Source of the DNA: Elusimicrobia bacterium GWA2_62_23
GTDB taxonomy: Bacteria > Elusimicrobiota > Elusimicrobia > Elusimicrobiales > UBA9959
Assembly: GCA_001799635.1 (NCBI GenBank)
Contig: MGTV01000008.1
Span: 126,879-190,878, forward strand
Direction: 5' to 3'
DNA length: 64,000 bases
Part shown: positions 1 to 64,000 of the stretch, piece after piece
How the letters are laid out: the number at the start of each line of letters is the position of its first letter
Position numbering within the stretch: the stretch's first letter is position 1
Made by a program: the position numbers and the translations under genes
Notes under the pieces: generated by a model
What the model saw: the letters and a program-made list of their open reading frames with translations, nothing else
Databases searched by the model: none
What the model was told of the DNA's origin: nothing

Positions 1-2
1 TC

Positions 3-632
3 GAGCGCGATCTGCACCAGTGGGGCATAGGCGTGCCCCCCGCGGCGCTTATGCGTTTTTGGGCCATGCTGGCGCATTACCACGGCCAGATCTGGAACGC
101 CGCCGAGCCGGCCAAAGCTCTAGGGATAAGCGAGCCCACCGTGCGCAAGTACCTGGATATACTTTCCGGCATCTTCATGGTGCGGCAGCTTCAACCGTGG
201 CACGCCAATCTTAAAAAACGCCAGGTAAAAGCGCCTAAAATATATTTCCGCGACAGCGGCCTGCTTCACCAGATGCTGGGCATACGCTCTGAACGGGAAC
301 TTTTTAACCACCCAAAATACGGCGCGTCCTGGGAAGGGTACGCCGTGGAGGAGGCCATAAAGGCCGCGGCTCCGGACGAAGCCTACTACTGGGCCACCCA
401 TAACGGCGCGGAGATAGATTTGCTGCTGGTGAAGAACGGGAAAATGACCGGCGTGGACTGCAAGCGGGTTGACGCGCCGCATCTGACCCCCTCCATGGGG
501 ATAGCTCTGCGGGACCTGGGCCTGGAACGCATATTTGTAGTATACCCCGGCTCCAGAAAATATGACATAACCGATAAAATAACTGCTCTCCCTTTTGATT
601 CTCTCGCAACGGGGGAAAAAGCTTTTTCCTGA
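3..632 (+). CDS. DUF4143-type AAA ATPase, C-terminal part (truncated at window start)
   Basis: Reading frame open to the window edge; contains 'KALGISEPTVRKYLDILSGIFMVRQLQPWHANLKKRQVKAPKIYFRDSGLLHQMLGI' and 'GAEIDLLL', typical of the DUF4143 C-terminal domain. Confidence 0.85.
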   Translation, partial: ERDLHQWGIGVPPAALMRFWAMLAHYHGQIWNAAEPAKALGISEPTVRKYLDILSGIFMVRQLQPWHANLKKRQVKAPKIYFRDSGLLHQMLGIRSERELFNHPKYGASWEGYAVEEAIKAAAPDEAYYWATHNGAEIDLLLVKNGKMTGVDCKRVDAPHLTPSMGIALRDLGLERIFVVYPGSRKYDITDKITALPFDSLATGEKAFS

Positions 633-653
633 AACTAGCTCTCCGGAACTCTT

Positions 654-1196
654 ATGAAATTTGTCTTTAGGAAAACCGTGATCGCGGGCCTGGTGGTAGT
701 TAAGCCCGAGGTGGGGCAGGACGAGCGGGGAACCTTCTCCGAGAACTATAAAGCCTCCGAGTTCCGCAAAGCCGGCATTAAGACGCTTTTCGTGCAGGAG
801 AACCGCTCGGTTTCCCGCCGGAACGTGCTGCGGGGGCTGCATTACCAGCGCCCGCCACACTCCCAGGCCAAGCTGGTGCGCTGCGGCCAGGGCCGCATCT
901 TCGAGGTGGCGGTGGACCTGCGGCCCGGTTCCAGGACCTTCGCAAAGCATTACTCGCTGGAGCTTTCGGCGGCCAACGGCCTTATGCTTTATATCCCCGA
1001 AGGCTTCGCCCACGGCTTTTACGCGCTTACGGATAAGGCCGAAGTGATGTACAAGTGTTCGCGCGAATACGCGCCCTCTCACGACGCCGGCGTGCGCTGG
1101 AACGACCCCGCGCTGAAGATAAAGTGGCCGTGCAAACGCCCGGTGCTGTCGCCAAAGGATAAGGCGCTGCCCTTCCTGGCGGAGCGCGGCAAATAG
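654..1196 (+). CDS. rfbC: dTDP-4-dehydrorhamnose 3,5-epimerase
   Basis: RmlC signature '[11 protein letters not shown]...[42 protein letters not shown]...FAHGF'; followed by rfbA and rfbB. Confidence 0.95.
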
Positions 1197-1203
1197 GAGT
1201 TCT

Positions 1204-2073
1204 ATGAAAGGGATAATCCTCGCCGGGGGGGCAGGCACCCGTCTCTACCCCATAACCAACGCCGTCTGCAAGCAGCTGCTGCCGGTTTACGACAAGCCGA
1301 TGATCTACTACCCGCTTTCGGCGCTGATGCTGGCCGGCATACGGGACATACTCATAATTTCCACGCCCAAGGACCTGCCGCGCTTCCGCGAGATGCTGGG
1401 CGACGGGCGGGCCTGGGGCCTTAAATTCAGCTACGCCGAGCAGCCGCAGCCCAAGGGCATCGCCCAGGCGCTGTGCATCGGGGCGGAATTCGCGGGCTCC
1501 GATGACGTCTGCCTGGTGCTGGGCGACAACATTTTCTACGGCCACGGCCTGCCCGAGGCTTTCCGCAAGGCAGTAGCGGCCGCGCGTAAGAAGAAGGCAA
1601 CGGTCTTCGGCTATTACGTGAACGACCCTGAACGCTACGGCGTGGTGGAGTTCAATAAGGCCGGCAAGGCGCTCTCGATAATTGAAAAACCGGCCCGGCC
1701 CAAGTCTAATTACGCGGTTACCGGCCTCTATTTCTACCCCAACAGCGTTATTACAGTGGCTCGCGGCATAAAGCCCAGCCGCCGCGGCGAACTGGAGATC
1801 ACCGACGTGAACAAGGCCTTCCTTAAGTGGGGGGCTTTGGACGTGCAGCTGCTTGGCCGCGGCTACGCCTGGCTGGATACCGGCACCTGCGAAAGCCTGC
1901 TGGAAGCGGGGGAGTTCATGTCCACCATGGAGCGGCGCCAGGGCCTGAAGATAGCCTGTGTGGAAGAGATAGCTTTCAACATGGGCTACATAAACCGCAC
2001 CCAACTGCTGAAGCTCGCCGACGGGATAGGCGCCAATGGCTATGCCGAATACCTGCGGAGAGTGGCCGCCTGA
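1204..2073 (+). CDS. rfbA: glucose-1-phosphate thymidylyltransferase
   Basis: '[46 protein letters not shown]' and '[10 protein letters not shown]'. Confidence 0.97.
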
Positions 2074-3143
2074 TGAGATCCGACGCCAATATCCTCGTTA
2101 CCGGCGGAGCCGGCTTCATAGGCGCCAACTTTATACGCTACGTGCTGGCCCTCCCCGGTTTCAAGGGGCGCGTGATAAACCTGGATAAGCTTACCTACGC
2201 CGGCAACCTAAATAACCTCGACGGCCTCGGCTCCCGGCACGTGTTCGTGAAAGGCGACATCTGCGACTACAGGAAAGTGCTGGGGCTGCTGCGGCGTTAT
2301 AAGATCGCCTGCGTGGTCAATTTCGCGGCCGAAAGCCACGTGGACCGGTCCATACACGGGCCGGCTGAATTCGTGCGGTCGAATATCAACGGTACTTTCT
2401 CGCTGCTGGAAGCGGCGAGGGCCGCCTGGGCCGGGCGCAAGGACGTGCGCTTCCACCACGTCAGCACCGACGAGGTTTACGGGTCCCTGGGGAAGACCGG
2501 CAAGTTCAAGGAGACCACGCCTTACGACCCGCGCAGCCCGTATTCGGCTTCCAAGGCCTCTTCGGACCACCTGGTGATGGCGTACCACCACACCTACGGC
2601 CTACCGGTGACCATTTCCAACTGCTCCAACAATTACGGGCCCTATCATTTCCCGGAGAAGCTCATTCCGCTGGTAATCCTGAACGCCTTGGAAGGCAAGC
2701 CGCTGCCGGTTTACGGCGACGGCATGCAGGTGCGCGACTGGCTTTACGTAGTGGATCATTGCGCGGCTATCTGGCGCGTTATGAACAAGGGACGTACCGG
2801 GCAGACCTACAACGTGGGCGGCAACAGCGAGATGGCGAATATCGACGTGGTAAAGGGGATCTGCGCCGCGCTGGAGAAATTCCAGCCTTCCTGCTGCAAC
2901 GCCCTGCTTAAGGGGAAAAAGTACGCGGAGCTGATAACCTACGTGAAAGACCGCCCCGGCCACGACCGGCGCTACGCCATAGATTTTTCCAAGATACGCC
3001 GGGAACTTGGCTGGAAACCTTCAGTGACCTTTAAAGAGGGGCTGGAGAGCACGGTGGTGTGGTATCTGGGCAATTCCGCCTGGGTGCGCGACGTGAAGAC
3101 CGGCGCGTACCGCGGGTGGCTGAAGAAAAATTATTCCAGATGA
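2073..3143 (+). CDS. rfbB: dTDP-glucose 4,6-dehydratase
   Basis: '[19 protein letters not shown]', 'FAAESHVDRSI', 'STDEVYGSL', 'YSASKASSDHLVMAYHHTYGLPVTISNCSNNYGPYHFPEKLIPLVILNAL'; start codon overlaps rfbA stop. Confidence 0.96.
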   Translation: MRSDANILVTGGAGFIGANFIRYVLALPGFKGRVINLDKLTYAGNLNNLDGLGSRHVFVKGDICDYRKVLGLLRRYKIACVVNFAAESHVDRSIHGPAEFVRSNINGTFSLLEAARAAWAGRKDVRFHHVSTDEVYGSLGKTGKFKETTPYDPRSPYSASKASSDHLVMAYHHTYGLPVTISNCSNNYGPYHFPEKLIPLVILNALEGKPLPVYGDGMQVRDWLYVVDHCAAIWRVMNKGRTGQTYNVGGNSEMANIDVVKGICAALEKFQPSCCNALLKGKKYAELITYVKDRPGHDRRYAIDFSKIRRELGWKPSVTFKEGLESTVVWYLGNSAWVRDVKTGAYRGWLKKNYSR

Positions 3144-3883
3144 AAGTAGTCTTCCTCGGAACCAACGGCTGGTACGATACCGGTACCGGCAATACGGTTT
3201 GTGCGCTCATCAAGACAGCGCGCTACGATATAGTGCTGGACGCCGGGTACGGCCTGCATAAACTCAATAAGTACTGCGACGGCAGCAAACCGGTTTTCAT
3301 CCTGCTCAGCCATTACCATATAGACCACATAGCCGGCCTGCATACGCTGGTGAAGTTCCGTTTTAAGAAAGGCCTTACCATCTGCGCCCAGAAAGGCGGG
3401 CGCAAGGTGCTTGATACTTTTGTGGGGCGCCCATTCACCGTGCCGCTTAAAAAACTCCCCTATCCCGTAAAAGTTCTGGAATTGCCGTCGGAGATAAAGA
3501 ATCTGCCGTTCAAGGTTAAAACGCTGCCGCTGGTGCACGCGGACCCCGTGCTGGGCTTCCGCCTGGAACTGGAGGGGAAAAGCGTAACCTATTGCACCGA
3601 CACCGGTTATTGCCCCAACGCCCTGGAACTGGCCCGCGGCGCGGACCTGCTTATAACCGAATGCGCCCACCTGCCCGGCGAGCACAACCCCGCCTGGCCG
3701 CACTTCAATCCCGAAACCGCGGCCAAACTCGCCCTGGAGGCCGGCGCCAAGCGCCTGGCCCTCACCCACTTCTCCGCGGAACGCTACCACAAACCCGCCC
3801 TGCGCGCCATGGCCCTGCGGCTGGCCCGCAGGACTTTTCCCCGGGTAACAGCCGCCCGTGACGGTTCTCAAGTCAAGGTCTGA
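3140..3883 (+). CDS. MBL-fold metallo-hydrolase (ribonuclease Z-like fold)
   Basis: 'LLSHYHIDHIAGL' metal-binding motif, later 'TDTGYCPNALELARGADLLITECAHL' and 'LTHFS'; overlaps rfbB stop by 4 nt. Confidence 0.85.
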   Translation: MKVVFLGTNGWYDTGTGNTVCALIKTARYDIVLDAGYGLHKLNKYCDGSKPVFILLSHYHIDHIAGLHTLVKFRFKKGLTICAQKGGRKVLDTFVGRPFTVPLKKLPYPVKVLELPSEIKNLPFKVKTLPLVHADPVLGFRLELEGKSVTYCTDTGYCPNALELARGADLLITECAHLPGEHNPAWPHFNPETAAKLALEAGAKRLALTHFSAERYHKPALRAMALRLARRTFPRVTAARDGSQVKV

Positions 3884-3918
3884 TACCGTTTGCCCTGCTT
3901 CGCCGCTCCGGGCTTTGA

Positions 3919-3924
3919 TATAAT
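3919..3924 (+). promoter_or_regulatory. putative -10 element (TATAAT) upstream of zeta-toxin-like gene
   Basis: TATAAT 11 nt before the ATG at 3935; no convincing -35. Confidence 0.35.
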
Positions 3925-3934
3925 GAATATATAG

Positions 3935-4516
3935 ATGAGCCTCCCCAAGAATGTATACGTGGTGGCTGGCCCTAACGGGGCAGGTAAGACCACTTTCGCC
4001 CGTGAATTCCTGCCAAATTACGCGCATTGCCCCAACTTTGTAAACGCGGACCTTATCGCACAGGGATTGTCTCCTTTCAGGCCGCGCGCGGCGGCCATTA
4101 AGGCCGGAAAACTGGTGCTTCGCAACATAGCCGAGTACGCTGCCGCGGGGGTGGATTTCGGGTTTGAAACCACGCTTTCAGGACGCACACATCTTAAACT
4201 GTTTCAAAAACTTGCAGTGAAAGGTTACAAGGTCCACATTTTCTTCCTATGGGTGCCGGCTCCTCAGCTTTCTTTGATGCGTATTCGCAACAGGGTGCTC
4301 GGCGGAGGACATCATGTTCCCACCGCGGATGTCATCAGGCGGTTCTCCCGTTCCATGAACAACTTTTTCAGCGTCTACAAAGACGCGGCCTCCACGTGGA
4401 TGCTGTTCGATAACTCCGGCAGAAAACCGGTTTTGGCGGCCAAGCGTGTGAACGGTTACGCGGTGATTGAGGACCGTGAGGTATATACCAGGATAACTGC
4501 GGCGGGATCTCTATGA
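3935..4516 (+). CDS. zeta-toxin-family P-loop kinase-like protein
   Basis: Walker A 'VAGPNGAGKTTFAREFLP', 'VNADLIAQGLSPF', 'FGFETTLSGRTHL'. Confidence 0.8.
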   Translation: MSLPKNVYVVAGPNGAGKTTFAREFLPNYAHCPNFVNADLIAQGLSPFRPRAAAIKAGKLVLRNIAEYAAAGVDFGFETTLSGRTHLKLFQKLAVKGYKVHIFFLWVPAPQLSLMRIRNRVLGGGHHVPTADVIRRFSRSMNNFFSVYKDAASTWMLFDNSGRKPVLAAKRVNGYAVIEDREVYTRITAAGSL

Positions 4517-4662
4517 AAAAAAGAATGACAATGCAGGATAAGGCTGAAGCGGCCATTAAAGTGGCCGTGCGTAAGGCCATTGCGGAGCACAAAAAGAGCG
4601 GACGTCCTATAGCTATTTGGGAAAACGGCCGTGCCGTTAATGTGCCGGCCTCCAAAATTTGA
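4513..4662 (+). CDS. small protein (49 aa) translationally coupled to the zeta-like gene; possible antitoxin/partner
   Basis: ATGA overlap with upstream stop; translation MKKRMTMQDKAEAAIKVAVRKAIAEHKKSGRPIAIWENGRAVNVPASKI. Confidence 0.65.
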   Translation: MKKRMTMQDKAEAAIKVAVRKAIAEHKKSGRPIAIWENGRAVNVPASKI

Positions 4663-4709
4663 GTAACCGAGCCGATATCTTACAGTAATCCATCAAAGGA
4701 GACCGAGAT

Positions 4710-5486
4710 ATGAAAGTAGTCATACTGTCCGGCGGCATGGGCACGCGCCTGAGCGAAGAAACTGATCTAAAACCCAAACCTATGGCCGAGATCGGCGAAA
4801 AGCCGATGCTCTGGCACATAATGAAGATCTATTCCCATTACGGGTTCAACGATTTTGTGCTCTGCCTTGGCTACAAGGGCTACATGATCAAGGAGTACTT
4901 CGCCAACTATTTCCTGCATCAGGCCGACGTGACCATAGACATGAAGAACAACAAGATGGAAGTCCATCACAAGAAGGCGGAGCCGTGGCGAGTAACCATG
5001 GTGGATACCGGGTTAAATACCATGACCGGAGGCCGCGTAAAAAGGATACAGAAATATGTGGGGAACGAACCTTTTATGCTTACCTACGGAGACGGGGTGG
5101 CGGATATCGATCTGAAAAAACTCGTGGCTTTCCATCGGCAGCACGGCGGTCACGCTACTATTACCGCAATTCAGCCGCTTGGCCGATTCGGAGCGATAGC
5201 CATGAAGAAGGACGGTTCGGTAAAGGCCTTTCAGGAGAAGCCCCAGGGTGACGGGGCTTGGATCAACGGCGGGTTCTTCGTGCTGGAGCCGCAGATCTTC
5301 AACTACATACAGGATGGGGACCCCACGATTTGGGAGCGAGAGCCTTTGGAGGGGTTGGCCAAGGACGGGCAACTCACCGCATATCAACATAAGGGGTTCT
5401 GGAAGTGTATGGATACCCTGCGGGACAAGACCGAGTTGGAAAACTTCTGGAAATCAGGCAAAGCCCCCTGGAAGGTTTGGAAATGA
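4710..5486 (+). CDS. rfbF: glucose-1-phosphate cytidylyltransferase
   Basis: 'MKVVILSGGMGTRLSEETDLKPKPMAEIGEKPMLWHIMKIYSHYGFNDFVLCLGYKGYMIKEYF'; adjacent to rfbG/rfbH. Confidence 0.97.
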   Translation: MKVVILSGGMGTRLSEETDLKPKPMAEIGEKPMLWHIMKIYSHYGFNDFVLCLGYKGYMIKEYFANYFLHQADVTIDMKNNKMEVHHKKAEPWRVTMVDTGLNTMTGGRVKRIQKYVGNEPFMLTYGDGVADIDLKKLVAFHRQHGGHATITAIQPLGRFGAIAMKKDGSVKAFQEKPQGDGAWINGGFFVLEPQIFNYIQDGDPTIWEREPLEGLAKDGQLTAYQHKGFWKCMDTLRDKTELENFWKSGKAPWKVWK

Positions 5487-6544
5487 ATTTCTGGCAGGAC
5501 CGGCGGGTGTTTATTACCGGGCATACCGGCTTTAAGGGCGCCTGGCTTACCATCTGGCTGGATTCGCTTGGAGCCAAGGTTACGGGCTATGCCCTTAAGC
5601 CGCCCACCCGGCCCAGCCTGTTCGAACTCTGCCGGCTGGACCGCCGCGTTAATTCCGTTATCTCCGACGTGCGCGACGGCGCCCGCCTTAAGAAGGCCAT
5701 GCGGGCCGCCCGCCCGGAAGTGGTCATTCACATGGCCGCCCAGCCGCTGGTGCGGGAGTCCTACCGGGCCCCGGCCGAAACTTACGAGACCAACGTGATG
5801 GGCGTGGTGAACGTGCTGGAAGCGGTGCGCGCCTGCCCCTCCGTGAAGGCCGTGGTGAACGTTACCACGGACAAGTGTTACGAGAACAAGGAACACGCCC
5901 GGGCCTTCCGCGAGGACGAGCCGATGGGCGGCTACGACCCTTACTCGTCGAGCAAGGCCTGCTCCGAGCTCGTTACCACTACCTACCGCAATTCTTTTTT
6001 TAACCCTAAGGACTATAAGGCTCACGGCGTGGCGCTGGCCAGCGCCCGCGCGGGCAATGTGATAGGCGGGGGGGATTGGGCGGCGGACCGCCTTGTTCCG
6101 GACCTGATACGCGCCGGGCTGAAGGGCGAGAAGGCCCTTATACGCAATCCGCGCGCCGTGCGCCCGTGGCAGCACGTGCTGGAGCCGCTGTCGGGCTACC
6201 TGCTGCTGGCGGAGAAACTTTATAAATACGGCCCCAAATTCGCGCAGGCGTGGAACTTCGGGCCTGACGCCGGGGACGCCAAGGACGTGGAGTGGATAGT
6301 GAAGCGTATGTTCGCGGCCTGGCCGGAGGCCCCCGGCTATGTTATGGACAAAGGCCGGAACCCGCACGAGGCGCATTACCTTAAACTGGATTCCTCCAAA
6401 GCCCGACGTGAGTTGGGCTGGGCGCCGCGCTGGCGCATAGACGGGGCCATAGACCGCATAATCTCCTGGACCCGCGCCTACGCCGCAGGCCAGGACATGC
6501 GCCGGGTCTGCCTGGAACAGATAAAGGACTATACCGACCTATGA
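5483..6544 (+). CDS. rfbG: CDP-glucose 4,6-dehydratase
   Basis: 'MNFWQDRRVFITGHTGFKGAWLTIWLDSLGAKVTGYAL...HMAAQPLVRESYRAPAETYETNVMGVVNVLEA'; 4-nt overlap with rfbF. Confidence 0.96.
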   Translation: MNFWQDRRVFITGHTGFKGAWLTIWLDSLGAKVTGYALKPPTRPSLFELCRLDRRVNSVISDVRDGARLKKAMRAARPEVVIHMAAQPLVRESYRAPAETYETNVMGVVNVLEAVRACPSVKAVVNVTTDKCYENKEHARAFREDEPMGGYDPYSSSKACSELVTTTYRNSFFNPKDYKAHGVALASARAGNVIGGGDWAADRLVPDLIRAGLKGEKALIRNPRAVRPWQHVLEPLSGYLLLAEKLYKYGPKFAQAWNFGPDAGDAKDVEWIVKRMFAAWPEAPGYVMDKGRNPHEAHYLKLDSSKARRELGWAPRWRIDGAIDRIISWTRAYAAGQDMRRVCLEQIKDYTDL

Positions 6545-7875
6545 CGAAGCAGGAACAGAAGGCCAGGGCCGAGATCTTTAGGAAAGTTTCCGCTTACTAC
6601 AAGCGGTTCCACGGGAAGCCGCCGTTCAAGGCGGGGGAAACTTTCGTGAATTACGGCGGGCGGGTTTACGACGAGAAAGAACTCGTTAACCTCACTGACA
6701 CGGCCCTGGATTTCTGGCTTACCTCGGGCCGCTACTGCGCGGCTTTCGAGAAGGAACTCGGGGCTTACCTGGGCGTTAAATACGTGTCCCTGGTGAATTC
6801 CGGTTCTTCGGCCAACCTCATAGCTTTCATGGCGCTCACATCTCCCAAGCTGGGCGCGCGGCAGATAAAGCCCGGCGACGAAGTTATAACCGTGGCCGCG
6901 GGTTTCCCTACCACCGTTACGCCCATAATCCAGTACGGCGCGGTGGCGGTGTTCGTGGATGTTCAACTGCCTTCCTACAACATAGACTGCTCCCGCCTGA
7001 AAGGCGCCCTTTCCAAAAAGACCAAGGCCGTAATGCTGGCTCACACGCTGGGCAATCCATTCGATATCAAGGCCGTAAAAGCCTTCTGCGCCAGACACAA
7101 GCTCTGGCTCATAGAGGACAACTGCGACGCGCTGGGCTCCAAATACGCCGGCAAGTTCACCGGCACGCACGGCGACATAGGCACGTCGAGCTTTTACCCG
7201 CCGCACCACATGACCATGGGCGAGGGCGGGGCGGTGTACACCAACGACCCGCTGCTCAAGCGCCTCATAGAATCTTTCCGCGACTGGGGCCGGGATTGCT
7301 GGTGCGCCTCGGGCAAGGACAATACCTGCCACAACCGCTTTACCCGGAAATACGGCGAACTGCCGCTCGGCTACGATCACAAATACGTCTATTCCCATTT
7401 CGGCTACAACCTGAAGGCCACCGAGATGCAGGCCGCCGTGGGGCTGGCGCAGCTCAAGAAATTCCCGGCTTTCGTGGAGGCCCGCAAAAAGAACTGGGCT
7501 TTCCTGCGCAAGGCGCTGGCCAAGTTCTCGGACAAGCTCGTTCTTCCCGAGCCAGCGCCGCATTCCTCTCCGAGCTGGTTCGGTTTCCTGGTGACCGTGC
7601 GCAAGAATGCCGGCTTTACCCGCGAGCAGCTGGTGAACCACCTGGAGAACAATAAGGTGCAGACGCGCATGCTCTTCGCCGGCAACCTCATAAAGCACCC
7701 CTGCTTCGACGGCATGCGCAAGTCCGGCAAGGGCTACCGCGTGAGCGGCCGGCTGGAGAATACCGACCGGATACTCAACAGCACTTTCTGGATTGGCGTC
7801 TATCCCGGCATGACCCCCGCTATGCTGCGCTACATGGCCGGCACGTTCGAGTCCTTTTTTCGCAAGACCACCTAG
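6541..7875 (+). CDS. rfbH: CDP-4-dehydro-6-deoxyglucose 3-dehydrase (E1, RfbH/DdhC-type)
   Basis: 'SSFYPPHHMTMGEGG' (His replaces PLP Lys) and an exact C-X57-C-X1-C-X7-C [2Fe-2S] motif ('NCDALG...RDCWCASGKDNTC'). Confidence 0.95.
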   Translation: MTKQEQKARAEIFRKVSAYYKRFHGKPPFKAGETFVNYGGRVYDEKELVNLTDTALDFWLTSGRYCAAFEKELGAYLGVKYVSLVNSGSSANLIAFMALTSPKLGARQIKPGDEVITVAAGFPTTVTPIIQYGAVAVFVDVQLPSYNIDCSRLKGALSKKTKAVMLAHTLGNPFDIKAVKAFCARHKLWLIEDNCDALGSKYAGKFTGTHGDIGTSSFYPPHHMTMGEGGAVYTNDPLLKRLIESFRDWGRDCWCASGKDNTCHNRFTRKYGELPLGYDHKYVYSHFGYNLKATEMQAAVGLAQLKKFPAFVEARKKNWAFLRKALAKFSDKLVLPEPAPHSSPSWFGFLVTVRKNAGFTREQLVNHLENNKVQTRMLFAGNLIKHPCFDGMRKSGKGYRVSGRLENTDRILNSTFWIGVYPGMTPAMLRYMAGTFESFFRKTT

Positions 7876-7899
7876 TTTTGGGCCCCGCCCCGCCTTTGC

Positions 7900-7905
7900 T
7901 ATAAT
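7900..7905 (+). promoter_or_regulatory. putative -10 element (TATAAT) upstream of gmd
   Basis: TATAAT in the rfbH-gmd intergenic region, weak TTGGGC -35 16 bp upstream. Confidence 0.4.
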
Positions 7906-7962
7906 ATAGATATTAATAAGCCGGCTTGCCGGCCGGTTTAATTCTATCCAAAGGCGGACAAC

Positions 7963-9072
7963 ATGAAGAAAGCTTTGATCACCGGTATTACTGGCCAGGA
8001 CGGTTCCTATCTGGCTGAACTCCTCTTAGGGAAAGGTTACGAAGTGCACGGCATACGGCGCCGCGCCGCCTCGGTGAACACCGCCCGCATAGCCAACGTG
8101 CTTAAGCACCCGCGCCTGAAGCTGCACTACGGCGACCTTACCGATTCCACTAACCTTACACGGCTCATAGCCGAGATAAAGCCAGAAGAGATATATAACC
8201 TGGGCGCGCAGAGCCACGTGGCCGTGAGCTTTGAAGAGCCGGAATACACGGCCGACTGCGACGGGCTGGGCACCATGCGCATCCTGGAAGCCGTCCGCCT
8301 GCTGGGCCTGCAGAAAAAGACACGCATTTACCAGGCCTCCACTTCCGAGCTGTTCGGTAAGGTGCAGGAGATCCCCCAGAGCGAAAAGACGCCGTTCTAT
8401 CCGCGCAGCCCCTACGGCGTGGCCAAGATGTACGCCTTCTGGATCACGGTGAATTACCGCGAATCCTACGGCATGTTCGCCAGCAACGGCATCCTCTTCA
8501 ACCACGAGAGCCCGCTGCGCGGCGACGAGTTCGTGACCCGCAAGATAACCCGCGCCATGGGCCGCATACTGCTGGGCCAGCAGGATTGCCTCTACATGGG
8601 CAACATGAACTCCCTGCGCGACTGGGGCCACGCCAAGGACTACGTGCGGGCCATGTGGCTGATCCTGCAGCAGAAGAAGTCCGAGGATTTCGTGATAGCC
8701 ACGGGCAAGCAGTACTCCGTGCGCAAATTCATAGAGCTCGCGGCCAAGGAACTCGGCATCTCCATCTCCTGGCAGGGCAAAGGCACCGCCGAGCGGGGCG
8801 TGGTGAAGGCCGTTAAGCCCCTGCCCGGCCTGGAGGGAGAGGTGAAGGTGAAGAAGGGCGACGTGATAGTGCGCGTGGACCCTAAGTTCTACCGCCCCGC
8901 CGAGGTGGAGACCCTGCTGGGCAACCCCGGCAAGAGCCGCCGCGTGCTGGGCTGGAAGCCCGAGATTTCCTTTGAAGGCCTGGTGAGCGAGATGGCGGCC
9001 AGCGACCTCAAGCTGGCGCTCAGCGAACACTGCCTGCGCAAAGCCGGCTACGGGGACATAAAGAGCTGCTGA
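7963..9072 (+). CDS. gmd: GDP-mannose 4,6-dehydratase
   Basis: '[43 protein letters not shown]...[57 protein letters not shown]'. Confidence 0.97.
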
Positions 9073-9091
9073 TGCTGGAGAGGAAAGAAGA

Positions 9092-9385
9092 ATGACTTTT
9101 TACGATATCAAGTCGCGGATCCTTCCCGTCCTTGTCCGACAGGGAGTTTTAAAAGCTTCATTGTTCGGATCTTTCGCCAGGAACGAAGCCGCCAGAAACA
9201 GCGATGTCGATATTCTCGTCAAGCTTGCTAAGAATAAAAGCCTGCTTGACCTTGTGGCGCTGCGCCTGGAATTGATGGAAAAACTGGGCAAGAAGGTTGA
9301 TGTCCTGACTTATGACTCCATAAATCCCTTGTTGAAAGACAGGATCATGAAGGAGCAAAAGCTCATATATGAAAAAAGAGCCTAA
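9092..9385 (+). CDS. MNT-type minimal nucleotidyltransferase (antitoxin-like)
   Basis: GS-X10-DxD motif 'GSFARNEAARNSDVDILV'; overlaps downstream HEPN gene. Confidence 0.9.
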   Translation: MTFYDIKSRILPVLVRQGVLKASLFGSFARNEAARNSDVDILVKLAKNKSLLDLVALRLELMEKLGKKVDVLTYDSINPLLKDRIMKEQKLIYEKRA

Positions 9386-9710
9386 GATCTTCATCGCTCA
9401 CATACTGGAAAGTATCAGCGAGATAGAGGGCTATACTTCCGGCATGACTTTAGCCGGGTTCCTCAAGTCAAAACTGGTGCAGGACGCCTCCATCCGGCGT
9501 CTGGAAATAATAGGAGAGGCGGTAAAGCGGATTCCCTCTGCCACGAGGGCGGAGGCAAAAGACATTCCTTGGAAGCAGATAGCGGGCCTGCGCGACATCC
9601 TAATACATGAGTATTTCGGGGTGGATATAAAACTGGTCTGGAAAGTTATACGGACTGACCTGCCGGAACTCAAGCGGAATATGTCAGCCTTGCTTAAGGT
9701 CGTTTCGTGA
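9369..9710 (+). CDS. HEPN/DUF86 family protein (HepT-like toxin)
   Basis: Rx4xH motif 'RDILIHEYFGVDIKLVWKVI'; overlaps MNT gene. Confidence 0.9.
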   Translation: MKKEPKIFIAHILESISEIEGYTSGMTLAGFLKSKLVQDASIRRLEIIGEAVKRIPSATRAEAKDIPWKQIAGLRDILIHEYFGVDIKLVWKVIRTDLPELKRNMSALLKVVS

Positions 9711-10726
9711 TGAAAACAGCGCTTATCACCGGGGTGCGCGGCCAGGATGGCGCGTACCTCAGCCAATTACTGCTCTCCAAGGGCTACGAGGTTTACGGCG
9801 CCGACCGCAGCGGCGATTCCGGCCTGTGGCGCTTTCGCGAGCTGGGCATAGAGGGGCGGGTAAAGGAAGTTTACCTGGACATCCTCGAGCTTTCCAACAT
9901 CATGGACGTGATGGAGAAGGTGCGCCCCGACGAGATCTATAACTTCGCGGCGCAGAGCTTCGTTCAGACCTCCTTCGAGCAGCCCATTCTTACCGCCGAG
10001 ATAAACGCCATAGGCGTGGCCCGCCTGCTGGAAGCGGCCCGCAAGGTATGCCCCGGGGCTAGGTTCTTCCAGGCCTCCACCGCCGAGCTGTTCGGCGGCA
10101 CGGGCGCGGCACCCAAGTCCGAAGGCACCGATTTCCATCCCAAAAGTCCGTACGCCGTGGCCAAGCTCTATGCCCATTGGCTCACGGTGAACTATCGCGA
10201 GGCCTACGGCCTGCACGCCAGTTGCGGCATCCTCTTCAACCACGAAAGCCCCATGCGCGGCGAGGAATTCCTCACGCGCAAGATCTCCCTGGCCGCCGCC
10301 CGCATAAAGAAAGGCGCGCAGGAGAAAGTGGCCGTGGGCAACCTGGAAGGCCGCCGCGACTGGGGCTACGCCGTGGAATACGTGGACGCCATGTGGCGCA
10401 TGCTGCAGCAGCCCAAGGCCGGCGACTACGTGCTGGCCACCGGCGAAACGCACACGGTGCGCGAGTTCATAGAAGCGGCTTTCGCCGCCGCCGGCCTGCC
10501 CCTGCGCTGGGAGGGGAAGGGCGTTGAAGAGCGCGGCGTGGACGCCGACGGAAAGACCAGAGTAGAAGTGTCGAAGGAATTTTACCGCCCCACCGAAGTG
10601 GAATGCCTGACCGGCGACGCGGCCAAAGCCCGCGCCGCCCTGGGCTGGAAGCCCGCGACCGGGTTCAAGGACCTGGCCGCGCTGATGGTGGCGGCGGATA
10701 TGAAGCGCCTGGAGGAAAAAAGATGA
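9710..10726 (+). CDS. GDP-mannose 4,6-dehydratase paralog
   Basis: 'MKTALITGVRGQDGAYLSQLLLSKGYEVYGADRSGDSGLWRFRELGI...[65 protein letters not shown]'; divergent from the first gmd. Confidence 0.88.
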   Translation: MKTALITGVRGQDGAYLSQLLLSKGYEVYGADRSGDSGLWRFRELGIEGRVKEVYLDILELSNIMDVMEKVRPDEIYNFAAQSFVQTSFEQPILTAEINAIGVARLLEAARKVCPGARFFQASTAELFGGTGAAPKSEGTDFHPKSPYAVAKLYAHWLTVNYREAYGLHASCGILFNHESPMRGEEFLTRKISLAAARIKKGAQEKVAVGNLEGRRDWGYAVEYVDAMWRMLQQPKAGDYVLATGETHTVREFIEAAFAAAGLPLRWEGKGVEERGVDADGKTRVEVSKEFYRPTEVECLTGDAAKARAALGWKPATGFKDLAALMVAADMKRLEEKR

Positions 10727-12132
10727 AAGCTGTTATTCTCGCCGGAGGTTCCGGTACCCGCCTGTGGCCCGTTTCCCGCTACGGCCTGCCCAAACAATTC
10801 ATAAAGCTCAACGGCGGCAAGTCCCTGCTGTGCCAGACGGTAGAACGCCTGGCCGCGGTGGTGCCGCTGCACGACATTTACGTGATCACCAACGAGGATT
10901 ACCGCTTCCACGTGCAGGCTGACCTGCGCTCGGTGTCCCCGACCATAGAGAACAACGTTATCCTGGAGCCCGTGGGCCGCAACACCGCCCCGGCCATAGC
11001 CCTGGTAATGAAGTACTGCCAGGAGAAGCTCAAGAGCCCTAAGGACGAGGTCATCTTCATCTGCCCGTCGGACCACATCATAGAGCCGGTGGAAAAGTTC
11101 GCCCGCTACGCCCGCCAGGCCGAGACCGCCGCCAAGGCCGGCAGCATAGTCACCTTCGGCATAAAGCCCAGCCGCCCCGAGACGGGCTACGGCTACATCA
11201 AGAAGGGCGGCAAGCCGGCCGCCGACGGCGGGGTGTTCAAGGTGGAGAAGTTCGCCGAGAAACCCGACGCCAAGACCGCCGAGAAGTACCTGGCCGACGG
11301 TAATTATTACTGGAATTCCGGCATGTTCGCCTTCACCATAGGCACCATGCTGGCCGAGTTCAAGGCGCACGCCGCCGAGATCAGCCGCAAAATGCCGCAG
11401 GCCTTCGCCAAAATGGTGGCCGACTTCAAGAGCATGCCGTCCATTTCCATAGACTACGCGGTCATGGAGAAATCCCGCAAGGCCGCGGTGCTGCCCATAG
11501 ACATCCTCTGGTCAGACGTTGGTTCCTGGGATTCCCTGCACGAGGTGATAGAGCCCGACGGGGACGGCAACGTGAAGGTGGGGGACGTGCTGGCCCTGGA
11601 TACCAAGAAGACCATAATCATGGGCGAGAAGCGCCTGATCTCCACCATAGGCCTCAAGGACCTCATCATCATAGACACCACCGACGCCCTGCTCATAGCC
11701 AGGCGCGGCCAGGCACAGCGCGTGAAGGAAGTGGTGGACATTCTCAAAGAGCGCAAGCGCAAGGAAGTGGTGGAGCACATGACCACCTACCGCCCCTGGG
11801 GCAGCTATACCATCCTGGAAGAGGGGCCGCGCTACAAGATAAAGCGCATAGTGGTGAAGCCAGGACACAAGCTCAGCCACCAGCTGCATTACCACCGCAG
11901 CGAGCACTGGATTATAGTGAAAGGCACCGCCAAGGTGACGCTTAACGGCAAGGCCTCCCTGGTGCACGAGAACGAGAGCACCTACGTGCCCAAGTCCACC
12001 GAGCACCGCCTGGAGAACCCCGGCAAGGTGCCGCTGGAGATGATCGAGGTGCAGAACGGCGAGTACGTGGGCGAGGACGACATAGTGCGGTTCAGCGACA
12101 TCTACGGCCGCGGCGAGAAGGCCAGGGTTTAA
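10723..12132 (+). CDS. manC: mannose-1-phosphate guanylyltransferase / mannose-6-phosphate isomerase
   Basis: 'MKAVILAGGSGTRLWPVSRYGLPKQFIKL...VILEPVGRNTAPAIAL...FICPSDHII' plus C-terminal cupin 'YRPWGSYTILEEGPRYKIKRIVVKPGHKLSHQLHYHRSEHWIIVKGTAKVTL'. Confidence 0.96.
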   Translation: MKAVILAGGSGTRLWPVSRYGLPKQFIKLNGGKSLLCQTVERLAAVVPLHDIYVITNEDYRFHVQADLRSVSPTIENNVILEPVGRNTAPAIALVMKYCQEKLKSPKDEVIFICPSDHIIEPVEKFARYARQAETAAKAGSIVTFGIKPSRPETGYGYIKKGGKPAADGGVFKVEKFAEKPDAKTAEKYLADGNYYWNSGMFAFTIGTMLAEFKAHAAEISRKMPQAFAKMVADFKSMPSISIDYAVMEKSRKAAVLPIDILWSDVGSWDSLHEVIEPDGDGNVKVGDVLALDTKKTIIMGEKRLISTIGLKDLIIIDTTDALLIARRGQAQRVKEVVDILKERKRKEVVEHMTTYRPWGSYTILEEGPRYKIKRIVVKPGHKLSHQLHYHRSEHWIIVKGTAKVTLNGKASLVHENESTYVPKSTEHRLENPGKVPLEMIEVQNGEYVGEDDIVRFSDIYGRGEKARV

Positions 12133-12158
12133 GCCGACATCACGGAGAGCTGGTTCTG

Positions 12159-13052
12159 ATGGCGAACAAGGAAAAGGTCCTTTTGACCGGCGGTAGCGGG
12201 TTTATCGGGAGGAATCTCCTGGAATCTTCGCTTTCCGTGAAATACGAGCTGCTGGCGCCCAGCCACGCCGACCTGGATCTGCTGGACGACGGGGCGGTGG
12301 CCGGGTATTTCTCACGCAATAAAATCGATTTTGTGGTGCACACCGCCTGCAAACCGGGACACCGCAACGCGAAGGACCCTAGCGCGTTGTTCTATTCCAA
12401 CACGCGGATGTTCTTTAACCTGGCCGCCAATTCGAAGCGTTATAGGCGGATGCTCGTGATAGGTTCCGGTGCGGTGTATGACATGCGCCATTACCGCCCG
12501 AAGATGAAAGAGGAATATTTCGGGGAACACATCCCGGAGGACGAGCACGGCTTTTCCAAATATGTCTGCGGCAGGCAGTTGGAGAGCGCGGCTAATATAG
12601 TGGACCTGCGGGTTTTCGGCATATTCGGTAAATACGAAGACTACGCCATACGCTTTATCTCCAACATGATCTGTAAAGCCCTCTTCGACCTGCCTCTGAC
12701 GATAAAGCAGAACCGCCGGTTTGATTATCTCAGGGCGGAGGACCTGTTTCCCGTTATAGAATTTTTCCTGGCCAATAAGCCGGCCCATAAGGCGTATAAC
12801 GTCACCCCGGACGACTCCATAGAACTTCTCGAGTTGGCCAGGCTGGTGCTGAAGATCTCCGGCAAGAGTCTGCCTATCGAGGTGGCGCAGCCGGGGCTGG
12901 GACTGGAATACAGCGGGGATAATTCCAGGCTCAGGGGGGAAGTGAAGGCGTTGGCTTTTACCCCCGTCGAGAGAGCCGTCAAGGAACTTTTTGACTGGTA
13001 TAGCGCCCGCAAGTCCGAACTGGACAAAGGACTCCTGCTGGCCGATAAATGA
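12159..13052 (+). CDS. NAD-dependent epimerase/reductase family protein (nucleotide-sugar reductase-like)
   Basis: 'KVLLTGGSGFIGRNLLES', 'ELLAPSHADLDLLD', 'VIGSGAVYDMRHYRPKMKEE', YxxxK-like 'FSKYVCGRQLE'; overlaps the TPP gene. Confidence 0.8.
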   Translation: MANKEKVLLTGGSGFIGRNLLESSLSVKYELLAPSHADLDLLDDGAVAGYFSRNKIDFVVHTACKPGHRNAKDPSALFYSNTRMFFNLAANSKRYRRMLVIGSGAVYDMRHYRPKMKEEYFGEHIPEDEHGFSKYVCGRQLESAANIVDLRVFGIFGKYEDYAIRFISNMICKALFDLPLTIKQNRRFDYLRAEDLFPVIEFFLANKPAHKAYNVTPDDSIELLELARLVLKISGKSLPIEVAQPGLGLEYSGDNSRLRGEVKALAFTPVERAVKELFDWYSARKSELDKGLLLADK

Positions 13053-14848
13053 GCGGGTTTATGATAAGACTTTCCGATTATGTGGTGAAGCGGCTGGAAG
13101 AACACGGCGTCAGGCACGTGTTCATGATCTCCGGCGGCGGGGCCATGCATCTCAACGACGCCGTGGGGAAAGCCCGGCGTATCAAGTATTTTTGCAACCA
13201 CCACGAGCAGGCATCCGCGATGGGCGCGGAAGGCTATTCCCGTGTTTCGGATAAGCTCGGCGTCACTATAGTTACCACCGGTCCTGGCGGGACTAACGCC
13301 CTTACCGGGGTAATAGGCCAGTGGCTGGATTCGGTTCCGGCACTTTACATTTCCGGCCAGGTCAAGTTCAAGACCACTACCGCGTCCTGCCCGCAATTGG
13401 GCCTCCGCCAGCTCGGAGATCAGGAGACCAATATCGTCGAAGTCGTAAGGCCGGTCACCAAGTTCGCGCAGATGCTGACCGATCCGTATCAGGTTAAAGA
13501 CCTGCTGGATAAAGCCGTTCACCTTGCGACGTCCGGCCGCCCCGGCCCCGTCTGGCTGGATATCCCTTTGGACGTGCAGGCGGCGTTGATCGACGAAGCC
13601 AAACTGACTTCCCGCAGGCCCGGGTTCCGCTCGCGCAGGCCCGGTCTCTCCGCTCAGGTTGAGAGAACGGTCAGGCTATTGCTCGCCGCGAAGAGGCCGG
13701 TGCTGCTCGCCGGCCACGGAATACGTTTGGCCGGCGCGCAGCAAGAACTGGAAAGACTGTCCGCCAGGTTAAAGGTCCCGGTACTCGCTACTTTCGGCGG
13801 ATTCGATCTGGTCCCCAACAGCAGCCCGTGGTTTTGCGGCCGCATCGGAACGCTGGGCACCCGCGGGGGCAATTTCTCCCTGCAGAATTCAGATCTGGTC
13901 ATCTCCCTCGGTTCCCGCAATAACATCCGGCAAGTCAGTTACGACTGGGCCAATTTCGCCAAAAGAGCGAAAAAAATAGTGGTGGATATAGATCCCGCCG
14001 AACTGACAAAGCCCACCATAAAGCCAGACCTGACGGTGAAGGCCGACGTGAAAGATTTCATGGCGGCCCTGTTGGCCGCGCTTCCCGAGAAGGGACCTGC
14101 GGATTTTTCGGGCTGGCTGGCCTGGTGCCGCGAGCGTAACCGCAGATACCCGGTGGTGCTGGAAGAGTACCGCAAACTTAAGACAAGGGTCAACCCGTAT
14201 CATTTCATGGAAACGCTCACGTCCATGCTGGGCCCGGATACACCGGTGGTGGCGGGGAACGGCTCGGCCTGCGTCTGCCTCTTTCAGGCAGGCGTCGTCC
14301 ACAGAGGCCAGCGGCTCTTCTGGAATTCCGGCTGCGCCTCCATGGGCTACGACCTGCCTGCCGCTATAGGGGCCTGTCTCGGCAGCGGCGGGAAAGACAC
14401 GGTCTGCCTGGCGGGTGACGGCAGTATCATGATGAATCTCCAGGAACTGGCCACCGTGGCGCATTACCGGCTGCCGCTGAAGATATTCGTGCTCAACAAT
14501 GCCGGCTACGGGTCCATCCGGCAGACGCAGGAGAATTTCTTCCAGGGCCGCTATGTCGCCTGCGACGCGGGTTCCGGGGTGGGCTTCCCTGATTTTGTCC
14601 GGGTCGGCGCGGCTTTCGGCTTCAGGACCGAGATAATAGACTCGGTGCGGACCATGAGCGCTAAACTCCGGAGGGTGCTGGCGTCGAAAGGCCCGGTCCT
14701 TTGCGATGTCCGCCTTCCGGCTGACCACAAGTTCATGCCGAAGCTTTCTTCCGAGAAGCGGCCGGACGGCAGTATGGTTTCAAAGCCGCTTGAGGATATG
14801 TGGCCTTTCCTCGACGGAGCGGAACTGCGCTCTAACATGATAGGCTGA
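13049..14848 (+). CDS. thiamine-pyrophosphate-dependent enzyme, acetolactate-synthase-like
   Basis: 'FCNHHEQASAMGAEGYSRVSDKLGVTIVTTGPGGTNALTGVIGQWLDSVPALYISGQV' and TPP motif 'LAGDGSIMMNLQELATVAHYRLPLKIFVLNNAGYGSIRQTQ'. Confidence 0.93.
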   Translation: MSGFMIRLSDYVVKRLEEHGVRHVFMISGGGAMHLNDAVGKARRIKYFCNHHEQASAMGAEGYSRVSDKLGVTIVTTGPGGTNALTGVIGQWLDSVPALYISGQVKFKTTTASCPQLGLRQLGDQETNIVEVVRPVTKFAQMLTDPYQVKDLLDKAVHLATSGRPGPVWLDIPLDVQAALIDEAKLTSRRPGFRSRRPGLSAQVERTVRLLLAAKRPVLLAGHGIRLAGAQQELERLSARLKVPVLATFGGFDLVPNSSPWFCGRIGTLGTRGGNFSLQNSDLVISLGSRNNIRQVSYDWANFAKRAKKIVVDIDPAELTKPTIKPDLTVKADVKDFMAALLAALPEKGPADFSGWLAWCRERNRRYPVVLEEYRKLKTRVNPYHFMETLTSMLGPDTPVVAGNGSACVCLFQAGVVHRGQRLFWNSGCASMGYDLPAAIGACLGSGGKDTVCLAGDGSIMMNLQELATVAHYRLPLKIFVLNNAGYGSIRQTQENFFQGRYVACDAGSGVGFPDFVRVGAAFGFRTEIIDSVRTMSAKLRRVLASKGPVLCDVRLPADHKFMPKLSSEKRPDGSMVSKPLEDMWPFLDGAELRSNMIG

Positions 14849-14883
14849 ACTCGGCGGCAAGAATCGAACAGGACGGAGATGCT

Positions 14884-15699
14884 ATGAATAATCTGGAAAG
14901 AAAGATGGTGGACGTGCTGCAGGACCTTAAGGAAAAGCATAATGTGGCCGGGATCAAGGCCGAGTTCGAGGCCGAAGGGACCCGTCTTGAGGAAGCGCTC
15001 CGGCTTAAAGAAGTAGTTACCCGGGCGGGTCTGGAACTGACCATAAAAGTGGGCGGGTGCGAGGCGCTAAAGGATATGTACGACGCCAGGTCTATCGGAG
15101 CCTGCCGGATAGTGGCCCCCATGATAGAGTCGCCGTACGCCCTGAAAAAATACCTGGGCGCGGCCAAGATAGTTTTTCCTAAAGAGGAGATACAGCAGAT
15201 CTCGCTTCTGGCCAACATAGAGACCATAATGGGCGTGCAGAATTTTGACGAGATGCTGAAGATAGACAGCATAAAGGAACTGGACGGCATAGTGCTCGGG
15301 CGCGTGGACATGACCGGCTCGCTAGGCATGACCCGCGAGGAGATAAATTCGGAACGGGTCTTCAATATAGCCAGGGACCTTTTCGTTAAAGCCAAGGCCG
15401 CCGGGCTGGAATGCGTTATTGGGGGGGGAGTGGCGAAGGAATCGCTGCCGTTCTTTAAGAACCTCCCCAAGGGGCTGCTGGACAGGTACGAGACCCGCAA
15501 GGTGATCTTTAAATGCCCCGAAGCTCTCTCCGACGACGCTCCGGACGGGATCTTAAAAGCCGTGGGGTTTGAACTGATGTGGCTCAAGAACAAACGGAAT
15601 TTTTACGGCGCTATCTACGCAGAAGACGAGCACCGCATCAACATGCTGGAAAAACGCTACAAGCGCCTGATAGAAGAGGCCGGGGTAAAGGGGTTATGA
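14884..15699 (+). CDS. HpcH/HpaI (citrate-lyase-like) family aldolase
   Basis: 'IVAPMIESPYALKKYLGA', 'LLANIETIMGVQNFDEML', 'LDGIVLGRVDMTGSLGM'. Confidence 0.8.
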   Translation: MNNLERKMVDVLQDLKEKHNVAGIKAEFEAEGTRLEEALRLKEVVTRAGLELTIKVGGCEALKDMYDARSIGACRIVAPMIESPYALKKYLGAAKIVFPKEEIQQISLLANIETIMGVQNFDEMLKIDSIKELDGIVLGRVDMTGSLGMTREEINSERVFNIARDLFVKAKAAGLECVIGGGVAKESLPFFKNLPKGLLDRYETRKVIFKCPEALSDDAPDGILKAVGFELMWLKNKRNFYGAIYAEDEHRINMLEKRYKRLIEEAGVKGL

Positions 15700-16364
15700 A
15701 GGGCCGCCGGGCTTTGATCACCGGGGCCTCACGGGGGATAGGACTTGCAACGGCGGAAGCTTTCCGGGCCCGGGGCGCGATGGTTATTGCCCCGTCTCAT
15801 TCCGAGTTGGACCTGGCCTCAGACGTCTCCATAGACAAGTACCTGGCGGGTCTTTCCGGAGGAGTCGACATTCTTGTGAACAACGCCGGCATAAATCCGC
15901 TCGGTTCAGCGGAAGAGTTTACTGATCCTGACCTGGAGGCCGTCTTGCAGGTGAACCTGAAGGCTCCTATGAGGCTTCTCCGGGGGCTTCTGCCGGCCAT
16001 GCGTGAAAGGGGTTACGGGCGGATAGTCAACGTCAGCTCCGTCTGGAGCTTCGTTTCCAAGCCTCGCCGGTTCGCCTATTCTTCGGTCAAGGCCGGAATT
16101 AACGGGATGACCCGCGCCGCGGCTGTGGAGTGCGCCAAGGCCGGTATTCTGGTCAATTCTGTGGCGCCCGGCTATGTTAATACCGAGCTCACCCGCAAGA
16201 ACAATTCGCCCGCGGAACTCGCGGCCATCTCCGCCGCTATCCCCGCCGGCCGTCTTGCGGAGCCTTCTGAAATAGCCGCGGTGATAGCCTTCCTGGCGTC
16301 TGAGCAGAACGCCTATATTACCGGGCAGACCATTGCCGTGGACGGAGGGTACACTTGCCTCTGA
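15696..16364 (+). CDS. SDR family oxidoreductase
   Basis: 'ALITGASRGIGLATAEAFRARGAMV', 'NNAG', 'YSSVKAGINGMTRAAAVECAKAGILVNSVAPGYVNTELT', 'YITGQTIAVDGGYT'. Confidence 0.95.
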   Translation: MKGRRALITGASRGIGLATAEAFRARGAMVIAPSHSELDLASDVSIDKYLAGLSGGVDILVNNAGINPLGSAEEFTDPDLEAVLQVNLKAPMRLLRGLLPAMRERGYGRIVNVSSVWSFVSKPRRFAYSSVKAGINGMTRAAAVECAKAGILVNSVAPGYVNTELTRKNNSPAELAAISAAIPAGRLAEPSEIAAVIAFLASEQNAYITGQTIAVDGGYTCL

Positions 16365-17443
16365 GCGATTTTACCGTTAAATCCCGGCTAAGGGATTATC
16401 GCGTCGCGTTCCAGGAACCCGGCGACTATTTGCCGCGGCTCGCCGCCGCGTCTGAAAGTTTTTTTGTGGTGGACGAGAACGTCTGGCGGCTGCACAAGGA
16501 CGGCGTTCTTAAACCTTTGTGCGGCCTGCCAGTCAGCGTGCTGCCCATAAGCGAAGACCTGAAGTCGCTGGAGTCCGTGCGCCTGCTTTACGACCGGATA
16601 ATAGAGAAAACTCCCAAAAAGAACATGCGCCTGGTCTCCATAGGCGGCGGTATCACCCAGGACATTACCGGCTTCGCGGCTTCCACGCTTTACCGCGGGG
16701 TGAACTGGACTTTTATCCCGACCACCCTGCTGGCCCAGGCGGACAGCTGCATAGGAGGGAAGACCTCCCTCAACTACAAAAACTATAAGAATCTCGTCGG
16801 GACTTTTTATCCGCCCTCCGAAGTCTGCATCTCTTCTTCTTTTCTGCCTACGCTCAAGGAGCCGGACTATCTGAGCGGACTGGGAGAGATGGCCAAGCTC
16901 GCGATCATAGGCGGGAGGGAACCGGCTGAGGCGTTCGCCGGCGCGGCCGAAAAACTCCTCAGTCGCGACCAGGCCGCCCTCGCCTCTTTTCTGCGCGAGG
17001 CTCTGGAAATAAAGAAAGGCTACATAGAGGAGGACGAATTTGATTCCGGCCGCCGCAACATCCTGAATTTCGGGCATTGTTTCGGGCACGCGCTGGAGTC
17101 CGCCACCGATTTTGCCGTGCCGCACGGCCTGGCCGTGGTTTACGGTATGCTCCTGGCCAATATTGTCGCCCGCCGCCGAGGCCTGCTCTCTCCTGCCTCC
17201 GAGGCGTTCATGCGCGGACGGATACTGCTGCCCGTGCTGGGCGGCCGCGCGTGGGACGCCCGGGCTGGGGCCGACGCTGTGGTGAGCAATATGCGCAAGG
17301 ACAAGAAGCGCACCGGCAACCAACTGGCGCTGGTGATGGCGCTGGACGATTTTAAGATGCTCCGCGTGAGCGATCTGGAGGAAAGCGAGGCGCGGACAGC
17401 CATTGAAGAATTGGCCGGGGAGGGCGGCGGGACGGCCGGATAA
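16355..17443 (+). CDS. 3-dehydroquinate-synthase-like sugar-phosphate cyclase (TTG start)
   Basis: 'VSIGGGITQDITGFAASTLYRGVNWTFIPTTLLAQADSCIGGKTSLNYKNYKNLVGTFYPP', 'LGEMAKLAIIGG', 'NFGHCFGHALES', 'PHGLAVVYGM', 'MRKDKKRTGNQLALVM'. Confidence 0.9.
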   Translation: MPLSDFTVKSRLRDYRVAFQEPGDYLPRLAAASESFFVVDENVWRLHKDGVLKPLCGLPVSVLPISEDLKSLESVRLLYDRIIEKTPKKNMRLVSIGGGITQDITGFAASTLYRGVNWTFIPTTLLAQADSCIGGKTSLNYKNYKNLVGTFYPPSEVCISSSFLPTLKEPDYLSGLGEMAKLAIIGGREPAEAFAGAAEKLLSRDQAALASFLREALEIKKGYIEEDEFDSGRRNILNFGHCFGHALESATDFAVPHGLAVVYGMLLANIVARRRGLLSPASEAFMRGRILLPVLGGRAWDARAGADAVVSNMRKDKKRTGNQLALVMALDDFKMLRVSDLEESEARTAIEELAGEGGGTAG

Positions 17444-17447
17444 ATTT

Positions 17448-18392
17448 ATGAAGAATGACAAATTGCGAGTTTTTTTGACCGGCGGGGCCGGTATGGTAGG
17501 AAGGAATATCCTTGAACACCCCGCAGCCAAAGAGTACGAGTTTTTCGCCCCGGACATTTCGGAGCTGGACCTTTTTAATTTTGAGGCGGTCAAGGCCTAC
17601 GTCGGGAAAGTCAGTCCTGACATCGTTATTCACGCGGCCGGCCGCGTGGGCGGCATACAGGCCAACATGGCGCACCCGGTGGCGTTCCTGCTGGAGAACC
17701 TGGACATGGGCCGCAATTTGGTGTGGGCGGCCCGCCAGTGCGGCGTGAAGAAGCTCATAAACCTGGGCAGCTCCTGCATGTACCCGCGCAACGCCGAGAA
17801 CCCTCTTAAAGAGGAGATGGTGCTGAAGGGGGAACTGGAACCCACTAACGAGGGCTACGCCATAGCCAAGGTGACGGTTTCCCGGCTGTGCTCCTATATT
17901 TCCAAGGAGACCCCGGAGTTCAGCTACAAGACGCTCATTCCCTGTAACCTCTACGGCCGCTGGGATAAGTTCTCTCCCGAGCATTCCCATATGATCCCCG
18001 CCGTGATACGTAAACTGCACGAGGCCAAGGTCAAAGGCCTTAAGACCATAGATATCTGGGGCGACGGTACCGCCCGCCGCGAGTTCCTGTACGCCGGCGA
18101 CGTGGCCGACTGCATACACCGCGCCGTCACGCATTTCGACACCATGCCCGAACTGATGAACGTCGGGCTGGGCGGTGACCACTCGGTGAACGACTATTAC
18201 CAGGCCGTGGCGGAAGTGGTGGGGTACAAGGGTTCCTTTACCCACGACCTCACCAAGCCCGCCGGGATGGCCCGCAAACTGGTGGACACCTCCCGTCTTC
18301 AGGCCTGGGGCTGGAAGGCTTCCACCTCCCTGAAGGATGGCATAGCGGCCGCTTACGATTTCTTTAAAACCAACTACGGAGACAACAAATGA
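17448..18392 (+). CDS. GDP-L-fucose synthase / GDP-colitose synthase-like epimerase-reductase
   Basis: 'VFLTGGAGMVGRNILEH', 'VIHAAGRVGGIQANMAHPVAFLLENLDMGRNLVWAARQCGVKKLINLGSSCMYPRNAENPLKEE', 'WGDGTARREFLYAGDVADCI'. Confidence 0.9.
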   Translation: MKNDKLRVFLTGGAGMVGRNILEHPAAKEYEFFAPDISELDLFNFEAVKAYVGKVSPDIVIHAAGRVGGIQANMAHPVAFLLENLDMGRNLVWAARQCGVKKLINLGSSCMYPRNAENPLKEEMVLKGELEPTNEGYAIAKVTVSRLCSYISKETPEFSYKTLIPCNLYGRWDKFSPEHSHMIPAVIRKLHEAKVKGLKTIDIWGDGTARREFLYAGDVADCIHRAVTHFDTMPELMNVGLGGDHSVNDYYQAVAEVVGYKGSFTHDLTKPAGMARKLVDTSRLQAWGWKASTSLKDGIAAAYDFFKTNYGDNK

Positions 18393-19564
18393 TACCCCTG
18401 ATGAAGAACACGTTCCTCAACGAGTACGAGACCAAGAAAGAGCTGGTGGATTTTATAATGAAGGCCAAGATCCTCAGCATGGGGGAGAAGTGCCTGGAAT
18501 TCGAGAAGGCCTTCGCCAAGGCGCAGGGCCGCAAGCACTGCATTCTTTTCAACAGCGGCGGCAGCGCCAACCTGGCCCTGCTGCAGGCCTTGAAGAACCT
18601 GGGCCGCCTCAAGGACGGCGACAAGGTGGGTTTCTCCGCCCTGACCTGGTCCACCAACGTCATGCCCATCCTGCAGCTCGGCATGAAGGCCGTGCCCGTG
18701 GACTGCGACCCGAAGACGCTCAATTCTATGTCCGCCAACCTGGCAGAAACCCTGAAGACGGAAAAACTCAGCGCCTTCTTCATCACCAACGCCCTCGGTT
18801 TAGCAGGCGACCTGGGCGAGATCCGCGAGCTGTGCAAAAAGAACGGCATTATCCTCATAGAAGACAACTGCGAATCCCTGGGCACGGTGCTGCCCGGCGG
18901 CCGCACCGGCAATTTCGGCCAAGCGTCCACTTTCTCCTTCTTCGTGGCGCATCACATGTCCACCATAGAGGGCGGCTGCTGCTGCACCGACGACGACGAG
19001 CTCGACGAGATGTTGCGCGTCACCCGGGCCAACGGCTGGGACCGCAACCTGCCTTTCGCGGCTCAGCGCCGCCTGCGCGAGAAATACGGCGTTAAGAGCG
19101 AGTTCGAGGCCAAGTACACTTTCTACGACCTGGGCTTCAACCTGCGCCCCACCGAGATCACCGGTTTCCTGGGCCTCACCCAGCTGCGCTACCTGGACGC
19201 TAACTGCGAGACCCGGCAGAAGAACTTCCGCCTGCTGGAGGCCGAGGTGAAGAACAATCCCGACCTGATCCCGCTGGAGACCGGCCACCTGTCCTTCGTT
19301 TCCAACTTTGCGTTCACCGTGGTCTGCAAGACCAAGGAACTGCGCAGCAAGTACATAGAGCAGTTCTCCGGAGACGGCGTGGAGATACGCCCCGTGATAG
19401 CCGGCAATATGCAGCGCCAGCCTTTCTATGCGAAATATGTCGGTAAAAAGTTCGATCTGAAAGGGGCGGAATTCCTGCACGAATGCGGTTTCTACTTCGG
19501 GAATTACCCGGAGCTGACCGACTCCGACCTGGACATGCTCAAGAGCTGCCTGCGGAAGTATTGA
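18389..19564 (+). CDS. ColD-like PLP-dependent GDP-4-keto-6-deoxymannose 3-dehydratase (DegT/DnrJ/EryC1 fold)
   Basis: PLP-Lys position occupied by His: 'STFSFFVAHHMSTIEGGCC'; lacks the E1 Cys cluster; sits with gmd/fcl-type genes. Confidence 0.85.
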   Translation: MIPLMKNTFLNEYETKKELVDFIMKAKILSMGEKCLEFEKAFAKAQGRKHCILFNSGGSANLALLQALKNLGRLKDGDKVGFSALTWSTNVMPILQLGMKAVPVDCDPKTLNSMSANLAETLKTEKLSAFFITNALGLAGDLGEIRELCKKNGIILIEDNCESLGTVLPGGRTGNFGQASTFSFFVAHHMSTIEGGCCCTDDDELDEMLRVTRANGWDRNLPFAAQRRLREKYGVKSEFEAKYTFYDLGFNLRPTEITGFLGLTQLRYLDANCETRQKNFRLLEAEVKNNPDLIPLETGHLSFVSNFAFTVVCKTKELRSKYIEQFSGDGVEIRPVIAGNMQRQPFYAKYVGKKFDLKGAEFLHECGFYFGNYPELTDSDLDMLKSCLRKY

Positions 19565-19572
19565 GCCCCAAG

Positions 19573-20586
19573 ATGACGCGTACCTGGAACAAGAAAGTGC
19601 TGGCGGTGCTGATGCAGTGGGAATACTGCGACAGGAGCCGCGGCGTTTCCGGCGACAAGCTGATCTTCTTCGACGTCATTTCCAAGCTGGCGCCGGGGGC
19701 AGAGGCTTTCTGGTACGACGACTACATCCACGACCTGCCCGAACTGCGGCGAAAACTGCTGGAGCGGGCGGAGCAGGTGAAACCGGACCTTATCTTCTGG
19801 CCTTCCTATACTAACCAGCTGGACCCGGCCACCCTGGACGCGCTGCGCGCCAAGTGGCCCACCTGCGGCTGGTTCGGCGACGATACCTGGCGCTTCAACT
19901 CTTATTCCTCGAAGCTGGCGCCTCACTTCACCCACGTCCTTACCACGGACATGTTCAGCGTGGAAAAGTACCGTAAACTTGGCGTGGAACCCATTCTCAC
20001 GCAGTGGGCCGGGCACACTTTCGGCCAGGCGCTGCAGCCCCGGCCGGCCGGAGGGGAGTTCGAGTTCGATGTCTCTTTTATAGGCGGCCGCAACTACGCG
20101 CGCGACTGGTTCATTAAAACCCTTGGCGTGAACGGGGTAAAGGTGGACTGCTTCGGCCACGGCTGGCCCAACGGCCTGGTCAGCTTCGAGCGGATGGGGC
20201 AGATCTTCAACTCCAGCCGCATAAACCTGAACCTGTCCAACAGCGTGCCGCGCGATATCCGCTGCGTGCTCGCCGGGCCCATGAACCTTGCCCGGTACCT
20301 GCGCGGCAAGAAGAACGCCGAGCAGATCAAGGCCCGCAACTTCGAGATCCCGCTGGCCGGCGGCTTCCAGCTCACCAATTACGCCCCCGGCCTGGATCGC
20401 TACCTCAGGATAGGCGAGGAGACCGCCGTCTTCACCACCCCCGAGGACTGCGCCGACCTCATACGCTATTATCTGGCCAACGACGGTGAACGCGCCGCCG
20501 TGGCCGCCGCCGGCCACGCCCGGGCCGTAAAAGAGCACACCTATCTCGCTCGGATGGAAGCAGTGTTCGCTAAAATATGGCCCTAA
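19573..20586 (+). CDS. CgeB-like / GT-B glycosyltransferase family protein
   Basis: 'GWFGDDTWRF', 'YDVSFIGGRNYARDW'-type segment (DVSFIGGRNYARDWFIKTLG), C-terminal 'PLAGGFQLTNYAPGLDRYLRIGEETAVFTTPEDCADLIRYYLAND'. Confidence 0.75.
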   Translation: MTRTWNKKVLAVLMQWEYCDRSRGVSGDKLIFFDVISKLAPGAEAFWYDDYIHDLPELRRKLLERAEQVKPDLIFWPSYTNQLDPATLDALRAKWPTCGWFGDDTWRFNSYSSKLAPHFTHVLTTDMFSVEKYRKLGVEPILTQWAGHTFGQALQPRPAGGEFEFDVSFIGGRNYARDWFIKTLGVNGVKVDCFGHGWPNGLVSFERMGQIFNSSRINLNLSNSVPRDIRCVLAGPMNLARYLRGKKNAEQIKARNFEIPLAGGFQLTNYAPGLDRYLRIGEETAVFTTPEDCADLIRYYLANDGERAAVAAAGHARAVKEHTYLARMEAVFAKIWP

Positions 20587-21605
20587 AGAGATTAGCCGTC
20601 TGGGCGGCCCAGCCTTACCAGAAAGACAGGCTGTTCGACCCGGCCAGCCCGCTTAACAGGGACAATTGCCTGGAGCCTTTCCACGCCCTGAAGGCCAGAC
20701 TGTCAGCCGCCGGCTGGGAGTGCCGCACCCAGGACGCCTATAAAGCCCCCGGCATCGTCCCGGACGCCGTTCTCTTCAGCGACCTGCCCTCCGTGCCGCT
20801 TTCCTCCGCCCTGGGGAATTGGGCCGGTAAGACCAGGAATTTTCTTATACTCAACGAGTGCGAAGTGATACGCCCGGACAACTGGGACCTGCGCAATCAC
20901 GAGGGTTTCGAGGCCATCTTCACCTGGAGCCCGCGGCTGGTAGACGGGCGAAAATATTTTAAGCTCAATTTTTCCATGACCTTCCCCGCGCCGGACGCCG
21001 CACCCACGGCCGAGCGGACGGGTTTCTGCGTCATGATAGCCGGAAACAAGAAGAGGCCGCACCCGCTTGAACTCTACTCCGAAAGGGAGGAGACCATACG
21101 CTGGTTCGAGCGCGAGCACCCGGGTGAGTTCGACCTCTACGGCGCGGGCTGGGACAGGAAAACTTTCGGCGGTCCGCGCCTGGTGAGGGCCCTGAACCGA
21201 ATAGGCCCGCTTACCCGGCTGCTGGCGGAGCGGTTCCCGTCGTACCGCGGCACAGTAAAGGAAAAACGCCCGGTCCTGGCGCAGTACAGATTCTCCATTT
21301 GCTACGAGAACGCCCGGGAGATACCCGGATACATCACCGAGAAGATCTTTGACTCCTTCTTTGCCGGCTGTGTGCCGGTTTACTGGGGCGCGCCGGATAT
21401 CCTGTCCCACGTGCCCAAGGCCTGCTTTATAGACCGGCGCGAATTCGCGACGCACGAGGACCTGTACGCTTACATGAAGAATATGTCGGAGGAGGAATAC
21501 GCGGCCCGGCGACAAGCTATCCGCGCCTACCTGGAAAGCCCTCAGGCCAGAGAATTCTCCGGCGCCTTCTTCGCCGAAACGGTGGCAAAGGCAGTTTTTA
21601 TATGA
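20577..21605 (+). CDS. glycosyltransferase family 10 (alpha-1,3-fucosyltransferase-like)
   Basis: 'YRFSICYENAREIPGYITEKIFDSFFAGCVPVYWGAPDILSHVPKACFIDRREF' typical GT10 C-terminal motif. Confidence 0.92.
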   Translation: MALKRLAVWAAQPYQKDRLFDPASPLNRDNCLEPFHALKARLSAAGWECRTQDAYKAPGIVPDAVLFSDLPSVPLSSALGNWAGKTRNFLILNECEVIRPDNWDLRNHEGFEAIFTWSPRLVDGRKYFKLNFSMTFPAPDAAPTAERTGFCVMIAGNKKRPHPLELYSEREETIRWFEREHPGEFDLYGAGWDRKTFGGPRLVRALNRIGPLTRLLAERFPSYRGTVKEKRPVLAQYRFSICYENAREIPGYITEKIFDSFFAGCVPVYWGAPDILSHVPKACFIDRREFATHEDLYAYMKNMSEEEYAARRQAIRAYLESPQAREFSGAFFAETVAKAVFI

Positions 21606-23089
21606 GCCGGGACGCGCTATTCCTGGTCGGAGGCAGGCTCTTTCAGGCCCTGCTTACGGTGGCCGCTTTGCGGTTGCTCACGACCCTGCTTTCCCCGGTG
21701 CAGGTGGGCAGCGTCTACCTGATGCTTTCTTTCGCGGCGTGGTTCGGGCTTTTTCTTGTAAGTCCCCTCGGGAATTACATCAACCGCAAACTTTACGGCT
21801 GGCACCAGGGTTCGCTGATCCCGGCCCGCTTCCGCCTGTTCAATCTTTACGTGCTCGCTGTGGCCGCCCTGGCTTTTCCGCTTGTGTTCGCCGCCAAGCA
21901 GTTCTTCGGCTTAGGGTCTGGCCTGCCGCTCGGACATTTCATGGCCGCGGTGGCGCTGTATGTGTACGCGCTGACCTGGAACCAGACCGTAATCCCCGCC
22001 CTGAACCTTCTGAACAAGCGGGAAGCTTTTGTTGGTTTTTCTGTGCTGTCTACGGGCCTGGGTTTGGCGCTCTCCTGCGCTTTTGCCCTGTACCTGGGGC
22101 CTACGGCCTATGCCTGGCTGTACGGGCAGGGGCTGGCTTTTCTGGCCGTCTACTGGCTGGCCCGGGTGAAACTCGGTTCTTCTACGGGTTCCGTGCCCGG
22201 AGGCCAGGGCGGCTTCGCCGTGCTGACCAGGGATAACCTGCGCGGTGTGTGGCTTTTCGCCGGACCGTTGTCCGTGTCCGCCCTTTTTATGTGGTTCCAG
22301 ACGCAGTCCTACCGCCTTATCGTGGAGCGTTTCGCGGGTCCGGAATTCCTCGGCTATCTCGTAATAGGGCTGGGGATAGCGTCAAACCTGGGCGGGGTCA
22401 CGGAATCTTTGGTGCAGCAGCTTTATTTCCCGGAGTTCTACCGGCGCCTGCACGGCTCTTCGGAGGAAGACCGGCGCCAGGCGCTGGCGCAACTGGCTGG
22501 CCGCGCGTTGCCGGTGTATTTGGTGCTGACCGCCTTTACCTGCGCCCTGGCCCCGCACCTTACCCGCGTGCTGGCGGCGCCGCAGTTCCACTCTGCCTGG
22601 AAATTCCTGGCGGTCGGAGCTTTTATAGAATTGTTCCGCATGACCACCAATATTTTCTCGGTTACGGCCCATGCAGAGATGAAGACGGTTTCCCTGATAA
22701 AACCTTTTGCCGTGGGAGGAGGAGCTACGGCTCTGGCCGTGCTGGCGGTCTGCCTGGCCGGCAAGCAGGGGCTGTTGGTGCCGGCTGGCATGGCGGCCGG
22801 CGGGCTGGTAACGCTGCTGCTGATGCGGGCAGCCATGGGGAAACTCTCCCGGTTCCCGCTGGACAGGGGGGCGCTCCTTAAGAGTCTGGCGCTGGCCCTG
22901 GGATTTCTGCCGGCGTTCTTCTGGCTGAGGGTGGAGTCCCTGGCCGGTTCGGCCGCGGTGCTCTCGGTTTTTTCGCTGTATTTCGTCTTTGCCCAGTGGC
23001 GGCTTATGGCGGGTCTGAAGGGCGACTCCTGTACCGCCGCTGACGCCCAGGCGGACGCGGAGATAAAGTCTTTCGGCGCGGAGGCTTAG
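21602..23089 (+). CDS. polysaccharide flippase/transporter-like multi-pass membrane protein (Wzx/MATE-like)
   Basis: ~495 aa, repeated hydrophobic segments, 'LNLLNKREAFVGFSVLSTGLGLALS' and 'LIVERFAGPEFLGYLVIGLGIAS' organisation; 4-nt overlap with GT10. Confidence 0.75.
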   Translation: MSRDALFLVGGRLFQALLTVAALRLLTTLLSPVQVGSVYLMLSFAAWFGLFLVSPLGNYINRKLYGWHQGSLIPARFRLFNLYVLAVAALAFPLVFAAKQFFGLGSGLPLGHFMAAVALYVYALTWNQTVIPALNLLNKREAFVGFSVLSTGLGLALSCAFALYLGPTAYAWLYGQGLAFLAVYWLARVKLGSSTGSVPGGQGGFAVLTRDNLRGVWLFAGPLSVSALFMWFQTQSYRLIVERFAGPEFLGYLVIGLGIASNLGGVTESLVQQLYFPEFYRRLHGSSEEDRRQALAQLAGRALPVYLVLTAFTCALAPHLTRVLAAPQFHSAWKFLAVGAFIELFRMTTNIFSVTAHAEMKTVSLIKPFAVGGGATALAVLAVCLAGKQGLLVPAGMAAGGLVTLLLMRAAMGKLSRFPLDRGALLKSLALALGFLPAFFWLRVESLAGSAAVLSVFSLYFVFAQWRLMAGLKGDSCTAADAQADAEIKSFGAEA

Positions 23090-23112
23090 GGCCTCCGCGG
23101 AACAGTTAACCT

Positions 23113-24147
23113 ATGACTCTAAAACTTCCAAAGGTCAGCGTTTGTGTGCCGGTGTACAATGGGGAGAAATACGTCGAGCAGACTATTTTGTCGCTGCTGG
23201 CCCTGGATTACCCTGACTACGAGATCATCTTTTCGGATAACCACTCTACGGACGGCACCGCCGCTATAATCAAACATTATGCTCAGAAGACCGGTAGGAT
23301 CGGCTACGTCCTGACCAAAGAGTTCCACTATTACGGCGAATATAATTTCAACAACTGCCTTACGCTGGGCGACGGTGAGTACGTAGCTGTTTATCACGCC
23401 GATGACGTCTACTACAGGGACATCCTTCGCAGATCAGCGGAGGCGCTGGCTGGGGACGCCTCCGTGGGGGCGGTGGTAGCGCGGGCCGAGCGCATAGACG
23501 CTAACGGGGACAAGATCGGGGACGGCAGTTTCTTTTATGAAAATTCCGTTTCGGACTATGATTTTGACGCCGCCCTCAGCGACGCTTTAAGAATAGGGTG
23601 CTCGCCTTTTATCTGTTCGAGCGCCATGTTCCGACGGGAGACCATAAAAAAACACGGTCTCGCCTGGAATTGCGAGAAGTATAAAACTTCCTCCGACCTG
23701 GGCCTGTTCCTGAATTTGCTGAAGCACGCCAAGATAAAGCTGATCCGTGAGAACATGCTGGCTTACCGCATCACCCAAACCCAGGGCTCCACTACGGTGA
23801 TCCGCAACCGTCTAGATAAGGGCAATTATTTCCTGGTCCTGAGGGATTACCGGCCTCAGATAGCCGCGAACAAGTACCGCCCGAACTATTACTATTCAGT
23901 GGCTAAAGATCTCCTGGTACGGGCCCTGAATTTTACCTATGCCGGCGAGTACGCCCGGAGCGACAGACGGCTGAAGGCTTTTTTTCGGGTCTTTTGGGGT
24001 AAATTTCAGTTCCTGCGGAAATTCCCTTCGGCCTGGCTGATGCTATGCCTGGGGGGGGGCGTCTGGCTGCTCAACCGGGCGATACCCTTTGAGGCCGTAA
24101 GAAAAAAACTTGTTTTCTGGGCGTTCAAGCTGGGACGGGCGGGATAA
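23113..24147 (+). CDS. glycosyltransferase family 2
   Basis: 'VSVCVPVYNGEKYVEQTILSLLALDYPDYEIIFSDNHSTDGTAAII'. Confidence 0.93.
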   Translation: MTLKLPKVSVCVPVYNGEKYVEQTILSLLALDYPDYEIIFSDNHSTDGTAAIIKHYAQKTGRIGYVLTKEFHYYGEYNFNNCLTLGDGEYVAVYHADDVYYRDILRRSAEALAGDASVGAVVARAERIDANGDKIGDGSFFYENSVSDYDFDAALSDALRIGCSPFICSSAMFRRETIKKHGLAWNCEKYKTSSDLGLFLNLLKHAKIKLIRENMLAYRITQTQGSTTVIRNRLDKGNYFLVLRDYRPQIAANKYRPNYYYSVAKDLLVRALNFTYAGEYARSDRRLKAFFRVFWGKFQFLRKFPSAWLMLCLGGGVWLLNRAIPFEAVRKKLVFWAFKLGRAG

Positions 24148-24166
24148 GGCGCAGCGGTGCTGCAAT

Positions 24167-25288
24167 ATGAAAATAGGTATAGACGCGCGGTTCGCGGTGC
24201 ATAAGCGGCGGGGCATAGGCAACTATGTGCTGCAGCTTCTCCGCCACCTGGCGCTGGCCGACAAAGAGAATTCCTACGTTCTTTACACCGACGCCGAAGA
24301 TAAAGAAGGCGTGCTGCCGCAGCAGGCCAACTTCAAGGTGAAGAGTTTGTCCGGTTTTTATCCGCTCTTCGAGCAGGTGCTCCTGCCCCGCGCCGCCGCC
24401 GCCGACCGGCTGGACGTGCTGCACTGCACGGGCAATACCGCCCCGCTTTTCCTGGCGGAGAATATCAAGCTGGTCCTTACCCTGCACGACGCCGCTTACA
24501 TGAAGAGCCTCGCGCAGTTGCCGCTTTCCCCGTCGCTGTACCAGCGCCTGGGCCGCCTCTACCGGCGCCAGGTGGCGCCGCGGGCCGCCCGCAGGGCCGC
24601 CGCCGTGCTGACCGTCTCGGAATTCGCCCGGCAGGAGATCCTGAAGCATTTTCAGTACCTGCCGCCGGTCTCGGTGCTGCACCTGGCGCCCGGTGAGAAT
24701 TTCAAGCCGCTGAACCGCGAGACCGTTAAAGGTTTTTTAGCGCGCCAATTCAACCTGGTGGACAAGTACTTCCTGGCCGTGGGCGGGGTGGACCCGCAGA
24801 AGAACACGGGGCGCGTGGTTAACGCCTTCCTGGAGCTCAAGGCGCAGGGGCGGCTGGATTGCGGCCTGGTAGTGGTGGGGGTGCCGGGCGGGGCGGAGGC
24901 CCTGCCATCGGTGCACAACCCATCGGGTGACGTGGTCTTCATAGATTTTGCCGGGCCAGTGGACCTGGCGCGCCTCTATTCCTGTGCCGAAGCGCTGCTT
25001 TTTCCGTCGCTGCTGGAATCTTTCGGCCTGCCGCCGCTGGAGGCCATGGCCTGCGGCACCCCGGTGCTGGGTTCTGCCACGGGGGCCATACCGGAGATCA
25101 CCGCCGGCGCGGCCCTGCTGGTGGACCCGCTCGAGGGCGAAGCTATCAAGACTGGGATGCTCCGGCTGTGCTCCGAGCCCGGGCTGCGCCAGGCGCTGGT
25201 GAAGGCCGGGCTGGAGCGGGCCAGGGATTTTTCCTGGGCCAAGCTGGCGGCCGGCACGCTTGAAACTTACCGGGGGGTGCTGGCGTGA
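24167..25288 (+). CDS. glycosyltransferase family 4
   Basis: 'MKIGIDARFAVHKRRGIGNYVLQLLRHL', 'AVGGVDPQKNTGRVVNAFLEL', 'PSLLESFGLPPLEAMACGTPVLGSATGAIPEI'. Confidence 0.95.
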   Translation: MKIGIDARFAVHKRRGIGNYVLQLLRHLALADKENSYVLYTDAEDKEGVLPQQANFKVKSLSGFYPLFEQVLLPRAAAADRLDVLHCTGNTAPLFLAENIKLVLTLHDAAYMKSLAQLPLSPSLYQRLGRLYRRQVAPRAARRAAAVLTVSEFARQEILKHFQYLPPVSVLHLAPGENFKPLNRETVKGFLARQFNLVDKYFLAVGGVDPQKNTGRVVNAFLELKAQGRLDCGLVVVGVPGGAEALPSVHNPSGDVVFIDFAGPVDLARLYSCAEALLFPSLLESFGLPPLEAMACGTPVLGSATGAIPEITAGAALLVDPLEGEAIKTGMLRLCSEPGLRQALVKAGLERARDFSWAKLAAGTLETYRGVLA

Positions 25289-26466
25289 AGGTGCTTTTTC
25301 TTACCCCGCGCTTTCCCTATCCGCCCATAAAAGGCGACCAGGCCATTCCCTATTACCGGCTTAAAGAGTTGGGCGGGCGCCACGAAATAACCCTGCTCAC
25401 GTTCTACGAGAAGGACTCCGACCTGGCCGGCTTGGAGCACCTGCGCCCATTCTGCCGGGAGATCCACGCCGTAAAACTGCCGCGCTGGCTGTCGGTGGCC
25501 AACATGCTTTTTCTGGGCGCGTTCTCCAGCGTGCCGTTCCAGGTCCTTTACTTCAGGTCCCCGGCTTTCGCCCGCAAGCTCGAAGAGGTGCTGGCGGCCG
25601 GCAAGTTCGAAGTGGCGCACGTCTTCATGTTGCGCCTGCTGCCCTACCTAGCCAAGGTGAGCGCCCCAAAACTGCTCGAACTCGTGGACTCAATGGCGCT
25701 GAACATGCGGCGACGCGCTTCCACGGAAGGGCCGCTGACGCGCTGGCTGTTCGCGGAGGAGGCCCGTCGGGTGGACGCCTATGAACCGGCCGCGGCCCGG
25801 TCGGCTCAGCGGCTGGTGGTGGTTTCCCGCAAGGACAGGGAGTACATCCCCGGCGATAATGTTTCCGTGATACCGCTAGGCGTGGATACTGAGCTCTTCC
25901 GGCCAGCGCCGGCGCGCCAGCCCCGCCCCGTTATAATTTTTACCGGTAACATGGGCTACGCGCCCAACGTTACCGCTGCGCTCTGGTTCGCGGAGCGCTG
26001 CCTGCCGCTCATCCAAAGCGAAATACCCGGGGCTGAACTGGTGATAGCCGGCGCCAGGCCCGCCCCCGCCGTGCTGGCGCTGGGAAAGCGCCCCGGCGTA
26101 AAGGTGACCGGCCCTGTGGATTCCATGCCCGGCGCGCTCGCCGGAGCCGCGGTGGCAGTGGCCCCCATGCAGTCCGGCTCGGGCATGCAGTTCAAGATCC
26201 TGGAAGCCATGGCCTGCGGCCTGCCCGTGGTGGCCACCAACCTGGGGGTGGGGGACATACAGGCCGTGCCCGGCGAGCAGCTGCTGGTGGCCGACGCCGC
26301 CGGAGAGTTCGCGGCGGCGGTAGTGAGCCTGCTCCGGTCTCCGGAAGCGGCCGACGCCCTGGGCAAAGCCGCACGCGTCTTTATAGAGCAGAACCACAGC
26401 TGGACGGGGGCCGCCGCGGCGGTGGAGAAACTTTACGCCCGGCTAAATAGTAGAATATCCCAATGA
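25285..26466 (+). CDS. glycosyltransferase family 4 (sugar-transferase, exopolysaccharide type)
   Basis: 'MKVLFLTPRFPYPPIKGDQAIPYYRLKEL', 'VIPLGVDTELF', 'SGMQFKILEAMACGLPVVATNLGVGDI'. Confidence 0.92.
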   Translation: MKVLFLTPRFPYPPIKGDQAIPYYRLKELGGRHEITLLTFYEKDSDLAGLEHLRPFCREIHAVKLPRWLSVANMLFLGAFSSVPFQVLYFRSPAFARKLEEVLAAGKFEVAHVFMLRLLPYLAKVSAPKLLELVDSMALNMRRRASTEGPLTRWLFAEEARRVDAYEPAAARSAQRLVVVSRKDREYIPGDNVSVIPLGVDTELFRPAPARQPRPVIIFTGNMGYAPNVTAALWFAERCLPLIQSEIPGAELVIAGARPAPAVLALGKRPGVKVTGPVDSMPGALAGAAVAVAPMQSGSGMQFKILEAMACGLPVVATNLGVGDIQAVPGEQLLVADAAGEFAAAVVSLLRSPEAADALGKAARVFIEQNHSWTGAAAAVEKLYARLNSRISQ

Positions 26467-27815
26467 GAACCGGGTTTTATAAGGCAGTGCTGGTGCTGGG
26501 CGACGTGGCCATTTTCTACGCCGCGCTGGCCGGCGCGCTGCTGCTGCGGCGGCCCCAGCTCTTTTCCGCGGAGTATTACCTGGCCCACGCCGAGGTCTTT
26601 ACCTTCGTGCTGCCCGGCTGCCTTATCATCAACTCCGTCCTGAGTCTGTACAATTTCCGCCAGATCATGGACCTGTCCGGCATCATAGGCGAGAGCTTGC
26701 TGGCCTTCTTCTACAATTTCCTCATCGCCACGGTCACCTTCTATTTCCTCGGTCCCGGCCTGCCTGCGCCCAAGACCTACCTGTTCCTCACTCTTCTGAT
26801 CTCCATGGTGCTGGGCGTTTACTGGCGGCGCCTATGGATGCAGGTGAGTTCGTCGAGGATCTTCGCCACCAAGACCCTTTTCCTGGGCCGCAACGCCCTG
26901 ATAGACCAGGTGATAGCCGACCTGAAGACGCACGAGTACAGCCGCTACCGCCTAATTACTGCGGAGGCGTTGGAGCGGTGGCAGACCGCCGCGAAGGGGA
27001 AGGGTCTTTCCGAACTGGTGGACCTGATAGTGGTGGCCGCGGACAAGGACGAGGTGGATGAGGCCTCCCGCCACATCCTGGCCAACGCCGTGGACGGGTC
27101 CATCCCGGTGTGGACCCATGTGGATTTTTACGAGGCTATGTATAAGAAGGTGCTGCCTAAATCAGTGCCATGGCTGCTTATCCACGTGCGGCAGCGCAAG
27201 CATACGGCCTACCTGATGGCCAAGAGCGTCTTCGATTTCATGGCGGCGGGGCTGATGCTGCTGGTTCTGCTGCCTTTCCTGCCCTTCGTGGCGCTCGCCA
27301 TAAAACTCACCGACGGGGGGAGCATATTCTACTCGCAGACCCGGGTGGGGCACCTGAAGAAGGAGTTCCGCCTGTGGAAATTCCGCACCATGCGAGTGGA
27401 CGCGGATAAACTCGGCTATCTGTGGAATACCGAAAAGGGCGACCCGCGCATTACCGCTATAGGAAAACTCCTGCGCCAGTTCAAGGTAGACGAACTGCCG
27501 CAGCTCTGGAACGTGCTGAACGGCGACATGTCGCTGGTGGGCCCGCGCCCGACGTGGACGGGGGAAAAACAGGCCTGGGATATGCCGGATTACCCGCTGC
27601 GCCTGCTGGTGAAGCCGGGCCTTACCGGCTGGGCGCAGATAAACGCCTCCGCCACCGACAGCGAAGCCGATACTTTTGAAAAGCTTTGTTACGATCTTTA
27701 CTACGTGAAGAACGTTTCGTTCGCCCTGGACCTGTCCATACTGCTGAAAACGGTACGCAGGGTCTTCCAGTCGGACAAATATCTCCGGGACAAGCGCCGC
27801 CAGGCCGTTAATTAG
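26463..27815 (+). CDS. polyprenyl glycosylphosphotransferase (initiating sugar transferase, polytopic)
   Basis: N-terminal TM region then 'FRLWKFRTMRVDADKLGYLWNTEKGDPRITAIGKLLRQFKVDELPQLWNVLNGDMSLVGPRPTW'. Confidence 0.93.
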   Translation: MRTGFYKAVLVLGDVAIFYAALAGALLLRRPQLFSAEYYLAHAEVFTFVLPGCLIINSVLSLYNFRQIMDLSGIIGESLLAFFYNFLIATVTFYFLGPGLPAPKTYLFLTLLISMVLGVYWRRLWMQVSSSRIFATKTLFLGRNALIDQVIADLKTHEYSRYRLITAEALERWQTAAKGKGLSELVDLIVVAADKDEVDEASRHILANAVDGSIPVWTHVDFYEAMYKKVLPKSVPWLLIHVRQRKHTAYLMAKSVFDFMAAGLMLLVLLPFLPFVALAIKLTDGGSIFYSQTRVGHLKKEFRLWKFRTMRVDADKLGYLWNTEKGDPRITAIGKLLRQFKVDELPQLWNVLNGDMSLVGPRPTWTGEKQAWDMPDYPLRLLVKPGLTGWAQINASATDSEADTFEKLCYDLYYVKNVSFALDLSILLKTVRRVFQSDKYLRDKRRQAVN

Positions 27816-29034
27816 TTTCCGGAATTCCCTTAGAATACGCCGAAGCGAAAGCCAGCGCCATGAACACCGCGAAAGAGGTGTGCACGTGCTGGAAGGAAAT
27901 TTCCGTTATGTTCATGACATAATGGGCAGGCAGCACGCACGCTGCCCAGAGCGTGAACGGGCCCGGGGCGGCCCTGAACAGCTGGAGGGCGAACACGAAC
28001 ATGGCCAGGAAGAGGAAGAGCAGGGCGCCCAGCCCGACGAGGCCGCGTTCGGCCGCCTGGTGCAGGTAGAGGTTGTGGAGGCTGCCCCACGTGGTGCCGA
28101 AGATCAGGTCAGGCTTGAACTTGGTGAAGACCGGTTTAACGTTGTCCGGCCCCACGCCCACTATGGGGTGGGTCAGGAACATCTTGGCGCCCAGGCGCCA
28201 GAGGTCCAGGCGGATATTTATGGCCTCGTCGCTGGTGCTGCCGGAACTGGCCGTTTCGGCCATGGAAGTGAAACGCTGGCTGAGCGCGGGATTGAAGCGC
28301 ATGGTGGCCCCGCCTATAAGCAGCAGCGCCAGCAGCAGGCCGGCCATGCGCAGCCGCGCCCCTTTGGAGAACAGGAACATGCAGCCCAGTCCGGCGAAGA
28401 GCCCCAGGTACGCGCCGCGCGTCTGGCTCAGGATCACGGCCGCGAAAGACGCGGCGCCGGCCACGGCGTAGAAAGCCTTTTCCGCGCGGGAATCTTCCTT
28501 TTTGGAGAGCAGTAATTTCGCCAGGATGAAAAGCGTGGCTATGGCCATGATCTCGCCGTAACGGACGGGGTTCATGAACGCTCGCGCCCGGAAGTCGGAG
28601 TTGGGGGAGACCCCGGGAACGGCCTGAAGCATCTTGTAAATGCCTATCACGGCGGAGAACAGGGCTGCGGAGGTGTAGAAGCGCGAGATGAGCGGGACTC
28701 TGTCCTTTTTTACCGCCAGCAAAAGCGTGGCGAGGCAGACGTATTTCAGAAAGTCGGAATTGAGCTGGCTGAAGCCTTTTTTGGGAAAGAACGCGAGCGA
28801 AGCGGCGAGCAGGCAGGCGCCCAGGTAAACTGCCCAGGGGATGAAGAGCGGGTGGCGGACCAGCCCTTTGATCTCAGCGGAGAGGGTGCCGTCCCGGTAT
28901 TTCCCGGCGAGAAGCGCGGCCAGCACCAGGAACAGGGCCGCCTGCACAGCGGAAACAGAAAACACTACTGAAAAAGCGAACAGGCAGAGGCCGGCCAACT
29001 TAAGGCCGTCGATGATCTTTTCGGTGTTTGACAT
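27808..29034 (-). CDS. O-antigen ligase/polymerase (WaaL/Wzy) family membrane protein
   Basis: 'ILSQTRGAYLGLFAGLGC', 'MFLTHPIVGVGPDNVKP', 'GSLHNLYLHQAAERGLVGLGALLFLF' Wzy_C signature; strong hydrophobicity. Confidence 0.88.
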   Translation of the reverse strand: MSNTEKIIDGLKLAGLCLFAFSVVFSVSAVQAALFLVLAALLAGKYRDGTLSAEIKGLVRHPLFIPWAVYLGACLLAASLAFFPKKGFSQLNSDFLKYVCLATLLLAVKKDRVPLISRFYTSAALFSAVIGIYKMLQAVPGVSPNSDFRARAFMNPVRYGEIMAIATLFILAKLLLSKKEDSRAEKAFYAVAGAASFAAVILSQTRGAYLGLFAGLGCMFLFSKGARLRMAGLLLALLLIGGATMRFNPALSQRFTSMAETASSGSTSDEAINIRLDLWRLGAKMFLTHPIVGVGPDNVKPVFTKFKPDLIFGTTWGSLHNLYLHQAAERGLVGLGALLFLFLAMFVFALQLFRAAPGPFTLWAACVLPAHYVMNITEISFQHVHTSFAVFMALAFASAYSKGIPETN

Positions 29035-29082
29035 AGGCAATATTTTACATATTTTCGCGCTCGGCGGACGTTGCGTGGGCGT

Positions 29083-29112
29083 TTGATTAGGGGGGGTAAT
29101 ATTAAATATAAT
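29083..29112 (+). promoter_or_regulatory. putative sigma70 promoter TTGATT-18-TATAAT upstream of wzm/wzt
   Basis: TTGATT 29083-29088, TATAAT 29107-29112 in AT-rich divergent intergenic region. Confidence 0.55.
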
Positions 29113-29161
29113 TAATATATAAAGGCGGTTTGGGATCCCTGTAAGCTGCAATCACCGTGCT

Positions 29162-29917
29162 ATGCGCTATTTTATAGACCTTACTACCGTTTTGACCCAG
29201 AAAGAGCTGAAAGTCCGCTATAAGAACAGCTTTTTCGGCTATCTCTGGTCCATCGCCCACCCGCTCGCCTTCGCCGCGGTTTTCTTCGTGGCTTTCAAGG
29301 TGATCATGCGCGTGCAGATGGAAGACTATGTGCTTTTCCTAATCGCCGGCCTTTTCCCCTGGCAGTGGTTCTCCAATTCCGCGGGCATTTCCCCGCACAT
29401 CTTCCTGGGCAACGCTTCAATAATCAAGAAGGTCAATTTCGAGCGCAGCGCCGGGGTGCTGGCCGCCGTGCTCAACGAGACCATCCATTTCGCCGTTTCC
29501 ATCCCGGTCATAGTTTTCTTCGTCTACTACTACGGCCGGGGCGCGCACGCTTCCTGGCTGTACGGCATCCCGCTGCTGATGCTGGTGCAGTTCATGCTTA
29601 CCTGCGGGCTGGCGCTGGCGGTGGCGTCGGTGAACCTGTTCTTCAGGGACCTGGAGCGCATCGCCGTTATCACTGTCTCCATGCTGTTCTATTTCACGCC
29701 GGTCATCTACAGCCTTGATATGGTGCCGCCGCAGTACCGGGCGCTGGTGAACCTTAACCCGCTGGCGCCGCTCATGGCGAGCTGGCGCTCGCTGTTCATG
29801 TACGGCACGCTGGACGCCGGGCTGGTGGCGCTGAGCGCCGTGTACGCCGCGGCGGCCCTGGCCGGCGGCTACCTGGTGTACCGTAAACTTGTCTGGAAGT
29901 TCGCGGAGGTGCTATGA
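29162..29917 (+). CDS. wzm: ABC-2 type polysaccharide exporter permease (Wzm-like)
   Basis: 'RYKNSFFGYLWSIAHPLAFAAVFFVAFKVIMRVQMEDYVLFLIAGLFPWQWFSNS', 'LNPLAPLMASWRSLFM'; followed by ATPase. Confidence 0.9.
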   Translation: MRYFIDLTTVLTQKELKVRYKNSFFGYLWSIAHPLAFAAVFFVAFKVIMRVQMEDYVLFLIAGLFPWQWFSNSAGISPHIFLGNASIIKKVNFERSAGVLAAVLNETIHFAVSIPVIVFFVYYYGRGAHASWLYGIPLLMLVQFMLTCGLALAVASVNLFFRDLERIAVITVSMLFYFTPVIYSLDMVPPQYRALVNLNPLAPLMASWRSLFMYGTLDAGLVALSAVYAAAALAGGYLVYRKLVWKFAEVL

Positions 29918-30663
29918 GCTCCGCGCCTATAATCTTCTCGGGGGTGGGCAAGACCTACCCGATGTATCATCATTTCACCGGCGGCATAAAGAACTTCCTG
30001 TTCAACCTGCCCGAGGCGCTGCGGTCCCTGCGGTCTTCCCGGTTCGAGGCGCTGCGCGACGTGTCTTTCGAGGTGGCCAAGGGGGAGACTCTGGGCATAG
30101 TTGGCGGCAACGGGGCTGGCAAGAGCACGCTGCTGGGCCTGGCCGCCGGCGTGCTGCGCCCCACCACCGGCGCGGTAAAGGTCTCCGGCCGGATCTCGCC
30201 GCTCCTGGAACTCGGCGCCGGCTTTCACCGGGACCTGACCGGCCTGGAGAATATAATGCTCAACGGCGTGCTGCTGGGCCTCACCCGGGCCGAGGTCAAA
30301 GAACGCCTGGCTGCCATAGTTGAATTTTCCGAACTGGGCGCTTTCATAGACCAGCCGCTGCGCGTCTATTCCAACGGCATGGTGGCGCGCCTGGGCTTTT
30401 CCGTGGCCGCCCACCTGGACCCGGACGTGATGCTGATAGACGAGGTGCTGGCGGTGGGCGACGAGGAATTCCAGAAGAAGTGCCTGGAGAAGATGCGTGA
30501 GTTCAAGCGCAAGGGCGTGACCATGCTTTTTGTCAGCCATTCCATGCCCAGCGTAAAATTGATCTGCGACCGGGTAATCTGGATAGCCGACCGGCGCGTC
30601 CATATGTCAGGGGCCCCCGCGGAAGTGGTGCGGGCCTATGCCGGAGAAGGAGCGGGCCTTTAG
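29914..30663 (+). CDS. wzt: ABC polysaccharide exporter ATPase (Wzt-like, without C-terminal extension)
   Basis: 'GIVGGNGAGKSTLLGLAAGVLRPTTGAVKVSGRISPLLELGAGFHRDLTGLENI', 'DPDVMLIDEVLAVGDEEFQKKC'; ends shortly after the nucleotide-binding domain. Confidence 0.93.
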   Translation: MSSAPIIFSGVGKTYPMYHHFTGGIKNFLFNLPEALRSLRSSRFEALRDVSFEVAKGETLGIVGGNGAGKSTLLGLAAGVLRPTTGAVKVSGRISPLLELGAGFHRDLTGLENIMLNGVLLGLTRAEVKERLAAIVEFSELGAFIDQPLRVYSNGMVARLGFSVAAHLDPDVMLIDEVLAVGDEEFQKKCLEKMREFKRKGVTMLFVSHSMPSVKLICDRVIWIADRRVHMSGAPAEVVRAYAGEGAGL

Positions 30664-30676
30664 CGCCTGAAAATTT

Positions 30677-31663
30677 ATGCTCATATCTATAGTCATTCCC
30701 GTGTACAGGGAGGAAAAGAACCTTCCTAAACTTTACGAACGCCTGCGCGCGGTAACCGCCGCGCTCAAAGACGAGTGGGAGTTCGTGTTCGTTAACGACG
30801 GCAGCCCCGACGGTTCCATGGCCGCCCTAAAGGCGCTGGCCGCGAAGGACCCGCGGGTGAAAGTGCTGGATTTCTCCAAGAACTTCGGCAAGGAGATAGC
30901 CCTTACGGCCGGCGTGCACTGCTCTGCCGGAGACGCCGTGATCTGCATGGACGCCGACCTGCAGCACCCGCCGGAGATTATACCGCAGCTGGTGGCCGCC
31001 TGGAAGCGTGGGGCAGAAGTGGTCACCACCATACGCCTGAGCGTGGACGGCCATTCGCTGGCCCGCAAGACCTTCTCGTGGCTGTACTACAAGATCATGG
31101 GCTGGTTCTCCGGCCTTGAGATGGTGGCGCATACCACCGATTTCCGCCTCTTCGATAAAAAAGTGGTGGACGTGTTCAACCGCATGACCGAGCGGCAGCG
31201 CATGTTCCGCGGCATCATAGACTGGATGGGCTTCAAGACCGAGTACGTGGAATTCCACGCCGAAAGCCGGGAAGCCGGCGAGGCCGCCTATTCCTACGGC
31301 AAGCTCTGGGACCTGGCGCTGTCCAGCATTACCTCCTTCTCCCTGGTGCCGCTCAAGATGACGGCGTACCTCGGCGTGGCCATAACCACTTTCTCCAGCC
31401 TGCTGCTGGGCTGGATGATGCTGGCCAAGGTGGGGCTGCTCCCCGGTATCTTTACGCCGCTGGCCATGGTGGTGGTGGCCAATACCATCCTGATAGGCGT
31501 GGTGCTGATGTCGCTGGGCGTTATAGCCCTGTATATAGGCACCATACACACCGAGGTCACCAACCGCCCGCTCTACATAGTGCGCGAGCGCGTGAACGTT
31601 GAGCCGCCGGCGCGGGAGAACCGCCGCCGCTCCAGCGATTTCCCTAATTCCCTTTCCACCTGA
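30677..31663 (+). CDS. glycosyltransferase family 2 with C-terminal TM pair (GtrB/ArnC/DPM-like)
   Basis: 'ISIVIPVYREEKNLPKLYERL', 'FVNDGSPDGSMAAL', 'DADLQHPPEIIPQLV', two C-terminal TM segments. Confidence 0.92.
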   Translation: MLISIVIPVYREEKNLPKLYERLRAVTAALKDEWEFVFVNDGSPDGSMAALKALAAKDPRVKVLDFSKNFGKEIALTAGVHCSAGDAVICMDADLQHPPEIIPQLVAAWKRGAEVVTTIRLSVDGHSLARKTFSWLYYKIMGWFSGLEMVAHTTDFRLFDKKVVDVFNRMTERQRMFRGIIDWMGFKTEYVEFHAESREAGEAAYSYGKLWDLALSSITSFSLVPLKMTAYLGVAITTFSSLLLGWMMLAKVGLLPGIFTPLAMVVVANTILIGVVLMSLGVIALYIGTIHTEVTNRPLYIVRERVNVEPPARENRRRSSDFPNSLST

Positions 31664-31666
31664 GGC

Positions 31667-32953
31667 ATGAAGCAAAAGATACGCGCCGCCCTGTCAGACA
31701 GCTTGGTCCGCTCCAGCGGGCTGATGTTCTGCGCTTTCATGGCGTCCAGCGTGTTCAACTACCTCTTCCAGATAGTGCTGGGGCGCCTGCTGGGGCCCGT
31801 GCAGTACGGAGTGCTGAGCGGCCTGCTCTCCCTCCTGAGCGTGCTGGGCGTGCCGGTGGCCACGCTGCTCATGGTGGTGGCCGCCAAGTCCGCGGAATAT
31901 AAGGCCCGCAACGACGCCGCCGCCCTGTCAGGGCTTTTCTCCTCGGTCACCGCCGGGGTGCTCAAGGCCGGCGCGGCCGGCCTGGTGCTTTTCCTGGTCT
32001 TTTCCCCGGCCATAAAGAATTACCTGAACGCGCCAGAACTGCTGCCGGTAGTGCTGCTGGGACTGGCGGCCTTCGCCGCCCTGCCGGGCCCGGTGAACAC
32101 GGCCATGCTGCAGGGCGTGCAGGACTACAAGTGGCTGGCCATCAGCATGACGCTCTCCGGTCCCGCCCGCCTTGGCTTTTCCGCCCTGCCGGTGCTGGCC
32201 GGCCTGGGCGTGAGCGGGGCCGTGGGGGGGCTGATACTTACCGGCACTTTCGCCTGGCTGATCACGTACCTGCCGCTCCGGGCGCATATTGCCGCGCAGG
32301 CGGCGGCCCGCGGCGGGCACCTTACTTTTTCACGCGTCCTGCCGGTGTTCGTGGCCAATCTCTCTTTCACCATCATGACGCAGGCGGACATAGTGATGGT
32401 GAACCGCTACTTCCAGGCCGGCGAGGCCGGCATTTACGCCGCGGCCGCCATACTCGGCCGGGCCGTAATGTACATCCCCGGTTCCATAGTGCTGGCTATG
32501 TTTCCCATGGTGAGCGAGAGCCGCGCCCTGAACAAGTCCGGCGGGCACCTGCTGGTTAAATCGCTGTTCGCCACCGCGCTCTTCTCCGGCGGCGGGGCCG
32601 CCCTGTTCTACTTCCTGCCGGAGTGGACCATGGGCACCTTCTTCGGCGCCGGGTACCTGCCCGCCGCTCCCCTGCTGAAATATTTCGGCCTGGCCATGCT
32701 GCCCATGGCCTTCCTGCTGGTGTTCATGAACTACTTCGTGGCCAGGGAGAAAACAGTTTTCGCCTATATCATGGCCGCCTGCGCCGCCGCCGAGATAGCG
32801 GCCATGCACCTTTACCACGGCGCGCCGCTGGACATAGTCAAGGCGGTGTCCGCTGCCGGCCTGCTGGCGCTGGCTGGCGGCCTGGCCGCCCATAAACTTC
32901 GCCTCCCCGGCGCCGAGAACGCCGCGGAGGAACGTACCGGAGACATAAAATGA
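31667..32953 (+). CDS. oligosaccharide flippase family protein (second Wzx-like)
   Basis: '[35 protein letters not shown]', multi-pass, '[37 protein letters not shown]'. Confidence 0.88.
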
Positions 32954-33900
32954 CAAAGAAAAAAATACTCGTTACCGGCGGAGCCGGGTTCATAGGTTCC
33001 CACCTGTGCAGGCGCCTGCTGGCCGAAGGCCACGACGTGCTGTGCGTGGACAGCCTGTTCACCGGCAGCAAGGACAATATCGCCGACCTGCTGCCCAATA
33101 AGAATTTTGAGTTCCTGCGCCACGACATAGTGGAGCCGCTGGTAGTGGAAGTGGACCAGATCTATAACCTGGCCTGCCCCGCCTCCCCGGTGCATTACCA
33201 GTACAACCCCGTGCATACCACCAAGACTTCGGTGAACGGGGCCATAAACATGCTGGGCCTGGCGCGCCGCACCAAGGCCCGCATATTGCAGGCCTCCACC
33301 AGCGAGGTGTACGGCGACCCCGAGATACACCCGCAGCCCGAAACCTACTGGGGCAGGGTGAACACCGTGGGCCCCCGCGCCTGCTACGACGAGGGCAAGC
33401 GCTGCGCCGAAACGCTGTTCTTCGACTATCACCGTCAGCACAAGCTGGAAATAAAGGTGCTGCGCATCTTCAACACCTACGGTCCCAACATGCATCCCAA
33501 CGACGGGCGCGTGGTGAGCAACTTCATAGTGCAGGCCCTGCAGAACAAGGACATTACCATTTACGGCGACGGCAGCCAGACGCGCAGCTTCCAGTACGTG
33601 GACGACCTGCTGGAGGGCATGCTGCGCCTGATGAACAGCCCGGCGGACTTCACCGGGCCCGTGAACATAGGCAACCCTGACGAATTCACCATAAAACAGC
33701 TGGCCGAGAAAGTGCTGGAGCTCATACCCGGCAGCAAGAGCAAGCTCATCTACAAGCCGCTGCCGCAGGACGACCCGCGCCAGCGCCAGCCCGACATCCG
33801 CCTGGCCAAGGAAAAGCTGGGCTGGGAACCGAAGGTGAAACTGAACGAGGGGCTCGTTAAGACCGTGGAATATTTCCGGAGGACGTTAGCCGCGAAGTGA
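32950..33900 (+). CDS. UDP-glucuronate decarboxylase (UDP-xylose synthase) / extended SDR
   Basis: '[40 protein letters not shown]', '[31 protein letters not shown]', '[41 protein letters not shown]'. Confidence 0.93.
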
Positions 33901-33901
33901 C

Positions 33902-35359
33902 ATGAAGATATCCATCTCCTACCCGCCGTTAGAATCAGAAAAGGGCATCCCCCTGCTGGGGCAGAACCGCCAGTTCCAGTGGTTCAGCGAGCCCACCTAC
34001 ATCTACCCCATGGTGCCGGCCTACGCCGCCACGCTGCTGAAGACCCGCGGGCACGAGGTGCTCTGGGACGACGGCATAGCGGAGGGGCTTTCGTACGCCG
34101 CCTGGCTGGAGCGCGTGAAGGCCGCCCGCCCCGACGTAATAGCCCTGGAGACCAAGACCCCGGTGGTCAAACGCCACTGGAAAATAGTTTCAGAACTGAA
34201 GGCGCTCTCCGGAGACTGGCGTCCCAAAGTGGTACTGATGGGCGACCACGTTACGGCCATGCCAGAGGAATCCATGCGCGCCTGCCCAGTGGATTATATA
34301 CTGACCGGCGGGGACTACGATTTTCTCCTGGCCGACCTTTGCGCTTCGCTCTCCGGCGGCGGCGCCCTGCCCAAGGGCGTCTGGTACCGGGAGGGAGCCG
34401 AGATAAAGAACACCGGCCCCTGCGCGCTCGATAACGACCTGGACTCGCTGCCGGTTATAGACCGCGACCTCACCAAGTGGCGCCTCTACAGCGAAAAGAA
34501 CGGTAACTACAAATACCTCCCCGGCACCTACACCATGGCCGCCAGGGACTGCTGGTGGGGGAAATGCACTTTCTGTTCCTGGACCACCCTGTTCCCGGGC
34601 AAGAAATACCGCGCCCGCTCCGCCGAGAAGATGCTGGACGAAGTGGGCGTCCTGATAGAGAAGTACGGCGTGAAGGAGATCATGGACGACAGCGGTTCCT
34701 TCCCGGTGGGGCCGTGGCTTAAGACTTTCTGCGAAGGTATGATAGCCCGCGGTTACCATAAGCGCGTTAAGATGGACTGCAATATGCGCTTTGGCACGCT
34801 GGGCCAGGCCGAGTACGACCTGATGGCCAAGGCCGGCTTCCGGTTCGTGCTATTCGGGCTGGAGTCGGCCAACCAGGCCACGCTGGACCGCATAGACAAG
34901 CATTTAAAGGTGGAGCAGATAGAAGACGGCGCGCGCATGGCCAAGAAAGCCGGCCTGTCACCTCATATCACGGTAATGATGGGCTACCCCTGGGAAAGCC
35001 GCGAGGACGCCGCCCGCACCGTGGCCTTCGCCAAGGAGCTTTTCCGCCGCGGCTGGGTAGACACGCTGCAGGCCACCATAGTGATACCGTACCCCGGCAC
35101 CCCGCTGTTCAAGGAATGCCGCGAGAACGGCTGGCTCTCCACCGAAGACTGGGACCGCTTCGACATGCGCGAAGCGGTAATGAAGTCGCCCATGACCGAA
35201 GAGGATACCAAGGCCCTCACCCGGGCCCTCTACAAGTCTTTCGCCACTCCGGGCTACGTGCTGCGGCGGCTGGTGGGCGTGCGCAGCGCCGCCGACGTAA
35301 AGTTTTTAGCCCGCGCCGGCAAGAAGCTGCTGGGCCACCTGACGGATTTTAAGCGCTGA
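33902..35359 (+). CDS. B12-binding-type radical SAM protein (CX4CX2C variant)
   Basis: 'AARDCWWGKCTFCSW', 'LFGLESANQATLDRIDKHLKVEQIEDGARMAKKAGLSPHITVMMGYPWES'. Confidence 0.88.
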   Translation: MKISISYPPLESEKGIPLLGQNRQFQWFSEPTYIYPMVPAYAATLLKTRGHEVLWDDGIAEGLSYAAWLERVKAARPDVIALETKTPVVKRHWKIVSELKALSGDWRPKVVLMGDHVTAMPEESMRACPVDYILTGGDYDFLLADLCASLSGGGALPKGVWYREGAEIKNTGPCALDNDLDSLPVIDRDLTKWRLYSEKNGNYKYLPGTYTMAARDCWWGKCTFCSWTTLFPGKKYRARSAEKMLDEVGVLIEKYGVKEIMDDSGSFPVGPWLKTFCEGMIARGYHKRVKMDCNMRFGTLGQAEYDLMAKAGFRFVLFGLESANQATLDRIDKHLKVEQIEDGARMAKKAGLSPHITVMMGYPWESREDAARTVAFAKELFRRGWVDTLQATIVIPYPGTPLFKECRENGWLSTEDWDRFDMREAVMKSPMTEEDTKALTRALYKSFATPGYVLRRLVGVRSAADVKFLARAGKKLLGHLTDFKR

Positions 35360-35364
35360 CCAGA

Positions 35365-36357
35365 ATGCAAAACACCGCAGCCCCCAAATTCTCCATAGTC
35401 ATCCCCGTAAAGGCGGTCAACGCCTACGTCAGGGAGACGGTGCCGCATATCCTGGCGCTGGCCGGGGGGGATTGGGAACTTCTCATAGTGACCAATGACC
35501 CCGAGCCTTCCGAATGGGAGGACGGGCGCATACGGATGCTGGCCTCGGGCCGGATAGGCCCCGGGCTGAAGCGTGACCTGGGCGCGAAGCACGCCCTGGG
35601 GGAGATTCTGGTCTTCCTCGACGACGATTCCTACCCGCGCCCCGACCTGCTGGAAGCCGCATCCAAATATTTCCAGGAGCCCGCCGTGGCGGCGGTAGGC
35701 GGCCCGGCCGTTACCCCGCAGCAGGACGGGTTCTGGGCCAAGGTTTCCGGCGCGGTGTTCCTTAGCCGGCTTTCCGGCGGGGCTCCTGAGCGGTATGTGC
35801 CGGCCGGCCCTTCCCGCGAGATACAGGACTGGCCTTCGGTGAACCTGATGGTGCGCCGGTCCGTTTTCTCCGAGGTGGGCGGGTTCAACGTGCCGTACTG
35901 GCCGGGCGAAGATACCAAGCTGTGCCTGGAGATAGTAAAGGCCGGAAAGAAAATAATTTACGCCCCTGACATGCTGGTGTGGCATCACCGGCGGCCGGGT
36001 CTGGGCGCGCACCTTAAACAGGTGGGGGCCTATGGCCTGCACCGGGGCTATTTCGCCAAGAAGTACCCCGAGACATCGTTCAAGGCGCAGTACTTTATTC
36101 CCTCGGCCTTCCTGCTGTTCACGGCCGCCAGTCTGCTGGCTTCTTTCATGCCTGCGTCCCTGCAGCTGCTCCTCGAGGCCGGCTGGGCCCTGTACGGAGC
36201 GGCGCTGGGGCTGGCCCTGGCGGATTTCCTGCGGTATGAGAATATTTTAGTGTCAGCCGCCGCACTGCCTTATGTTTTCCTGACGCACCTGGTTTATGGC
36301 GCCAGATTTCTCCAGGGGTTCCTCTTCACCGGGAACCTGGTAAGCGAGTTAAGATAA
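35365..36357 (+). CDS. glycosyltransferase family 2
   Basis: 'FSIVIPVKAVNAYVRETVPHIL', 'VFLDDDSYPRPDLLEAA', 'NLMVRRSVFSEVGGFN'. Confidence 0.9.
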   Translation: MQNTAAPKFSIVIPVKAVNAYVRETVPHILALAGGDWELLIVTNDPEPSEWEDGRIRMLASGRIGPGLKRDLGAKHALGEILVFLDDDSYPRPDLLEAASKYFQEPAVAAVGGPAVTPQQDGFWAKVSGAVFLSRLSGGAPERYVPAGPSREIQDWPSVNLMVRRSVFSEVGGFNVPYWPGEDTKLCLEIVKAGKKIIYAPDMLVWHHRRPGLGAHLKQVGAYGLHRGYFAKKYPETSFKAQYFIPSAFLLFTAASLLASFMPASLQLLLEAGWALYGAALGLALADFLRYENILVSAAALPYVFLTHLVYGARFLQGFLFTGNLVSELR

Positions 36358-36359
36358 TA

Positions 36360-37274
36360 ATGGAACTTCCGCTGGTCTCTATCACTATTACCACCCGCAA
36401 CGAGGCCGGGAACATAGAGAATTGCCTTAAGTCCATAAAGGCGCAGACCTATCCGGTCGGGCGCCTGGAGACCATTGTGGTGGACAACGCTTCCACCGAC
36501 GAGACCAAGGCCATAGCCGCCCGGTACACGGACAAGGTTTTCGACAAGGGGCCGGAGCGTTCGGCCCAGCGCAATTTCGGCATGCTCCAGAAGTCCGCCG
36601 GGGAATTAGTGATGTTCCTGGACGCGGACATGATAATGGCCCCCGGCCTGGTAGAGGCCTGCGTAAGGGCCATGGCGGACCCGGCGGTGCTGGCGCTGCA
36701 CATCCCGGAGATAGTGCTTGGCACCCGCTACTTCAGCCGCGTGCGCCGCTTCGAACGCGGTTTTTACGACGGCACGGTAATAGACGGCGCCCGGTTCTTC
36801 CGCAAAGAGGCCTTTGCCAGGGTGGGCGGTTTCGACGAGACCATGAGCGGCCCCGAGGACTGGGACATAGACAAGAAGATAAAGGCGCTGGGCCGCATAG
36901 CGCTGCTGCCTGCCGCCGGGGAATTGCCGCCTGGTTGGCCCATGAGGGAGTTCATTCTCGCCCGCGGCGTGGGGCCGGACGGGCTTGCCGCCGTGGTTTA
37001 CCACAACGAGGCGGAGTTCGACGTTTTCAAGTACCTGAGCAAGAAGAGCTACTACGCCCGCAGTTTCGACGGCTATATTTCCAAGTGGGGGGCCGGCGAC
37101 GCCGACATCCGCCGCCAGTTCGGCCTCTGGTACCGCTATTTCGGGGTTTTCCTGGAGAACGGCAAGTGGAAGACCCTGCTGGCCCACCCGTTGCGCTGCG
37201 CCGGCATGTACTTCCTGCGTTTCGCCGTGGGCGTGGCCTTTCTCCGGAGCAAGCTGGGAGGGGCGAACACGTAA
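36360..37274 (+). CDS. glycosyltransferase family 2
   Basis: 'VSITITTRNEAGNIENCLKSIKAQTYPVGRLETIVVDNASTDETKAIA', 'FLDADMIM', 'FRKEAFARVGGFDETMSGPEDWDID'. Confidence 0.93.
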   Translation: MELPLVSITITTRNEAGNIENCLKSIKAQTYPVGRLETIVVDNASTDETKAIAARYTDKVFDKGPERSAQRNFGMLQKSAGELVMFLDADMIMAPGLVEACVRAMADPAVLALHIPEIVLGTRYFSRVRRFERGFYDGTVIDGARFFRKEAFARVGGFDETMSGPEDWDIDKKIKALGRIALLPAAGELPPGWPMREFILARGVGPDGLAAVVYHNEAEFDVFKYLSKKSYYARSFDGYISKWGAGDADIRRQFGLWYRYFGVFLENGKWKTLLAHPLRCAGMYFLRFAVGVAFLRSKLGGANT

Positions 37275-38438
37275 ATGAGCGGTATCGCCTCCAAGAACTT
37301 CGTTATAGCCACGCATGTCTACGCCACCGGCCCGGCGCAGGACCTGCGCGACTACCTCCTGAAGAACAAGGCGGCGAGGCTGCTCTACATAGGCCATCCG
37401 CTCTTCTACGATACCCGCCTTAAAGGCACCGGCTACGAATATTTCGAAGCCGGGGAGAAGAAGGCGGAGCATTATGCCAGGCTGCGCCGTATCCCGGCGC
37501 CGGTAGCTTACGTGAAGGACGCCCTCTACAACGTTTTCCGGGTGCTCGCCTCCGGCGGCAAATGGGACCTTTACGTGGGCAGCAATAACCTTAACGCCCT
37601 GGGCGGAGTAGTACTGCGCTGGCTGGGCAGGGTGGATAAAGCGGTGTATTACGTCATAGACTACAACCCCAACCGCTTCGCCAACCCGGTGATGAACGCC
37701 ATTTACCACCGCTTGGACCAGTTCTGCGTGCGCCATTGCGACGAGACCTGGAACCTGTCGCCCAGGATGCAGTCCGCCCGCAAGGAATACTTCGGTTTCG
37801 AAGGCGGCAACCAGAAAGAAGCCCCGATGGGGATCTGGTTCGACAGGATAAAGAGGCCGGACACTTTCCGCAAGAACACTTTGGCTTTCATGGGCCACCT
37901 GATAGAAAAGCAGGGTTTGCAGCACGTCATAGACGCGGTTCCCGCCATACTGTCGAAACTGCCGGATTTTAAACTGGTGGTAATAGGCGGTGGGGAGTAC
38001 CTGCCGGCTCTTAAAGCCAGGGCGGAGAAACTGGGCGTGGCGGAGGCGGTTGACTTCCGCGGCTACGTGGAAAAACACGAGGAAGTGGAGCGCATACTGG
38101 CCGAGTGCGCGGCCGCCGTGGCCCTTTACGAGGCTAAAGACGAGCGGGGCAACCCCAGCTTTACCTATTTCACCGACCCCGGCAAGGTAAAAGCCTATCT
38201 GGCCTGCGGCCTGCCCGTCATCCTGAGCGATGTGGCGCATAACGCCAGGCAGATAGAGGAAAAACGCTGCGGGACCGTGGTGTCTAACGCTCCCGAAAGC
38301 ATTGCTAATTCCGTGGTCGGCCTGCTTGCGGACCCAGTGCGGCTCGGCGAATATCGAAGTAACGCCGTAACATACGCGCTGCAGTATGATTGGAAACTGA
38401 TTTTTGCCCGGATGCTGTCCGGCCTGGAGAATAAATGA
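37275..38438 (+). CDS. glycosyltransferase family 4
   Basis: 'FMGHLIEKQGLQHVIDAVPAILSKLPDFKLVVIGGGEYLPALKARAEKLGVAEAVDFRGYVEKHEEVERIL'. Confidence 0.9.
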   Translation: MSGIASKNFVIATHVYATGPAQDLRDYLLKNKAARLLYIGHPLFYDTRLKGTGYEYFEAGEKKAEHYARLRRIPAPVAYVKDALYNVFRVLASGGKWDLYVGSNNLNALGGVVLRWLGRVDKAVYYVIDYNPNRFANPVMNAIYHRLDQFCVRHCDETWNLSPRMQSARKEYFGFEGGNQKEAPMGIWFDRIKRPDTFRKNTLAFMGHLIEKQGLQHVIDAVPAILSKLPDFKLVVIGGGEYLPALKARAEKLGVAEAVDFRGYVEKHEEVERILAECAAAVALYEAKDERGNPSFTYFTDPGKVKAYLACGLPVILSDVAHNARQIEEKRCGTVVSNAPESIANSVVGLLADPVRLGEYRSNAVTYALQYDWKLIFARMLSGLENK

Positions 38439-39859
38439 GGATTTGCCTGGTACGCCCCACTTTCGGTTCGCGTTTTCAAGTAACGCCGCCGCTCTCGCTC
38501 GGGTACCTATCCAGCGCCCTTAAAAAAGCCGGCTATTCCGACGTGACCCTGATGGACGGCTCCCTTGACCTGCTCACCCCGGAGCAGGCCGCCTCCAGGC
38601 TGCGGGACATGGGCGGAGCTGAAGTGGTGGGGATACAGGTGTACACCGGTTCCCATCTTTGGGCCCGGGACTTCGCGGCCATCCTGAAGCGCGAGTTCCC
38701 CAAGACCACCGTGGTGGTGGGCGGCCCGCACGTGACGTCCCTGAAATCTCACGCCATGGATTTCATCGGCGCCGACTACGGCGTAATAGGCGAAGGCGAG
38801 ATCCCCGCGGTGGCTTTGATGGCCTATCTGGAGGGGAAAACCCAGGACCCGGCCAAAGTGCCCGGCCTTTTCTACCGCAAGGACGGCCGCTGGACCCACG
38901 CCGAGGAACAATACGGCTTCATAAAGGACGCCAACACTATCCCTTTCCCCGACTGGGAACTGCTGCAGCCGGAAAAGTATTTCGAGTTCATGGAAGGCGC
39001 CACCATGCCCCTGCGCGGCAAGCGCCCGGCGCCTATCCTTACCAGCCGCGGCTGCCCTTACCTGTGCACGTTCTGCTCTTCGGGACTTACCAATAAGCGC
39101 ATCATGCGCTACCGCAACCCGCGCAACATAGTGGACGAGATAAAGTTCCTGAAGGAAAAGTACGGCGTCAACGAAATCTTCTTCTCCGATGACAACCTGA
39201 CCATGGATATAAAGAGGGCCGAAGAGATCTTCGACCTGCTCATAAACGAGGGCGTGAACGTGCATTGGCGCGCCCCCAACGGCATCCGCCTGGACCGCCT
39301 CACTCCGGCCCTGGTGGAGAAGATGGCCCGCTCCGGCGGCTACTACGTGGGCGTGGGAGTGGAGACCGGCAACGAAGAGGTGATGAAGCAGATAAAGAAG
39401 CGGGTGGACCTCAACATTGTGCGCAGCGTCATCAACCTGCTGCACAAGCACAAGATAATGGTAAGCGGTTTCTTCATGTGCGGGCTCCGGGGTGAAACCG
39501 CGGCCCAGGTGGAGGACTCGGTGCGCTTCGCGCTGAGCGTGCCTTTCGACCGCATCCAGGTCAGCAACTATATCCCTTACCCCGGCAGCGAGGATTTTTC
39601 AGTGATCTTCCAGGAAGACAAGCCTGAGATATACGCGCAAAACGTAGCCAAGTTCCAAGAATCGGAGTACGTGCCGCATTTTCAGGAGATGTCCTTAGAC
39701 GAGATAATAGCCATACAGAAAGGCTTTATCCGCAGGTTCTACCTGCGGCCCCGCGTTATACTGGGCTTTTTCCTGAACCTGAAGTTCAGCCAGATAGTGG
39801 CTATCTGGCGGCACCCGTTCATACAGCGCTGGTTCAGCCGCAAGCAGAAATGGTTCTAG
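38435..39859 (+). CDS. B12-binding-type radical SAM protein
   Basis: 'TSRGCPYLCTFCSS' CX3CX2C; 'VVGGPHVTSLKSHAMDFIGADYGVIGEGE'; 'SDDNLTMDIKRAEEIFDLL'. Confidence 0.93.
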   Translation: MRICLVRPTFGSRFQVTPPLSLGYLSSALKKAGYSDVTLMDGSLDLLTPEQAASRLRDMGGAEVVGIQVYTGSHLWARDFAAILKREFPKTTVVVGGPHVTSLKSHAMDFIGADYGVIGEGEIPAVALMAYLEGKTQDPAKVPGLFYRKDGRWTHAEEQYGFIKDANTIPFPDWELLQPEKYFEFMEGATMPLRGKRPAPILTSRGCPYLCTFCSSGLTNKRIMRYRNPRNIVDEIKFLKEKYGVNEIFFSDDNLTMDIKRAEEIFDLLINEGVNVHWRAPNGIRLDRLTPALVEKMARSGGYYVGVGVETGNEEVMKQIKKRVDLNIVRSVINLLHKHKIMVSGFFMCGLRGETAAQVEDSVRFALSVPFDRIQVSNYIPYPGSEDFSVIFQEDKPEIYAQNVAKFQESEYVPHFQEMSLDEIIAIQKGFIRRFYLRPRVILGFFLNLKFSQIVAIWRHPFIQRWFSRKQKWF

Positions 39860-39860
39860 C

Positions 39861-40814
39861 ATGAGCATAAAAGTTTCCGTAGTGGTCACCACGTTCAACC
39901 GCTTCAGCGACCTGAAGCGCTGCCTTGAGTCCGTGCTGAAGTCGGACTTCAAGGGGTATGAACTTGTGGTGGTGGACGACGCGTCATCCGATGAAACCGC
40001 CGGCCTGAACGAGGCGGGCCTCCGGGCCCTTATAGGGGCGGGGCCTGACCTGCCGGTTAAGATCATTCACAACCCCGAAAATTTCAGGATGGTAAAGGCC
40101 CGCAATACCGGCGCCCGGAATTCTGCCGGCGAATATGTGCTGTTCATAGACGACGACAATATAATAGACCAGGGCATGATCTCGGCCCTGGTGCGCTTCG
40201 GCGACGACAACCTGGAGTGCGGGGTGCTTGGGCCTTCCATGCATTACTGGAGCAACCGCCGGAAGTACCTGGACTACCAGAAAATAAACCTGTTCACCGG
40301 CAAGACCAGCGGCCACATAGACGCCACCCCCGCGCCGGCCTGCGATTCCGACGGCGTGCCCAACGTCTTCATGATCCGGGCCAAGGTCTTTCAGGAGGCC
40401 GGCTATTTCGACGAAGCCCTGATGCAGACCTTTACCGAACCGGATTTCAGCTACAACGCCGCCAAGCACGGCTACCGCTCCGTGATCGTAAAAGCTGCCA
40501 TTACTTACCACGACATCCCTTACGAATTCAGCCCGCGCACCCTGGGCGGCGAATTCAAATCCAAGGCCTACTGCACAATACGCAACCGGGCGCTTATAGT
40601 TGGCCGCTATGGTAATTCACTCCAAAAGGCCGTTTACGCGCTCTTCTTCTCCTGGGCCTGGGCTTTCATCTATTCCGCCCTTGTTCTGCGCTACGGCCGC
40701 TTCGACCTGATACGCCTTTACTGGTACGGCTGGCGCGACGGCGTGGCCTACATCCTGACAGGACGCTTGAAAAATTCTCTGCCCGAGATACTGGTAGAAA
40801 CTACGGGAGCTTGA
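39861..40814 (+). CDS. glycosyltransferase family 2
   Basis: 'VSVVVTTFNRFSDLKRCLESVLKSDFKGYELVVVDDASSDET', 'FIDDDNI'. Confidence 0.93.
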   Translation: MSIKVSVVVTTFNRFSDLKRCLESVLKSDFKGYELVVVDDASSDETAGLNEAGLRALIGAGPDLPVKIIHNPENFRMVKARNTGARNSAGEYVLFIDDDNIIDQGMISALVRFGDDNLECGVLGPSMHYWSNRRKYLDYQKINLFTGKTSGHIDATPAPACDSDGVPNVFMIRAKVFQEAGYFDEALMQTFTEPDFSYNAAKHGYRSVIVKAAITYHDIPYEFSPRTLGGEFKSKAYCTIRNRALIVGRYGNSLQKAVYALFFSWAWAFIYSALVLRYGRFDLIRLYWYGWRDGVAYILTGRLKNSLPEILVETTGA

Positions 40815-40815
40815 A

Positions 40816-41358
40816 ATGATCGCGATACTTAAGTGGTTATACAACTTTCTTTCCTTTGCCATGGCCGGCCTCCGCGCGCGGGCCTGGGGTCTGGCGGCTA
40901 AGAATGTGGGCCATCATACTTATCTTTTTCCCGGAGTCAGATTGCTTTCTCCCGGTAATGTCTCCATCGGAGACTTCTGCTGCATTAATCACGGCACCGA
41001 TATTGGCGGCGCTGGAGGGGTGGAAATCGGAAATTATGTTTTGATAGGGCCTAATTGCCAGATAATTACCGCGAACCACAAGCATTCCGCCTGGGATGTG
41101 CCGATAAGTCGCCAGTGGATCGAAGAGGCACCTGTAAAACTAGGTGATGACGTCTGGCTATCCGCCAACGTGGTGGTGCTTCCAGGGGTGACTATAGGCC
41201 GTGGCGCGATAATCGGCGCCGGCGCCGTAGTCACCAAAGACGTGGAGCCGTTTGCCATAATGGGCGGCGTTCCCGCGCGGCTGATTAAGTACCGTTTCGA
41301 CGAGCTCACCCGGGGAAAAGCTTTTAATACTGTCTTCGGCCCGGAGGCCTCTAAATAG
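40816..41358 (+). CDS. acyltransferase, left-handed beta-helix (WcaF/maltose O-acetyltransferase-like)
   Basis: Hexapeptide repeats 'ISIGDFCCINHGTDIGGAGGVEIGNYVLIGPNCQIITANHKH...LGDDVWLSANVVVLPGVTIGRGAIIGAGAVVTKDVEPFAIMGGVPARLIKYR'. Confidence 0.93.
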   Translation: MIAILKWLYNFLSFAMAGLRARAWGLAAKNVGHHTYLFPGVRLLSPGNVSIGDFCCINHGTDIGGAGGVEIGNYVLIGPNCQIITANHKHSAWDVPISRQWIEEAPVKLGDDVWLSANVVVLPGVTIGRGAIIGAGAVVTKDVEPFAIMGGVPARLIKYRFDELTRGKAFNTVFGPEASK

Positions 41359-43206
41359 ATGTGCGGCATATTGGGACAAATTAACAGGAAAGGCCCCGTA
41401 AACCGGGAGCTTTTTTCGCGCATGCTGGCGACCATGGGCAAGCGCGGTCCCGACCAAGAGGGTGTATATTTCTCGGCTAACGCTGCCTTTGGACATAAGC
41501 GCCTATCCATCCTTGACCTTACCGAGTCCGGCAGGCAGCCAATGACGGACGAGGCCGCGCGCCTTGCCATGGTTTTTAACGGAGAGATTTATAATTACCA
41601 AGAGGTTCGCAGTTCTTTGCGTGGAAGTTACTCTTGGAAAAGCCGCACGGATACGGAAGTGCTCTTAAACGCCTATAAAGAGCTGGGGCCGGGGTTGGCG
41701 GACAAGCTGGAGGGGATGTTCGCCTTTGCCATCTACGACGATAAGAGACAGCTCCTCACCTTTGCCAGGGACCATTTCGGCAAGAAACCGCTTTACTATT
41801 ACCTGGACGACGACACTTTTTGTTTTGCTTCGGAACTGAAGGCCATTATAGCCAACCCGGAAATAAAGGCAAAGTTGCGTGTTGACGAATTGTCGTTGTC
41901 TAAATATCTCTTTTACGGGTATATTCCGTCTCCAAACAGCATTTTCGACAGGATAAAAAAACTTGAGCCGGCCACCACCTTCCAGTTCGATGTTAAAAAG
42001 TGGAAAGTGATAGGCGTACGCAAATTCTGGAACCTCGAGGCGGTGCAGATAGACAAAAACATCTCCGAAGGCGAAATCCTTGAAAAGACAGAAGCGCTTA
42101 TCAAGGGTTCCGTAAAGAAACGCCTTATGTCGGATGTGCCGCTTGGTATATTCCTAAGCGGTGGGTGCGACAGCAGCCTGATAGGCGCCTATCTCGGTAA
42201 ACTGGCCCCCGGTTCGGACGCGTTTACAGTCGCTTACGCCAATTCACCGGACGCCGACGAGACGGCCTACGCCCGGCGCGTTGCCCAGCAGCACGGCATG
42301 CGCTACCACGCCTGTAATTTTGAGGATTCAGTTGTAAGGGATAATTTTATCGGCATTCTGGACTACCTGGATGAGCCAATGGCCGACGCGGCCATAATCC
42401 CGCTTTATTTCCTGGCGAAATACGCTAAAGAGAAGATCGTGGTGGCTTTAAGCGGCGACGGGGGGGATGAGGTCTTCGGCGGTTATCCTAAATATCGGGC
42501 CCAGCACTTTATTGAGAAGTTCAGCTACCTGGGCGGCCTGGCCAAGGTGGCCGCGCCTCTGGCCGGGCCTGGGCATAAGTACGCCAAACTATTTAAAGTT
42601 TTCGGGATGGATTTCCCTGAACGGCAGTTCATCTTCGGCAGCGGCGGGTTTATTCCTGGTGACGCCGCGCGGCTCCTGAACCGCGACAGCATAGATACCG
42701 GGAAGGTTTTTGAAGAGGCCTCCAGTTACGCCGGACTTTTTACCCAGAAAGACGTCATCAATAAGAGCCTTTACTTGGATTGCAAGATACAACTCCCCGA
42801 TTGGTACCTGGTAAAGGGCGATAGGGCCACCATGGCGGCCTCTTTGGAAATGCGCAATCCCCTGCTGGATAAAGAACTGGCAGAGTTTGCTTTCTCGCTT
42901 GGAGGGAGTTGGAAAATACGCGGTGGCGAGCAGAAGTATATTCTAAAGAAGATCGCCGCCGGCCTGGTGGACCGGGATATTATCTACCGCCCCAAAAAAG
43001 GTTTTGGAGTCCCGCTGGATAAGTGGATACGCAACGAATTGAAAGACCTGTTTGCGGATTATCTGTTCCGGGAGAACCAATACTTCGACTGTGCCTTTGT
43101 CCGGGAACTCTATGATGAGCATATGACCGGCAAAGTGGACCGCAGTTTCTACCTGCTCAGGATATTTAACTTTAACTACTGGTTTGCGAAATATGGACAC
43201 AACTAA
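41359..43206 (+). CDS. asnB: asparagine synthase (glutamine-hydrolysing)
   Basis: N-terminal 'MCGILGQINRKGPV', 'GKRGPDQEGVY', 'VPLGIFLSGGCDSSLIGA', 'ALSGDGGDEVFGGYPKY'. Confidence 0.95.
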   Translation: MCGILGQINRKGPVNRELFSRMLATMGKRGPDQEGVYFSANAAFGHKRLSILDLTESGRQPMTDEAARLAMVFNGEIYNYQEVRSSLRGSYSWKSRTDTEVLLNAYKELGPGLADKLEGMFAFAIYDDKRQLLTFARDHFGKKPLYYYLDDDTFCFASELKAIIANPEIKAKLRVDELSLSKYLFYGYIPSPNSIFDRIKKLEPATTFQFDVKKWKVIGVRKFWNLEAVQIDKNISEGEILEKTEALIKGSVKKRLMSDVPLGIFLSGGCDSSLIGAYLGKLAPGSDAFTVAYANSPDADETAYARRVAQQHGMRYHACNFEDSVVRDNFIGILDYLDEPMADAAIIPLYFLAKYAKEKIVVALSGDGGDEVFGGYPKYRAQHFIEKFSYLGGLAKVAAPLAGPGHKYAKLFKVFGMDFPERQFIFGSGGFIPGDAARLLNRDSIDTGKVFEEASSYAGLFTQKDVINKSLYLDCKIQLPDWYLVKGDRATMAASLEMRNPLLDKELAEFAFSLGGSWKIRGGEQKYILKKIAAGLVDRDIIYRPKKGFGVPLDKWIRNELKDLFADYLFRENQYFDCAFVRELYDEHMTGKVDRSFYLLRIFNFNYWFAKYGHN

Positions 43207-43900
43207 ATTCTTTGCCTCTTTTATGAAAGTGCTGCCGGTGCGGTTCATGCGCTACCATTATTACCGGGTGGAGGAGTTTATAAAGGCTGCCGCGCTGCAG
43301 GCGGACGCTCCCGGTAAACGCATTCTGGATATCGGTTCCCAAGACGCACCCTTCCGTAAGTATTTCTTGCAAGCGGAGTATCGCACTCAGGATATCTGCC
43401 AGAACGCTGCCGGTTCCGTGGATTACGTCGGGGATATTAACGAGGGGTTGCCGGGCATTCCGGACGCTAGTTTTGATTGTATAGTCTGTACGCAGGTCCT
43501 GGAGCACCTGAAGCGGCCTTATATGGGGTTCAGGGAATTTCAGCGTATTCTAAAGCCGGGCGGCAAGCTCTTTTTGACGACTCACCTGTGCTTTGAAGAG
43601 CACATGATCCCTTACGATTACTTCCGGTTTACCCGTTATGGGCTGAAAGAATTGGGCCAGGACGCCGGGTTAAAGCTTACCCACATTGCCCCGCATGGCG
43701 GTATTTTTCATCTGCTGGCGCTCATATTGGCGACTCTTCCGATTAAATTGTTCCTTAAGCGGGAATCCTTGGCGTATTACCTGTATCTCGCCGTATTCTT
43801 ATTGCCTATATTGCTGATGAACATGGTGTTTTCAGCTCTGGACCTGCTGGATCGGGAAAAGAGCATGACTCTAAATTACGAATGCGTTTTTGAGAAGTAG
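43193..43900 (+). CDS. class I SAM-dependent methyltransferase
   Basis: 'RILDIGSQDAPFRKYFL', 'FDCIVCTQVLEHLKRPYMGFREFQRILKPGGKLFLTTHL'. Confidence 0.92.
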   Translation: MDTTKFFASFMKVLPVRFMRYHYYRVEEFIKAAALQADAPGKRILDIGSQDAPFRKYFLQAEYRTQDICQNAAGSVDYVGDINEGLPGIPDASFDCIVCTQVLEHLKRPYMGFREFQRILKPGGKLFLTTHLCFEEHMIPYDYFRFTRYGLKELGQDAGLKLTHIAPHGGIFHLLALILATLPIKLFLKRESLAYYLYLAVFLLPILLMNMVFSALDLLDREKSMTLNYECVFEK

Positions 43901-43915
43901 GTTGCCGACTTTTTT

Positions 43916-45409
43916 ATGACTAAAATTCTGCTTATAAATCCCTATATCACCGTGGCAAAAGACGATCCGGCTCAGCCGGCGCCAATGCTAAGCCTCCCCT
44001 ACCTGGCGGCTTATCTGGAGAAACACGGTTTTAAAGTAAGTTTGCTCGATGCCGCCGGTCAGGGCTGCGACAGGCGGGAGAATATAGGCTCAAAAGTCAG
44101 ATATGGCCTGCCAGCTCAGGAGATATCAAACTGCATTGCGGCCGAAAAGCCCGACATCGTCGGGATTACCGCTCCATCCACTTCCCACGCTGCCGACGTT
44201 CACGATATGGCCCGGCTTGCCAAGGAGCTATATCCCGATGTGAAGGTGGTCTGCGGAGGTGCCCATGCCTCTTCCAACCCCGGCTCCGTCCTGTCAGATA
44301 AGAATATCGACTTGGTGATAATTGGGGAAGGGGAGGAAACCCTTCTGGACCTGGCCCGCCGCCAGGAAAAAGGAGAGTCGCTGGAAGGAACTCCAGGAAC
44401 CGGCATGATGAAGGAGGGGAAACTGCATTTGTCCGCCCCTAGGCCTTATATAGAAAACCTGGATTCCATTCCATTCCCCGCCAGACACCTGTTGCCGATG
44501 GAGTCCTTCCTGCACAGGTCCTCGGAGGGGATAAATTATGCCATGCGCAAGCGCTTCATTACCATGATAAGTTCGCGCGGTTGTCCCGGCGAGTGTATTT
44601 ATTGCGCGGTAAAAACAGTTTGGGGCAGGAAATGGCGCGGGCGTTCAGCCGTCAATGTGGTAGATGAAATGGAAGAGTTGATGAAGAAGTACGACGCAGG
44701 GGAAATCCATTTCCTGGACGATAGTATCTCTGTAAGCAAGGACCGCCTTTCTGCTATATGTGACGAGATAATACTCCGCAAGTTGGATATTAAGTGGACC
44801 ACTCCCAACGGCATAGCCATCTGGCTGATGGATAAACCGCTTATCAAAAAGATGAAGAAGGCCGGTTGCTACCGTCTTACCTTTGGTCTGGAGTCCGGCA
44901 ATAAAGACACTCTCAAGTTTATAGGGAAAAAATACGATTATGCCATTGCTAAAGAGCTTATCCACTATGCCAATAGCATAGGAATGTGGACGATAGGCAC
45001 TTTTATAATAGGTTTCCCTTACGAGAAACGGGAATCCATCGAGGACACCATCTCCTTCGCGGTGGATTCCGGGGTGGATTTTGCCGTTTTTTACATTGCA
45101 AACCCTTTCCCTGGGACGCGTATGTACGACTACTATGCGGAAGCAGGCCTGCTTCCAAAGGATGCGTCCACCATTGTCCGCGGGGTGGATACCAAGGAGT
45201 TCAGCCACTCCGACCTGATCCGTTTCCAATCCGAGGGGTTCTCCCGGGTGATGCGCGCGCGTTTACGCAGCCCGTGGATGTTCCTGCTTAAGGTCCGAAA
45301 CTTTGAAGACCTGGTCTACATGTATAAACTTGGCCGGCAGTTCCTCAGGATGCTGCTGAATTCCCGCAAGATAGAGAAAGAGGGCACCGCCAGCCTATGG
45401 AAGAAGTGA
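43916..45409 (+). CDS. B12-binding-type radical SAM protein
   Basis: 'KILLINPYITVAKDDPAQPAPMLSLPYLAAYLEKHGFKVSLLDA', 'SSRGCPGECIYCAVKTVWGRKWRGRSAVNVVDEME'. Confidence 0.93.
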   Translation: MTKILLINPYITVAKDDPAQPAPMLSLPYLAAYLEKHGFKVSLLDAAGQGCDRRENIGSKVRYGLPAQEISNCIAAEKPDIVGITAPSTSHAADVHDMARLAKELYPDVKVVCGGAHASSNPGSVLSDKNIDLVIIGEGEETLLDLARRQEKGESLEGTPGTGMMKEGKLHLSAPRPYIENLDSIPFPARHLLPMESFLHRSSEGINYAMRKRFITMISSRGCPGECIYCAVKTVWGRKWRGRSAVNVVDEMEELMKKYDAGEIHFLDDSISVSKDRLSAICDEIILRKLDIKWTTPNGIAIWLMDKPLIKKMKKAGCYRLTFGLESGNKDTLKFIGKKYDYAIAKELIHYANSIGMWTIGTFIIGFPYEKRESIEDTISFAVDSGVDFAVFYIANPFPGTRMYDYYAEAGLLPKDASTIVRGVDTKEFSHSDLIRFQSEGFSRVMRARLRSPWMFLLKVRNFEDLVYMYKLGRQFLRMLLNSRKIEKEGTASLWKK

Positions 45410-47826
45410 AGTTTGAAAAAATATTGCCAGACTTGCTGTTCCTCCTGGCGATTTCTGCGCTGTCCCTTACCTGGTTCAGGGGCGACAACCTGATAAATGT
45501 CGGGGATTTCTGCTTTCCCCTAGACAGGAAGGTTTATCTCAGTGTCTCGACGTTCCTCTGGGATCACTCCATTTCTATGGGCTACCCGGCCGCCGGTCAA
45601 TTGGGATCCATCTTCCCATATTCACTGCTTGGCGTCTTAACGGATTGGATAGGCCTTTCTCTGGTTTCATTCGAAAAACTGATGTTCTTCTTGTGGTTCT
45701 CGATTTCCGGCCTTGGTATGTACGCATTCTGTGCGGAGTCTGGTTTGTCCCGCCCGGCTCGCCTCTTTGCGGCGCTTTTTTACATGATGAACCCGTACTC
45801 ACTGCTGGTCCCGTGGCACCTGGCTTCCGGGCTGCTGATTGCGGGCTATTCCATGACGCCGCCGCTGATGTTCCTGCTGACGAGGATGCTTCGCACCGGG
45901 AGATTTTCCGATTGGGGTTGGATGTTCCTGGCGTGGTTCGTGTGCGGGACGTACTCCTACATGAACCCTGTTGTCGGAGTGGTTCACCTGCTGTTGTTCG
46001 GTTCTTTTTCCGCCTTCCATGTACTGCTCTCCTTGCGTAAAGGCCTGCCTGTGGGCCGGACTATCCTTTTAATCGTGCTTTTATTTCTGGCCTGGGGCCT
46101 GGCGAGCTCTTACTGGGTAATCCCGTTCGTTAAAGGCATTGCGGCCCAGAGCGCGGCCGCTTCCAACGCCACCATGGCCTTCGCGTCCAACTTGGAAACA
46201 TTCAGTATGAACAGCGCGCCGCTTTCGGAAAACCTGCGACTGCAGGGGCTTTGGTCCATGCATGAGTCCTGGCGACCTTGGACGCCTTACTACGCCTGGG
46301 CCAAGGCATATAAGGAGCCATTCTTCATCCTGCTTGGATTCCTGCCTCCGTTCCTTCTGCTCGGCGGCCTGGTGCTGGCGGAAAAGCGCGCCTATGCGTT
46401 CCTTTTCTACTTCACCTCGCTGCTGCTGGCCACCCTGTTCATGATGAAAGGCGCTTATCCACCTTTGGAAAGTATCAACTTTTGGATGAATTCTCATCTG
46501 CCGTTCTTTGGTACGGCTTTCCGGGCCGGCTACCAAAAATGGGGGCTAATGGCGTCGTTCGCGTTCTGCTGCCTGGCAGGCTATGGCGCGGGGGCCGTTA
46601 TCGAACATTCCCATACGAAGTCTGGAAAATGGGCCTGGGCGGTCGGGGCCGCGCTGGGAGTCCTCCTTTTCGTGGTTTACATGTTCCCGTTCTGGAACGG
46701 GCAGGTGATATTCTCAGGCGGGGGGATAATTCCTTCCGCGCGTGCTAAAGTACCGGAGAGCTACAGTGAGCTCTATGCCTGGACCAAGGCGCAACCTGGC
46801 GAGTTCCGCATATTCTCTTTGCCGCTTTCCCGCAACAGCAACAGCATTTACAAATGGGAGGATGGCGGCTACTCCGGTGCGGATTTTATTCGTTTTTTTT
46901 CGGCTAAGCCGGTAATCTATGCCAATTACGGCTTCTATTACGACCTGCCGCTATACATAGGCGAGAAGATACAGGCCAGGTCTTATGAAGGGCTGCTGCC
47001 GCTTTTTTCCCTGCTCAACGCGCGCTATCTTCTGCTTCACGGCGACATAAACTGGACCGCTATAAAAGAGCTGAATTGGTGGGTCAATAAGGACAAAAAG
47101 GCGTTGGCGGATTATTTCGCCAGTGAAAAGGGCTTGCGGCTGGAGAAAGAAGTTGGCCAACTTAAGTTGTACCGCCTGCCGACCGCCTATGACTCTCCGC
47201 AGTTCTACACCGCCGCTAAGCCGGTAGTTTACAGCGGCGGAATCCAGGGACTGGTCCACAAACTCGGGCCAGTTGCGGCGGCCGGCCCACGCCTATTTAT
47301 CGACGAGGCGGATGCCGGACGCATCCGGCTACACGGTAACGGGGGGAAGCTCCCCGCGAAGATAGTGTTCCGCAGGATTAATTCGGCCAGGTATGAGGTT
47401 TCCGTGCAGGGCGCGTCCGGGCCGTTCTGGCTGGTTATGGGGGAAACTTTCCACCCCGGCTGGAAACTGTTCAAGGGTGGACTTAAAGCACCTGGCGGTG
47501 GAGCGCACCCCCTAATAACCTATCCCCGATACAATTCCGCGGAAGGGGATCACGGCAACTCCCCGTCGTTCCGGGACCTGTTTTACGCATGGCGGGCGCC
47601 GTTGGATGTCCCGCATTTTCCCGCCAATACTTTCGCCAATGCATGGTATGTAGATCCGGACGCGAACAAACTGGGTGGGGATTTTGCGGTCGATGTGTTT
47701 TTCCTGCCGCAGGCCGCCGTGTATTTGGGGCTGTTGACCGCAGTGGGATTGATAGCTATCTCGCTGGCCCTTGCCGTGGCTCCGCTCTTGCGGCGTAAGC
47801 CGGTTGCCGGAGGGGAGCATGAATAA
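45397..47826 (+). CDS. large multi-pass membrane protein, GT-C/YfhO/arabinofuranosyltransferase-like
   Basis: 809 aa, many hydrophobic segments, extracytoplasmic C-terminal domain; 'DFCFPLDRKVYLSVSTFLWDHSISMGYPAAGQLGSIFPYSLLG'. Confidence 0.6.
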   Translation: MEEVKFEKILPDLLFLLAISALSLTWFRGDNLINVGDFCFPLDRKVYLSVSTFLWDHSISMGYPAAGQLGSIFPYSLLGVLTDWIGLSLVSFEKLMFFLWFSISGLGMYAFCAESGLSRPARLFAALFYMMNPYSLLVPWHLASGLLIAGYSMTPPLMFLLTRMLRTGRFSDWGWMFLAWFVCGTYSYMNPVVGVVHLLLFGSFSAFHVLLSLRKGLPVGRTILLIVLLFLAWGLASSYWVIPFVKGIAAQSAAASNATMAFASNLETFSMNSAPLSENLRLQGLWSMHESWRPWTPYYAWAKAYKEPFFILLGFLPPFLLLGGLVLAEKRAYAFLFYFTSLLLATLFMMKGAYPPLESINFWMNSHLPFFGTAFRAGYQKWGLMASFAFCCLAGYGAGAVIEHSHTKSGKWAWAVGAALGVLLFVVYMFPFWNGQVIFSGGGIIPSARAKVPESYSELYAWTKAQPGEFRIFSLPLSRNSNSIYKWEDGGYSGADFIRFFSAKPVIYANYGFYYDLPLYIGEKIQARSYEGLLPLFSLLNARYLLLHGDINWTAIKELNWWVNKDKKALADYFASEKGLRLEKEVGQLKLYRLPTAYDSPQFYTAAKPVVYSGGIQGLVHKLGPVAAAGPRLFIDEADAGRIRLHGNGGKLPAKIVFRRINSARYEVSVQGASGPFWLVMGETFHPGWKLFKGGLKAPGGGAHPLITYPRYNSAEGDHGNSPSFRDLFYAWRAPLDVPHFPANTFANAWYVDPDANKLGGDFAVDVFFLPQAAVYLGLLTAVGLIAISLALAVAPLLRRKPVAGGEHE

Positions 47827-49201
47827 GATTTTCAGAATGTGTTTGGCTCTGACTTCCCTTCTGGCCTTTTGCGACCTCTCTTACGGCGGGGTCTGGCAGG
47901 ATTCCAACTCGGTAGCCGAGGAGACGGCTGTACTGTATGCGAATCTTGGCAAGAGCCCGGAACCCCTGGCCTTTTCCGTTTCTTCGCAAACCAATGTGGC
48001 GGAATACGACGAGGCCTGGGTCGATTATTCCCTGAATTCCGCCATCGAACCGGCGGCCATGGTCTTTGAATTGGACCTGACGGCCCGGTCGCCGTATACC
48101 CGCCGCTACATCAAGGTTAACGCCACCGCGGTAGAAGCAAGATACCTGCCAGTGCCTGCCCTGGAGTTGTCGGCCGGGAGTGAGTCTTGGGTCCCCAAGG
48201 ACCGCAAGTTCTTCTTCTCTAAACTCTTCGACGCCAAGCCTGACGGGAAATGGCGGTACGCCATGCTGGGCAATATTCTGATGGCTCAGGTTCGCTTGCG
48301 GGTACCGCTCTCCGGATTGGCTGCCATGGACATTTACCTGCCTCCGGACGCGGATATCGTAGGGCTCAATCTCCGCCTCGCCTCTTCCGAACGGTGGCTT
48401 CTGGAGAGAATTGTTGAGTCCCCGGTATTGCCGGCCCAGGATATCCATTCCGGCATGGAAAAATTCCGGCGCATAGACCTTAAACGCATGCTCTTGGAGC
48501 AGCTGCCCGGCTGCCCCACTCCGCATCTCAAAGAGATATCGGTGTTCATCCGGCAGGCGGCTGACGCGCCGCCGGTACGCAACCCCGTAGCAAGGGTATT
48601 GCTGCAGCGGTTGGCATACGACCTCGACCTTCCGGAGGATGGGGGGCTAATCCTCAAAATGCAGTCCAGAACCAAGCTTCTTTCCGGGGGGAAGCGGAGG
48701 CTGGTTGTGCAGCTGGAGGGTGCGAAAGCTTTTGGTGACGCGTTTGTAACGGGGGGGCGCCTTCGGGCTGTCTATGCCCGCGGCTCTAGGCCTGCCGGCA
48801 TAAACACAGGTAAAGTATCGCTTGTAATGCTTGCCGCCCCGCCCGCTCCTCCACCGGCGGTGAAAAATGCCATGCCGGCGAAAAGTGCTTACGATCCACT
48901 GGATAGCGCGAAGCTCAAAGCCGATTTCCTGCTTGTATTCGCGGCTATGTCTGGCATTTTCTGTCTTGTAGCGGTTTTCCGGAGGTTACTTGCGCCGCGG
49001 CTGCCTACATGGCTCAAGGATTTATTAAAAGAAGGCTACCGGATATATTTTCTGCTAGCCTGCGCGCTGCTGCTGCCGGCAGCGCTTATAACGCTCACCG
49101 GCCGCGCTCGCGCGGCCGATCCGGCGGCGGCGTTGGCCTGGCTTTGCATAGCCATGGGAGCGATGAGCATGGGGAAGGATATTTTCTTCCCAAGGAAGTG
49201 A
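47819..49201 (+). CDS. exported protein with signal peptide and C-terminal TM segments, unknown function
   Basis: N-terminal 'MNKIFRMCLALTSLLAFCDLSYG'; C-terminal 'LLVFAAMSGIFCLVAVF' and 'YFLLACALLLPAALITL'; overlaps previous gene. Confidence 0.65.
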   Translation: MNKIFRMCLALTSLLAFCDLSYGGVWQDSNSVAEETAVLYANLGKSPEPLAFSVSSQTNVAEYDEAWVDYSLNSAIEPAAMVFELDLTARSPYTRRYIKVNATAVEARYLPVPALELSAGSESWVPKDRKFFFSKLFDAKPDGKWRYAMLGNILMAQVRLRVPLSGLAAMDIYLPPDADIVGLNLRLASSERWLLERIVESPVLPAQDIHSGMEKFRRIDLKRMLLEQLPGCPTPHLKEISVFIRQAADAPPVRNPVARVLLQRLAYDLDLPEDGGLILKMQSRTKLLSGGKRRLVVQLEGAKAFGDAFVTGGRLRAVYARGSRPAGINTGKVSLVMLAAPPAPPPAVKNAMPAKSAYDPLDSAKLKADFLLVFAAMSGIFCLVAVFRRLLAPRLPTWLKDLLKEGYRIYFLLACALLLPAALITLTGRARAADPAAALAWLCIAMGAMSMGKDIFFPRK

Positions 49202-50955
49202 TATGTGCGGAGGTGTATGTGCGGTTAACTGAGCGCTTACTTCAGCCTGCCGCGGCTTTTGCGGTTTACTTCTGTTTTTCCGTATTCTTGACCTGGCCGC
49301 TGGTCTTGGCCCCCGGCTCGGTCCTGCTGGGCGGTCCAGGGGACGCGGCTGGCACTGTTTGGACGCTTTGGTCCGGGTTTATTTCCACTTCGGCCACCAA
49401 CATGCTAGGTGCCCCATACGGGTTTGTCCTGCCGCGCACATTCTCCCAGCCGGTAGCTGACTTCCTGATGACGTCCATGGCGAGCCTTTTTGGCGCTGTG
49501 CCGGGCTATAACCTGCTTGTGCTGGCCAGTTTTCCGCTCACGGCATTAGCCGCCTTCCTGTGCCTGCGCTCCTTAGTGAAGAACGGCTTAGCGGCGTTCT
49601 TCGGTGGCCTGGTTTTTGGTTTTGCACCGCCGGCCCTGGCTCACGGCGCGGGGGGGCACCTCAATTTTTCGCTGAACATATTCGTCCCGCTGTTGGTGCT
49701 GGCCCTGATTCGCAACGGCGAAAAACGGACGTTCCTGTCCGCCGCGCTGGTGGGGGCCGCGTTCGCCTTGGTCACTTTGACTTCCATATACATGGGATAT
49801 TTCTGTGCCTTCGCGTGTCTGGCCTTCGCGGCTTTCGACCTGTTCATTTGGAAAAGATCGGGGCAGGTCTTCTTCCTAAATAGGGCCATTCTCAATTATT
49901 TAGTCGTTGCCTTTTTTGCCGCGCTCTTTATACTCCCTTTCGAATATAAGGCGCTGGTAGAGATGTTCTCCGGAAGCAGGACGCAACTGGTGCAGACAGG
50001 CCGGGTGCGGGACCTAGGGGCTTTGGTGGTATATTCCGTGCGCATGTGGGAATATTTCCTGCCGTCTATAGATCACCCGGTGCTTGGCCGAATCTTCGAA
50101 GGATTCATCGGGACCCACCTGCACGGCAGCAATACTACCGAGCAGACTCTTTACCTGGGGCTGGCCCCGCTGGGGCTGTTCTTTGCCGGCCTGGGTCTGT
50201 TCTTCAGGAACAAGTTCAGCCCCGAGCGCCGGTTTTACTTCCTCTTCTTCGCTATAGCCGCGGCTTTCATGGTTATAATGTCCTTCCCGCCGTATATCCC
50301 GCTGGGCCCGGTTAAGATCCCGCTGATAGGATACTTTACCCATAAGATAGCGCCCATGTTCCGGGTTTATTCCAGGTTCGGCATACTGGTGAACTTCTTT
50401 GTGGCCTGCGGGGCCGCGGTTACGCTGGCGCACCTTGCCGGTGTTATGTCTAAAACCAGGTTCTACGCGCTGGCCGGGGCCCTTACGGCGCTTCTTCTTT
50501 TTGAATACCGCGGTATTCCGCATAATTATGGCATGCAGGTTAAGCCGCCGCCGCCGGTGTACGAGTGGCTGGCCGCAGAGCCGGGAGACTTTATAGTGGC
50601 GGAATACCCCATGATGCCCAATGATGAGGCCGGCTTCTACACCTATATGCTTTGGCAGACCTTCCACCACAAGCGCCTTGTTAACGGCACGAGCCCGATA
50701 CTTAAAGAATCTTGGGACTTTTTCCAGAAGGTGAATTATCCTTCGGACCTTAAGACCTTGGAAATCCTGCGCAAGGCCGGGGTGAAATACCTGATAGTGC
50801 ACCCAGAACTTTACGCTTCCATTCCGCCGGAACTGACGAAACATTTTTCGAAAGACAGGACGGAGAAGACTTATAATAATAACGTGCCGCCGCCCGTGCT
50901 GAAGAAGCTGAAGCCGTATAAGGTCTTTGGCCAGGTTTCGGTCTACAAACTATGA
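49198..50955 (+). CDS. multi-pass membrane protein, GT-C-like, unknown function (GTG start)
   Basis: 'FAVYFCFSVFLTWPLVLAPGSVLLGGPGDAAGTVWTLW', many TM segments, C-terminal 'AEPGDFIVAEYPMMPNDEAGFYTYMLWQTFHHKRLVNG' soluble domain. Confidence 0.65.
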   Translation: MICAEVYVRLTERLLQPAAAFAVYFCFSVFLTWPLVLAPGSVLLGGPGDAAGTVWTLWSGFISTSATNMLGAPYGFVLPRTFSQPVADFLMTSMASLFGAVPGYNLLVLASFPLTALAAFLCLRSLVKNGLAAFFGGLVFGFAPPALAHGAGGHLNFSLNIFVPLLVLALIRNGEKRTFLSAALVGAAFALVTLTSIYMGYFCAFACLAFAAFDLFIWKRSGQVFFLNRAILNYLVVAFFAALFILPFEYKALVEMFSGSRTQLVQTGRVRDLGALVVYSVRMWEYFLPSIDHPVLGRIFEGFIGTHLHGSNTTEQTLYLGLAPLGLFFAGLGLFFRNKFSPERRFYFLFFAIAAAFMVIMSFPPYIPLGPVKIPLIGYFTHKIAPMFRVYSRFGILVNFFVACGAAVTLAHLAGVMSKTRFYALAGALTALLLFEYRGIPHNYGMQVKPPPPVYEWLAAEPGDFIVAEYPMMPNDEAGFYTYMLWQTFHHKRLVNGTSPILKESWDFFQKVNYPSDLKTLEILRKAGVKYLIVHPELYASIPPELTKHFSKDRTEKTYNNNVPPPVLKKLKPYKVFGQVSVYKL

Positions 50956-52079
50956 GGATAGCCATAAACGCCACGCCGCTGCTCTCCACGCTTACCGGCG
51001 TGGGGAACTATATCTTCCAGACCTCCAAGGCGCTGGCGCGCGTGGCGCCGGAGCATGAGTATTCCTATTATTACGGCTATTACACCAAGAAACTCTTCGC
51101 GGCCGAGGGGAAAGGCCTCTTCTACGAGATAAAAGAGATAGTAAAGCAGGTGCCGGCCGCCAAGAAATTCGCGCGGGCCATTAAAGACAACATCTCCCCG
51201 CTGACGTTGAAGCCCTTCGACCTGTATTTCGAGCCGAACTTCATACCGCTCAAGATCCGCGCGCGGCGCACCGTGGTGTCGGTAATGGATTTCTCTTTCG
51301 AACTGTATCCGCAGTGGCATCCCAGCGAGCGCATGGAATATTTCCGCCGGAAGTTCTGGAAGAACATAGGCCGGGCGGACCGCATAATAGCCATTTCCGA
51401 TTTTGTGAGGGACGAGGCGGTAAACAAGTTCGGTCTGCCGGCGGAGAAAGTGCGCACGGTGCGGCTGGGTTTTAACCGGGAAGTTTTCCGTCCGATGTCG
51501 CGCGAGGAGCTGGCGCCGGTCAGGGCCAAGTTCTCCCTGCCGGAAAAATTCATACTCTGCGTGGGGTCCATGGAGCCGCGCAAGAACCTTATAAATCTAC
51601 TGCGAGCTTATGTCAGCCTGCCTAAGGAGATCCGGTCCGCCTACAAGGTGGTTTTTGCCGGGTTCAAGGGCTGGGAGAATAAAGAGATAATGAGCCTGCT
51701 GGCGGAACTTAAGCGCGACGCCGTCTACCTGGGCTATATAACCGACTTCGAACTGGGCGCCCTCTACAACATGGCGACGCTCTTCGCTTATCCGTCGTTC
51801 TACGAGGGGTTTGGCCTGCCGCCGCTCGAGGCCATGGCCTGCGGCTGTCCTGTGGTGGTTTCCCGGGCGGCCAGCCTGCCGGAGGTGTGCGGCAGCGCGG
51901 CAGTCTACGTGGAGCCGTTTGACCCTTCCAGCATAGCCCGCGGCATAGAGCGCCTGGCCGGCGACCCGGTACTTCGCGCCTCGCTGCGCGAAGCCGGGCT
52001 GGCGCGGGCGGCGCAGTTCAGCTGGGAGAGCTCCGCCGCGGAGCACCTGAAGATCTTCGAGGAAGCCAGGCGAGCATGA
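50952..52079 (+). CDS. glycosyltransferase family 4
   Basis: 'MRIAINATPLLSTLTGVGNYIFQTSKAL', 'VGSMEPRKNLINLLRAY', 'PSFYEGFGLPPLEAMACGCPVVVSRAASLPEV'. Confidence 0.95.
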   Translation: MRIAINATPLLSTLTGVGNYIFQTSKALARVAPEHEYSYYYGYYTKKLFAAEGKGLFYEIKEIVKQVPAAKKFARAIKDNISPLTLKPFDLYFEPNFIPLKIRARRTVVSVMDFSFELYPQWHPSERMEYFRRKFWKNIGRADRIIAISDFVRDEAVNKFGLPAEKVRTVRLGFNREVFRPMSREELAPVRAKFSLPEKFILCVGSMEPRKNLINLLRAYVSLPKEIRSAYKVVFAGFKGWENKEIMSLLAELKRDAVYLGYITDFELGALYNMATLFAYPSFYEGFGLPPLEAMACGCPVVVSRAASLPEVCGSAAVYVEPFDPSSIARGIERLAGDPVLRASLREAGLARAAQFSWESSAAEHLKIFEEARRA

Positions 52080-53200
52080 AGGTAGCCATAGTCCACGACT
52101 GGCTTGTTACCAAGGGGGGGGCCGAGAATACCCTGGCCCAGATGCTGGCCGTGTTCCCGCAGGCGGATCTGTTCTGCCTGCTGGACTTTATTCCCGAAGC
52201 CGAGCGCGGCTTCCTGCTGAACAAGCCCTCGAAAACGTCTTTCCTGCAGAAACTCCCGCTGGCTAAAGAAAAATACCGCAGTTACCTGCCGCTTATGCCT
52301 TTTGCCGCCGAACGGCTGGATCTTTCAGGCTACGAGGTGGTGCTTTCCAGTTCTCACGCCGCGGCCAAAGGCGTAAGGGTTTCGGCCGAACAACTGCACC
52401 TCTGTTACTGTTATACGCCGTTCCGGTATGCCTGGGATTTGCGCGAACAGTATTTAAAAGAGGCCGGCCTGGACAAGGGGGTTAAAGGGCTCGCCGCCCG
52501 CGCGCTCATGGCCTGGCTGCGGCGCTGGGACGCGGACAACTCTAAGCGGGTGCATCATTTCGCCACGCTGTCGGAGTACGTGCGGGAACGCATAAAGAAC
52601 GCCTATGGCCGGGACGCCGAGGTGATCTACCCGCCTGTAGATACGGATTCCTTCACTCTTTGCGAGCAGAAAGAGGATTTCTACGTTACGGTCTCACGCC
52701 TGGTGCCGTATAAAAAGGTGGACCTGATAGTAAGGGCTTTCGCGGGGATGCCTGACAAGAAGCTGATAGTTATAGGCGACGGGCCCGACCGAGAAAAGGT
52801 ACGGGCCGCCGCCGGGCCGAACACGACTTTCCTTGGCCACGCCGGGGCGGAGGTGGTGGCCGGGCATTTGCGCAAGGCAAAAGCTTTCGTTTTCGCCGCG
52901 GAAGAGGATTTTGGCATAGCCCCGCTGGAGGCGCAGGCCTGCGGCACGCCGGTAATAGCTTACGGCCGCGGGGGGGCGTTGGAAACCATACAGGAAGGTG
53001 TGAGCGGCCTCTTCTTCCGCGAGCAGACAGAGATTTCGCTGGCCGAAGCCGTGAAGAATTTTGAAAAAGTTTTTTTCAGCCCTTCAGACTGCAGGGCCAA
53101 CAGCCTGAGGTTCTCGGAAGAGATATTCCGGAGCAAATTGAAAGCTTTTGTGGAAGGAAAGACTAGCGAGCGCCGTCCCGCTTCAGCACAACCCCGATAG
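52076..53200 (+). CDS. glycosyltransferase family 4
   Basis: 'MKVAIVHDWLVTKGGAENTLAQMLAVFPQADLF', 'VSRLVPYKKVDLIVRAF', 'EEDFGIAPLEAQACGTPVIAYGRGGALETI'. Confidence 0.95.
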   Translation: MKVAIVHDWLVTKGGAENTLAQMLAVFPQADLFCLLDFIPEAERGFLLNKPSKTSFLQKLPLAKEKYRSYLPLMPFAAERLDLSGYEVVLSSSHAAAKGVRVSAEQLHLCYCYTPFRYAWDLREQYLKEAGLDKGVKGLAARALMAWLRRWDADNSKRVHHFATLSEYVRERIKNAYGRDAEVIYPPVDTDSFTLCEQKEDFYVTVSRLVPYKKVDLIVRAFAGMPDKKLIVIGDGPDREKVRAAAGPNTTFLGHAGAEVVAGHLRKAKAFVFAAEEDFGIAPLEAQACGTPVIAYGRGGALETIQEGVSGLFFREQTEISLAEAVKNFEKVFFSPSDCRANSLRFSEEIFRSKLKAFVEGKTSERRPASAQPR

Positions 53201-54605
53201 TCCGAAAGAAAATCATAACGTCCAGCCACAGGTTCCAGTTCTTCACGTACCAGCTGTCCATGGCTATGCGGAAAGCGTAGTCCTGGTTGTTGCGGCCGCT
53301 CACCTGCCACAGGCCGGTGATGCCGGGCGGCAGGGCGTGTATTACCGGGCTCTCTTCCTTTATATAGTCCCACTCGCGCGGCAGGTAGGGGCGGGGGCCT
53401 ATAAGGCTCATTTCGCCGCGCAGCACGTTGAGGATCTGCGGCAGTTCGTCCAGCGAGGTCTTGCGCAGGATATTGCCCACGCGCGTTATGCGCGGGTCGT
53501 CGGTGAGCTTCCAGAATTTGTCGTACTCTTCCCGGGCGGTCTGGCTGTTCTCCAGCAGTTCCTGCAGGCGGGCTTCGGCGTCGGGCAGCATGGTGCGGAA
53601 TTTGTAGCAGTAGAACTCTCTGGCTTTCTTGCCGAGGCGCTTCTGCTTAAGGAGCGCGGGGCCGCTTGAGTCGAGTTTTACTATCAGGGCGATCAGCAGC
53701 ATTATCGGCAGGAAGACTATGGCTATGGCCAGCCCTGAGGCGTAGTCTATTACGCGCTTGGTGCCGTAGATGAGCGGGGCCGCCAGGTTGTTCTTTACCT
53801 GTATGATAATGGTCTGCTGGCGGAAGAAGTGGCGCAACTCCGTGCCGGACACGGCTATGCCGGAAATGTCGGGTATGAACAGGGTGTTCTCCGCTTTATG
53901 CTGTATGTGGTTTATTAGCTCCACCAGTTTTTCGCGGGGGAGTTCCGGTTTGGCCACTATAACGTCGTGTATGCCGCCGAAGGTTATGTAGCGCTCCAGC
54001 TTTTCCAGGTGGCGCCGCACCTTGTGGCCGGAGATCTCGTCTTCGCTGGGTTTGTCATCCACGAAGCCGGCTATGGCGTAGCCGAGGTTGGGCTCATCCT
54101 GCATGGCGGCCATGGCCTTGCGCGCGGCCTCGCCGGAACCCACTATGAGTATTTTCCTCAGCATCAGGCCGGAGTTGTAGAGGGCTTTTTTGAAGTTAAT
54201 GCGGGCAATCGGAAATACCACTAAAGAAACAAAGAACATTGTCATCACAACTATGCGGGAGTATTCGATGCCTCTCTTCATCACGAAGATCATTACCAAT
54301 ATGGCGGCCATGGCGAAGAATGCGGATTTCCACAAAAACTTTATTTCATCCCAAAATACAAAACGTCGGGAGTAACCTTCGCCATAAATAAGAATGGTTT
54401 CCCAGATGAGGAAAATCCACAGGTATTGGGATAGGTGAAAATCCCCGCTATGAAAAGTGCTGATGAAAATGGGAAGGATGTCTGCGCGGAAAGCCGCGGA
54501 AAGTTGAAAAATGAGCACTAGTGTCAGAAGGTCGAATATGAACAGGAGCAGGAGCCCCAGCCGGTTCTTGAGTTTTGGATATGAAAATTCTGTTCCCATT
54601 CCCAA
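53163..54605 (-). CDS. undecaprenyl-phosphate sugar phosphotransferase (second initiating transferase)
   Basis: 'FYCYKFRTMLPDAEARLQELLENSQTAREEYDKFWKLTDDPRITRVGNILRKTSLDELPQILNVLRGEMSLIGPRPYLPREW', 'PPGITGLWQVSGRNN'. Confidence 0.95.
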   Translation of the reverse strand: MGMGTEFSYPKLKNRLGLLLLFIFDLLTLVLIFQLSAAFRADILPIFISTFHSGDFHLSQYLWIFLIWETILIYGEGYSRRFVFWDEIKFLWKSAFFAMAAILVMIFVMKRGIEYSRIVVMTMFFVSLVVFPIARINFKKALYNSGLMLRKILIVGSGEAARKAMAAMQDEPNLGYAIAGFVDDKPSEDEISGHKVRRHLEKLERYITFGGIHDVIVAKPELPREKLVELINHIQHKAENTLFIPDISGIAVSGTELRHFFRQQTIIIQVKNNLAAPLIYGTKRVIDYASGLAIAIVFLPIMLLIALIVKLDSSGPALLKQKRLGKKAREFYCYKFRTMLPDAEARLQELLENSQTAREEYDKFWKLTDDPRITRVGNILRKTSLDELPQILNVLRGEMSLIGPRPYLPREWDYIKEESPVIHALPPGITGLWQVSGRNNQDYAFRIAMDSWYVKNWNLWLDVMIFFRTIGVVLKRDGAR

Positions 54606-54698
54606 TAGGTTACACCAAAACCGCCTTTTAAGGCAAACCGGGGGTTTGATTCTGCTCTTCTATACTGCTAAATCCGCCGTACGCTGAAGTGAGAGTCT

Positions 54699-54721
54699 CT
54701 ATCGAGGCTTCGCCTCGATAG
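54699..54721. repeat. hairpin repeat CTATCGAGGC-TTC-GCCTCGATAG (copy 1)
   Basis: Perfect 10-bp stem with TTC loop; near-identical copy at 60585-60607. Confidence 0.85.
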
Positions 54722-54727
54722 GGTCGC

Positions 54728-54758
54728 CGCCCCCCGGAAACGGGGGGTATTTTTTTTG
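54728..54758 (+). terminator. Rho-independent terminator
   Basis: CCCCCCG-GAAA-CGGGGGG followed by TATTTTTTTT. Confidence 0.85.
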
Positions 54759-54786
54759 CTGATATGTAAGATTATCCGACTGCCTA

Positions 54787-54815
54787 TTGACAGGTTATCT
54801 TTCGGCTGCTATACT
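54787..54815 (+). promoter_or_regulatory. sigma70-type promoter TTGACA-17-TATACT
   Basis: TTGACA 54787-54792, TATACT 54810-54815, GGAGGGG before ATG at 54836. Confidence 0.85.
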
Positions 54816-54835
54816 ATAAGTGCGGAGGGGAAATT

Positions 54836-55609
54836 ATGATCGGCAAAAATATTCACGCGTTGCGTGAGACACTCGGGCTGAGCCAGGAAGAGCTCGGAGC
54901 CGCGGTAAAGCTTTCACGCCCTATAATTTCGCAGATAGAGTGCGGGACGCGCAAAGTTTCGGCGGAGGAACTGCCGGCTTTTTCGCGCGCTCTCAATGCT
55001 TCCGTGGGGCAGATACTTGGCACGGCGCCGCTGCCGGACGTTTCCGTGGCGGCGGAGCCGGCGGGCGCCTACGAGGCCGCGCCGCAGCTGCGCATAAGCG
55101 TGCCGCAGCGCAATATGGACAAGTTCCGGCAGGTGCTTCTGTACGTGCTAAATTCCGTGGGCGCCAAGCCGAACATCGGGGAGACAGTGCTGTACAAGCT
55201 CCTTTACTTTATGGACTTCAACTACTACGAGAAGTACGAGGAGCAGTTTATAGGAGCCACGTACATAAAGAACCACTATGGCCCTACGCCTGTGGAGTTC
55301 CGCAAACTTATAGGGCTTATGGAGAAGCGCGGGGAGTTGATAAAGGTGGACAATAAGTATTTCAGTTTTCCGCAGACCAAGTACCTGCCTTGCAAGGCGG
55401 CGGATATTTCCGCCTTGTCCGCCCGGGAAATAAAGGTGATAGACCAGGTGCTGGGCAAGCTTTCCGATATGAACGCCGCGCAGATAAGCGACTATTCCCA
55501 CAAAGATGTGCCGTGGATGACGGCCGCGGAGGGGGAGAAGATGGATTACGAAGCGGTGTTCTACCGTACTTCGGAGTACTCGGTGCGGGAATATGGTGAC
55601 GATATTTAG
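54836..55609 (+). CDS. XRE-family HTH plus DUF4065 (Panacea) domain antitoxin-like protein
   Basis: 'NIHALRETLGLSQEELGAAVKLSRPIISQIECG'; 'VLYKLLYFMDFNYYEKYEEQFIGATYIKNHYGPTPVEFRKLIG'. Confidence 0.88.
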   Translation: MIGKNIHALRETLGLSQEELGAAVKLSRPIISQIECGTRKVSAEELPAFSRALNASVGQILGTAPLPDVSVAAEPAGAYEAAPQLRISVPQRNMDKFRQVLLYVLNSVGAKPNIGETVLYKLLYFMDFNYYEKYEEQFIGATYIKNHYGPTPVEFRKLIGLMEKRGELIKVDNKYFSFPQTKYLPCKAADISALSAREIKVIDQVLGKLSDMNAAQISDYSHKDVPWMTAAEGEKMDYEAVFYRTSEYSVREYGDDI

Positions 55610-55970
55610 GAGTGTGGTCCGCCGCGAGGAGTTTGGCCGGGACTTGAAGAAACTGCTCCGGAGGTTCCGTACGCTTGAAGAAGACCTGGCTACACTTGTG
55701 CGGACGCAGCTTAATATCTACCATAAGCTGCATGTGGATAACGGCGGCATCTTTCGCCTGACGGGGCTCCCGTTCGAAGTCCCGCAGGTCTTCAAGGTCA
55801 AGAAATTCGCGTGCAAGGCGCTTAAGGGGCGCGGGGTAAAGTCCGGCATCCGCGTTATTTACGCATATTACCCGGAGACGGACGCCGTAGAACTGGTGGA
55901 GATATATTTCAAGGCCGACCAGGTTAACGAGGACCGCCAGCGCTTGTGCAGCATCTATTCCACACATTGA
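55593..55970 (+). CDS. RelE/HigB-like toxin partner of the DUF4065 protein
   Basis: 125 aa; 'FKVKKFACKALKGRGVKSGIRVIYAYYPETDAVELVEIYFKADQVNEDRQR' RelE-like C-terminus; overlaps upstream gene. Confidence 0.75.
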   Translation: MVTIFRSVVRREEFGRDLKKLLRRFRTLEEDLATLVRTQLNIYHKLHVDNGGIFRLTGLPFEVPQVFKVKKFACKALKGRGVKSGIRVIYAYYPETDAVELVEIYFKADQVNEDRQRLCSIYSTH

Positions 55971-56056
55971 CTTCCCGCCCTGGCGAGGTTTAAACTGCAC
56001 GGCAAGTATTGCGTATTGCAATGCGCAATATTCGCATACTTGGCTACGGTTTGGCC

Positions 56057-56085
56057 TTGCGGATTTGCGCGGCGTGCTTTATACT
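56057..56085 (+). promoter_or_regulatory. putative promoter TTGCGG-17-TATACT upstream of ugd
   Basis: -35-like TTGCGG 56057-56062, TATACT 56080-56085; GAAGGAG before ATG. Confidence 0.5.
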
Positions 56086-56122
56086 GATAAAATTGTCTCC
56101 GGGTTTCCTTTGAAGGAGTTTT

Positions 56123-57484
56123 TTGATGAAAAAAATGAACAGATCCATTTGCTGCATAGGGGCGGGCTACATTGGCGGGCCTACCATGGCCGTGATAGCC
56201 GACCATAACCACGACCGCAAGGTGGTGGTGGTGGACATCAATAAGGAACGCATAGACGCCTGGAATTCCGACAAGCTGCCCATTTTCGAGCCCGGGCTGG
56301 CCGAAGTGGTTAAGCGCCGCCGCGGCAAGAATCTGTTCTTCTCCACGGACATAGACAAGGCCATAAGGGACTGCGACATAATTTTTGTGGGCGTGAACAC
56401 GCCTACCAAGACTTTCGGCCGGGGTGCTGGCTGCGCGTCCGACCTGCAGTACTGGGAAGCCACCGCGCGCAATATTGTGAAGGTGGCCAACCGCGACAAG
56501 ATAGTGGTGGAGAAGAGCACCCTGCCGGTGCGCACCGCCGAGGCCATGGAGAGCATCCTCAAGCGCCATCCCAAGTATCACTTCGAAGTGCTGAGCAACC
56601 CGGAGTTCCTGGCCGAGGGTACCGCCATTGCCGACCTGGAGAAGCCAGACCGCGTGCTGATTGGCGGCCACCAGACGGCCAAGGGCAAGGCGGCCATAAA
56701 GGCGTTGGCCGACGTGTACGGCACCTGGGTGCCCAAAGAAAGGATCCTGACCACCAACCTGTGGTCTTCCGAACTTTCCAAGCTCGCCGCTAACGCTTTC
56801 CTGGCGCAGCGCGTGAGCTCCATTAATTCCCTGTCCGCCCTGTGCGAGACCACCGGCGCCGATGTGGAAGAGGTGGCCCGCGCCATAGGCATGGATAGCC
56901 GCATAGGGCCCAAGTTCCTCAAGACCGGCCCCGGGTTCGGCGGGAGCTGCTTTAAGAAGGACATTCTGAACCTGGTGTACATCTGCGAGAGCTACGGCCT
57001 TAACGAGGTGGCGGACTACTGGCAGCAGGTGGTGCTGATGAACGAGTATCAGCAGGAACGCCTGGTGGGCAACATCATAAAGACCATGTTCAACACCCTG
57101 GCCAACAAGAAGATCGCTGTGTTCGGTTTCGCCTTCAAGGCCAATACTTCGGACACGCGCGAGAGCCCGGCCATTGCCATAACGCAGATGTTGGCCGAAG
57201 AGCGGGCGGAAATAGTGATAACGGACCCGAAGGCCCTCAAACACGTGGCCGAGGACCTGGGCCCGCTGGCCGCGAAGATAAAGACCACCACGGACCCCTA
57301 CGCCGCGGCCAAGGACGCGGACGCCATAGTGCTGCTGACCGATTGGGAAGAGTACAAAACGCTGGATTATAAGCGCTTGTACGCCTCTATGCGCAAGCCG
57401 GCTTTCCTGTTCGACGGCCGCAATATCCTGCCGCACGCGCAGTTGCGCAAGTTAGGCTTCGACGTTAAGGCCATAGGCAAATAA
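56123..57484 (+). CDS. ugd: UDP-glucose 6-dehydrogenase (UGDH family)
   Basis: '[51 protein letters not shown]', '[24 protein letters not shown]', '[20 protein letters not shown]', '[16 protein letters not shown]'. Confidence 0.95.
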
Positions 57485-57485
57485 C

Positions 57486-57511
57486 TGGATCCCGGCTTTC
57501 GCCGGGATGAC
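57486..57511. repeat. REP-like extragenic hairpin (TGGATCCCGGCTTTCGCCGGGATGAC)
   Basis: Inverted repeat ATCCCGGC-TTTC-GCCGGGAT; same motif gives '[11 protein letters not shown]' in the minus-strand spurious ORF. Confidence 0.75.
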
Positions 57512-57521
57512 GGAGAGGGGA

Positions 57522-57553
57522 GCCCCGCCCGCAAGGCGGGGTTCCGCTTTTTA
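57522..57553 (+). terminator. terminator-like repeat GCCCCGCCCGCAAGGCGGGGTTCCGCTTTTTA (copy 1)
   Basis: CCCCGCC-CGCAA-GGCGGGG stem plus T-rich tail after ugd. Confidence 0.75.
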
Positions 57554-57689
57554 TGTCGACACTACGCTGGCCGCCTGTTGCGCATAGCGCTTGATGCGGC
57601 AGGGCCAATGGCCACTCGGGGGCGCCTGCTATGCTATTGCAGGTTGGGAAGGCTTTTGAGGGGGGATACAGGGGATGTGTAAATAAGTC

Positions 57690-57718
57690 TTGAAATTTAG
57701 TTAAAACTAAATTATAAT
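57690..57718 (+). promoter_or_regulatory. promoter TTGAAA-17-TATAAT with inverted-repeat operator in the spacer (AATTTAGTT-AA-AACTAAATT, 57694-57713)
   Basis: TTGAAA 57690-57695, TATAAT 57713-57718; 9-bp perfect inverted repeat between them. Confidence 0.85.
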
Positions 57719-57724
57719 ACATAT

Positions 57725-58498
57725 ATGTACTCACAGCTTCAATTGCGGGAGATCTTTCATCTTGAATTCCTGCGCTACCTGGCGGCGGATATGCCGCCGC
57801 GGTTCTGGGCGCTCAAGGGGGGAGTGAACCTGCGGCTTTTCTTTAAGAGCGTCCGGTATTCCGAGGACATGGATATTGACGTTGAAGGGCTGCCGGTGGC
57901 GTCCCTGCAGAAGCGCGTGCTGCGTATCCTCAATTCCCCTTCTTTCCGGGAGAACCTGCGGACCTACGGCATAACCGGCGTTACGCCCCCGGACATGGCC
58001 GCGGCCAAGCAGACGGCCGTTACGCAGCGCTTCAAAGTGCACATTCTTACGGAGGGGGGAGGGGATTATTTTACCAAGGTGGAGTTCTCGCGCCGGGGCT
58101 TTTCCGGGGAGCCGGCGGCGGAAAGCATCCCCGCGGCCGTGCTGCGGCCTTACGCCATGGCGCCGCTGATAGTGCGGCATTATCCGGCGGGTCTCGCCGC
58201 CGCGCAGAAGATAGGGGCGGTGCTGTCTCGCTCCGTGCTGCAGGCGCGGGATATTTTCGACCTGTACCTGCTCTCTTCGCAGGTGAGCCCGGGGCAGATC
58301 ACGCTGCCCTTGCCTGAAGGGGAAATGGCCCGGGTCAAGGAGAGTGTGCTGGAGCCGGGGTTCGAACTGTTCCGGGACGCGGTGGCCGCGTACCTGGCTC
58401 CGGGAGACAGGGAGATGTACTTGGCCCCGGAAGCCTGGGACGAGGTGAAATTGAAAGCGGCCGCCTTTGTGGAGGAACTCTATGCGGCGAACAGGTGA
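57725..58498 (+). CDS. AbiEii/AbiGii-family nucleotidyltransferase toxin-like protein
   Basis: 'FHLEFLRYLAADMPPRFWALKGGVNLRLFFKSVRYSEDMDIDVEG' nucleotidyltransferase core, '...LQARDIFDLYLL'. Confidence 0.85.
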   Translation: MYSQLQLREIFHLEFLRYLAADMPPRFWALKGGVNLRLFFKSVRYSEDMDIDVEGLPVASLQKRVLRILNSPSFRENLRTYGITGVTPPDMAAAKQTAVTQRFKVHILTEGGGDYFTKVEFSRRGFSGEPAAESIPAAVLRPYAMAPLIVRHYPAGLAAAQKIGAVLSRSVLQARDIFDLYLLSSQVSPGQITLPLPEGEMARVKESVLEPGFELFRDAVAAYLAPGDREMYLAPEAWDEVKLKAAAFVEELYAANR

Positions 58499-59102
58499 GA
58501 AAAGTCTTGCCGGCCATGTGGCGGCCTTAGGCCGCAGGGTCTTTACCTCAGCGGAGCTGGGGGCGGTTTCGTTGCGTTCCGGCTCGGTGGTTTCGCAGGG
58601 GCTGGCGGTAATGCAGCGGCAGGGGCTGGCGCTGCGGCTGGGGCACGGCCTCTGGTCGGCCGGGGCGGAGCCGCCCGGGCAGTACGAGGTTGTGCCGCAC
58701 CTGCTGCCCAAACAACGCGTTTATGTGTCCTTTACCAGCGCGCTGCACCTGCACGGGGTTATAGAGCAGATACCGCAGGTGATAACGCTGGCTTCCACGG
58801 CGCATACCCGGCTGCTGGCCACGCGCGCGGGCAGCTTTGCCCTGCATCACCTGGCGCCGGAGATGTTCTGCGGTTTTGACTGGGATGCCAGGCGCGGTTT
58901 TGCCCTGGCTTCCCCGGAAAAGGCGCTGGTGGACTGCCTGTATGTATCGGCTTTCCGCAAAAGGCAGTTCTCGCACTTCCCGGAGCTGGACCTTGAGAGG
59001 CTGGAACTTAAAAAGGCGCGGGCCTGGGCGGCGCGGATAAAGAACCCCATGGCCCGGGAGCACGTGCTTAAGCGGCTGGCGGGGCTATTTAAGTATAAGT
59101 AA
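58482..59102 (+). CDS. AbiEi-like antitoxin/transcriptional-regulator-like protein
   Basis: Overlaps AbiEii-like ORF; 'VYVSFTSALHLHGVIEQIPQVITLAST' and 'ASPEKALVDCLYVS' typical of AbiEi-type proteins. Confidence 0.75.
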   Translation: MRRTGEKSLAGHVAALGRRVFTSAELGAVSLRSGSVVSQGLAVMQRQGLALRLGHGLWSAGAEPPGQYEVVPHLLPKQRVYVSFTSALHLHGVIEQIPQVITLASTAHTRLLATRAGSFALHHLAPEMFCGFDWDARRGFALASPEKALVDCLYVSAFRKRQFSHFPELDLERLELKKARAWAARIKNPMAREHVLKRLAGLFKYK

Positions 59103-59125
59103 AGGGTTCGCGCATTCGCTGGTTG

Positions 59126-59157
59126 GCCCCGCCCGCAAGGCGGGGTTCTGCTTTTAT
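59126..59157 (+). terminator. terminator-like repeat GCCCCGCCCGCAAGGCGGGGTTCTGCTTTTAT (copy 2)
   Basis: Same stem-loop as 57522 and 60615. Confidence 0.75.
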
Positions 59158-59165
59158 GGGGGGGC

Positions 59166-59194
59166 TTGAAATTCAGGGTTTTGCCTGCTATACT
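59166..59194 (+). promoter_or_regulatory. promoter TTGAAA-17-TATACT
   Basis: TTGAAA 59166-59171; TATACT 59189-59194. Confidence 0.8.
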
Positions 59195-59229
59195 ATCGGT
59201 ATAGCGATATGATTATCGGTATACCGATA
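59194..59229. promoter_or_regulatory. tandem palindromic operator: TATCGGTATAGCGATA (59194-59209) and TATCGGTATACCGATA (59214-59229)
   Basis: Second copy is a perfect 16-bp palindrome, first differs by one base; 20-bp spacing; overlaps -10 and the start codon. Confidence 0.85.
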
Positions 59230-59993
59230 TGAAAAAAGATATGGAAAAAATTAGAGCGGCAATAGCCTCAAAGGTGCGGGACTTGCGCCTGGGCCGACGT
59301 TGGAGCCAGGTCCGCCTGGCCGCCTTACTGGGGATCTCGCAGAACCGCCTGTCGGAGATAGAGCGGGGAGACGGGTCTTTTACCGCCGAACAATTGGTGC
59401 TGGTCATTAGCACGTTCAACCTGCAGTTGGATTATTTTTCGGTTTCGCGCCAGAAAGCGGGGGCGGAACTGCAGAATACCCTTGCGCGTTTAGGGGCCGG
59501 GCATCTCCGGGAAGACTCTTCCCTGGGCGCTTTTGAAAGTTCAAAACGGGTGGACGAGGTAATACTGGAGGCGCTGATAGCCGCGGATTCTCCTCGCCAG
59601 GTGGCGGCCGTGGCGCCCGTGCTGGTGGCCCAGATAGAGCGGGTTAATTTAGGGCGGCTCCGGCTTAAAGCCGCCGAGGCCGGGTATGAGGCGCGCCTTG
59701 GGTGGGCTTTGGAGAATGTGCTTGGGGCTATACGGGCGGAGCTGCCGCGTGTCGGTCAAGCCTGGCGGCTTAAGTGCCGCAGGGCGGAACTCCTAATCGG
59801 GGCGGCGCTGGCCGCCTGGCCGGCCCCGAAGCCGGGGGCTGAGGACATCCTCGACCGGGAAATACTTAGCGAGGAGGGGGCGGCTGAAGCGCGCGCGGCG
59901 CGCTCCGCGGTAGCCCGCAAATGGGGGATAGTCACGCGCATCACCGCCGAAGATTTTAATGAAGCCCTGAGGGACGGCCGTGGAGATAATTAA
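59229..59993 (+). CDS. XRE-family HTH transcriptional regulator/antitoxin-like
   Basis: 'KVRDLRLGRRWSQVRLAALLGISQNRLSEIERGDGSFTAEQLVLVIS'. Confidence 0.88.
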   Translation: MKKDMEKIRAAIASKVRDLRLGRRWSQVRLAALLGISQNRLSEIERGDGSFTAEQLVLVISTFNLQLDYFSVSRQKAGAELQNTLARLGAGHLREDSSLGAFESSKRVDEVILEALIAADSPRQVAAVAPVLVAQIERVNLGRLRLKAAEAGYEARLGWALENVLGAIRAELPRVGQAWRLKCRRAELLIGAALAAWPAPKPGAEDILDREILSEEGAAEARAARSAVARKWGIVTRITAEDFNEALRDGRGDN

Positions 59994-60567
59994 GGAGTTT
60001 TTTACCGAACTGGACAGGAGCTGGCGGTTAGCAGCCGCCGGCAAGGTCCAGTTGCGCGTTATCGGTTCGGCGGCGCTTATGCTGGGTACGGGGTATTCCC
60101 GCGGCACCAAAGACAGCGATATTCTCGAGACGGCGGATATAGCCGGGGAAGTACGGCGGGAACTTCTGGCTTTGGCAGGGCGCGACAGCGTGCTGGCCGT
60201 GAAATACCGGCTTTACCTGGATATAGTTAACCACGCCATCCCATTTCTGCCGCAAAGGCCGAACTTTAGGCAGGCGGGTTTGCCCCGTCTTAAAAACTTC
60301 GACGTGGTCGCGCTGGACGTGACGGATGTGGTTGTGAGCAAGCTCAAGCGGTTCAGCGCCAATGACGCGGCGGACATACGCGCCATGGCGGAGAGGGGGC
60401 TGCTCCAGCCTGCTGCGCTGGCGGCCCGGTTCCAGGCCGCCGTGGATGTGTTCTCCATGGACGCGCGGGCCGAGGACCTGCCCAAATATGTCAGGAACCT
60501 GCACAGCATCGAACGGGATTTTCTCGGGGTCCCGGCGTCCGATATCCGCCTCCCCGGCTGGCTATAG
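59980..60567 (+). CDS. nucleotidyltransferase-like protein (DUF6036-type), putative partner of XRE protein
   Basis: 'LRVIGSAALMLGTGYSRGTKDSDILETADI' (GSxAL..TKDSDIL) followed by 'NFDVVALDVTDVVVSKLKRFSANDAADIRAM'. Confidence 0.78.
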   Translation: MEIIKEFFTELDRSWRLAAAGKVQLRVIGSAALMLGTGYSRGTKDSDILETADIAGEVRRELLALAGRDSVLAVKYRLYLDIVNHAIPFLPQRPNFRQAGLPRLKNFDVVALDVTDVVVSKLKRFSANDAADIRAMAERGLLQPAALAARFQAAVDVFSMDARAEDLPKYVRNLHSIERDFLGVPASDIRLPGWL

Positions 60568-60584
60568 CCCCCCTGTAGGTGCTG

Positions 60585-60607
60585 CTATCGAGGCTTCGCC
60601 TAGATAG
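60585..60607. repeat. hairpin repeat CTATCGAGGC-TTC-GCCTAGATAG (copy 2)
   Basis: Single mismatch relative to 54699-54721. Confidence 0.8.
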
Positions 60608-60614
60608 GTCCGGA

Positions 60615-60645
60615 GCCCCGCCCGCAAGGCGGGGTTCCGCTTTAT
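60615..60645 (+). terminator. terminator-like repeat GCCCCGCCCGCAAGGCGGGGTTCCGCTTTAT (copy 3)
   Basis: Same stem-loop as 57522 and 59126. Confidence 0.75.
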
Positions 60646-60744
60646 GGGGGGAAGAACCGGAAATCCCAAATTTGCTACAATTTAGGCGTCGCTTTATATA
60701 GATTTGGTTCTTATTATTGTAATCATTCAAGGAGACTCACGCAC

Positions 60745-61797
<1,053 letters not shown>

Positions 61798-61805
61798 CTG
61801 GTTTT

Positions 61806-61855
61806 GCCCGGGGTCGGGTGGCGCTGAAAGGCGCGCGGACCCTAAGACCCCGGGC
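61806..61855 (+). other. structured intergenic element: GCCCGGGGTC...GACCCCGGGC with nested stem
   Basis: 10-bp perfect inverted repeat (61806-61815 / 61846-61855) with inner GGGT/ACCC and GCGC-TGAAAG-GCGC; no T-tract follows. Confidence 0.6.
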
Positions 61856-61884
61856 GTGTTCGCTGTTCGACAGGAGTGACAACA

Positions 61885-63198
61885 ATGGCTAAGAAGAGAG
61901 TTCTCATAATGGGGGCCGCGGGCCGCGACTTCCATAACTTCAACGTGTTCTACCGCGACAACAAGGACGTGGAAGTGGTGGCCTTCACCGCTTACCAGAT
62001 CCCCAACATCGCCGGCCGCAAGTATCCCAAAGAGCTCGCGGGGAAGATGTACCCGAAGGGCATCCCGATATTCGAAGAGAAAGAGCTGCCGGAGCTGATA
62101 AAGAAGTTCAAGGTGGACGAAGTGGTGTTCGCCTACTCCGACGTGGCCTTTAACACCGTGATGGCCAAGGGCAGCATAGTGCTGGCCTGCGGCGCCGACT
62201 TCACGCTGCTGGGCGGCGAGCATACCTACATTAAGTCCAAGAAGCCGGTGATAGCCGTCTGCGCCGTGCGCACCGGCTGCGGCAAGAGCCAGACCACCCG
62301 CGCCATCGCCTCCATGCTCAAGGGCATGGGCAAGAAAGTGGTGGCCATCCGCCATCCCATGCCTTACGGCGACCTGGTGAAGCAGACCTGGCAGCGCTAC
62401 GAGACGCTGGAGGACCTGAAGAAGCACGAGTGCACCATCGAGGAGATGGAAGAGTACGAGCCGCACATAGCGGCCGGCCACATCATCTACTCCGGCGTGG
62501 ACTACGGCGAGATCTTGAAGCGCGCCGAGAAGGAAGCGGACGTTATCCTGTGGGACGGCGGCAACAACGACCTGCCCTTCTACAAGCCGGACCTGCACAT
62601 TACCGTGACGGACCCGCTGCGCTCCGGCCACGAAGCCACCTTCCACCCCGGCGCCGCCAACCTGCGGATGGCCGACGTGGTGGTGATCAATAAAGTGGAC
62701 ACCGCCTCCGCCAAGGAGATAGCCGTGGTGCGGGCCAACATCAAGGCCATGAACCCCAAGGCCCAGATCATAGAGGCCGAGAGCCCGGTGACCGTGGATA
62801 ATCCCGCGGCCGTGAAGGGCAAGCGGGTGCTCGTAGTGGAAGACGGCCCCACGCTGACCCACGGCGACATGCACTTCGGCGCGGGCCACGTGGCCGCGAA
62901 GAAGTACAAGGCCAAGTCCATAGTGGACCCCCGCAAGTACGCCGTCGGCACCATCAAGAAGGTGTACGAGAACTTCAAGCAGATCACGGACATCCTGCCC
63001 GCCATGGGTTACGGCGACAAGCAGATGGCCGAGCTGAACAAGACCATCAACGCGGTCCCCTGCGACGTGGTGATAGTCGGCACGCCCATAGACCTGGCGC
63101 GCCACCTGAAGTTCAACAAGCCCTCCGTGCGCGTGACGTACGAACTGAAAGAGCGCAAGGCCGGCGGCCTGAAGGCCGCCCTGAAGAAAATAATATAA
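61885..63198 (+). CDS. cyclic 2,3-diphosphoglycerate synthetase-like P-loop protein
   Basis: 'KKRVLIMGAAGRDFHNFNVFYRDNKDVEVVAFTAYQIPNIAGRKYP', P-loop 'RTGCGKSQTTRAIASMLK', 'WDGGNNDLPFYKPDLHITVTDPLRSGHE'. Confidence 0.88.
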   Translation: MAKKRVLIMGAAGRDFHNFNVFYRDNKDVEVVAFTAYQIPNIAGRKYPKELAGKMYPKGIPIFEEKELPELIKKFKVDEVVFAYSDVAFNTVMAKGSIVLACGADFTLLGGEHTYIKSKKPVIAVCAVRTGCGKSQTTRAIASMLKGMGKKVVAIRHPMPYGDLVKQTWQRYETLEDLKKHECTIEEMEEYEPHIAAGHIIYSGVDYGEILKRAEKEADVILWDGGNNDLPFYKPDLHITVTDPLRSGHEATFHPGAANLRMADVVVINKVDTASAKEIAVVRANIKAMNPKAQIIEAESPVTVDNPAAVKGKRVLVVEDGPTLTHGDMHFGAGHVAAKKYKAKSIVDPRKYAVGTIKKVYENFKQITDILPAMGYGDKQMAELNKTINAVPCDVVIVGTPIDLARHLKFNKPSVRVTYELKERKAGGLKAALKKII

Positions 63199-63208
63199 GA
63201 AAGCCCGC

Positions 63209-63233
63209 CCCGGGCCGGTTAAGCCGGCCCGGG
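63209..63233. other. GC hairpin CCCGGGCCGG-TTAAG-CCGGCCCGGG between cpgS-like gene and pgk
   Basis: 10-bp perfect inverted repeat, no T-tract. Confidence 0.6.
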
Positions 63234-63280
63234 CGCGGTTCAAGTTTAGAGTTCATATTTTCGACCGGAAGGTGACCGCA

Positions 63281-64000
63281 ATGACCACGGAAAGCAAGAC
63301 GGTGCTCAAGCTCGCCAAAGTGCAGGACGCCAAACTCAAGGACAAGAACGTGCTGGTGCGCGTGGACTACAACGTGCCCATCAAGGACGGCGTCATAACC
63401 GACGACACCCGCATCCGCGAGACCATGAAGACCGTGAAGCTGCTGCTCGAGGGCAATAACCGGGTGGTGCTGATGGCGCACCTGGGCCGCCCCAAGGGCC
63501 AGCCGGTGGAGAAGTACAGCCTGAAACCCGTGGCGGCCAAGCTGGCCGAACTGTCCGGCGCCAAGGTGCATTTCGCCCCCGACTGCGTGGGCCCCGAGGC
63601 GGACAAAGTGGTGGCGGCGGCGAAGAAGGGGGAGATAGTGCTCCTCGAGAACCTGCGCTACCACGCCGAGGAAGAGAAGAACGACGATAATTTCGCCAAG
63701 CAGCTCGCCAAGCACGGCGAGTATTTTGTGCAGGAGGCCTTTGGCGCCCTGCACCGCGCGCATGGCAGCACTTCCGCCATCTGCAAGCATCTGCCCGGGG
63801 CCATTGGCTTCCTGGTGCAGAAGGAGCTGGAATACCTCGACAAGGCCATGGTGAGCCCCGTGCGCCCCTTCCTCGCCATCATAGGCGGGGCCAAGGTGGC
63901 CGACAAGCTCTCCGTGCTCTACAGCCTCATCGAGAAGGTGGACACCCTGATAATCGGCGGCGGCATGGCTTACACCTTCCTGGCCGCGCAGAACACCAAT
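63281..64000 (+). CDS. pgk: phosphoglycerate kinase (truncated at window end)
   Basis: 'KNVLVRVDYNVPIKDGVITDDTRIRETMKTVKLLLEGNNRVVLMAHLGRPKG', 'LLENLRYHAEEEKND', 'FLAIIGGAKVADKLSVLYSLIEKVDTLIIGGGMAYTFL'; absent from ORF track because no stop in window. Confidence 0.97.
   Translation, partial: MTTESKTVLKLAKVQDAKLKDKNVLVRVDYNVPIKDGVITDDTRIRETMKTVKLLLEGNNRVVLMAHLGRPKGQPVEKYSLKPVAAKLAELSGAKVHFAPDCVGPEADKVVAAAKKGEIVLLENLRYHAEEEKNDDNFAKQLAKHGEYFVQEAFGALHRAHGSTSAICKHLPGAIGFLVQKELEYLDKAMVSPVRPFLAIIGGAKVADKLSVLYSLIEKVDTLIIGGGMAYTFLAAQNTN

Follow-up and report, generated by a model that had tools for sequence, protein, structure and literature searches.

Gene content of the cassette and its surroundings

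The window, a 64,000-nucleotide stretch of the Elusimicrobia bacterium GWA2_62_23 genome, contains a cassette of five open, intact and tightly packed genes, all on the forward strand. The first, EPI (12159..13052), encodes an NAD-dependent epimerase/dehydratase-family protein (PF01370, 82.8 bits). It is followed by TPP (13049..14848), a YerE-like ThDP carboligase with TPP_enzyme N, M and C domains; ALD (14884..15699), an HpcH/HpaI-superfamily pyruvate aldolase (PF03328, 40.6 bits, cut-off 25); SDR (15696..16364), a short-chain reductase paired with the cyclase (PF13561, 168 bits); and DHQ (16355..17443), a DHQS-fold sugar-phosphate cyclase with a TTG start and both DHQ_synthase N and DHQS_C domains. 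Neighbouring genes overlap by 4-10 nt, except TPP and ALD, which lie 35 nt apart. In EPI, the tyrosine of the YxxxK motif is replaced by histidine, both in the window protein and in most cassette EPIs in a motif alignment; this protein may act as a YerF-like reductase or as an epimerase.

Upstream of the cassette lie genes for an RfbF-like glucose-1-phosphate cytidylyltransferase (4710..5486, +; TIGR02623, 442 bits, cut-off 300), an RfbG-like CDP-glucose 4,6-dehydratase (5483..6544, +; TIGR02622, 504 bits, cut-off 278) and an RfbH-like C3-dehydrase leading to CDP-4-keto-3,6-dideoxyglucose (6541..7875, +; NF011936, 730 bits, cut-off 423). All three exceed their NCBIfam cut-offs and would supply the acceptor sugar. 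Outside the cassette, a Gmd-like gene, a ManC-like bifunctional GDP-mannose pyrophosphorylase/isomerase (10723..12132, +; PF00483 and PF01050), an Fcl/ColC-like GDP-sugar epimerase/reductase (17448..18392, +; NF047922, 313 bits, below the cut-off of 500) and a ColD/RfbH-like PLP enzyme (18389..19564, +; PF01041, 213 bits; RfbH model, 221 bits, below the cut-off of 423) fit, by family, a second and separate route to a GDP-linked 3,6-dideoxyhexose. RfbF/G/H genes accompany TPP both here and in most relatives. Because many cassettes adjoin RfbF/G(/H) with no ManC or ColD nearby, the acceptor is probably a CDP-linked rather than a GDP-linked keto sugar.

The first-pass annotation of this DNA had described five tightly packed, partly overlapping genes between CDP-sugar and GDP-sugar enzymes, and had reported an intact catalytic Glu and GDGS motif in TPP; positions, families, gene calls, both flanks and both motifs are all borne out. 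It had also proposed a search for co-occurrence elsewhere, and the gene set does recur, with conserved neighbours, in five further bacterial groups (Alphaproteobacteria, Actinomycetota, Verrucomicrobiota, Bacillota and Spirochaetota), which rules out chance clustering of the five genes. A literature search for this gene combination returned nothing beyond a review of ThDP enzymes (PMC12247030).

The ThDP enzyme and the cyclase

The closest solved relative of TPP is the YerE-like enzyme JanthE (8rph), matched over the full length at 421 bits, compared with 280 bits for the top-scoring acetolactate synthase. Among NCBIfam models, acolac_lg fits TPP best, at a score of 375 bits that falls below the cut-off of 538. 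The catalytic Glu (in NHHEQ) and GDGS are present in the window protein, and HHEQ and GDGS are kept in nearly all cassette TPPs. In the 91.8% complete genome, IlvC yielded only a 20-bit fragment match and no second acetolactate synthase (AHAS) was found. Identification of TPP as a true acetolactate synthase was rejected on the grounds of the sub-cut-off score and the lack of IlvC and of any other AHAS in the genome. Judged from its sequence relatives, TPP is a YerE-like carboligase, as the first-pass annotation had suggested, and we propose that it transfers a decarboxylated ulosonate chain to C4 of a CDP-4-keto sugar. YerE itself pairs pyruvate as donor with CDP-4-keto-3,6-dideoxyglucose as acceptor; ErwE and MMAR_2332 favour hydroxylated 2-oxo acids of greater length as donors, and ErwE joins 4-hydroxy-2-oxo acids to the acceptor used by YerE (PMC12247030).

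In a DHQS-family tree with no EEVS sequence included, a single clade (support 100/99) unites 40 DHQS-like proteins of the cassette type and stands apart from AroB and from a DOI synthase, in keeping with the earlier view that the cyclase is not a canonical AroB. The best-scoring family for DHQ is TIGR04425 (387.5 bits, just below the cut-off of 400, which two clade mates exceed: L043 at 404.7 and L054 at 410.9 bits), and on these scores DHQ is labelled TIGR04425-like. The aroB model TIGR01357 gives 251.9 bits, below its cut-off of 305. The low score, the separate clade and the presence of a separate AroB-type gene in the genome led us to reject DHQ as the AroB of this organism. DHQ retains the AroB catalytic and metal residues R114, D130, K136, K145, N146, E178, K181, K220, R234, N238, H241, H245, H257 and K317/K318, and its clade has signature residues of its own (Q102, W118, C132, L217 and F229). 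Nor does DHQ show a DOIS-type active site: R234 and N238 are AroB-like, at positions taken by Gly and Glu in a protein annotated as DOIS. In a Foldseek search with the DHQ structure model (pLDDT 90.5), the best match was the DHQS 6lla, and ValA (4p53) ranked 34th.

The aldolase slot and the SDR-DHQ pair

Across loci, the core consists of RfbFGH, EPI, an aldolase and the TPP enzyme, and the aldolase slot is filled, depending on the genome, by one of three unrelated enzymes: an HpcH/HpaI aldolase, a NeuB-type synthase or an HMGL-type lyase. All three belong to C-C bond-forming families in which the nucleophile is pyruvate or PEP rather than a sugar-borne methyl ketone. The AlphaFold2 model of ALD (pLDDT 92.3) has AbHpaI-Zn-pyruvate (7et9) as its best Foldseek match (E 6e-9). 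Glu113 and Asp142, which do not vary among seven relatives, line up with the motifs of the HpaI metal site. The N-terminal motif is KAEFEAEG, and no clear counterpart of the catalytic His of HpaI can be picked out by sequence. On the TPP tree, the state of the aldolase slot changes eight times among close TPPs, as in L051, which has NeuB and lies beside the ALD-bearing L043. This suggests a common product of the slot, a 3-deoxy-2-keto acid that serves as the TPP donor. Since NeuB or HMGL can replace ALD beside close TPP orthologues, and since the donors of ErwE offer a parallel, we infer that the aldolase acts first and makes the donor for TPP.

SDR and DHQ form a tailoring module that not every locus has. 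Among 53 ALD loci, DHQ is found in 15, a HAD phosphatase in 17, neither in 21 and both in none (p 0.0009 for mutual exclusivity, a value that ignores kinship of the loci). Repeated gains and losses were looked for on the TPP tree, where DHQ presence changes at least nine times, with SDR and DHQ gained and lost as a pair; closely similar TPPs thus work both with and without DHQ, as expected if the module acts downstream. A natural indel is seen in a 12-kb region about 93% identical between loci L039 and L208, in which the sole difference is exactly SDR-DHQ (1.73 kb), with 92.8% and 92.6% identity on either side and TPPs 97.5% identical. Relatives with a HAD phosphatase in the SDR-DHQ slot probably make the open-chain form. 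Two Lachnospiraceae loci (L063 and L067) hold DHQ and HAD together. In those NeuB and HMGL loci that have both DHQ and an FGGY kinase, the two genes are neighbours, which fits a requirement of DHQ for a phosphate leaving group; L044 and L047 have NeuB and no adjacent kinase.

A proposed route to a branched, carbocyclic sugar

The most economical reading of these data, to which we assign a probability of roughly 55%, is that the cassette builds a higher sugar with a carbocyclic C-branch. The first-pass annotation had also arrived at a branched or carbocyclic higher sugar, and to that extent its interpretation is supported. In the proposed pathway, RfbF/G/H would first provide CDP-4-keto-3,6-dideoxyglucose, the enzyme families being clear and the substrate predicted. 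ALD would couple pyruvate to a phosphorylated aldehyde, in the simplest case erythrose-4-phosphate, yielding a 3-deoxy-2-ulosonate 7-phosphate, a DAHP-like C7 acid; the identity of the C4 aldehyde is drawn solely from ring-size logic. The YerE-like TPP would then decarboxylate this acid and attach the resulting C6 acyl chain at position C4 of the CDP-keto sugar. On this branch, the DHQS-fold enzyme could carry out AroB-type chemistry, with the ketone joined to the sugar taking the place of the carboxylate, and with NAD-assisted phosphate elimination and aldol closure giving a cyclohexane, the ring ketone of which SDR would reduce. The expected residue would be a 3,6-dideoxy-4-C-(tetrahydroxycyclohexyl)hexose (C12H22O8, 294.13 Da as the free sugar). 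Several observations weigh against this reading: the two Lachnospiraceae loci with both DHQ and HAD, the 21 ALD loci with neither, the NeuB loci L044 and L047 with no kinase beside them, and the subtype of the DHQ clade, described below, that has no YerE-like TPP nearby. To our knowledge, moreover, no sugar-phosphate cyclase acts on a nucleotide-linked substrate, and we know of no biochemistry or sugar structure for any carrier of the cassette.

A more tentative proposal, which we give slightly less than an even chance, is that the cyclase clade acts on a branch already joined to the nucleotide sugar, turns its open chain into a cyclohexane and so creates an unreported class of C-C-linked carbocycle-hexoses in bacterial surface polysaccharides. 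C-C branches and carbocycles are seldom found in bacterial sugars, and the cassette is proposed here as a concrete route to them and as the likely physiological role of a cyclase clade so far tagged "putative phospholyase". The natural plus/minus genomes for the ring-forming step make the idea directly testable, and the ThDP and cyclase enzymes could find use in making tertiary alcohols and carbasugars.

Alternative readings

An unlikely alternative, though the most serious one, is that the locus makes two products: ALD and TPP (with EPI) would form a branched CDP-sugar with an open chain, along the lines of erwiniose or caryophyllose, and DHQ with SDR would convert a common sugar phosphate to a free cyclitol used as a separate residue or substituent. 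ALD and TPP do occur together without DHQ in 31 of 42 loci, and one subtype of the DHQ clade (L034-L038, L059-L061 and L066) has DHQ-SDR with no YerE-like TPP nearby, mostly together with Gfo/Idh-type and 2-hydroxyacid dehydrogenases, which implies that this clade is able to cyclise substrates that are not linked to a CDP-sugar. Outside this Gfo/Idh subtype, however, TPP accompanies 28 of the 31 clade members (26 in the locus, 2 elsewhere in the genome, both SDR-DHQ loci without a local TPP carrying a cassette-type TPP at another site), and the remaining three are on short contigs. SDR-DHQ also fills the slot of the HAD phosphatase, the two never occurring together in ALD loci, and a gene dedicated to activating such a free cyclitol would be required, of which no conserved candidate was seen in the loci.

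It is improbable that ALD forms a DAHP-like acid from pyruvate and erythrose-4-phosphate that DHQ cyclises directly and SDR reduces to a quinate-like acid decorating the polysaccharide, with TPP being unrelated and using pyruvate. The AroB catalytic set kept in DHQ and the frequent adjacency of ALD, SDR and DHQ would be consistent with such a route, but the commonness of ALD-TPP without DHQ (31/42) indicates that TPP is the most likely consumer of what ALD makes, and the genome already has an AroB-type gene in addition to this cyclase, which lies outside AroB with its own signature residues.

The sequence of events put forward in the first-pass annotation, in which TPP first transfers two carbons from pyruvate, ALD then extends the acetyl branch, and cyclisation and reduction follow, is very improbable, and this order is probably wrong. 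Its precedent is YerE, which combines pyruvate with the identical CDP-keto sugar (PMC12247030). Against it, the aldolase and TPP form a core of their own, the nucleophile in the HpcH, NeuB and HMGL families is not a sugar methyl ketone, and the aldolase swaps beside close TPP orthologues better fit a common soluble 2-keto acid. Finally, it is hardly credible that the genes serve primary metabolism, as a true acetolactate synthase, an AroB and an aldolase of central metabolism placed among polysaccharide genes by happenstance, as the generic annotation of each gene and the acolac_lg match could suggest, given scores below the acetolactate synthase and aroB cut-offs, the lack of IlvC, the separate AroB-type gene and the conserved sugar context.

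Relation to known systems and occurrence on plasmids

The branched, carbocyclic product would extend the yersiniose A pathway (RfbF/G/H, YerE and YerF), with which the cassette shares the supply of CDP-4-keto-3,6-dideoxyglucose, a YerE-group ThDP enzyme and a surface-polysaccharide setting; there a C2 unit from pyruvate suffices, whereas the cassette adds a pyruvate aldolase, a DHQS-fold cyclase and an SDR. ErwE (erwiniose), MMAR_2332 (caryophyllose) and MygE (gastriose) are likewise YerE-like ThDP enzymes, but no cyclase step is described for them (PMC12247030), in contrast to the SDR-DHQ pair that stands here beside the aldolase and ThDP enzyme. The described sugar phosphate cyclases comprise AroB/DHQS, EEVS, EVS, DDGS, DOIS, aminoDHQS and EboD (PMC5133447); DHQ shares their fold and the AroB catalytic set, and probably their phosphate-elimination and aldol chemistry, but differs in forming a separate clade with its own signature residues and in being genetically tied to a C-branching enzyme. 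Its top family, TIGR04425, carries the name AroB-related putative sugar phosphate phospholyase (cyclizing) and has no proven function.

Bradyrhizose and caryose, the latter with a five-membered ring, are carbocyclic monosaccharides of lipopolysaccharide. The genes for bradyrhizose synthesis have been described as unknown (PMC4743980), and we could make no link between this sugar and the cassette: a Bradyrhizobium paper names a gdh cluster with no cyclase, aldolase or thiamine enzyme in its text, and a high-scoring TIGR04425 match occurs in only 4 of 398 genomes from the order of the Rhizobium carrier.

In plasmid collections, the cyclase and TPP matches were distant AroB or AHAS only. A Novosphingobium plasmid carries RfbF-RfbG-ALD, with the TPP enzyme absent on that record, and three aldolase relatives were found in the plasmid collections, one of them (Ilyobacter) in a catabolic setting.

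Gene content of the cassette and its sugar supply

The cassette (12159-17443 in the window) consists of five intact, almost overlapping genes on one strand, and Pfam agrees with the family identities given in the first-pass annotation: an epimerase-family protein (EPI, 12159-13052), a TPP-dependent enzyme (TPP, 13049-14848), an HpcH/HpaI-type aldolase (ALD, 14884-15699), an SDR reductase (SDR, 15696-16364) and a DHQS-fold cyclase (DHQ, 16355-17443). In EPI, the catalytic Tyr of the YxxxK motif is replaced by His, as in most cassettes (L039, L040, L043, L046, L049-L051, L054); the Tyr is retained in L047, L048 and L052. Supply of CDP-4-keto-3,6-dideoxyglucose at the locus is well supported, since homologues of RfbF, RfbG and RfbH upstream of the cassette each exceed their own NCBIfam cut-off. 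Gmd-like, ManC, Fcl-like and ColD-like genes flank the cassette on both sides, which suggests a separate GDP-3,6-dideoxyhexose (colitose-type) route. Two small genes (9092-9710), MNT nucleotidyltransferase-like and HEPN-type-like and by appearance a toxin-antitoxin-like pair, lie between two Gmd-like genes within the sugar operon. Downstream of the cassette are an ABC-2 exporter (29162-30663), a second flippase (31667-32953) and, amid glycosyltransferases, two B12-binding radical SAM enzymes (33902-35359 and 38435-39859), possibly a second polysaccharide system.

Identity of the TPP enzyme, cyclase and aldolase

The window TPP enzyme scores 375 bits against the acetolactate synthase model, far under the cut-off of 538, and among solved structures its best match is the YerE-like enzyme JanthE (PMC12188165), at 421 bits, with the best AHAS at 280 bits. 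In the window genome (91.8% complete), no further AHAS-like protein was found, and IlvC was matched by a fragment only. True acetolactate synthase identity was therefore rejected, and a branched-chain amino acid role is most unlikely. One related locus, L047, holds two TPP enzymes (8263-10050 and 10978-12759), 75% and 38% identical to that of the window.

The window cyclase scores higher with TIGR04425 (387.5 bits, cut-off 400) than with aroB (251.9 bits, cut-off 305). The DHQS-family tree proposed in the first-pass annotation, built here from 78 proteins, splits the cassette cyclases from AroB: a branch with support 100/99 separates all 40 cassette-type proteins from E. coli AroB, from a DOIS-annotated protein and from the AroB-type protein of the window genome itself. 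AroB identity was rejected on both the score and the tree. The cassette cyclases retain the AroB catalytic residues and are marked as a clade by Q102, W118, C132, L217 and F229; the predicted model of the window cyclase (pLDDT 90.5) has DHQS structures as its top structural matches.

Sequence similarity of ALD to known HpcH/HpaI enzymes is weak; its predicted model (pLDDT 92.3) best matches class II pyruvate aldolases (AbHpaI top, E 6e-9), with conservation of Glu113 and Asp142 at the metal site. In Ilyobacter, an aldolase relative (39%; L003, 15001-15774) has a catabolic setting, next to aconitase, isocitrate dehydrogenase-type and 2-hydroxyacid dehydrogenase genes.

Conservation and exchange of the aldolase

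Conserved co-occurrence of the five families, which the first-pass annotation had singled out for a search, was borne out in other genomes. Screening a single genome for each species, together with a phylum search and neighbourhood annotation, recovered the set, among the matches listed, in several arrangements, such as RfbF-G-H-EPI-ALD-SDR-DHQ-TPP (L039, L040, L043), RfbF-G-EPI-ALD-SDR-DHQ-TPP (L054, an alphaproteobacterial MAG) and one version from Rhizobium sp. AC27/96 (L080). In L047 a NeuB-family enzyme takes the place of the aldolase, and the adjoining cyclase is close kin of the window cyclase (70% identity); in L048-L051 the slot holds a NeuB-family enzyme accompanied by an FGGY kinase, and in Lachnospiraceae and Treponema loci an HMGL-like protein. 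Because three unrelated pyruvate/PEP C-C enzyme families occupy one slot, they point to a 2-keto acid as its common product. Cyclase and FGGY kinase genes are adjacent wherever both are present, which fits the cyclase's need for a phosphate leaving group. GtrA-like and/or GtrB-like genes adjoin the cassette in L039, L040, L042, L043, L045, L046, L080 and L208, so the cassette sugar may be carried on polyprenyl phosphate.

The reductase-cyclase pair as an optional module

Neighbourhoods of ALD were gathered from relatives and tallied. Among the 53 loci, 15 carry DHQ, 17 a HAD phosphatase (an assignment that Pfam confirmed in example loci), 21 neither and none both; this zero overlap has a p of 0.0009 for all 53 loci and 0.005 for the 42 with a TPP enzyme, both values ignoring relatedness. 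DHQ presence switches at least 9 times on the TPP tree. Between genomes G264 (L039) and G174 (L208), which are 92.8% and 92.6% identical on the two flanks, the difference is exactly SDR-DHQ, from the last ALD codons to the first TPP codons. Their TPP enzymes are 97.5% identical. The TPP enzyme is therefore independent of the module, and the SDR-DHQ pair is an optional module, one that most likely acts on the TPP enzyme's product.

ErwE joins hydroxylated 2-oxo acids to CDP-4-keto-3,6-dideoxyglucose (PMC12247030). In the cassette, ALD would produce a phosphorylated ulosonate, whose decarboxylated chain the TPP enzyme would transfer. With the module absent, the chain would stay open and be dephosphorylated by HAD where present; with it, AroB-like phosphate elimination would accompany ring closure, and SDR would reduce the new ketone. 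Ring size favours a C4 aldehyde as the partner of ALD, because a C7 acid minus CO2 would leave the six carbons of a cyclohexane. The cassette would belong with C-branched CDP-sugar pathways, a known kind; in the open-licence literature searched, no description was found of a sugar-phosphate cyclase linked to a YerE-like branching enzyme, and there is a real chance of a new product class.

A TPP enzyme is encoded in the same locus for 26 of the 40 cyclase-clade members; two are orphans with a cassette-type TPP enzyme elsewhere in the genome, and three are on short contigs. The other nine (L034-L038, L059-L061, L066) form a Gfo/Idh-associated subtype with no nearby TPP enzyme, which shows that members of the clade can function in a different context as well; theirs is probably a further, unexplored route to a cyclitol. 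These cyclases are mostly paired with SDR, Gfo/Idh-type and 2-hydroxyacid dehydrogenases, and some of their loci carry a TIGR04326 (O_ant_LIC13510) protein.
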